DNA from: Eubacteriales Family XIII. Incertae Sedis bacterium | GTDB lineage: Bacteria > Bacillota > Clostridia > Peptostreptococcales > Anaerovoracaceae | NCBI GenBank assembly: GCA_031276515.1 | Contig: JAISMX010000082.1 | Location: forward strand, 1 to 36,431 | Direction of reading: 5' to 3' | Length of the DNA: 36,431 bases | Part shown: positions 1 to 36,431 of the stretch, one piece after another | Layout of the letters: each line of letters begins with the position of its first letter | Numbering within the stretch: position 1 is the first letter of the stretch | Notes under the pieces: generated by a model | What the model was told of the DNA's origin: nothing | The model's input: the letters and a program-made list of their open reading frames with translations, nothing else | The model's database searches: none | Made by a program: the position numbers and the translations under genes

Positions 1-558
1 CATTCCGTTGGCTTTGTTCGCTTTTACTCTCGCCGTGAACATCGCATAGTCATTCAGGGATCTGCTCTTTTGCAGAATGTCGGGACTTCTGCCTTGGTTT
101 ATGTTGTACACGTTTACCGTCAGTTCCAACAAATTCGGAATGTCAACGTCCGCAAAGGCGTCCGACAGCTTCAACTCGTCCCTGTCGGGATATTCAGCAT
201 CCCCGTTGTACAGAACGATGAAATCGGGCTTGGGTATCCTGATCAATTTCCGTCTGTAAATGTTGCGGTTGTCGAGCAGTTTTTCGTACAGTCTGCCGAT
301 GTAAAGCAACAGGCGCAAAGGCATATTTTTGTTTATGGTCGATTGGTGTTCGAGCAGCACGATCAGCTTTCCGTCAAGCAGAAAGGATATGTCGTTGATC
401 CTGTCCATAAACAGCGCGTCTTCGAGCGTGTTGATCGTGACCGCCGTGTCTTTCGCGTATCCCGTATGTTCGATGGCGTTGTAAACCTCTATCAGCTTTT
501 CCGCATCGTTGAAAAAGAGGGTGAACACACTGCTTTTGTATTTTCTGTTGGTACTCAT
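1..558 (-). CDS. Rpn-family PD-(D/E)XK nuclease / transposase-like protein (3' end outside window)
   Basis: Not in the ORF track because it runs off the left edge. Reading minus from an ATG at 558 gives 186 open codons, beginning MSTNRKYKSSVFTLFFNDAE. A good ribosome site (AAAGGA) lies about seven bases upstream. The protein has the hallmarks of the Rpn/PDDEXK 'nuclease family transposase' group: an N-terminal F-x-x-LFND segment, 'DISFLLDGKLIVLLEHQST' (the D...E-x-Q nuclease core), then 'MPLRLLLYIGRLYEKLL' and 'KPDFIVLYNG'. Family members are linked to recombination-promoting DNA cleavage and are common as multicopy accessory genes in Clostridia. The C-terminal half, where EGKLEG-type repeats usually lie, is missing. 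It is transcribed away from the S8 protease gene's 3' end and has its own likely promoter at 667-695. The family call is firm; the biological role is uncertain. Confidence 0.88.
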   Translation of the reverse strand, partial: MSTNRKYKSSVFTLFFNDAEKLIEVYNAIEHTGYAKDTAVTINTLEDALFMDRINDISFLLDGKLIVLLEHQSTINKNMPLRLLLYIGRLYEKLLDNRNIYRRKLIRIPKPDFIVLYNGDAEYPDRDELKLSDAFADVDIPNLLELTVNVYNINQGRSPDILQKSRSLNDYAMFTARVKANKANGM

Positions 559-666
559 GTCCATCCTTTCCAAATGCAATCGGAAACAGAAAGTTTCGCA
601 TCGAGAGCCGCTTTTCTTAACAATCGAATGAACGGAGGGGGTTTTGCGCCATTCCTCTTCGTTATA

Positions 667-695
667 ATCATACAGCAAAAATGGCACGGGTTCAA
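667..695 (-). promoter_or_regulatory. Predicted sigma-A promoter for the left-edge Rpn gene
   Basis: On the minus strand TTGAAC (690-695) and TATGAT (667-672) are separated by exactly 17 bases, about 110 bp before the Rpn start codon. The -35 box lies inside the terminator palindrome of the upstream S8 gene, so the two signals overlap. Match-based prediction only. Confidence 0.5.
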
Positions 696-716
696 CGAAA
701 ATTTTCGTTGAACCCG
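687..716 (-). terminator. Perfect 30-nt palindrome, likely terminator of the S8 protease gene
   Basis: The two arms CGGGTTCAACGAAAA and TTTTCGTTGAACCCG are perfect inverse complements with no spacer. On the minus strand the stem is followed after a few bases by TTTTT. It lies about 90 bp past the stop codon of the S8-SLH gene. Bidirectional action cannot be excluded. Confidence 0.65.
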
Positions 717-803
717 CATTAAAAATCATTCTGTTTGTATTCTCAATTGCTTTGGTTAAGCACAAACGAAGGCTTAAAATTGGCCGTCGCTTGGTTCTTG
801 GCG

Positions 804-3800
804 TCAGCCGGCGAGCTCTATGTAGCGCTGCAGGAGGGCGGCGGTTTCGGCTCTTGTGGCGGTGCCTTGGGGCGCCAGGGTCCGCGCGTCGCGGCCCGTC
901 AGAATGCCTTTGGCGTTCGCCCAAGCCGCCGCTTCGGCGGCCCAGGGGGAGAGTTCGTCCGCGTCGTCGTAACCCGCCAATTCCGCCGCTTTGGCAAGGC
1001 CCGGATCTTTGAGCAGGGCGAGCTTGTGCAGCATCGCCGCGAGCTGCTCGCGCGTCACGGGGTCGTCCGTGCCGAAACGCCCGTCGCCGTAGCCCAAAGC
1101 AATGCCGTTCGCGCTCGCCCAGGCCACCGCGTCCGCGTACCATTGCCCCGTCTCCACGTCGGAGAAAGCCTCGGAGCGCACCGCCGCCGGGCTGCCTTCG
1201 CTCCGGTACAGCATGGTCACGAACATCGCGCGCGTGAGATTCGACAGCGGGGCGAACTCGTTCTCGCTCACGCCGCCGATCAGGCCGTTCGTGTAGGCAA
1301 AGCGCGCGTTCTTGTAGAACCAATCGCCCTTTTCGATGTCCGCGAAGGGGCTTATCCACTCGGATACGAAGAATTTGCTGAAATGTTCCGCCGTAAAGGT
1401 GACCGTGCGCGTCCGCGCGTCGTAGCGCGCGCTCTTCACTTCCTGTATGCCGCCGTCGTCGCCGAGGAAGTAGACCGTGATCAGGTCTCTGTCTTCTTCC
1501 TTGAGGGAGGTCTTGGGCGAATAGGGCAGACTGACCGTCACACTGCCCGCGAAACTTTTGACGGGCTTGTCGCCCACGAAGACGGTGAGCTCAATCACTG
1601 TGCTGTCGCCGGCTTTTTCGAGCAGACGCGCATCCTCCGTTTCGGTCTTTTCGATCTTTTCCGACGTGATTCGGATCGTGTCGCCGGTGCTCGCGGCGGC
1701 GGCCACGCCGTTGACCGTCGCCGTGTCAAACGTTATGGTTGACAGTTCGCTCTGCGCCGTAAGCACCAAGTTTTTGGCCGCCGCCACGGCCTTGACGGCT
1801 TCGGCGGGAATGCCGATCTCGGCGGATTTCACCGGCACGACCGCGCCGCTCGCGTCCTTCACGACCTCGCTTTTCACGGTGAGCTTCACTTCGGCGACGG
1901 CGTTCGCTTTGCCGGCTTCAAGCGCTTCCGTCGCGGCCTTCTTCGCGACTTCGACGGCCGTGATCACGCTTTCGGCTTCGATCGCCGCGGCGACCTTGCC
2001 CGTGCCGGCGTCGAGCGCCGGCTTGCTTTCAACGGTTATCGTCTTCACGGGCGCTTCGGCGGACGCGGACGCGCTCGCGGGTTCTTTCGCTTCTTCTTCC
2101 GCCTTGGGCGCCGGGGTTCCGCCGCTTACGGCGCCGCCGGGGGAGGGACCGCTTCCGGGCGAGGATATGTTGCCGAAGATGCCGGAGGGCTTGGGTTCTT
2201 CCAGAACGTAATAGCTCGCGGAAGCGCCTTCGAGGCTCCAGCCCGTGACGGTCACGGACTGGGAACCCGCGTTCGCGCTCGCGTAATGTCCCGTCAGCTT
2301 GACGCGCAGATCGTCGCCCGCGACGACGACGCCGTCCTTGAGGGTCGCCGTCCAGGATGCCGCGTCCGTTCCGTCATGCGCTTTGGTCGGCGAAGAGCTG
2401 TTGAGGTCCTCGGCCGTGATCGGCTTGGGCAAGACGTTCACGGTGACCGTGTCGTAGCCTGTTATCGCGTAATTGGCCGCGCCCGCGCCCGTGAGCGTCC
2501 CCGCGACGTTTACGGGTTTGTTCGCGCCGGGGGCTTTGTCGTTGAGCGTCGCGCTTGTGAGCGTGAAGCCGACCGAAGCCTCGTCGCCGGGAACGACGCC
2601 GTAGAGACTGCCGCCCACGAGCGCGACACCCGCCGTGCCGTCATAGACGCGGCTTACCGCGGTCAGATCTTTGACGGTCAGGGGCTTCGGCGTCACGGCG
2701 ACCTGCACGTCCACATCGACGGCGTTGTAGTTGGCCGCGTCGTTGGCGTGCGTGTAGGTCGCGGCGAAAAAATTCGGCGACGACGAGACGCCGCCGACGG
2801 GCGTATCCGGCGAAAGCTTCCACACGAAGCCCGGCACCGGGAAGGTGATCTCGTTTAACTTCTTTCCGTACTCGGCGGTCACGGCGGTCGTGGCGGGATA
2901 CCGGCTCGCTTTCGCTATGGTGAAGCTCCCCGTCAATTCGGCGTAGTAGGTGGTGTCGTCCAGTTCCAGATGCCAACTGTAGATGCCCGCGGCCGAGGGC
3001 GAGGTTGTGCTGTCGGCGTATACCGTGGAATTGGAATCGCTCAGTATGCCGGTGTAAGTCACTTTGAATACGGGATTGGAGATGGAGATCTCGACATCGC
3101 TGCTGTCCTTGAACACAGGCGTACTCATCGTGTAGCCGGCCTTGGGCAATCCGTCATACGTATAATCATCGGTCTGCGAGTTGATGCCCGTGATCGTTAC
3201 GAAAGTTTTGTTCAGGGCCTTTACCGTAATGGTGGAGGTGACATCTGTGTAATTCTTGCTCGAAATCGTCACCTGCACGGTCGCCTGCGCATTGTTCGCG
3301 GCGCTTGCCAAAACCTGCAGGGTCAGCGTGTCGCCGGACACGTTGAAGGAGGTATTCAGCACACTGGCGTTGCCGGTGATCGCCGGGTTGTACGTGACGT
3401 CCGCCCAGCCGCTCACGTCCGGCAGCAGGGTCGTCAGGTCGAAGTCATAAGATCGCGCCGCTCCCGCTTTCACGTAGAAGGTCCGGCTGACGCCGGCGGG
3501 CAGCGTCGCTTTGTTCACGGTAAGGGTCACCGGCTGCGTCGTGGCGGAAACCTGCTCGTAATTCGCGAGCGTGTCCGCGCTCGGCGTGAAGATCACGCTG
3601 TGGGAATCCGTTCCAACTTCCGGCACCTCCGAGGGGTTCACCCACGCGAAGGAACCAAATCCGGTCGATCCGCCGCTGAGCGGCACGTTCGCCAGCGACG
3701 TTCCGTAGGAAACCTGCGAAGTCGCCGGCCAAGTTATGCTCGGCGCCGCGGCCTGTACGACCTTGTAGGTCGCGGGGCTCGTCACGCCGCCCGCGTAGTT

Positions 3801-5399
3801 GGCCGCCGTGACCGTGACGGAGAGACTGTGTCCTATGTCCGCGCTCGCAACCGTGTAATCCTGCGAAGTCGCGGTGTCAATCGCCGCGCCGTCGCGCTTC
3901 CACTGATAGGAAAGCGTGCCGTGATTCTCGCTCAGCGAAGTCGCGGTCGCCGTAAGAGACTGATCGAAGCGCGGCGTACCGTTAAAGCCGCTTATGGCGA
4001 CAGTCCCCGCGAGCGTCAATTGCGCCGCCACCTTTTGCACGGCGGCGGCCGCGTTCACCTTGCCGCCCGTGGCCGTCGAATCGTCGAGCGGCGTGGCCGT
4101 CTCTTTCAGTATTTTCTCCACATCCGCCGGGGACAGGTCGCCGTTGACGTAGAGCATCATCGCGGCGACGCCCGCGACGACCGGCGAGGCCATGGAGGTG
4201 CCGCTCATCGTGGCGTAGGAACCGGAAAAGACGCCTGTATTACTATTCTTAAAGACCGCGGTGCTGTATATCCCGGTGCCGGGCGCGGATATGTCTCTTG
4301 GGGGACCGTAATTCGACGTGCTGTTGCGACGATTGTCTTGAGCGATGTTCACGACGCTTATGACGCCGGGATAAGCATAATCGGAGGGCAGCGCCTCATA
4401 GGGGACACCGGAGCCAAGATCGTTTCCGGCCGCGCACACGACGGTCGCGCCGCTCGAAACCGCGCGCGAAACCGCGTTGCCGAGCGCCGTGTCGGGATGG
4501 GCGTAGGATTTGAATCCGAGGCTCATGTTGATCACTTTGGCGTGTACGCTCACCGCATAGTCCAGCGCGTCCGCGATGATGTAGGTCGTGGCGCCGCCGT
4601 TCGAGAATACGTTGATGGGTATGATTTCCGCGATGCTTTTGCCGCCTTGGGCAATGGGGGCGCCGGCGACGCCGGCGACGCCTTTGTTGTTGTTCGCCAC
4701 GGCGCCGAGGATGCCGGTTACATGCGTGCCGTGGATTTCGTAATTTGCGGTATTGGGACTCGTTGGCACGCCCGTGATCAAATCGCGCGACAGGTCTTTG
4801 TTCACGCTGCCCGCGAAATCTTCATGATCGAGGTAGACGTTGTTGTCCAGCACGGCGACGCGCACGGGGGCTTTGGGGGCGAGCGCGGCGAGCGTGTTCC
4901 AAGCGCCGGTCAGGTTGATGCTGTCGAGATGCCAGGAATACGGGGTGAAGGGATCGGCGCTCGCAAAGGCGGGCAGTATTTCTTCGCCGTCGGCGAGCCT
5001 GTAGATGTAGTTCGGCTGGACGAAGTCGACGGCCGGATTTTGCGCGAGGGCTTCGGCGGCTTCGCCCGCGTCCGCGTTCTTCGGCAGCTCGACGAGGGCG
5101 GTCAAGGATTCTTCGCCCCGGAATTCGACGAGGTCCAGTATTTCGCCGTCCACGGTTTCCACCGCGTTTTCGGCCGCCGGTTCGCCGACGTTTTCTTTGA
5201 AGACGACGAGCATTTCGCCTTCCACGCAGTCGCCGGTTTCTTCGGCGACGGCGAAGGTTTGGGCGATTTGGTCTCCGTCCGGCGGGTAGCCCGCGCCGTC
5301 CGCGCCGTCTGCGACGTCCGCGAAGACGGGCGCAGGGAAGGCCGGAAACAGGAGAACGATCGCGAAGATCAAGGCCGGGATTTTTTTCGAAAGACGCAT
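804..5399 (-). CDS. Secreted S8 (subtilisin-like) serine protease with Ig/YDG-type repeats and three C-terminal SLH domains
   Basis: A 1531-aa exoprotein. Residues 1-27 form a signal peptide (KK, then a hydrophobic core ending PVFA). Residues about 60-135 look like a protease propeptide ('EGEMLVVFKENV', then 'FVQPNYIYRL'). The S8 domain (about 155-420) has all catalytic motifs: Asp185 in VAVLDNN, His223 in HGTHVTG, oxyanion Asn326 in AAGND and Ser402 in SGTSMASP. The middle carries Ig-like modules and YDG/MBG-type repeats ('RVYDGTAGVALVGGSLYG'). Three SLH domains start near residues 1352, 1412 and 1477 and should bind secondary cell-wall polymer. The start is ATG at 5399 with AGAGGTG eight bases upstream. 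The gene has its own promoters just upstream and a palindromic terminator. It is probably a wall-bound protease; the substrate is unknown, but the giant surface proteins encoded nearby are candidates (inference). Confidence 0.95.
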   Translation of the reverse strand: MRLSKKIPALIFAIVLLFPAFPAPVFADVADGADGAGYPPDGDQIAQTFAVAEETGDCVEGEMLVVFKENVGEPAAENAVETVDGEILDLVEFRGEESLTALVELPKNADAGEAAEALAQNPAVDFVQPNYIYRLADGEEILPAFASADPFTPYSWHLDSINLTGAWNTLAALAPKAPVRVAVLDNNVYLDHEDFAGSVNKDLSRDLITGVPTSPNTANYEIHGTHVTGILGAVANNNKGVAGVAGAPIAQGGKSIAEIIPINVFSNGGATTYIIADALDYAVSVHAKVINMSLGFKSYAHPDTALGNAVSRAVSSGATVVCAAGNDLGSGVPYEALPSDYAYPGVISVVNIAQDNRRNSTSNYGPPRDISAPGTGIYSTAVFKNSNTGVFSGSYATMSGTSMASPVVAGVAAMMLYVNGDLSPADVEKILKETATPLDDSTATGGKVNAAAAVQKVAAQLTLAGTVAISGFNGTPRFDQSLTATATSLSENHGTLSYQWKRDGAAIDTATSQDYTVASADIGHSLSVTVTAANYAGGVTSPATYKVVQAAAPSITWPATSQVSYGTSLANVPLSGGSTGFGSFAWVNPSEVPEVGTDSHSVIFTPSADTLANYEQVSATTQPVTLTVNKATLPAGVSRTFYVKAGAARSYDFDLTTLLPDVSGWADVTYNPAITGNASVLNTSFNVSGDTLTLQVLASAANNAQATVQVTISSKNYTDVTSTITVKALNKTFVTITGINSQTDDYTYDGLPKAGYTMSTPVFKDSSDVEISISNPVFKVTYTGILSDSNSTVYADSTTSPSAAGIYSWHLELDDTTYYAELTGSFTIAKASRYPATTAVTAEYGKKLNEITFPVPGFVWKLSPDTPVGGVSSSPNFFAATYTHANDAANYNAVDVDVQVAVTPKPLTVKDLTAVSRVYDGTAGVALVGGSLYGVVPGDEASVGFTLTSATLNDKAPGANKPVNVAGTLTGAGAANYAITGYDTVTVNVLPKPITAEDLNSSSPTKAHDGTDAASWTATLKDGVVVAGDDLRVKLTGHYASANAGSQSVTVTGWSLEGASASYYVLEEPKPSGIFGNISSPGSGPSPGGAVSGGTPAPKAEEEAKEPASASASAEAPVKTITVESKPALDAGTGKVAAAIEAESVITAVEVAKKAATEALEAGKANAVAEVKLTVKSEVVKDASGAVVPVKSAEIGIPAEAVKAVAAAKNLVLTAQSELSTITFDTATVNGVAAAASTGDTIRITSEKIEKTETEDARLLEKAGDSTVIELTVFVGDKPVKSFAGSVTVSLPYSPKTSLKEEDRDLITVYFLGDDGGIQEVKSARYDARTRTVTFTAEHFSKFFVSEWISPFADIEKGDWFYKNARFAYTNGLIGGVSENEFAPLSNLTRAMFVTMLYRSEGSPAAVRSEAFSDVETGQWYADAVAWASANGIALGYGDGRFGTDDPVTREQLAAMLHKLALLKDPGLAKAAELAGYDDADELSPWAAEAAAWANAKGILTGRDARTLAPQGTATRAETAALLQRYIELAG

Positions 5400-5443
5400 G
5401 AATTTTTCACCTCTTTTGCTGTTTTGCGCAGGTTACGAACCAA

Positions 5444-5452
5444 ATTATACCA
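5444..5452 (-). promoter_or_regulatory. Extended -10 promoter element before the S8 gene
   Basis: The minus strand reads TGGTATAAT, a perfect -10 hexamer with the extended TGn motif, about 45 bp before the S8 start. No good -35 is seen at 17 bp, as is common for extended -10 promoters. Confidence 0.5.
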
Positions 5453-5506
5453 TATCAATAGAAAATAACTTTATCGCCGATGCGGCGTTGCTGTCCTCCG
5501 GGAAAT

Positions 5507-5534
5507 TTTATCACATTGTTGGGGTGTTTGTCAA
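5507..5534 (-). promoter_or_regulatory. Second sigma-A promoter before the S8 gene
   Basis: The minus strand has a consensus TTGACA (5529-5534) and, 16-17 bases on, GATAAA/ATAAAA as a -10. It lies directly after the stop of the SLH gene at 5552, in the 152-bp gap. The S8 gene is therefore probably expressed from two tandem promoters, with possible read-through from upstream because no terminator is seen in the gap. Confidence 0.5.
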
Positions 5535-5551
5535 ATTACACGCGGCTCTTT

Positions 5552-6877
5552 TTAAAGGGGCTTCCAGATTTCTTCTCCGTTTTCCACGGCGAAGCCGTGG
5601 CTGAAGGAGGCTTCTATTATGTCGAGATAGGCCCATGTGTCTTTGGAGACGTCGCGGAAGCCTTTGATTCCGTGCAGACGGATGTAGTTCGCGTCCGCTC
5701 GCCGCGAGAGCATGCGGTTTACGATCGTCGCCGCTTCCGCGCGCGTGATCGGCTCGTTGGGCAGGAAGGCAGGGCCGCCGGCGGGATAGGCGTCCAGCCA
5801 GCCGCGCGCCGCCGCGTCTTGTATCGGCGCCCGGGACCAGTGGCCGGCCGGTACGCTCGATATGGTCTTTTTTTGGGCGACGGTCAGCTCGCCCGGGACC
5901 GGGGCGGCCGGGGGCTTCCCGGCGCCGGCCGCGGCTTCGCCGGCCGGAGGCTTCCCGGCGCCGGCCGCGGCTTCGCCGGCCGGTGGGCTTTCGCTGCCGG
6001 TTGATGCGGCGTCGGCCCGGGCGGAGGCTTCTTTTTTTTCGGCCAGGCGGATGCAGACGGAGATGAATTCGGCGCGCGTGATGTTTTCGTCGGGCCGGAA
6101 TTTGCCGCCGGGGTAGCCGGTTATGATGTCGTGGCGCTCCATGGCGCGCAGGACGTCCGCGTACCAGGCGCCGGCGCGGATGTCGTCAAAGTCGCTCGGT
6201 TCGAGGGAGGGGGTCAGGGGTTCTTCGAGCAGACGCGCGAACATCACGAGGGTCTCGGCGCGGCTCAGGCCTTCCCGCGGACGGAAGTCGCCGTCCGGGT
6301 CGCCGAGCAGGTAGGCGCGGTGCTCCAAGGCGTTCGGGAGGAGCTGCCAGCCGGCGTAGACCGTCATGGAGCCGTCCACGGTCACTTCGCTTATGGGGAC
6401 GGTCCGTTCGCGGTCGGCGTACCATCCCGTGAAGCGGCGGCCCTCCTGTTCGGGCGGGTCCGGAAGCGTGACGGAGTCGCCTTTTTTGACGGCGTAGGCG
6501 GGCATGGATTCGCCGGCGTCGCCTCCGCCGGCGCCGGCGCCGGTTTCAAAGGAGAGCAGGTATTCTTGCTCGGCTTCGAGGCCGGGCGGCCGCACGGGCG
6601 TTCTTTCGGGGGTGGCCACGGGCGTTCGGTTTTCTCTTTGCAGGGTGCGGAGAAACAGGCCGCCGCGCGCGTCCGGGTCCGCAAGGTCGCCGAAGGCGAC
6701 GAAGACGGTGACGAGGACGACGGCGGCCACCGTCGCGGCCCACAGGAGCCAGGGGAGCAGCCGCCGAAATGTGAAGCGCAGACCGGCTTTGGAGAGGAGC
6801 AGGATCGTCCCCTGGGCAAAGAGGGCCAGCAGAGCGGCGACGCCCATGAAACAAATGAATATGATCAGGTTTTCCAT
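5552..6877 (-). CDS. Two-TM membrane protein with a Listeria/Bacteroides-type repeat and SLH-type segments
   Basis: A 441-aa protein. There are two N-terminal hydrophobic helices (about 3-28 and 41-63) with no obvious cleavage site, so it is probably membrane-anchored rather than secreted. Residues about 127-178 resemble the InlB/Flg_new-type beta-grasp repeat ('GRRFTGWYAD...VTVYAGW'). SLH-type segments follow near 182-222, 229-282 ('IITGYPGGKFRPDENITRAE'), 343-390 and 407-440. Between the second and third is a low-complexity Ala/Gly/Pro linker containing an exact 12-residue duplication. The start is ATG at 6877 with AGGCGG five bases upstream. It lies between the HD-GYP and S8 genes. It may tie the membrane to the wall polymer; no enzymatic motif was seen. 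Function otherwise unknown. Confidence 0.88.
   Translation of the reverse strand: MENLIIFICFMGVAALLALFAQGTILLLSKAGLRFTFRRLLPWLLWAATVAAVVLVTVFVAFGDLADPDARGGLFLRTLQRENRTPVATPERTPVRPPGLEAEQEYLLSFETGAGAGGGDAGESMPAYAVKKGDSVTLPDPPEQEGRRFTGWYADRERTVPISEVTVDGSMTVYAGWQLLPNALEHRAYLLGDPDGDFRPREGLSRAETLVMFARLLEEPLTPSLEPSDFDDIRAGAWYADVLRAMERHDIITGYPGGKFRPDENITRAEFISVCIRLAEKKEASARADAASTGSESPPAGEAAAGAGKPPAGEAAAGAGKPPAAPVPGELTVAQKKTISSVPAGHWSRAPIQDAAARGWLDAYPAGGPAFLPNEPITRAEAATIVNRMLSRRADANYIRLHGIKGFRDVSKDTWAYLDIIEASFSHGFAVENGEEIWKPL
5913..5984. repeat. 36-bp tandem duplication inside the SLH gene
   Basis: Two adjacent 36-bp units differ only at the last base and encode GEAAAGAGKPPA twice in the linker between SLH segments. 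The unit length keeps the frame, so copy-number change would only alter linker length. Confidence 0.85.
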
Positions 6878-6892
6878 CGAATCCGCCTGTGT

Positions 6893-7033
6893 TGTGACTT
6901 GATCGCCGGGCCGCTTGGGACGGTATTGCCCTCCCGGCGGGTCGCTGTCGCTCGTGCGGGCGCTTCATTCGCTTCGCTCATTCCGCTTGTATGCCCGCAA
7001 CCCCGCCTCCGGGCAATACCGACCCGTCGGCCC
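6893..7033. repeat. Dispersed repeat copy A with a large imperfect inverted repeat
   Basis: This fills most of the 242-bp gap between the HD-GYP stop and the SLH gene start. Its first ~42 bases (TGTGACTTGATCGCCGGGCC... onward) nearly match copy B at 8249. The outer parts also form an imperfect inverted repeat: GGTATTGCCC near 6922 pairs with GGGCAATACC near 7012, and GCGGGC near 6956 pairs with GCCCGC near 6993. On the minus strand it follows the HD-GYP stop codon, so it could act as a terminator or mRNA-stabilising structure, or be a MITE/REP-like element. Confidence 0.6.
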
Positions 7034-7119
7034 TGTGTTGGGTTATTCCGCCGGGCCATTCGCACGTCGGAGGTTTGTTGTCCGATGGAACTGTGTTTGG
7101 ACGGCGGGGCGGGGATATT

Positions 7120-8187
7120 TTATTCCACTATGCGGCGGATTTTTACTTTTGCCATTTCGGGGTCTTTGGCCAGGTCGAGGTATTCTCTCTCTCCGCTCGC
7201 TTTGATCAGCCTCGGCCGGAAGGGGTTGTCTTTGTGGTTGCGGAAGACGATCGCGGTCTCGCCGTTCGAGAGCTGGACGGTGACGCCGCTTGGGAAGGGG
7301 GCGACGATTTTCGCGAATAAGTCCACGATGTCGGGGTCGAATTTGCGGTCGGATTTTTGTTCCAATATTTCCAATCCCTGTTTGGCGAACATGGCGGAAC
7401 GGAAGGGCCGGCGCGACACGAGGGCGTCGTAGACGTCGGTGACGGCTATGATGCGCCCGACGAGCGAGATCTGCTTGCGCTTGAGACCGTTCGGGTAGCC
7501 GGTACCGTCGTAGTTTTCGTGATGCTGCAGGGCGCCCATGGCGGCTTCTTCGGAGAGGCGGAAGTAGTCGTGGAGGTAGGCGAAGCCGCGCTCGGTGTGG
7601 CTTTTGATGATCTCGAATTCTTCATCGGTGAGGGTCCCCGGGCGGTTGAGTATTTCGGCGGGCAGGAAGACGGCGCCTATGTCGTGCAGGAGCGCGGCGA
7701 GGCCGAGTTCGTAGAGGCGTTCGCCGTCCATGCCCATTTCGATGCCCAAAAGCAGCGAGAGCAGCATGCCGTTCGCGGCATGGTAGTATTCGTATTCTTT
7801 GTAGGGCTTCTGGTCGATGTAGTCGATCAGGCGCCGCTTTTTGGCCAACAGAAAGTCGATTATGGGCGTGACGATGTTTTTCTGCCGGTCGACGGTCTGC
7901 GCGCGCCGGCCGTGGTCGGGCTTCAGGTTCTGGGCCTCGGTGAGGAAGTCTTTGGCCGCGAGCACGAGCTCCGCGTAGAGTTCTTGCGGAATGAGGGGCT
8001 CGGGCAGGATTTCCCCGCAGAGGGCGTCTTCGACGTAGGCGCCGGAGAAGCCCAGTTTGTTGATTTTTTCGATCTGGTCTTGTTTGAGTTTGGTGTTTGC
8101 GGTGAATAGGGTTTTGCAGTTTTCGCCCATGATGTCCCGGCTCAGCAGCATGCCTTTTTTCAATCCCGCAACGGTGACAAATCTCAT
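7120..8187 (-). CDS. HD-GYP domain protein, probable cyclic-di-GMP phosphodiesterase
   Basis: A 355-aa cytoplasmic protein. The ORF track starts 13 codons earlier, but ATG at 8187 has GGAG seven bases upstream and begins MRFVTVAGLKKGM, a typical HD-GYP N-terminus (DUF3391-like start). The HD-GYP domain spans about residues 130-300 with the full signature: His136, HDIG (168-171), His197 in KSHTERG, HHE (222-224), DGTGYP (227-232) and Asp251 in DVYDAL. The metal-binding set looks complete, so hydrolysis of c-di-GMP (to pGpG or GMP) is expected from the family. No receiver or sensor domain is evident. It lies just downstream of the giant surface-protein gene, same strand, separated by a 143-bp gap with a strong hairpin, so it is probably a separate unit or a weakly coupled one. 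Confidence 0.93.
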   Translation of the reverse strand: MRFVTVAGLKKGMLLSRDIMGENCKTLFTANTKLKQDQIEKINKLGFSGAYVEDALCGEILPEPLIPQELYAELVLAAKDFLTEAQNLKPDHGRRAQTVDRQKNIVTPIIDFLLAKKRRLIDYIDQKPYKEYEYYHAANGMLLSLLLGIEMGMDGERLYELGLAALLHDIGAVFLPAEILNRPGTLTDEEFEIIKSHTERGFAYLHDYFRLSEEAAMGALQHHENYDGTGYPNGLKRKQISLVGRIIAVTDVYDALVSRRPFRSAMFAKQGLEILEQKSDRKFDPDIVDLFAKIVAPFPSGVTVQLSNGETAIVFRNHKDNPFRPRLIKASGEREYLDLAKDPEMAKVKIRRIVE

Positions 8188-8248
8188 TCGGTTTCTCCAC
8201 TTTCGCGCGCGCGTTTGGCCGCGCATCTTTTTGCTGACGTTTATTGAG

Positions 8249-8302
8249 TGTGACTTGATCGCCGGGCCGCTTGGGAGGGCATTGCCCCTCCCAAGCGGCC
8301 CG
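8249..8302 (-). terminator. Dispersed repeat copy B with a perfect 17-bp stem
   Basis: The first ~40 bases repeat copy A at 6893. The arms 8263-8279 and 8286-8302 are perfect inverse complements around a six-base loop (CATTGC). It sits 28 bp past the stop codon of the 3673-aa gene, the place for a terminator, but no T-run follows on the minus strand. It may therefore be a processing or stability hairpin, or an attenuator before the HD-GYP gene. The recurrence of its flank makes a mobile or REP-like origin possible. Confidence 0.6.
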
Positions 8303-8330
8303 CGCTCGGGTCTTTTCGCCGCGCGGGAGC

Positions 8331-11300
8331 TTAGGCGCGGCGCTTTCTGCTTCTGCGGTTCAGGCCGATGTAGAGCAGCAGGAAGCTTGCCAGGAACAGC
8401 GCCAACAGGACTTTTATTCCCTTGTCGAACATCGGGTTGTCGGTCGGGAGCGCTTCGGCGGCTTCGGCTTCGGCCAGTATTTCCGCCGCTCTCGTCTTGG
8501 ATTCTTCGGTGGCGACGATGGCCGGCTCGACGTCGCCCGCCGCCAATAGGCTGTCCACGTCGTAGAAGACGTATTGGCCGGTTTTGGCGTCGTATACGGC
8601 GGTGTAGGTTTTCTTTTCCGGCGGCTTCGGGATCGAGAGGTCGCCCGTGTGCGCCGGCCTGTTCGCCGAGGCGCTTGCGCCGCCGGCCGCTCCTTCGCCG
8701 GACGCGGCGGTTTCGCCCGCCGTTCCTTCGCCGGTCGCCGCATCGGCTGCGCCGTCCGCCGCTCCTTCGCCGGCCGCGGCTTCGGCTTCGCCGTCCGCTC
8801 CTTCGCCGGTCGCCGCATCGGCTGCGCCGCCGGCCGTTCCTTCGTCCGTCGCGCCTTCGCCGGCCGCGGCCGTCCGGTCGCCGTCCGTCGCGGCTTCGCC
8901 GGTCTGTTTGTCTTTGTCTTCGCCGGCGGCCGGGTCGTCGCCGGTCGCGGCGCCCGTGCCTTGGCGGTTGCCGGCGCCCGTGCCGACGGCGGTGGCTGTG
9001 CCGTTGCCTTGGCCGGTGCCGTTCATCGCGGCGCCCTGGCCGGCGCCGAGGGCGTCGCCTCTTGGGGCGACGGCGGTTTTGCCGCCGCCGGCGCTCGCGC
9101 CGTCGGTCGTTTCGCCGGCACTTCCTTCGCCGGCCGGGGCGGTTTCGCCCTTGGGACCGGCGCCGGGCTTGTTGTCCGTGGCCTCGCCGGCGCTCGCGCC
9201 GGTGGCTTCGGCGCCGCCGCCCGCGGAGAACGGGTCGTCGCCGCCGCCTTGGCCGTTGCCCACGCCGCCGCCGTTCGCGGCGGACGCGCCGGCCACGCCC
9301 GCGGAATCGCCCGACGGGGCGTTTTCGGCGCCTTCCAAAAGCTCGCCGAGGCCGTGGACGGTGAGCGCCTCCTGCAGGGGTTTGAGTTCCATGTAGCCGC
9401 GCGCGGCTTCGCTTTCGCGCGGGTCGGGCGCGGAGGTGAAGTAGTCGGCGGCGTAGTCGAGCAGGGAGAGGTCGCCCTTGCTCTCGAAGTTCAGAAGCTC
9501 GCCCGTGAGGTAGTTGAAGCCGTTCACGAGCCCGTTTTTGTAGCGCGCGAGCACGTAGGGCAGCTCCGTGTTCAGGTTGTGGGCGAAGTGCGCCAGCCCC
9601 GCGTTCTTGAACTCGGAGGGCATGGCGAGCGGCGCGCGCTCGTTCCGTATCCGGCCGCCGTCCAGCACGCTCAGGTACTCTTCGCCGCCCCGGGCGTCGC
9701 TGATCAGGCTGTCATAGACGTCGGACATGTCCGGATCGTACAGTGTCAGTTTCCCATTTTTTACAATCGCCGGCGAGGGCAAGAGGCTCTCCGCGCCGTC
9801 CGCGCTCCGGCTCAGGGAGAAGCCGGCGTAGGTTTCGATCTCGTAGCCGCTGAGCGCGAAGCGGTAGAGGGGCGAAGCTTCCTCGCGCAGGACGGCTATG
9901 CCCGGGACGCGGGTCAGCGGCAGACCCGTGACCGCGTCGTAGAGCGAGCCGTCGGAATTCAGCGCCTGGCCGTCGCGCAGGTTGATGAAGTCGCCCGGCA
10001 GCAGCCGGTTGTCCTTGTCGCGCAGACCCAGGCCGTCCGTGTAGTAGAAGTTGTCGCCCTCGAGCATCACGCTGCGGCGCAGGGCCGCGGGATCGACGTG
10101 ATAGAACTCCGAGGAGTAGCCGTCGGAGACCTCCACCGTCAGCGGCGTCGCAAAGTCGTAGTCCAGCGTGTAGGCGCGGCGCTCCACGCGCGATTCCGCG
10201 AGCGCGACGCCCTCAAGGGTCGTCACCCTGAAATAGGTCTCCGGGTTCTCCGCGTCGAATTCGAGGTTCAGACCCGACGCGCCGCCGGCCGCGTAGATCT
10301 CCGCCGCGGGCAGCTGCTGCGGCACGAGCGCCGGCTCCATGGCCATCGTCACGATCACGATGCTGTCCGGGTTTGTGTCCGTGGGAATCGGGATGCCGCC
10401 TTTGATGCCGGTCAGGGTATAGTAATTCGAGACGGTGGGCGGATCATTGTAGCCGTAGGGGCCGTCCTTGCCGTTTTGATAAGGCACGATCTTACTCCAG
10501 CCGCCATGGGTATTCTGCATGGTCCGGTAGGGCATGAAGCCTTTGGGCGCGGTCACCGGCGCCACCGTCGTCGCATTCAGCCCTCCGTAGTTGAATGCGT
10601 TGTTCGCTCCAAAGTAACCGCCGAGACTATCCCTCCAATATCCATAATTCTTCAGCATCTCGGTAGTCCAAATCCAATTGGCGGTGAGAATCTCATGATC
10701 TCCCGGAGTATAAACGGGAGCTGTCGGAGCGCTTGTGCCGACTTTTATGGTGCTGCCCTTGAACACGGCATGCCGACTCGTATCCCAGTCGTCGCCCGGG
10801 AGACGGTTGTAGAAGAAAGCCGCGCTGCCGCCCGCGCCCGTCTTGATGTTGGCGGCCACGAGGTTGCCGGCGGGCGCGCGGGGCATTATGCCCATCGGCA
10901 TCATCGTATCGGCCATGTTGGCCAGGCCCGCGGCCCTGCCGTTCGCGGCGGTCGCGGTCACATTCCCGACGAAATACACGCTGCCGATGTGGGTGATTTT
11001 GTCGCCGGAGAGATCAAACTTCCGGCCCATGCGGCCAAAGACGCCGCCCACGTCGTCCAGACCCGCGACGTCGGCGTTGATGGCCGTCGCCACAAGCTGG
11101 CCCGAACCCATGCTGCCTATGGCGCCGCCCACGCTTTTCTCGCCGCGCACCGTGGTGCCGATGACGAGACAGTAGTTGCTGTCGCGCCCCGAGGTCGAGG
11201 TGGAGCCGCTGCCGCGCAGACCGCCCACGTTGTGGGCCTTGCCGCCGACGAAGCTGTAGGCGACGACGCAGAATTGTTGGGGCGCGGTGCCGGAATTGAC

Positions 11301-14300
11301 GCCTCCGATGTCGGAGTAGACTTCATCGGTTATGGCTCTCTTTTCGATGTAAGAATCCGCTCCTCCCGCCTCCGTGATGAGCTCCTCCAGCGGCTTGCCC
11401 GTTTGACGGGTGAGGAATTCCGTCCTCCACGCATCGTAACCGCCGGCGTCCTCATTGCCGTCGCCGTTCGTGTCATAACCCCTGTAATTGTTGGTGGACA
11501 CGACGCTGTTCACCAGGTTGAAATGGGCTATCGAATTGCCGGCGGCGTAACCCGACACGCTTCTCTGGCCGAAGATGTAGCTGTCGCGCACCTCCATGCC
11601 CGCATGCCACCAGGACGTGCCGTTCCCGGCCATGCCGCCGGCCGAGTCGCCGGCCGCGCGGATGAAGACGTTCTTCACGTGAGACTTGTCGACCGCGTTT
11701 TGGTTGTTGTTGGTCTGGCCCTCCCCGAACAGGCCGCCCACCCTGCTCCTGCCCTGCACGACGGCGTTCTCCACGATGTTTTTCGGGTTGGCCAGGGCGA
11801 AACCTTTGAGGCTGCTCTCGTAGCCGGCCATGCCGCCGGCATAGTCTCCGTTCGTCTTCACAAGCGCGTTGGTCACCTTGCAGTTCGCGAACTCGGTGCT
11901 GCTCGCATAGCCGATCAGGCCGCCCACGATGCTGCCGGTTCCGCTGACGATGACATCGTCTATGCTGACGGTATCCAAGTCGGAGACGGCGCCGTAGCCC
12001 GCCAGGCCGCCGACGTTGCCGTTGCCCCGGACCCTTATATGGGACAGGTTTACGTTCTTCACCTTCGCCGAGAGATTGCCGAAGCAGCCCACATAGGAGC
12101 GCGCCGTACCGGAGACTCCGACCTTGATGTCTTCGAAGGCCATGTTCCGCACCAAGCCCTGCGCCTTGCCCACCACGCCGACGCCGTTGTCGCCCGGGTT
12201 GATCTCCATGTCCGAAAAGATCAGGCCGCTGAGCTCGCCCGCGACGATGCGCAGCAGACTCACGCTGCCCGTATAGCCCGAGAGCCTGTAGGCCGGCGTC
12301 TCGGGATGGTTCACGGCTTCCAGCCTGTTGACGGAGAGATTGCGCTTGACGTCGGCGGCGGGAATGGCGGAGAAGTCCACGTTTCCGAACACTTGGAAGT
12401 TCTCGAAGGTGTCGCCGTGTCCGCCTTCCGCCTCCAAGGCCATCAGCGTCTGCCAGTCGTCCAGGTCGTCGATGTCCCAGTACCACCTGATGGGGAAGTT
12501 GACTTCGCCCTTTACGGGGATATTGACGTCGGAGCCCACCGTTCTCACGCTCAATATGTTGTAGCTGTCCAGCCTCCGCTGCGGCTTGCCAATAAATTCC
12601 ACATCGATCCTCGAGACCACCATGTTCGGCAGACTCGGCGCGATAGAGACGGTAAGTGGATCTGTCTCTATCTTCATCGAATGCTCTCCCGGCCAGTACT
12701 CCAATTCTATGAATTTTTGGAGCGCCGTTCCCTCCGGGTGCTGCACGTAGATGGCGGCCTTGTTGTTTTCGCCCGCCACGACGAGCAGCACCTCCGCCGA
12801 GATCGACGCTTCGCCCATGTAGACGTGGCTCTGCCCCGCCAGCAATTCGCCCGCCTCGGAGCGCAGCTTGGGCAGTATGCCCATCTGCAGCTCCGAGATC
12901 CCGGTGTCCGGGTCCGTCGCGTTGTAGACGAAGGCGTTTCCGAGGCGTATGCTGTTCGTGTAGGTGCGCGGGTTTTTCAGGTCGTAGGGGTCGTCCTCGG
13001 ACCCGTCTCCGATGTGAAGCAGGGTCGCGTCGCCCGCGATGGTCTCCATCACGCTTTGATCGTTGAGCTTGCGCGGCACATCGCCGTTGATGAGCGCGCT
13101 GTCCAGCGCGTAGGCGTTGTTGCTCGCTATGGCGACGGCGGGGTCGGAAGCTTTCAGGATCGCGCCGTTGCCGGCAATCCTGTGTATGGCGTCGCCGTCC
13201 GCCGTACCCGTGTAGAGCGCCGCCGCGCTCGACAGGTCGCCGAGGGCCAGCGAGTTCAGGGGCATGCCGCCGGCGCTGCCCTGCGTACCCGCGACGCCGC
13301 CGAGCCTGTCGGTCATGCTCCGTATGTTCACCTTGTTCCAGGTGTTCTGCAGGATGGAACTGTTCGCGTAGTTGCCTATGATGCCGCCCGCGTGCTGATC
13401 CGAGGTCTCGATGCCGCCCGCCGCGTAGAGGTTGCGCAGCTCGCTGTTGCTCGCCACGCCCGCGACGCCGCCGACGCCGCGCGCCATGAGAGCGGCCGTG
13501 ATCTCCATGTCGAGACCGTACACCCAGCTGTTGCGCAGATTGGAGCCTTCCAGATAGCCCGTCAGGCCGCCCGCGGATACGTTGCTCGCTCGCGAAACGA
13601 GTTTCGCGCCGCTCACGGAGGAGTCCGCGACGTCGCCGTAGTGCTGTCTGGCGACCAGGCCGCCCATGAAGCATTCCTTCGTCGTCAGGTCCGAGGCGGG
13701 GCCGACGTAATCTATGTCCACAAGGCGCACGTTGCGCAGGACGCCGCCGCCGTAGAGCGCGCGCACAAAGCCCACCCATTGGTTTTCCGGCGCGTCGATC
13801 GTCAGGTTCTTCACAAGCAGGTTGCTGACCGTGCCCGTCAGGACGGCGAAGACGCCGCCGCCCTGCGTGTCGTTCGGCGCGAGGGTGATGTTCTCCAGGC
13901 TGTGTACGCCCACGAGATTCATGTCGTCGTCGTAGATGCCGCCGTCCAACTTGCCGCCGAAGACGTCGTTGTTGCCGCTCGCCCCTGCCGCGTTTTCGAT
14001 CCGGTTGCCGACCCGTATGTCGGCGGCCGGCATGCCCGCGAAGTTCACCAGGTCGGCTTTCAGGCGATAGTTCTGGGGCGGGTTGGCCGCCCTGAACGCG
14101 GCGGCGGCGGCGGATTTTTCGGCGTCGTTGCCGCCGTAGTAATCGACAGAATACTCTTTCATGTAGGCGACGATCGTGGACGTCCACTCCGACTCGCTGC
14201 CGATGGACTTGAAGAACTCGGCGTCCACGGGGAAGCCGCCGTTCGGCGGCGCATGCTTGTCGTTGTTGACCGCGTCCCAGCCATCGTTCAGCCAAGTCGG

Positions 14301-17300
14301 ACTCACGGGAGCGCTCGCCAGCTTGGTGACCAGAAAGTCCGTTACGAGATAGCGCGAGTAGTATTTCTTGGGTTCCGCGAGCAGCACCCACACGCGGGAG
14401 AGACCGTCCTTGTCCAGCTGGACGCGCTCGCTCAGGGTCTTGATCTCTCCGTCGGACAGGCCGAGACCGGTCTTGAGGTAACTCTTGTTCTCGTCAAACA
14501 TGTTCGGTCCCAGCACAAAGGCCTTGTCCATGTTCTCGACGCGAAGGTCGCGGAAGACCCTGTAATCCTTGTTCTTCAGCGTGAGCACGACGACGGCGTA
14601 GTTCTCCCTCTGCGTTTCCACGAGGGCGTTGACGAGTTCGACATTGTTCGCCGTCGCGTCGGGCAGCCGCACGTAGTCCTGCCGCGGCATCACGGCGCTC
14701 ATCTTCACGTGGGGATAGTAGCCCATGGGCACGGTGTTCGCGACGTCGAAGCCCGCGCCGAGCACCGAGGACTGCCAGTCTTCGCGGCGCAGGGTGTCCG
14801 ACATGACGCGCGTGTTGTAGTCCTTATTGTCGCCCAGACCGTAAGCGCCCACAGCCTCGCTGTCGCCGCTGTAATAGTAGACCGAGGTCTGGAACTTCGA
14901 ATTTTGGCTGCCCACGCCGGGACCTCGGCGGAGGGTGTGGTACCAGCCCGGATCCGACGGGTCTTCTTGCATTGTGCCCGCGGTGCTCATCTCGCCGGGC
15001 CAGGAAGCGCGCGCCTCATAGTACACCTGGCCCGCGCTGTAGGCGTTGCGCACCGTACCCGCGTTCACGCCCACGAGCGTTCCGATGCGCGAGCCGTTGC
15101 CGCCTATGTTCACCGACGGCGGCGAGCCGCCTTCGATCTTAATGTCGACGAGACTGTACACGTTCTCCACCAAGCCCCGCAGACCGTTGCTGGCCACGAC
15201 GCCGCCGAGGACGTCGACGGTGCCGGTGGCGCCGGCGTTCGGCAGGTGCGGCACCTCGACGGCGACATTCTCCTCCTTCGCCGCGTAGATGTAACCGTTG
15301 CGCACCGTGCCGGTGTTCGAGGTAACCACCCCGAAGGTGTTGATCGCCGAAATCGCATCCTCGAAGCAGACCACGAAGTTTTCGATGATGCCCGTGTTGT
15401 CAGAGGCGATCACGCCGAGCGAGGCGGTGCCGTTCCATCTCCGGTTATTGCCTTTCACCTTGAATATGACGTTGCTGACGGTACCCCTGTTTCTGTGAAT
15501 CAGGAGACCGTATTCTCCCACGGGTTTGTCCCCGCTGAGTGTGATGTCGAAGACGCCGTTCTTGATGACGCCGTTGCCGTTCATCGTCCAGAACAGGAAA
15601 CGCCTTCCCGGGACGTCCACCTTCATGGTGTAGCCCTGAAAGTCTATCATGCCGCCGAAGGTGTGCGTGTCGTTCGTTATGTTGGAGGTGTCGACTCCGG
15701 CCAGGTAGTTGTCCCTGTCGTCCGCGTTATTCGGGATGCCGTCGGGATTCACGTGGTCCCAAAAGAGATCGTTCACGACGACGAAGCGGCCGTTTTTGCC
15801 CGCGTAGTTGTTGTTCGTGATCTTGTTGAAATCCTTCATCGTCGCGATGAACTCGACCGGACCCTGCGTGTCGAAGGCTATGCTGCCCAGGGTCTTTTCG
15901 ATGGGGCCCAATTTGACGAAGAGTTCCAGCACGTAGTCGGAGCGCTCCGGCAGGGCTTCGAGAGTGACCGACTCTTTGATGCTTTTCTTTGGTTCGTGCG
16001 TGTCGGGATCCTCCCCGGGATTGTAGAATTTGGGAATTTCATCGCTATCCACCACGGTCTGCCCGTCCCAGCCCAGACGCTTCAGGCGCAGCCAATAGTA
16101 GCCTTCGCCGTCCTCCTCAATCTGCTCGCGTATGTCCGTCAGTTCCACGGTGAAGGTCGCGTCGTAGTAGCGCGGGGCCAATGACGCCGCCACCCGGTAC
16201 AGGCGCACGCTGCCCGAGAGACCCGCCTTCGCCACGAGACCGAAGTGGTCAATCTCCTTGTTGAAGACCAAAGTCTTCGCGTCGCGGCCCTCGTTGTACT
16301 CGGTCGCGTAAACGTTGAAGGCGTATTCGTGTTCCGGCTGCAGGTTTTCCAGTGCTATGAGATCCGGATTCTTCGGATCCAAACTCAGCGCCCGGCTGAG
16401 CACGATCTCCTTTGTCGCGATGTCCGTGACCACGAGCATGGCCTTGCCGTCCCTCGTGATGGCGTGGTCCGGGTCGTCCACGGAGACATCAAAGAGGTCG
16501 ATGGAGTTCGAAGCGATGAAGTACGTATCCTCGACCGGCACCCGGTCGAAGGGCGGCGGAGGAGGCGGGTCCTCCACGCGCACGAGACCCATACCGCCCA
16601 CAAGCAGACGGGCCGGCTTTTTCAGGGTTATGAAGGCATCGGGGTTTATGGTCGCCGGCACATCGTAGGACGCGCCGCCCAGTTCCACCTTGGCGCTCGC
16701 GGTCAGCTCGTAGTCGGAATCGCTCTCCAAACCGTTGAACTCCGCCCACCAGATCGCGGCGCCCGTCGTCCAGTCGTCGAAGTCCGCGTCGCCGCGCGCG
16801 AAGGTCACAGTGCGGATATCGTCCGGATCTATGGGCGCGTCCGGGTCGTCCGGGTCCGCCTTCGGCGTCGCCGTGAGGGTGACCTCGCTCAGCAGGAGCA
16901 GCAGCGTCTCGTTCGTCGCGCCCTTGTTGATTTCGACATTCATTCCCACGGCGGAAGCGCTGACGCGCATGTCTTCCTGCGGCGCGCTCAGCGAGAGCTT
17001 GCCGAGACTCTCTATGCCGGAGCTCATGAAGACGAGGCTGCCTATCTCGGCGCCCGTCACGGGCGCCTTGCCGTCTTCGAGGTCGTAGTCGCAGGTGATG
17101 ACGGCCTTGTAGCTCTTGCCCGGCGACAGGTTCGTGATGACGATGGACGCGTCGCCCGGCACAAAATGGGACTCCGAAGGCCCTCCCGTCGTCCCGTCCT
17201 CCCGGCGTATCTCGGTAATCGCCGGGATGAGCGCGGCTTCGCCGTCCGGACCGATCAGGTACTCGTAGATCGTGAGCTTGCGGTTGGACGGATCGGAGGT

Positions 17301-19352
17301 GGCGCCGTCCTTGTCCTTGAAGCTTATGTTCAGCCTGACGTTGGCGACGGCGTTTATCCCCGCCGTTATTTTGGCCTCGGGCGTCGCCTTGCAGGTTTTG
17401 AGCTTCCCCTCGACCTTGGGGTCGAGCGGCAGCTCGTTGCCGAAAGCGTCGTACGCTTTGACCACATAGTCGTATTCTTTATAGGATTCGTACATCTCGG
17501 AGGTGCGGAAGACCGTCTCGTCGCCCGCGAGGATCGAGGCCCTTTCGCTCGAGGACAGCGCGCTGTCCTTGCCGTCCGCCGTGAAGACGATCTTTTTCAC
17601 GTAGGCCCGCGCGTCCCTGCCGCCCGGCGTCTTCCCCTTCTCCGGGTCCGTATCCATGTACATGCCTTTGAGTTCCAGGCTGTCCGCGTAGAGGTCTCCG
17701 GGCTCGGCGTTGAGCAGCATCGCCGTGATCATGGAAATGGGCAGAGTTTCGATCTCGATCGCCGGGAGTTCTTCCTTTAGCTTGGTACCCTTCTCGTCCC
17801 TGTATTCAAAGTACGGGATGATCTCGTATTTCGTGTTCGGAGGCAGGTTGTCGACGTCGAAAGGCCCGGATTGCGAAATCGTGACGCGGCGGATCGTCTT
17901 GCCGTCGCGCTTGAACTCGAAAGTGACGCCCTTGCCCACGATGCGGCCGGTCGGGTCGTTTATGGTCGTGGAACCGGATATCGCGTAGACGTCCGCGGTG
18001 AATTCGCCCACGGTCATCGTCGGCTTCACGTAGTTGAAGCCGGGGGCGGAGGGGTCGGCCGGCTGTTCTTCTTTCAGCTCAATTTTCAGCTTCTGCTCGC
18101 CGAAGCGCTGGTTTTCGTGCAGCACGCCGTCCTTGTCGACGTAGTCGTATTCGCCGTAAATCTCGTAGGTCGCGCCCCATTCGAGGTCCTCGAATTTGAC
18201 GATGCGCGTGATGTAGCCGATGTCCGCGCCCTCAAAGCCGCCGGTGCTCCGTTGCCAGGTCTGCGTGTAGACCTTGTCGAAGACGGTTAGCGTAAGGTAA
18301 ACGCGGACGGAACCCACCAGCGCCTCGTTGGGGTCGTAGATGCGCAGCTTCGATTCGGCGACGTAGTCGTTTTGCAGGGGCGGATTGAAGTTGCCGCCGA
18401 ATTTGCCCAGCGACAGGAAGGGGCCGTAGTCCTCGGACGCGTCCGGGGAAGGTTTCAGGCTCGTTTTGGGTTTTTCCGGCTTCTTGGGCTCGGGCCAATC
18501 GGCGTCGGGCGAGACGCCCGGCGGGTCGGCCGGCAGCGGGTCGGCCGGGTTCTGCGGAGGGGCGGGCCGCGCCGCGCCGCCGCGCGCGCCGCGGTCGGCG
18601 TCGCTTCCGTCGCCCTGCGCGGAGGTTAGCTCGGTGTCGGGCCAGTCCGGCGGGGTTACGGGCAGGGGGCGCACGTCGGGCAAAAGACCCAGGCGGTAGA
18701 GGTATTCGTGGTAGCCGTAGCTCTTGTCGTCAAAGGCGATGACGCTGTCGGAACTGAGACCGTCTATGTGGCGCAGGACGAATTTCCCCTCGTCGTAGGC
18801 GTAGTAGCTTATGCCGTCCGGCCTGTGGTACATGAGGCTGTTGATCGGGATGAAGGCCACGTGGGTTCCGCTTTGGACGCGCGCGGGTATGGCGTTGCCG
18901 AAGACGTTCTTCTTCATCTGCACGAGTATGAAGTCGTAGGGGTCGGCCGGGGTCATGTCGGGGTTGAAAGAGCGCCCGTCGCTGACGAGCAGACCGTAGT
19001 AGCCGGGCAGACGCTCGAAGTCGTCGGTGACGAGCCTGAGGTCGTCGCTTATGCTCAGCATGGCGGTGGCTTCGTTGGCGAAGAGCGGCAGGGCCTTGTC
19101 GAGCTTTTTCTTGCGGTCGCCCGCGTAGAGGAGACCGGCGCGCTCGTAGAGCATGTCGAAGGGGCCGATGCGCTCGGGGGTGAGGGTGGCCAGGTCTTCA
19201 TCTTCCGATTGGCCGGTGAGCCCTTCGATGAAGCTTTCGTCGGGCAGGGCCAGCGCGGAGTAGCCGAGCTCGCCCAAGGCCGTAAATCTGTAGAATTGCA
19301 CGAAGACCAAAACCGCCGCCATTGCCAGCGCGATAAACAGTATTTTCTTCAT
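8331..19352 (-). CDS. Giant (3673-aa) surface protein with TM segments at both ends, Ig/FN3-like and GLUG-like repeats
   Basis: The start is ATG at 19352 with AAAGAGGTGG just upstream; the ORF-track start adds 13 unsupported codons. Layout: KK plus TM helix (about 4-24); head domain (about 25-230) resembling the other surface proteins of the cluster; Pro-rich linker (about 235-320); Ig/FN3-like modules to about 1160; a very long repetitive region (about 1160-2980) with GLUG-like units such as 'GGLAGYGAVSDLDTVSIDDV', probably a beta-helix as in M26 (ZmpA/ZmpB-type) protease N-terminal regions; a further globular part; an Ala/Gly/Thr/Glu-rich stalk (about 3340-3565); and a C-terminal TM helix with the basic tail RRSRKRRA. 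No HExxH protease motif was found. It is the last gene of the ATPase cluster, 60 bp after the 236-aa gene. It is probably an adhesin or filament component; function unknown. Confidence 0.9.
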   Translation of the reverse strand: MKKILFIALAMAAVLVFVQFYRFTALGELGYSALALPDESFIEGLTGQSEDEDLATLTPERIGPFDMLYERAGLLYAGDRKKKLDKALPLFANEATAMLSISDDLRLVTDDFERLPGYYGLLVSDGRSFNPDMTPADPYDFILVQMKKNVFGNAIPARVQSGTHVAFIPINSLMYHRPDGISYYAYDEGKFVLRHIDGLSSDSVIAFDDKSYGYHEYLYRLGLLPDVRPLPVTPPDWPDTELTSAQGDGSDADRGARGGAARPAPPQNPADPLPADPPGVSPDADWPEPKKPEKPKTSLKPSPDASEDYGPFLSLGKFGGNFNPPLQNDYVAESKLRIYDPNEALVGSVRVYLTLTVFDKVYTQTWQRSTGGFEGADIGYITRIVKFEDLEWGATYEIYGEYDYVDKDGVLHENQRFGEQKLKIELKEEQPADPSAPGFNYVKPTMTVGEFTADVYAISGSTTINDPTGRIVGKGVTFEFKRDGKTIRRVTISQSGPFDVDNLPPNTKYEIIPYFEYRDEKGTKLKEELPAIEIETLPISMITAMLLNAEPGDLYADSLELKGMYMDTDPEKGKTPGGRDARAYVKKIVFTADGKDSALSSSERASILAGDETVFRTSEMYESYKEYDYVVKAYDAFGNELPLDPKVEGKLKTCKATPEAKITAGINAVANVRLNISFKDKDGATSDPSNRKLTIYEYLIGPDGEAALIPAITEIRREDGTTGGPSESHFVPGDASIVITNLSPGKSYKAVITCDYDLEDGKAPVTGAEIGSLVFMSSGIESLGKLSLSAPQEDMRVSASAVGMNVEINKGATNETLLLLLSEVTLTATPKADPDDPDAPIDPDDIRTVTFARGDADFDDWTTGAAIWWAEFNGLESDSDYELTASAKVELGGASYDVPATINPDAFITLKKPARLLVGGMGLVRVEDPPPPPPFDRVPVEDTYFIASNSIDLFDVSVDDPDHAITRDGKAMLVVTDIATKEIVLSRALSLDPKNPDLIALENLQPEHEYAFNVYATEYNEGRDAKTLVFNKEIDHFGLVAKAGLSGSVRLYRVAASLAPRYYDATFTVELTDIREQIEEDGEGYYWLRLKRLGWDGQTVVDSDEIPKFYNPGEDPDTHEPKKSIKESVTLEALPERSDYVLELFVKLGPIEKTLGSIAFDTQGPVEFIATMKDFNKITNNNYAGKNGRFVVVNDLFWDHVNPDGIPNNADDRDNYLAGVDTSNITNDTHTFGGMIDFQGYTMKVDVPGRRFLFWTMNGNGVIKNGVFDITLSGDKPVGEYGLLIHRNRGTVSNVIFKVKGNNRRWNGTASLGVIASDNTGIIENFVVCFEDAISAINTFGVVTSNTGTVRNGYIYAAKEENVAVEVPHLPNAGATGTVDVLGGVVASNGLRGLVENVYSLVDIKIEGGSPPSVNIGGNGSRIGTLVGVNAGTVRNAYSAGQVYYEARASWPGEMSTAGTMQEDPSDPGWYHTLRRGPGVGSQNSKFQTSVYYYSGDSEAVGAYGLGDNKDYNTRVMSDTLRREDWQSSVLGAGFDVANTVPMGYYPHVKMSAVMPRQDYVRLPDATANNVELVNALVETQRENYAVVVLTLKNKDYRVFRDLRVENMDKAFVLGPNMFDENKSYLKTGLGLSDGEIKTLSERVQLDKDGLSRVWVLLAEPKKYYSRYLVTDFLVTKLASAPVSPTWLNDGWDAVNNDKHAPPNGGFPVDAEFFKSIGSESEWTSTIVAYMKEYSVDYYGGNDAEKSAAAAAFRAANPPQNYRLKADLVNFAGMPAADIRVGNRIENAAGASGNNDVFGGKLDGGIYDDDMNLVGVHSLENITLAPNDTQGGGVFAVLTGTVSNLLVKNLTIDAPENQWVGFVRALYGGGVLRNVRLVDIDYVGPASDLTTKECFMGGLVARQHYGDVADSSVSGAKLVSRASNVSAGGLTGYLEGSNLRNSWVYGLDMEITAALMARGVGGVAGVASNSELRNLYAAGGIETSDQHAGGIIGNYANSSILQNTWNKVNIRSMTDRLGGVAGTQGSAGGMPLNSLALGDLSSAAALYTGTADGDAIHRIAGNGAILKASDPAVAIASNNAYALDSALINGDVPRKLNDQSVMETIAGDATLLHIGDGSEDDPYDLKNPRTYTNSIRLGNAFVYNATDPDTGISELQMGILPKLRSEAGELLAGQSHVYMGEASISAEVLLVVAGENNKAAIYVQHPEGTALQKFIELEYWPGEHSMKIETDPLTVSIAPSLPNMVVSRIDVEFIGKPQRRLDSYNILSVRTVGSDVNIPVKGEVNFPIRWYWDIDDLDDWQTLMALEAEGGHGDTFENFQVFGNVDFSAIPAADVKRNLSVNRLEAVNHPETPAYRLSGYTGSVSLLRIVAGELSGLIFSDMEINPGDNGVGVVGKAQGLVRNMAFEDIKVGVSGTARSYVGCFGNLSAKVKNVNLSHIRVRGNGNVGGLAGYGAVSDLDTVSIDDVIVSGTGSIVGGLIGYASSTEFANCKVTNALVKTNGDYAGGMAGYESSLKGFALANPKNIVENAVVQGRSRVGGLFGEGQTNNNQNAVDKSHVKNVFIRAAGDSAGGMAGNGTSWWHAGMEVRDSYIFGQRSVSGYAAGNSIAHFNLVNSVVSTNNYRGYDTNGDGNEDAGGYDAWRTEFLTRQTGKPLEELITEAGGADSYIEKRAITDEVYSDIGGVNSGTAPQQFCVVAYSFVGGKAHNVGGLRGSGSTSTSGRDSNYCLVIGTTVRGEKSVGGAIGSMGSGQLVATAINADVAGLDDVGGVFGRMGRKFDLSGDKITHIGSVYFVGNVTATAANGRAAGLANMADTMMPMGIMPRAPAGNLVAANIKTGAGGSAAFFYNRLPGDDWDTSRHAVFKGSTIKVGTSAPTAPVYTPGDHEILTANWIWTTEMLKNYGYWRDSLGGYFGANNAFNYGGLNATTVAPVTAPKGFMPYRTMQNTHGGWSKIVPYQNGKDGPYGYNDPPTVSNYYTLTGIKGGIPIPTDTNPDSIVIVTMAMEPALVPQQLPAAEIYAAGGASGLNLEFDAENPETYFRVTTLEGVALAESRVERRAYTLDYDFATPLTVEVSDGYSSEFYHVDPAALRRSVMLEGDNFYYTDGLGLRDKDNRLLPGDFINLRDGQALNSDGSLYDAVTGLPLTRVPGIAVLREEASPLYRFALSGYEIETYAGFSLSRSADGAESLLPSPAIVKNGKLTLYDPDMSDVYDSLISDARGGEEYLSVLDGGRIRNERAPLAMPSEFKNAGLAHFAHNLNTELPYVLARYKNGLVNGFNYLTGELLNFESKGDLSLLDYAADYFTSAPDPRESEAARGYMELKPLQEALTVHGLGELLEGAENAPSGDSAGVAGASAANGGGVGNGQGGGDDPFSAGGGAEATGASAGEATDNKPGAGPKGETAPAGEGSAGETTDGASAGGGKTAVAPRGDALGAGQGAAMNGTGQGNGTATAVGTGAGNRQGTGAATGDDPAAGEDKDKQTGEAATDGDRTAAAGEGATDEGTAGGAADAATGEGADGEAEAAAGEGAADGAADAATGEGTAGETAASGEGAAGGASASANRPAHTGDLSIPKPPEKKTYTAVYDAKTGQYVFYDVDSLLAAGDVEPAIVATEESKTRAAEILAEAEAAEALPTDNPMFDKGIKVLLALFLASFLLLYIGLNRRSRKRRA
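8650..9310. repeat. Low-complexity Ala/Gly/Glu/Thr stalk-coding region
   Basis: The 3' part of the giant gene is built from irregular repeats of CCTTCGCCGG(C/T)CGC-like units, encoding GEGAA-, ATGEG- and TAGE-type peptides. It probably makes an extended wall-spanning stalk before the C-terminal membrane anchor. Such DNA is prone to length change and to assembly errors. Confidence 0.75.
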
Positions 19353-19412
19353 CCGGTACCACCTCTTTGTTTCCGCGGTCTCGATTCGCATGACCGCGCG
19401 GGAACTTTCCTC

Positions 19413-20123
19413 TTACTTTAACGGGGCCAGCATGCTCGGGTCGGTGAACAGCAGCAGCTCGGTGTTGTCCTTCCTCAGGATGTCTTTGCCGAGGTCTATG
19501 CTGTAGCCGCCTTCCATTATGGCCGTGACTTCTTTTTCTTCCGTGTTTTTGCTTATGCCCTCGGCCGCGTCTTGCAGGTAGATTTCGGCGTTCGCGTTGT
19601 AGGTTACCGTCGCGCAGGCGCCGGGGGTGAAGCGCAGCTTCGTCTCGCCGACGACGAGGGTGCCTTTTTCCAAAAACAAATACGTGTCGCGGCCGTCGAA
19701 CAGGAAGCCGCCTTCTATCTCTATGCTGTCGTCGCCGTCGCGCAGCACGGGGTTTTCTCCCCCGAAGTCGGCTTCGGCGAAGTATTCGACGCGGCCCTGC
19801 CGCCCGTCCCGCGAGACGGCGAGCATGGCGGTCGTGATCAGCGCCCGCTTCTCGCCCGCGTAGTAGACGATGTTGGCACTCAGGGGGTAGGTCTTGTTGC
19901 CGTCGGCCAGCGTGGCGCCCCGGTTCGTGATGCTGATCTTGGCGTCGGCGGCGTGCTCGAAGCGGACGCCGACGTCGTAGTGGTAGGTCTCGACGCCCGG
20001 CTCGAATTGCTTCATCCGCTGCATGTACCAGGCGACGGCCGCGATGAGGACGGCGGCCACCACGACCAGCAGGGCGACCAAGAGGGCCGCGGTTTTCGGG
20101 GAGAGACGCAGACGCCGGCTCAT
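19413..20123 (-). CDS. 236-aa single-TM protein, 'head-domain only' relative of the cluster's surface proteins
   Basis: A basic N-terminus (MSRRLRLSPK) precedes one TM helix (about 12-33), then a roughly 200-residue predicted beta-rich extracytoplasmic domain with short strands and glycine turns ('FLFDGRDTYLFLEKGTLVVG'). It ends 'SIDLGKDIL...', a pattern also found at the end of the head region in the 685-aa ('AIDLTRIL') and 2028-aa ('VDLSRRVIG') proteins. There are no stalk or repeats. Its ATG overlaps the stop of the preceding TM protein (ATGA) and has GGAGG six bases upstream, so it belongs to the ATPase transcript. It could be an adaptor or a minor subunit assembling with the larger proteins. 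No known family was recognised; homology to the others is inferred by eye. Confidence 0.85.
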   Translation of the reverse strand: MSRRLRLSPKTAALLVALLVVVAAVLIAAVAWYMQRMKQFEPGVETYHYDVGVRFEHAADAKISITNRGATLADGNKTYPLSANIVYYAGEKRALITTAMLAVSRDGRQGRVEYFAEADFGGENPVLRDGDDSIEIEGGFLFDGRDTYLFLEKGTLVVGETKLRFTPGACATVTYNANAEIYLQDAAEGISKNTEEKEVTAIMEGGYSIDLGKDILRKDNTELLLFTDPSMLAPLK

Positions 20124-20749
20124 GGGCGGCCTCCGTTCTCGCCGGCCCCTGCGCTCCCGCCGCCGAATTCGGGCGAGGGGGCGCGGTTTTTGCGCTCCAA
20201 AAGGCCGCCGACGTCGCGCAGCGTAAAGTAAAGGCTGTACAGTATGACGAAGAGGGCCATGAGTATGTATATGAGCAGTACGCTTCCGTCGCCGCGCACG
20301 TCGCGCAGGAAGCCGCTGAGCATTCCCGTGACGAGCAGGGCGCAGAAGATCACCGCGTTGTTTACGAGGGCAAAGAGAAGTCTGCCCGGCCCGAAGGAGG
20401 GCGGGGTGAGGACTTCCACGAGGAAGATCCCGACGAAGAGCAGGATGTGCGAAAGCCCCGGCTTTATGCCGAGACAGAGCACGGACACGACGAATATCTG
20501 CTTGAATATTCTGTCGGCGAGCCAGAGGAGCTCGGGTCCCGTCATACCGAAGAACATGCCGACGAAGAGGACGCGCCTTTTCTGCCAGCCCATGTTTTTC
20601 GTGAAGACGACGGTCAGGACGAAGAGCAGGGCGGCGCAGACGAAGCTTATGAGCGCGATTTCCCAGAGCGCGCCGACGCCCTCGATGAATTCATCGAGGA
20701 ATCCGCTGCCCGGTACGACGTCCAAGATTTTTCGCAGCAACGCACTCAT
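20120..20749 (-). CDS. Polytopic (about five-TM) membrane protein in the position of a missing membrane stator
   Basis: A 209-aa protein with hydrophobic stretches near residues 29-50, 57-78, 84-114 (one or two helices), 124-147 and 156-176, ending in a Gly/Ala-rich hydrophilic tail. The ATG overlaps the epsilon stop (ATGA), and its own stop overlaps the 236-aa gene's start. No subunit a is encoded in the cluster, so this is the only candidate integral partner for the c-like ring. A stretch 'SFGPGRLLFALVNN' (Arg123) faintly recalls the R-L-x-x-N motif around the essential arginine of subunit a, but the helix order and flanks do not match. I treat that as weak. It could equally be a transporter-like scaffold for the surface proteins. 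Family not recognised. Confidence 0.85.
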   Translation of the reverse strand: MSALLRKILDVVPGSGFLDEFIEGVGALWEIALISFVCAALLFVLTVVFTKNMGWQKRRVLFVGMFFGMTGPELLWLADRIFKQIFVVSVLCLGIKPGLSHILLFVGIFLVEVLTPPSFGPGRLLFALVNNAVIFCALLVTGMLSGFLRDVRGDGSVLLIYILMALFVILYSLYFTLRDVGGLLERKNRAPSPEFGGGSAGAGENGGRP

Positions 20750-21129
20750 GCTCCGCCCTCGCCGCCTTCGGCCGTTTCGCGGCGCTTCGCGATGGCCGTT
20801 TCGTTCAGGATCAGGAAGAAAACGTTGTGGACGTGGCAGAAGAAACCGCGCACGCCCTTCATCGTGTGGTATACGTCCTTTCCGATCAGGTCTATGTCGC
20901 CGTCGAGCTGGCTCACGATCGGCGTGTAGTCTTCCAGGATCATCAGGTTCGCGTTTCTGCCGCGTATGCGGATGGCGCTGATGCCCTTGTGTATTTCAAG
21001 CCCTTTCTCGAAGCTGGATATCTGCGCTTGCATCTTGCCTTCGCGCTCCTGCGCGTAGGCGAGCAGATCCGTCGCCGAGAAGGCGGGTTCGCGGCTTTTC
21101 GCGCCTTCGTTCGTTCCCGTTTCGCTCAT
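20746..21129 (-). CDS. atpC: F1 ATPase epsilon-like subunit (beta-sandwich domain only)
   Basis: A 127-aa protein directly after beta (19-bp gap, GGGAGG before the ATG), the standard atpD-atpC order. Residues about 50-115 match the epsilon N-terminal beta-sandwich: 'AIRIRGRNANLMILEDYTPI' corresponds to the usual 'G..G.LGILPGHAPL' segment, followed by a 'GFFCHVHNVFFLIL' strand. Two differences from a normal epsilon are visible. The C-terminal helical hairpin that normally senses ATP and inhibits the motor is absent; the chain ends soon after the sandwich in a polar AEGGEGGA tail. There is also an extra N-terminal segment of about 45 residues, part of it probably helical ('LLAYAQEREGKMQAQISSFEKG'). 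It should bind gamma and the c-like ring. The call rests on position plus moderate similarity. Confidence 0.75.
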   Translation of the reverse strand: MSETGTNEGAKSREPAFSATDLLAYAQEREGKMQAQISSFEKGLEIHKGISAIRIRGRNANLMILEDYTPIVSQLDGDIDLIGKDVYHTMKGVRGFFCHVHNVFFLILNETAIAKRRETAEGGEGGA

Positions 21130-21148
21130 TGGGTCCTCCCGTCAAATG

Positions 21149-23326
<2,178 letters not shown>

Positions 23327-23330
<4 letters not shown>

Positions 23331-24697
23331 CCGGCGGCCTCTCTCTTGACGGCGGCGGTCAGGGTTTCGACGACGGGGCCGAAGCGCTCTTTCATCTCTT
23401 CGGGGCGCACGGGGTCGAATATGTACTGGTTCATGCGGTTCATGAGTTCGCGGCCGCCTTGGATTTTGGCGCGCATTTCCGGGCTCATTTCGTCGACGTT
23501 GGCGAGCTCGAAGACTTCGCGCGTTTCCAGATAGGAGAGCAGTTCCCTTCTTGCGGCCGTGCCGAGGGCTTTCATTTCGGCGGTCTGCACGGCGCCGCCC
23601 AGCCTCGATACGGAGAGGCCGAAGTCTATGGCCGGGCGCTGGCCTTTTTCGAAGGCCTTGGCCGAGGTGACGATCTGCCCGTCGGTGATGGAGATGATGT
23701 TCGTGGCGATGTAGTCGGTGATGTCGCCGCCGCGCGTTTCGACGATGGGCAGCACGGTGACGGAGCCGCCGCTCTTGTGCTGGCATCCGAGTTCGAGCAT
23801 GGACGCGTGGGTGTAGAAGATGTCGGGCGGATAGGCGTCGCGGCCCGGGACTTTGCCGGCCAGCAGACTGATCTCCCTGTATACGTTGGCGTGCTGGGTC
23901 AGGTCGTCTATGACGACGAGGACGTCGCGCCCTTTTTGCATGAATTCGACGGCCATGGACAGGCCCGCCTGCGGCGTGAGGAAGAGGGCCGGCGCGCAGT
24001 CTTCCTGGAAGGCCGTGAGAATGAAGGTGTAGGACATGGCGCCCTTTTGCAGGAGGGCGTTGTAGATTTCCTTCACGGTCTTTTTGCTCTTGCCGAGGGC
24101 GATGTAGATGCAGAGCGGCTTGGGGCCGTCGCCCGCGGTTTCGTTTTTGCGGTTGACGATGGCGTCCAGGGCCAGCTGGGTTTTGCCCGTTTTTTTGTCG
24201 CCGATGATCAGTTGTCTCTGCCCGCGCCCTATGGGGTAGAGCAGGTCTATGCCGCATATGCCCGTGTAAAGGGGCCGCTCCACGGAGGTGCGGTCCATTA
24301 TGGGAATATTGGGCGCTATTGCCGGTATCTGGCGCAAATTTTCGAATTTGTTTCCGCTCAGTTTGTCTTCGCCGAAGATGTCGACGATGTGGCCCGGGTA
24401 GTCTTCCGAGAAGGCGGCCCGGAAGGGTTCGCCCGTCGCGGTGACTTCGTCGCCGACGTAGACGGGTTTGTGTTTTTTCACGACTTCGACCGTGACGCCC
24501 GTCCTGCCTATGCGGCTGACGTAGCCTTCGGCTTTGTCGCCGATGCGCACGCGCTCGAAGTAGCCCACTTCGTCGAGGCCGCCGGCTTCGAGGATGTAGT
24601 TGCTGACGCGCACGACCTTGCCCATGTCGTAGACGTTGTTTTCGCCTTTGATGGCTTCGATCTTCCTGTTTACGATATCCTGTATTATTCCGCTCAT
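23327..24697 (-). CDS. atpA: F1-type ATPase alpha subunit (shortened)
   Basis: A 456-aa protein starting at ATG 24697, which overlaps the preceding stop (ATGA) and has GGAG ten bases upstream; the ORF-track start 24 codons earlier lies in the neighbour gene. Visible motifs are the alpha-type P-loop GDKKTGKT (166-173), Walker B 'VLVVIDDLTQHANVYREISL', 'PGRDAYPPDIFYTHASMLE', 'YIATNIISITDGQI' and the arginine finger Arg365 in GLSVSRLGG. It is about 45-50 residues shorter than ordinary alpha. The N-terminal delta-binding extension is reduced and the C-terminal helical domain is trimmed. This is the regulatory nucleotide-binding partner of beta in the hexamer. The trimmed N-terminus suggests that the contact with the peripheral stalk differs from the standard enzyme. 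Confidence 0.96.
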
Positions 24698-25503
24698 CCG
24701 CTTATGTCTCCGTTTCTCACCGAAAAGTCGTATGTCCGTCCGTCGGCTATCACATATACGCCTTCGCATACGCCGTCGTCGTATTCCGTCAGCACGGGGC
24801 GCCCGTCCGAAGCCGCCAAGGTAAAGCGGTCGTTCGCGTCCCCGGTGCGGATCACGACCTCGGGCGCCTCGCGGAAGGCGCGCACCTTCAGCCAGTCGAA
24901 GAAGGCGATGACGCCTTCGCCGGAGGTGCGCAGGAAGCTCTCCAACAGCTCGCGCTGTTCGTCGCCGGTCAGCGTCTCCCGCAGTATCCGGAAGGCGTCG
25001 GCGTCGTCGAGACAGCAGAGCTTGTAACGAAGGTCAAGGTCAAAGAGGGCCAGTATTTCGCGCGCGGGGTTGCGCGCGCGGGGTCTGGGCGCGCGCCGTA
25101 TGCGCTCCAGGGCGGCTTCGACGCTCGCGCTTTTGTCGGCGTGGGCGGAGGCTCGCAGGGCTCTGTAGCTTTCGGCGAAGCCTTCCGGGCGGTATTTGCC
25201 GCCCAGCAGACCGAGGATGTCGGATACGCCGGAGGCTTCGCCGGCGCCCGAGGTTCCGGCGGCGCGCCGAAGCGGCGCGAGGGCCGCGTCCTCTTCGGCT
25301 TTGGCTCTGAGTTCTTCGATTTCGCGCAGCAGCGCTTTTAGTTCGGCTTCTTTGTTTTCCAGGAGTTCGTCATAGACGTTGGCTCTGTGGAGCATGTTGA
25401 TTCTGGAAAATTTTCCGAGCCGTCTTGCGGCGTTCCTCAGTATGAAGAAGAACAGCCCGTTCATCAGGATGAGCAGCGTCGCCACCGCTAAAAATATTCC
25501 CAC
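24694..25503 (-). CDS. Peripheral-stalk protein: b-like TM/coiled coil joined to a delta-like C-terminus
   Basis: A 269-aa protein starting at GTG 25503 with GGAGG about ten bases upstream, between the c-like gene and alpha, exactly where atpF and atpH normally lie. One N-terminal TM helix (about 2-22) is followed by a charged coiled coil (about 37-75, 'LLENKEAELKALLREIEELR'), as in subunit b. A helical middle follows. The last ~55 residues ('CEGVYVIADGRTYDFSVRNG') resemble the conserved delta C-terminal 'GG..V.IGD...D.SVR..L' segment. I read it as a b-delta fusion, comparable in principle to the b-delta fusions of mycobacteria. Similarity is modest, so the delta part is less certain than the b part. 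It should tether the alpha/beta hexamer to the membrane. Confidence 0.78.
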   Translation of the reverse strand: MGIFLAVATLLILMNGLFFFILRNAARRLGKFSRINMLHRANVYDELLENKEAELKALLREIEELRAKAEEDAALAPLRRAAGTSGAGEASGVSDILGLLGGKYRPEGFAESYRALRASAHADKSASVEAALERIRRAPRPRARNPAREILALFDLDLRYKLCCLDDADAFRILRETLTGDEQRELLESFLRTSGEGVIAFFDWLKVRAFREAPEVVIRTGDANDRFTLAASDGRPVLTEYDDGVCEGVYVIADGRTYDFSVRNGDISG

Positions 25504-25557
25504 CGGCTTGTTTCCTCCGTGTTCTGTCGGTCAAGTGTATTACGCTGTCGCCGAGCT

Positions 25558-25899
<342 letters not shown>

Positions 25900-25953
25900 T
25901 CACGGGCCGGACGCCGCTTTTGCCGTATCGCTTCGCCTCGTCCTCTCCCCTTT

Positions 25954-28011
25954 TTAGATGCGCAGGGTGATCGGGGGCTGGGACGCGGGCGGTTTCGCGC
26001 TCTTTTTGATGCCGGCCGGAATGGCTTGCGCGCCGCCGCTTTCGCCTTCGGGCGCGTTCGGCGTCTGCTCGACGCCGCCGCCTTCGGCCGGGGAGACGGG
26101 CGGCTCGGCCGGCGGGGCCGGCTGTTCGGCCGGGGGCTGCGTCGGCGGCTCGGCCGGCGGGGCCGGCTGCTCGGGCTGCGTCGGCGGCTCGGCCGGGGGT
26201 GCCGGCTGCTCGGGCTGCGTCGGCGGCTCGGCCGGCGGGGCCGGCTGTTCGGGCTGCGTCGGCGGCTCGGCCGGGGGCGCGGGCTGCTCTGCCGGAGGCG
26301 CGGGCGGGGCCGGCTGTTCGACCGGCGGGGCCGGAGGCGCGGGCGGCTCAACCGGAGGCGGAACGGGGACTTCCTCCGCGTCGTCCGTGACCTTCATTCC
26401 AAATGGAGCGGCGCTCGACGAGGTCGTGTTCTTGACGGAGACGTCCGCGAAGGCCATGGTGACGGGTTCGCCTTTGTATGTGCAATCTTCGAGACGTAGG
26501 GTCAGATACGCGCATGGATCGTACGTCAAGGTGCATTCCCAACCTCCCGAAGAGGCTTTTGCGATGTCCAGCGTCTCTTCGTCCATGTATGTGCCGGGAC
26601 CGATGTCGTTCGCGGATTGACCGCCGTACAGACGCACCTTGCCGCCGCCCAAAACGTACTCGGAATCGAGACGCACGATGAAGGTCAGGCTCTTCGTCTT
26701 GAGGTGCGTCGGTCGTATGTAAGCCGTGATGGGCAGGGTCGATATGCGCACCATGTCCACGATCTCCGGCGCGGCTTGGCCGAAGGAGTGATATCCGAGG
26801 CTCACGGTGTAGGAGGTACCCGGTTTGAGGTCGTATATCGTCGCGTTTTTGGCGGCCACGTTGAGGTCCATGCGCTTGGAGTAACCCGAGCCGCCTCCCA
26901 CGACGACGAGTTCGTCGACTTGCAGGAAAACGGAGCCGTAGGCGTAGCCGGGGTCGATGACGGCGTAGTGCGCCGTCAGGCTCGTCGCGTCCGCGTTGAC
27001 GCCGAGGAAGGCGATGTTGCGCCGCAGCGTGATGTTGGCGTCGTCAAGACTGCCGCCGCCTTGTCCGTTGCCGTTGCCGGCGACGCCGTCGCCGCCGGCG
27101 CCGCCGGCGCCGCCGTTGCCGCCCATGCCGCCCGTGCCGCCGCCGCCGCCGATGCCGCCGCTGCCGCCCGTGCCGCCGATGCCGCCGAGACCGCCGATGC
27201 CGCCGAAGCCGCCCGTGCCGCCCGTGCCGCCCGTGCCGCCGATGCCGCCGGCGCCGCCCGAGCCGCCGCGTATGGTGATCACGTCACGGCCTTCGCCGAG
27301 AGGATCGTCCGCCGCCGCATCGCCGCCTTCGCGGCTCTTCAGCGCGTCCATGCCCATGGCGGAGGTTCCCAGTATGCGCGTCAGGTCGATCGCGTTGTCG
27401 CTCATGCTCAATTGCTCGTTGGCGATGTCAAAGCGCGCTTCCCCGCAAATTATTGTCATTGGTTCCAACGTCTTCATGTTGATGCGGTCGTTCAGGAGCT
27501 GCGCGTTGCCCAGCCTGTCGAGCACGATGTACAGGAAGTTGTTGGCCGCGAACAGGCCCGATTCGTCCACGATCGTGCCGCCCGTCATCACGTAGCGCCG
27601 GTCGGCGAGCTTGTAGAAGGAGGCGTTTTCGTAGTCGTTCACCTCCGTTCTGGCGCTGATCGGCTCGACGCTGCCGTCGTAGTAGACGCGGTAGCCGTCT
27701 CCGAACAGCCACAGCTCCGAGGACGCCGTGTCGTATACGAGGGGATGCTCTCCCAGATCGTATTCGTTTTCGGTGCCGGGGTAGCGCATGTGGTAGCCGC
27801 CCTCCTTGGATTCGCGTATTTCCGCTTGCCCCATGGCCGTGATGCGGTCGCTGTTCTTGTCGTACACGATGCTGTCAGGCGACAGCGCGTACACCGCCTC
27901 CGGCCTGACGTCCGCGCTGACGCTCATCCATCCCAGCAGTCCCGCGTTCAGCAGCACCAGCACGCCGAAGATGTTGAACACCATCATCACTTTTCGATTG
28001 AACCTGCGCAT
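25954..28011 (-). CDS. 685-aa membrane-anchored surface protein with head domain, Gly-rich linker, Ig-like modules and Pro-rich tail
   Basis: The start is ATG at 28011 (MRRFNRKVMM) with AAGGA seven bases upstream; the ORF-track start 26 codons earlier lacks support. Layout: TM helix (about 9-27, uncleaved-looking); head domain to about 235 resembling those of the 2028-aa and 236-aa proteins; Gly-rich linker of GGx triplets (about 245-322); two Ig/FN3-like modules (about 325-550, 'LKPGTSYTVSLGYHSFG', then 'STLPITAYIRP'); and a Pro-rich tail with 13-residue repeats PAPPAEPPTQPEQ (about 550-640). There is no sorting signal or SLH domain. It lies 150 bp before the c-like gene. It is probably a structural surface component handled by the ATPase; no known family was recognised. 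Confidence 0.88.
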   Translation of the reverse strand: MRRFNRKVMMVFNIFGVLVLLNAGLLGWMSVSADVRPEAVYALSPDSIVYDKNSDRITAMGQAEIRESKEGGYHMRYPGTENEYDLGEHPLVYDTASSELWLFGDGYRVYYDGSVEPISARTEVNDYENASFYKLADRRYVMTGGTIVDESGLFAANNFLYIVLDRLGNAQLLNDRINMKTLEPMTIICGEARFDIANEQLSMSDNAIDLTRILGTSAMGMDALKSREGGDAAADDPLGEGRDVITIRGGSGGAGGIGGTGGTGGTGGFGGIGGLGGIGGTGGSGGIGGGGGTGGMGGNGGAGGAGGDGVAGNGNGQGGGSLDDANITLRRNIAFLGVNADATSLTAHYAVIDPGYAYGSVFLQVDELVVVGGGSGYSKRMDLNVAAKNATIYDLKPGTSYTVSLGYHSFGQAAPEIVDMVRISTLPITAYIRPTHLKTKSLTFIVRLDSEYVLGGGKVRLYGGQSANDIGPGTYMDEETLDIAKASSGGWECTLTYDPCAYLTLRLEDCTYKGEPVTMAFADVSVKNTTSSSAAPFGMKVTDDAEEVPVPPPVEPPAPPAPPVEQPAPPAPPAEQPAPPAEPPTQPEQPAPPAEPPTQPEQPAPPAEPPTQPEQPAPPAEPPTQPPAEQPAPPAEPPVSPAEGGGVEQTPNAPEGESGGAQAIPAGIKKSAKPPASQPPITLRI
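26104..26298. repeat. 39-bp tandem repeat encoding the Pro-rich tail
   Basis: Three to four near-identical 39-bp units (for example 26143-26181, 26182-26220, 26221-26259) encode TQPEQPAPPAEPP. Flanking partial units extend the array. The unit is a multiple of three, so slippage would change the length of the tail without breaking the frame. Confidence 0.88.
27045..27275. repeat. GCCGCC-based repeat encoding the glycine-rich linker
   Basis: Irregular 9-bp units of the GCCGCCGAT / GCCGCCCGTG kind on the plus strand encode GGx triplets (GGIGGTGGTGG...). It lies between the head domain and the Ig-like modules of the 685-aa protein, matching the position of the collagen-like linker in the 2028-aa protein. 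Confidence 0.85.
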
Positions 28012-28098
28012 ATCCGTTTCCTTTCTCGCATTGCATGTTTTTGCTCGTTTCCGCCGCCGCGTTCCGCGGGTCTTGGGCGGAATTCCCAATCGGGAAGC

Positions 28099-31000
28099 TT
28101 ATCCGCGATTGTATTCCAGGCTTGCCTTCTGGTTCAGGAAAATTTCCTGCCCCGTATCATTCTCGGCGTAGAAGCTCAGGGCGATGGTGTAGCGCCCGGA
28201 CGCCGTCAGCTGCGGAGGCAGTATAAAGGTATAGGTGCCGCTGCCGTCGGGATCTTCGTCAAAGTTCGGCGAGCCGGAGAAATCGACCTTGGCGGAGTAG
28301 CTGACGGCATTACCGCCGTCTTGGTAGACGGTGTACTGTATCTTCTTCACGTCCGTCAGTTTGACGCTGTCCGTGAAAGTGAGCTTGACCCTGCCCGTGA
28401 CGTCCGCTTGGGAGGCCGCGACCTTGCCGATGTATATGCCGCGTCTGTCGGTGGTGGTGGCCGTCATCTCGTGGATGACGTAGTCCGGGTTGTCGAAAAG
28501 GAAAGCCGTGCTCTCCAGCGACGGATCGCTTATGTCGGGTACGCTCTCAGCATTGGCGAGATTCGTGACGGCGTACCAGCGCAGGGTGTAGGTCTCGTTT
28601 TCGTTCAGGCCTTCAAAGCGCATCGTCTTGACACTGTCCTCGACCGTGTACACGCTGTCCTTGCCCACCGAAGCGCCGCTGCCGGTATCGGGCGTCACGT
28701 CCTTGCCTTTTGAGTTGAATATGCGCATCTTGTATACGCCCCTGGGGCTGCCGACGATGACTTTGTGGGGATCGAAATCGTAGGTGTTGACTTTCAGAGC
28801 GTAGTGGGATACAGGATGATTCTCGATGTACTCCGGAGTCACCGCGGCGGTGAAGTTCGGCATGCTCAGCTGCGGCATGGTGAATTCATAGGTCTTCTGC
28901 CCCACCTGGCCCGCGGGTTTGTCGGCTAATGCGCGCGGCAATCCGTCGTGCGGAATGCCTGTGGCGGAGGCCACGGCCGTGACCTCATAAGTGGTACCCG
29001 GCTTCCAGAAATCTTTTTCCGGTTCCGATCCTGTTACTCCAAACAGCCTGTTGCCTTCCGTGTACAGGAAGCGCACGTTCATGTTCGCCGAGGGCGTCAT
29101 ATAGTAGGACGGCAGGAAATTGCCGCTCTTTTGCGCGCGCAAGCGGTTGTGATTGAAGACGCCGGGGCCGGCGTCGATGTCGTGGTAGTCGATGATGGAA
29201 TACGGGCCGTCCTTCACCTTGATGGAATAGTACATATCGAAGCCGATCGTCGAACTCAGCGGGAAGCTCAATTTGATGGCCTTGTTCGTGTAGCTGATGG
29301 GGTCGAAGCTGATCGACTCCTTGTCCAATCCGCCGATGTTCACCTCTCCGCCCGTATGTATCTCGTAGAGATGGCCCGCAGCCGTATCGCCCGGGTAGGC
29401 CGGGTCGTACAGCGGGTATTCGTTTGCACCGGAGCCGTTGTTGAAGTTGGCGTACAGCTTGACCCAATACGTGGTGTTGGCCGTGAGACTGTCCAATGTC
29501 ACGGTAAGGTCTTGCGGAGCGGCGTCAAGAGCCGCGTCGCCGGTGAAGAACGGCGAGGCAGCTATCTGCGTGGTACCCTTGTCGCTGTACACCACCACTT
29601 TGATCTTTTGGCTGCCGGTCAGATTGTTGCCGTTTTCGAGCGACAGCGTCAGGAGCGCGGCATTGGTGCCAACCTTTTTCTCCTTCAAGGTCACTTCCGG
29701 GACGAGACCCGGCTTGTTCACGGTCTGGGTGTCGCCGCCCCCCCCCGGTTTATTGAGGGACGTTCCTTGCAGGGGTTTCAGATTCAGCACGGTCCCGTTC
29801 CCGAGTTTGAGACCGTCGCTCGTGACGGTGAAGGGCTGGCTGCCTTCGCCCGCTGCAGCCGCGAGCGCGGTCAGCCAATTCTGGTAAGACAGCGTGCCGC
29901 TCCCGGCGGACGCGTCAAATGGAGCGTTGACGAAGAACAGGGACTGGCTCGCGGAGGAAACGCTCAACAGCTGCTTGCCGGAGTTGAGAATCAGATACGA
30001 GGCATCGGCGGTTTCGCCGGAGGTTTGCAGCGCGAAGAGCTGATTGGCGTGGTCCGTCGAGGGCGCCAGCGAAAAGCCGCCGTGTCCGTCGTCGTAGTGG
30101 ACCTTCACCTTAAAGTCAAGCGAACTTGCGGCTTTGACGGGATTGTTGCCCGGGCTCACCTCAAACATGGTGTAGGGCAAGGAGGCCGTGCCGGAGCTTA
30201 CCGGCAGAATAAATTCATACGGCTGGACAACGTTGTTGAGCTTGGCCGTCACCTCGACGGCCGCCACGCGTTTCAGCCGCTCCGCGTCGAAGCCGTTCAG
30301 CGCGATCACAAAGCGGTTTTGCGCGGCCTCGGCCGTCACGTTGAAGTTTATGTTGGCGGTGGGCCAGGCGAAAGAGCTGTTCGGCGCGTCAAAGTAGCGA
30401 CGGAAGACTTCTTCTTCCGTCGCGGCGGCGGCCAAGGCATAGGGCTTGCTTTGCACCTTGGCGACGTAGATTCCTTCGGAAGATGCGACGCCGATGCCGC
30501 CGTCTTTAAAGACATTGTCGGCGGGTCCGTTCAAGTCCGTCAGATAGGCGTCGCCACCGCCGCCCAAGCGGCTTATCTTCACCCACTGATCGGCGCCATC
30601 ATATGCGACCAGCGCTCCGTCCGGGTCCATGGCGCGGTACTTGATCTCGTTCGTGCCATTTCCGCCGATATCCCAAGGATAGAATTCGAACTTGAATTCC
30701 TGCTTGGGGGCGTCGAGACGCCTCGAATGCAACACGGCATCCGGATCCGCGTTCGGACCTCCCGTCGGGAAGGGGTATACGCCGCTGCCCAGATCGAGCT
30801 GCGCGGTGTAGGTGAAGAAGTACTGTTCGCCCCGCCACGCGGCGGCGCCCGCGGGCGTGGGGAGATAAGCCGTGAAGAGGGAGGTCTTCGCCTCCTGCTT
30901 GGGGGTCGTCTTGTCCTGACTGGGATCGTCGTCAAAACCCACCACCAGGCGCGGCAGCTCTCTTGAAGAGATGTTGTTGAGCTGCGCGGGGAGGAAGACG

Positions 31001-34000
31001 AAGGTTTCGACCAACTCGTATTGGTTCGTGTTGGCCAAGTCCGTCACGCTTATGTTCAAAGAAGGAGCCGCTTCGACGTCCGCGTAATTCTTCAGCCTGT
31101 ACATATTGTAGGTGATCGATTTGAGCGTGTCCATGTCCGGGCTGAAGCCCTTGGGGGAAACCGCGTAGCCGATGGTCGCGCTCGCGTCAAGACGCGTGTC
31201 GCGGTAGTTGGCGTCGCTCAGGTTCCCCTTGAAGTCGCTCCAAACGAGCTTGTTGCTCGCCGCGTTGTCCTTTGTGATTTTGGTCACGGTGAAAGCATCG
31301 TGCCGATCCTGTATCGACGGGGGCTCCTTTTCCTTCGTCGCGACATAAAACTTTTGCTGTATGGGTATGACGTTCTGTTCGAAGCCGGTGTAATCCTTTC
31401 CATGGGAAACCAGCACCGTGTAGGTGTCTCCGTTGGCAAAGACGGAACTGGCGATGCCCAAGTCCTGTTCCGTGATCAGCGGACCGTCATCGGTATCCGC
31501 CAAGTCGTAGAGCCTTTGTTTTAACGTGCTCACATGGGACGCGGGATCCGTGTCCGTGAGCATCCCCGTCGCGATGGGCGTCGCGGAATCGCTGTTGACT
31601 TGGCCTTCGTAAACCTTGAAGATCAGCTGGTTCAGAGTGGTCATGTCGTAGTCCGCTTTTCCGTCGGTGCCATTTGAGTCGTCTTTTAATTTAAGACGGA
31701 AGTGGAGCGCTTGGCCGGCCTGTTGGGGGGCATCCGCGAAAAGGGCCGCGAGAGCTATCGTCGCGGGCGGCGTCCTGGCCACCACCGTGCCGATCACCAT
31801 CTTGGAATAGCCGTAGTTGTCGTGCAAATTCACGCTGCCTTCGACCGTGATGTAGTGATCCAGCTCCGTCACGAGAGCGTTGTTGGAGGACTTAAGCCAC
31901 TCGTACGTGTCGATCTTGACGGTATGAATTTTGCCGCTGCCATCGAGAATAATCTCATTCTTCAGAATTTCTCTGTTCGAGACCACGGTCCGGTTCAGGC
32001 TGTCCGTGATGGTTATGAAAAGGGAAGCATCCTTGTTGATTTCGGCGGCGTTGTTGCCCGGCGCTTCCGTGAGGATCAGATCGCCCACCAACTTTTCGTG
32101 CTGCGAACCCGTATCCTTGAAGGTGATGACGGGCAGGGGCTGCGCGTTGATCGTAAAGGGCCTGGAGAAGACGGTGGGCGTCACTTCCACGATCTTTTCG
32201 TTGTCGTTGAACAGGGCGACCGCGCGCACCACGTAGTGTTCGTTGCGCCTGATGGAGATTTCGTCCACGGGTACGGGTACGGCTTCGTCTCCGTTCGCCT
32301 CAATGACCTTGACGGGGGTCGTCTTGGCAGGGTCGGAGTCGAGGAAGACCTCATAGCGGTAGCCGACGATGCCGGCGTTCGGGTCGTCGAAGCCGCTCGC
32401 CTGGAAGGTGAATTTGCCGTCGCGGACGTTGATGAGCACGTTGACGTTGCCGTCCGGCACGGGGCCGGCGGTCGCGGCGCGCTTCAAGGTCGTCACCGAG
32501 AGCGGATCGCCGTAGACGGGAATCTTGGGGGTTCCGGGAACGACGACATCGATGATCTGCGCGATGTAAACGGTGTTCGGGGTTATATTATTGCTGAAGG
32601 TGACTGAGGTTCCTGGTTCGACGCCGTTGGTGCCGAAATCCAGAGCCTGCGTATCGTGTACGGTCTTTCCGTCCGCCTCGTAGAGCACCAAGGAGGCGAT
32701 GACGTTGCCGGCGTAGTCCTCTTTCTTGACATAGAAAGTCAGCGCCTCTTCGTCGACGATGCCCTTGCTGAGCGTCAGGCCGGCGTCGTCCGTGCGCACC
32801 ACTTTATAGATGAAGTCTTTGTTGAAGGTCGTGCCGTCGACGGTGTAGTCGGACGAGGCGGTGAGCAGGTACTGGGTCTGCGCTTCAAGACCGTCGAAAT
32901 CGAAGTTGGTATCGAACGTGCCTTGCGGTATGATCTCCGTCTTTACCACGACACCCGTGTTCATGTTCGTCAGGGTCAGCGTCACGTCGCTCGTGAGCAG
33001 GTTCTGCTCGTCGGTGATGGTGATCTTGCCCTTCGCGCTTGAGGTGTTGAATTCGAAATCGCTGAGTTTGAAGGTCGGCGCGAAAGATGTGTCGACGGAA
33101 GGTACGCTTCCGCCGCCGCCCGCGCCGCCTCCGCCGCCCGCGCCGCCGCCGCCGCCCGAACCGCCGGAACCGCCGCCGCCTCCGACGGTGGAACCCGTGC
33201 GGCCGGTCGTGCCGTCGCCGCCGTCCTGACCGGAGCCGCCGGATACGCCGGCCTGCCCGGCTTCGCCGGGTTCTCCGGGCTCGCCGGGTTGACCGGGCTC
33301 GCCGCTGCCGCCGGCCGCGCCCGCGGCGCCGGCCGCGCCCGCGCCTCCGGCAATGCCGTCTTCGCCGTCTATGGTGTTGAAGTCGGGGATTTTAAAGGTG
33401 GGCGGATTGAAGGCCAGCCAATTCACGTCAAAGCTTAGGTCTATGTTGTCGTCGGCGTTTACCACGAGTTGATCGAGATACATGCCGTTCGTTTCGACGT
33501 TGCCTATCACGCGGCGGCTCAGGTCCACGTTTACGCCGTCGGCGATCACCACGCATTCCGGAGCGACGGTGTGGATGGTTTCGCTTTCGTGCGCGAGTTT
33601 GATCACGTTGTCGTCAACGTAGCTGACTTCCACGTAGCCTTCGAATTCCCGCTCGTCTCCTCCGCCCATGCGCACGCGCAGGTCGGGCGCGGCGATCAGG
33701 AATTTTTCGCCGGGGAGTTTCGCTATGAAGCCGCTCATGGTGACGGGGTTGGCCAGGTGCTGTATGCTGTACGCGTTTCCCGTGTTTTCTATCAGCACTT
33801 CCGGCGTGATGTTGTAGTGGTTCACGAAGTTGGTGCCAAGGTCCGCGAGGTTCATCAGCACCGCGTTGTCCAGCGCTCCGAAGGAGCCGTCGGAATAATG
33901 TATGAAGCCGGGTTCGTCCAGGACGACTTTTTCTCCGTTGAGACCGGGGAAGGTGACGCCGCTTGGCGGTCTGCTGCGGAAGTCGACGCCACCGGCGAAG

Positions 34001-34185
34001 CGCAGCGGAATGCCGACCGTCTTTCCGTCCTCCGCGAGCGTGGTTTCGGCGGCGAGCACGAAGCCGTCTTTGGCGAAGACGGTCCGGCCGGTGTCGCCGC
34101 TCAGGCTGTGCAGGACAACAAAGGAGCCGCCCAGCATCACGCCGAGGGCCAGCGACAAAATGACGATCAAACTTACGTTTTTCAT
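28099..34185 (-). CDS. 2028-aa surface protein: TM anchor, head domain, collagen-like linker, many Ig/FN3-like modules
   Basis: The start is ATG at 34185 with GGAGG eight bases upstream. Residues 5-27 form a TM helix or signal anchor with no clear cleavage site. A head domain follows to about 260 ('LANPVTMSGFIAKLPGEKFL', ending 'VDLSRRVIG'), then a linker at about 273-360. The linker has collagen-like GxY triplets (GEPGQPGEPGEPGEAGQAG) and then poly-Gly/Ser. From about 365 to the end there is a long series of Ig/FN3-like modules of about 100 residues ('LEAQTQYLLTASSDYTVDG', 'LTANTTYWVKLYANFNNG', 'LNENETYTLRWYAVTNLAN'). There is no C-terminal TM, LPXTG or SLH, so the N-terminal helix must hold it. 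First gene of the ATPase cluster. It is probably a long fibrous surface appendage; function unknown. Confidence 0.9.
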   Translation of the reverse strand: MKNVSLIVILSLALGVMLGGSFVVLHSLSGDTGRTVFAKDGFVLAAETTLAEDGKTVGIPLRFAGGVDFRSRPPSGVTFPGLNGEKVVLDEPGFIHYSDGSFGALDNAVLMNLADLGTNFVNHYNITPEVLIENTGNAYSIQHLANPVTMSGFIAKLPGEKFLIAAPDLRVRMGGGDEREFEGYVEVSYVDDNVIKLAHESETIHTVAPECVVIADGVNVDLSRRVIGNVETNGMYLDQLVVNADDNIDLSFDVNWLAFNPPTFKIPDFNTIDGEDGIAGGAGAAGAAGAAGGSGEPGQPGEPGEPGEAGQAGVSGGSGQDGGDGTTGRTGSTVGGGGGSGGSGGGGGAGGGGGAGGGGSVPSVDTSFAPTFKLSDFEFNTSSAKGKITITDEQNLLTSDVTLTLTNMNTGVVVKTEIIPQGTFDTNFDFDGLEAQTQYLLTASSDYTVDGTTFNKDFIYKVVRTDDAGLTLSKGIVDEEALTFYVKKEDYAGNVIASLVLYEADGKTVHDTQALDFGTNGVEPGTSVTFSNNITPNTVYIAQIIDVVVPGTPKIPVYGDPLSVTTLKRAATAGPVPDGNVNVLINVRDGKFTFQASGFDDPNAGIVGYRYEVFLDSDPAKTTPVKVIEANGDEAVPVPVDEISIRRNEHYVVRAVALFNDNEKIVEVTPTVFSRPFTINAQPLPVITFKDTGSQHEKLVGDLILTEAPGNNAAEINKDASLFITITDSLNRTVVSNREILKNEIILDGSGKIHTVKIDTYEWLKSSNNALVTELDHYITVEGSVNLHDNYGYSKMVIGTVVARTPPATIALAALFADAPQQAGQALHFRLKLKDDSNGTDGKADYDMTTLNQLIFKVYEGQVNSDSATPIATGMLTDTDPASHVSTLKQRLYDLADTDDGPLITEQDLGIASSVFANGDTYTVLVSHGKDYTGFEQNVIPIQQKFYVATKEKEPPSIQDRHDAFTVTKITKDNAASNKLVWSDFKGNLSDANYRDTRLDASATIGYAVSPKGFSPDMDTLKSITYNMYRLKNYADVEAAPSLNISVTDLANTNQYELVETFVFLPAQLNNISSRELPRLVVGFDDDPSQDKTTPKQEAKTSLFTAYLPTPAGAAAWRGEQYFFTYTAQLDLGSGVYPFPTGGPNADPDAVLHSRRLDAPKQEFKFEFYPWDIGGNGTNEIKYRAMDPDGALVAYDGADQWVKISRLGGGGDAYLTDLNGPADNVFKDGGIGVASSEGIYVAKVQSKPYALAAAATEEEVFRRYFDAPNSSFAWPTANINFNVTAEAAQNRFVIALNGFDAERLKRVAAVEVTAKLNNVVQPYEFILPVSSGTASLPYTMFEVSPGNNPVKAASSLDFKVKVHYDDGHGGFSLAPSTDHANQLFALQTSGETADASYLILNSGKQLLSVSSASQSLFFVNAPFDASAGSGTLSYQNWLTALAAAAGEGSQPFTVTSDGLKLGNGTVLNLKPLQGTSLNKPGGGGDTQTVNKPGLVPEVTLKEKKVGTNAALLTLSLENGNNLTGSQKIKVVVYSDKGTTQIAASPFFTGDAALDAAPQDLTVTLDSLTANTTYWVKLYANFNNGSGANEYPLYDPAYPGDTAAGHLYEIHTGGEVNIGGLDKESISFDPISYTNKAIKLSFPLSSTIGFDMYYSIKVKDGPYSIIDYHDIDAGPGVFNHNRLRAQKSGNFLPSYYMTPSANMNVRFLYTEGNRLFGVTGSEPEKDFWKPGTTYEVTAVASATGIPHDGLPRALADKPAGQVGQKTYEFTMPQLSMPNFTAAVTPEYIENHPVSHYALKVNTYDFDPHKVIVGSPRGVYKMRIFNSKGKDVTPDTGSGASVGKDSVYTVEDSVKTMRFEGLNENETYTLRWYAVTNLANAESVPDISDPSLESTAFLFDNPDYVIHEMTATTTDRRGIYIGKVAASQADVTGRVKLTFTDSVKLTDVKKIQYTVYQDGGNAVSYSAKVDFSGSPNFDEDPDGSGTYTFILPPQLTASGRYTIALSFYAENDTGQEIFLNQKASLEYNRG
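33105..33345. repeat. Repeat encoding the collagen-like and poly-Gly linker
   Basis: GC-rich triplet repeats on the plus strand (GCCGCCGCCGCCC, then GGGTTCTCCGGGCTCGCC) encode the GxY and GGG runs of the 2028-aa protein's linker. Each is a coding repeat; no separate element is implied. Confidence 0.8.
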
Positions 34186-34261
34186 GGAAATTTCCTCCGG
34201 TATCGGCGCCGCGGCAATCCGGCGGGCATCCGACGATCCAACATGACTTGTGTGTTTTGCG

Positions 34262-34783
34262 GGGCCATGAGGGCAGGGGCAAGTTTAGGGGCAAGGGCAA
34301 GGGCGTGAGGGCAAGGGCGTGAGGGCAAGATCAAGGGCGTGAGGGCAAGGGCAAGGTCAAGAGCGTAGGGGCAAGGTCAAGGGCGTGAGGTCAAGGGCGT
34401 AAGGCAAGGTCTAAGGGCAAGTTCTTAAGGGCAAGTTCTAAGGTCAAGTTTAAGGTTTGAGTTCAAAGTCAAGTTTAAGGTCAAGAGCGGGTTCGCAGGG
34501 ACAAGTGCTTTCGGGTCAAACTTGTAAGGTCAAGTGATTTAGGGTCAAGTTCGTAGGGGCAAGGGCATAAGGGCCAGGTCAAGGGCAAGGGCTTTAAGGG
34601 CAAGTTCACAGGGGCAAGGGCATAAGGGCAAGGGCAAGGTCAAGGGCTTTAAGGGCAAGTTCACAGGGACAAGATCAAGTTCGTAGGGGCAAGGGCGTGA
34701 GGGCAAGGTCAAGGGCGTGAGGGCAAGGTCTAAGGTCAAGGTCGTAAGGGCAAGGTCAGGGCTTAAGGACAAGGACCGGGGCC
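34262..34783. repeat. 520-bp degenerate GGGCAAGGTCAAG repeat array upstream of the cluster
   Basis: This fills most of the 623-bp gap between the lipoprotein gene and the 2028-aa gene. It is made of short units of the GGGCAAG, GGTCAAG, GGGCGTGA and TTTAAGGGCAAGTTCACAGG kinds, with at least one longer ~60-bp block repeated (around 34587 and 34647). The plus strand is strongly purine-rich and the minus strand pyrimidine-rich. The small ORF on this stretch is low-complexity (LALTPLTLP...) and I do not regard it as a gene. No clear -10/-35 pair was seen. Confidence 0.85.
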
Positions 34784-34808
34784 GAGGGCCGCGCGGGCCG
34801 GCAAAAAA

Positions 34809-35393
34809 TCAATCATAAGGCTCCTCCCAACCGGGATCGGACGAAAATCCGTCTTCCCAATCGGGCGGAGGCCCGTTTAACGATTCCAAACGCTCGATTT
34901 CACGCGTCAGGCGCAGGCGCTCTTCTCCGCACGCGGCGAGGTCTCTTTCCGTTTCCTCGGCCAGCAGGGCGTATTTGGCGCGCAGGTCTTCGGGTAATTC
35001 CGGCAGGGCTTCCATATCCCGTATCTCCTTCAATCGCGCCGTCAGCCTCTGTTCTTCTTCGAGGGCGGCTTCGAGGCTCTGCGCGTACCATCCGAGAGTC
35101 TCTTGCCGCTTTTCTTCTTCGGTGCGATTGTTTTCTTTGAAGTTTTCTTCTTCTTCGAGACGTTTCAGGGTTTCCTCGGAGAGGACCACTTCGTCCCAGT
35201 CTTTGAACGCTTCGTCCGACGAGCCGCCCGCGCCGCATCCCGCAAGCGGGACGATCGCCAATAGGATCAGGGCGAGGATCGCGGCCGGGACTCGGGTCGC
35301 GGCAGGGGCTCGGGTCGCGGCCGGGGCTCGGGTCGCGACAGGAACCGAGGCTCGGGTCAGCCGGAGCATGGCTTTTTCACTCATGTTTCGCAA
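34809..35393 (-). CDS. Small coiled-coil lipoprotein
   Basis: A 194-aa protein. An Arg-containing N-region precedes a hydrophobic segment and a lipobox, ILLAIVPLAGC, so the mature protein should be lipid-anchored at its Cys. The mature part is acidic and rich in E, K, R and L with long heptad-like stretches ('EETLKRLEEEENFKENNRTE', 'LEEEQRLTARLKEIRDM'), predicting coiled coil; it ends in a short Pro/Gly/Trp-containing tail (DWEDGFSSDPGWEEPYD). The start is uncertain: TTG at 35393 has GAGAAG upstream, while ATG codons at 35384 and 35369 have weak sites. The long N-region contains a triplicated ATRAPA motif. It lies upstream of the ATPase cluster on the same strand and may share its transcript if the repeat array is read through. 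No family recognised. Confidence 0.82.
   Translation of the reverse strand: MRNMSEKAMLRLTRASVPVATRAPAATRAPAATRVPAAILALILLAIVPLAGCGAGGSSDEAFKDWDEVVLSEETLKRLEEEENFKENNRTEEEKRQETLGWYAQSLEAALEEEQRLTARLKEIRDMEALPELPEDLRAKYALLAEETERDLAACGEERLRLTREIERLESLNGPPPDWEDGFSSDPGWEEPYD
35287..35360. repeat. 18-bp tandem repeat in the lipoprotein signal region
   Basis: About three units of GGCTCGGGTCGCGGCCGG encode the ATRAPA repeats ahead of the hydrophobic core of the signal peptide. Further degenerate copies extend on the upstream side. Confidence 0.75.
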
Positions 35394-35474
35394 TATTCAA
35401 TCTTCTCGCGTATTGTCGCGCATTTTCGCTTGTTTTCGCGCCCGGGACACGGCAAGGCCGTTTTCGGGCTTTCT

Positions 35475-35577
35475 CCGCGTCTCGGAGATTTTCCGCATCT
35501 CGGGACGCTGAGATCTTTTTCGCATTTTGGGGGTTTTTCCGCGTCTCGGGGTACGGAGATCTTCTCCGCGTCTCGGG
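35475..35577. repeat. CCGCGTCTCGG repeats in the leader before the lipoprotein gene
   Basis: Four copies of CCGC(G/A)TCTCGG(G) begin near 35475, 35493, 35539 and 35566, separated by GAGATCTT(C/T)T-like spacers. They fall in the predicted 5' untranslated region between the promoter at 35672 and the lipoprotein start. The small overlapping ORFs on this stretch (75-76 aa, repeated PR-rich peptides) are probably not genes. Confidence 0.7.
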
Positions 35578-35610
35578 CGCCGGCCGGAAATATCCCTACA
35601 AAACAAAACA

Positions 35611-35619
35611 CCCCCCCCC
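35611..35619. other. Nine-base C/G homopolymer
   Basis: A run of nine C on the plus strand (G on the minus strand) directly follows ATGAT on the minus strand, at the start of a small ORF in the leader. Runs of this length slip readily during replication. It lies between the predicted promoter and the lipoprotein gene, so it could modulate expression; this is inference. Confidence 0.6.
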
Positions 35620-35671
35620 ATCACGAGTCTGTTTCTCGTTGAAATTCAGGGGTTTCTGCGTTAAGTTTCAT

Positions 35672-35700
35672 TTTATAAGTTTTGTTACATCCGCTTACAA
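35672..35700 (-). promoter_or_regulatory. Predicted sigma-A promoter upstream of the lipoprotein and ATPase cluster
   Basis: On the minus strand TTGTAA (35695-35700) and TATAAA (35672-35677) are spaced by exactly 17 bases, inside an AT-rich island (about 35640-35795) that contrasts with the GC-rich surroundings. A small dyad, AATACCATAGTATT (35719-35732), lies just upstream and could be an operator. The predicted leader before the lipoprotein is about 270 nt long. Confidence 0.55.
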
Positions 35701-35795
35701 TATGTAGTTTAAAAATACAATACCATAGTATTATAGGATTGTAAAGCTTTTTTTTCGATTTTCGGTTGAATAAGTTTCGTTAAATTTTGGTTACA

Positions 35796-35990
35796 TTATG
35801 GCAAGGTCGCGGCGGCGGCGCGGGCCGGCGCGACAGGCGCGGGCGGCGCACGGCGCGGTGACGCGAGACGCACGGCGCGCCGCATCGTGCCGCTTGAGGC
35901 ATCATATTGCAAGATGGGAAAACGCAAGCGGATACCGGCGATGTCGCGTGGATGATTTGCGAGGATTTGAGATTGCCGGAGGGCCATGAG
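35796..35990. other. GC-rich block with overlapping 63-codon ORFs on both strands; no gene called
   Basis: Part of the 648-bp gap between the lipoprotein and the right-edge Rpn gene. It carries head-to-tail CGGCGG/GCGCGG runs and 63-codon ORFs on both strands, neither with a convincing ribosome site or recognisable domain. It could be a dispersed intergenic element. Nothing else was seen here. Confidence 0.4.
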
Positions 35991-36024
35991 AAAAGGCGGC
36001 GCGGATGTTTCGATTCGCGCCGCC
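35991..36024 (-). terminator. Rho-independent terminator of the right-edge Rpn gene
   Basis: The minus strand reads GGCGGCGCG, a 12-base loop, CGCGCCGCC, then TTTT. It starts 18 bp after the Rpn stop codon. The stem is a perfect 9-bp GC-rich match. Confidence 0.8.
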
Positions 36025-36041
36025 TCGGACCTCGAACGCGT

Positions 36042-36431
36042 TCATTGAGGATTGCGGCTTTTCATGCTCTTTCGGAGTTCTTCTTCCGGTATGCCGGAGT
36101 ATTTGGCCGCGGTTTCCAATGGCAAGCCGTCGTCAAGCATTGCCATGGCCATTTCCAGCTTGCCCTCCAGCTTGCCCTCCAGCTTGCCCTCCAGCTTGCC
36201 CTCCAGCTTGCCCTCCAGCTTGCCTTTGCGCCTGCCGTCTCGCTTGCCTTTGCGTATGCCGCGCTGCTCGATTTCGTCGATCGCTCTTTCTATCGCGTAT
36301 GTCATTTCGGGCACCTCCTCCTTTTCAAACGCTTGTCTGATTTGTTTGATTTCGTCCGCCTTCAGCCTGTTTTTGGCCTTTTTCAGGATTACGTCGGATA
36401 TCCAGTCTTTCAGTTGCAGTTTCTCGTCCGC
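36042..36431 (-). CDS. C-terminal part of an Rpn-family PD-(D/E)XK nuclease / transposase-like protein (5' end outside window)
   Basis: The frame stays open to the right edge, giving 129 codons; the ORF-track GTG start at 36314 is internal. The visible part starts ADEKLQLKDWISDVILKKAK and continues through 'MTYAIERAIDEIEQRGIRKG' into (G-K-L-E) repeats, then 'MAMLDDGLPLETAAKYSGIPEEELRK'. This is the classic C-terminus of Rpn-family proteins: a helical region, an EGKLEG/EGEQKG-type repeat and a short HTH-like tail. The nuclease core lies outside the window. It is a different copy from the left-edge gene, 36 kb away. A terminator follows directly. Confidence 0.88.
   Translation of the reverse strand, partial: ADEKLQLKDWISDVILKKAKNRLKADEIKQIRQAFEKEEVPEMTYAIERAIDEIEQRGIRKGKRDGRRKGKLEGKLEGKLEGKLEGKLEGKLEMAMAMLDDGLPLETAAKYSGIPEEELRKSMKSRNPQ
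36155..36225. repeat. 12-bp tandem repeat (KLEG) in the right-edge Rpn gene
   Basis: Five exact copies of CCAGCTTGCCCT plus a partial sixth encode the (GKLE) run. Units are in frame, so copy-number changes alter only the length of this helical spacer. Confidence 0.92.

Follow-up and report, generated by a model that had tools for sequence, protein, structure and literature searches.

The window analysed here, that is, the whole stretch of 36,431 nucleotides, contains a cassette of 11 genes on the minus strand, which run from position 34185 to position 8331 in the order slp, s711, c, b/delta (bd), alpha, gamma, beta, epsilon, X, p236 and giant (Table 1). The window is GC-rich and its genes read cleanly under table 11, which rules out a mycoplasma genetic code. 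As the original prediction had it, the gene that precedes c does not encode subunit a but a surface protein, the single-pass s711. It was equally right in considering X the only multi-TM gene of the cluster: X alone has more than two membrane helices, and its AlphaFold2 model shows five long helices able to span the membrane, together with a short one.

Table 1. Features of the cassette and of its surroundings in the window.
Feature	Position	Strand	Description
slp surface protein	28099..34185	minus	2028 aa; N-terminal anchor, shared beta module, weak fn3 match
s711 surface protein	25954..28011	minus	685 aa; N-terminal anchor, shared beta module, GGX glycine repeat
c-like ring subunit	25558..25803	minus	81 aa; TTG start; Thr instead of the ion-binding carboxylate
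b/delta-like (bd) stalk protein	24694..25503	minus	269 aa; N-terminal membrane anchor, delta-related C-terminal half
alpha	23327..24697	minus	456 aa; retains the N-terminal segment and the Arg finger; C-terminus truncated by about 70 residues relative to canonical alpha
gamma, diverged	22518..23330	minus	270 aa; HHalign 99.5%
beta	21149..22531	minus	460 aa; Walker A Lys and catalytic GER Glu conserved
epsilon-like	20746..21129	minus	127 aa; weak profile match to the N-terminal part of epsilon
X	20749..20120	minus	209 aa; ATG start, stop 20122-20120; polytopic membrane protein
p236	19413..20123	minus	236 aa; single-pass surface protein, beta-rich ectodomain; putative partner of X
giant surface protein	8331..19391	minus	3686 aa; N-terminal anchor, shared beta module
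HD_5 protein	7120-8226		HD-GYP-type; downstream of the giant gene
SLH protein	5552-6877		Listeria-Bacteroides repeat; downstream of the giant gene
Surface protein	804-5399		subtilase S8, YDG and SLH domains

The X gene overlaps both of its neighbours, epsilon and p236, by 4 bp, so that translational coupling, which had been proposed for the epsilon side, is plausible on either side. Homologues of X are found after epsilon in at least 70 loci, including essentially every complete locus, and, in consequence, X is a genuine gene and no chance ORF. Leaving aside one short contig (L062), X is absent from cassette loci only at contig ends and in a single locus of Coriobacteriales (L032), where the cassette seems to end with epsilon and is followed by housekeeping genes, X, p236 and giant being absent. 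In 11 loci, X and p236 form one continuous protein, which is good evidence for a physical partnership between the two.

The c subunits of F-type enzymes carry Asp or Glu at the carboxylate position, which was located as the residue twenty positions past the rotor-loop Arg. At this position, the 74 members of the c-like family have Thr (33 members), Ala (28), Ser (8), Val (4) or Met (1), and none of them has an acidic residue, whereas the same count in canonical c controls gave Glu in 10 out of 10. Moreover, no acidic residue recurs inside either helix among the 74 members. The defect which had been noticed in the c gene of the window is, hence, a property of the c-like family, not of one gene. 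The family matches canonical c with an HHalign probability of 98%, and its RNPE rotor loop, which meets gamma and epsilon, is conserved. The known mechanism of ion pumping is thus closed to the c-ring, which has lost the ion carboxylate.

The remaining F1-like subunits were compared by HHalign with their counterparts in canonical operons taken from related genomes. Alpha and beta reached 100% and gamma 99.5%, and the C-terminal half of bd matched delta with 80% and shares with it the ending ...GGI.I..GDK..D.SI; the b part of bd was not detected by profile (4%). The epsilon-like protein matched canonical epsilon with 28% over 75 residues of the N-terminal part. Members of its family are mostly shorter than canonical epsilon, and thus the helical, regulatory C-terminal domain is probably missing. 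The Walker A Lys and the GER Glu of beta, as well as the Arg finger of alpha, are conserved in nearly all members, and these intact catalytic residues point to an alpha/beta head that would be active as an ATPase. In some Bacilli (L071, L075, L093), the alpha ORF is as long as about 890-1090 aa, which suggests an extra N-terminal domain; an F1 subunit of the Mycoplasma mobile G1-ATPase similarly bears an additional domain.

The cassette lacks a gene for subunit a, as judged by PF00119, NCBIfam and HHalign comparisons of the cassette proteins tested, and the original prediction, which had found none in the cluster, stands in this respect. X itself was compared with subunit a and with other proteins in several ways: (i) among 59 X members scanned singly, no consistent Pfam or NCBIfam family appeared, and never PF00119; (ii) HHalign of the X profile against canonical subunit a, with 26 sequences and then with a larger set, gave a probability of 1.1-1.2%, while the same approach recovered the other subunits except for epsilon and the b half; (iii) a global HHalign comparison of X with subunit a returned no alignment; and (iv) a PDB sequence search with the X profile gave no match. 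A search of an anti-phage defence library likewise brought up nothing relevant. The stretch 'GRLLFALVNN' of X had been read as a faint echo of the R-L-x-x-N motif of subunit a. This echo is unsupported, since its Arg is not conserved in the X family: Lys or Arg occupies residue 122 in 68% of the members and residue 123 in 43%, at the very start of a helix.

A different picture is drawn by the predicted structure. The AlphaFold2 model of X, built on the family alignment (pLDDT 85.7, pTM 0.75), has helices at residues 14-51, 57-66, 71-93, 99-114, 121-150 and 155-189, and a second prediction, made for a natural X-p236 fusion, gave the same helix order as X alone. In subunit a, a membrane helix is followed by a short helix, a hairpin and a long hairpin, and the model of X has this same order. 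A Foldseek search of the model against the PDB returned nothing significant. Nevertheless, 5 of the best 46 rows are subunit a/Fo entries (PS3, an engineered Fo, Chloroflexus twice, and chloroplast), with E-values of at least 4 and TM-scores of 0.32-0.43 (about 0.37) that are near the top of the list. As only 13 distinct relatives were listed when subunit a of the same genome was used as a PDB sequence query, this recurrence is striking, though it is no test. By descent, X may be either a subunit a that eroded after the loss of the ion site or an unrelated recruit; the modelled helix order hints at the former. The claim that X is unrelated to subunit a may in consequence not hold: the lack of any profile match agrees with it, but the helix order and the recurring, non-significant fold matches hint at the opposite. 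On these two grounds X could descend from a subunit a and have changed so far that its sequence no longer shows it, a possibility to which we give slightly less than an even chance. In any case, X resembles subunit a (PF00119) in size and modelled helix order and differs from it in the lack of a profile match and of the conserved Arg, as well as in gene position, given that X comes after epsilon and subunit a before c.

The same likenesses could be taken to mean that X functions as a subunit a, albeit a very divergent one, and that the complex pumps ions by way of an ion site of an unusual kind. Such a reading would account for the helix order of X and for the weak recurrence of subunit a among its Foldseek matches. 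But not a single one of the 74 c-like members has an acidic residue at the ion site, the X helix that matches subunit a bears no conserved Arg, and the genome already possesses a canonical F1Fo operon, all of which makes an ion pump very improbable.

That canonical operon is located on a separate contig (C129) of the same genome, and its subunit a gene lies beside those of b, delta, alpha, gamma and beta. A subunit a elsewhere in the genome thus does exist, amid canonical partners, while many cassette genomes have none: out of 49 other cassette genomes, subunit a was found elsewhere in 33 and not at all in 16, although these genomes are mostly MAGs and incomplete, so that single absences are weak evidence. 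V-type subunit I is also missing in 13 of the 16 genomes without subunit a. This pattern of absence makes it unlikely, as far as gene content can tell, that the complex always borrows the housekeeping subunit a.

X might instead be an accessory factor outside the motor structure, either an assembly factor like AtpI or an exporter of surface proteins. Assembly proteins (AtpI/UncI) often travel in atp operons, and the fast evolution of X seen in the family comparison, together with its failure to match any family, would suit a protein of this kind. An accessory role is, nevertheless, quite unlikely for a protein that is fused to p236 in 11 loci, occurs in essentially every complete locus and fills the only slot emptied by the loss of subunit a.

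The surface proteins are the only constant partners of the cassette, and most of the complete loci inspected have slp and s711 at the start and the giant surface gene at the end. The surface proteins p236, s711, slp and giant have related N-terminal modules, according to HMM-HMM comparisons that are single-pair scores rather than database searches: the p236 module matches those of slp (93%), giant (88%) and s711 (85%), and the s711 module those of slp (95%) and giant (63%). Five of the six pairs are therefore in the range of 63-95%, the exception being giant versus slp, with only 14%. In s711, the GGX glycine repeat sits after the membrane-proximal module; a glycine content of at least 45% over 40 residues occurs in 42 of 69 members of the s711 family, and the repeat is a possible polyglycine-II stalk. 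Regarding p236, its part of the X-p236 fusion model begins with a membrane helix and continues into a beta-rich domain predicted with confidence, for which the PDB fold search of the fused model gave nothing meaningful (TM about 0.1). The gene can travel with c or with X, as indicated by (i) the two split loci examined, in which one block comprises s711, c, p236 and giant, and the other the bd, F1, X and slp genes; and (ii) four Bacilli in which p236 is ahead of c. The original prediction had suggested an X0 membrane part that grips the surface proteins. The X-p236 fusions and the constant company of surface proteins support such a grip at the genomic level.

Among gut Bacillota, Coriobacteriales and Bifidobacterium, cassettes of this type occur at no fewer than 80 loci. 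A first search for relatives had revealed X-containing copies of the operon in two other genomes, and the gamma alignment, when used to search GTDB genomes, then gave 128 relatives, the best 80 loci of which were taken. With iterated HMMs, the order s711-c-bd-alpha-gamma-beta-epsilon-X-p236 was identified in 57 loci, and most of the others end at a contig edge. The hosts belong to Oscillospiraceae, Family XIII, Lachnospiraceae, Peptococcaceae, Bacilli, other Bacillota and Coriobacteriales, and also include Bifidobacterium colobi; operon order and content are conserved across Bacillota and Actinomycetota. Since named isolates are among them (Lachnospiraceae bacterium G11, Chakrabartyella piscis, with a complete genome, and B. 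colobi), the function of the cassette is directly testable. Some genomes or MAGs have two copies (L022 and L077; L034 and L038). Two weak gamma matches within the same order (G139 and G150) were discarded, as they belong to other operons which have no c, X or p236 of the cassette kind.

Three Lachnospiraceae (L073, L074 and L078, with L199 and L200) have an F1 locus without c and p236. A loss of c was ruled out in them: a gene of the c-like family was found elsewhere in all three genomes, and it is ion-dead in the two that were read. In the two such Lachnospiraceae that were examined, s711-c-p236-giant is located elsewhere in the genome.

It is hardly conceivable that the cassette is a decaying duplicate of the ATP synthase which lies beside surface-protein genes by chance. 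The one locus that looks truncated after epsilon (L032) would agree with decay, but the same order and content are found across phyla, the catalytic residues are conserved, and the 34 beta sequences sampled fall into one clade with support of 100/100. No description outside mycoplasmas was found in the open-licence PMC literature, and the cassette is apparently a widespread, undescribed relative of the ATP synthase in gut bacteria.

Three known systems can be compared with the cassette. The first is the canonical bacterial F1Fo, whose c, delta, alpha, gamma and beta subunits have homologues in the cassette that are arranged in an unchanged order relative to one another; this is also true, if weakly, of epsilon, and the catalytic residues are intact. 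Compared with it, the cassette has lost the c carboxylate, lacks subunit a, has b and delta merged and the C-termini of epsilon and alpha shortened, and has four surface proteins and X added. In terms of F1Fo features, the catalytic motifs of alpha and beta are present, and so are stalk and rotor (gamma and delta, a weak epsilon, b undetected), but the membrane carboxylate of c and a subunit a (PF00119) with its conserved Arg are not. As these two defining features fail, the cassette is not an ion-pumping F1Fo. The second system is the N-ATPase ('alternate F1F0', TIGR03305/TIGR03324), which resembles the cassette in being a second F-type operon in a genome that also has the housekeeping one. 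N-ATPases retain subunit a and a carboxylate-bearing c, and the window proteins stay below the cut-offs of their models (beta reaches 418 of the 752 bits required, and alpha 314 of 750.5).

The third system comprises the F1-like X0 ATPases of mycoplasmas, which act on surface machinery and do so without c and b (PMC12994834, PMC3369863). The Type 3 enzyme, MSC_0618-0624, is needed for the surface MIB-MIP system (PMC12994834), and the Type 2 enzyme, or G1-ATPase, serves gliding in M. mobile (PMC8406192, PMC11864180). Like the cassette, they have F1-like alpha, beta, gamma and epsilon, lack subunit a and are encoded beside surface-protein genes. But while the mycoplasma clusters encode the 12-TM Protein 1, Protein 2 and Protein 5 and have no c, b or delta, the cassette has a c-ring, a b/delta stalk, X and p236, and genes for those three proteins are not found in it. 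HHalign gave at most 2% in the pairs tested between X, c, bd or p236 and Proteins 1, 2 and 5, the mycoplasma profiles consisting of four sequences only; homology of X with Protein 1, or of bd with Protein 2, was not recovered by this method. The window beta is likewise below the NCBIfam cut-offs for the mycoplasma proteins, with 387 bits for MSC_0618 (cut-off 570) and 393 bits for MMOB1670 (cut-off 850). In the beta tree, the cassette clade is sister to the Type 3 mycoplasma beta (99/99), though this grouping involves two long branches and a distant outgroup. The cassette ATPase may, judging from this tree, be sister to the mycoplasma F1-like X0 ATPases; by analogy, the complex may work as they do, yet by its composition it is no member of the group.

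This possible kinship raises the alternative that the complex hydrolyses ATP but does not rotate. The conformational strokes of F1 would then reach the surface proteins through X and p236, with the c-ring as a mere anchor, as has been proposed for mycoplasma Types 2 and 3. In its favour are the sister relation of the betas in the tree and the precedent of mycoplasma ATPases that work surface machinery without c and b (PMC12994834, PMC3369863). However, the cassette has kept both the rotor (c, gamma and epsilon) and the stalk (b/delta), with conserved contact motifs, which would be needless without rotation, and this alternative consequently seems unlikely, if less so than an accessory role for X.

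The reading we favour, with moderate confidence, places X, as the membrane subunit, on the stator side of an ATP-hydrolysing, F1-like motor without ion transport, where it occupies the slot of subunit a and is linked to the surface proteins. The alpha3beta3 head, with its intact residues, would hydrolyse ATP in the cytoplasm, and hydrolysis would drive a rotor composed of gamma, the shortened epsilon and the c-ring, all of them homologues of the canonical parts, if weakly so in the case of epsilon. The b/delta-like protein, whose C-terminal half is homologous to delta, would serve as the peripheral stalk and hold X, which would replace subunit a as the stator surface against the c-ring. X, in turn, would hold the single-pass p236, to which it is fused in some loci. 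Torque or strain would then pass to p236 and to the three surface proteins with a related module and, from there, to very large extracellular proteins. The cassette would thus probably spend ATP on moving or reshaping the cell surface rather than on pumping ions, and the movement might serve adhesion, gliding, the release of bound ligands or work on the wall.

The accepted view is that rotary ATPases possessing a c-ring either pump ions or act as ion-driven synthases. More broadly, and with a chance that we put not far below even, the cassettes may constitute a rotary motor family of gut bacteria, in which an ATP synthase was turned into a machine for turning or working very large surface proteins; an ion-dead c-ring would be its rotor, X would stand in for subunit a, and the load would consist of four related single-pass proteins. 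The gliding and antibody-shedding ATPases of mycoplasmas would then be its reduced descendants or its sisters. If this is true, a rotary engine has been re-used for mechanical work outside the cell, with rotor and stalk kept and the ion carboxylate lost in every member, and its ion-channel subunit has been replaced by a subunit fused to a surface protein.
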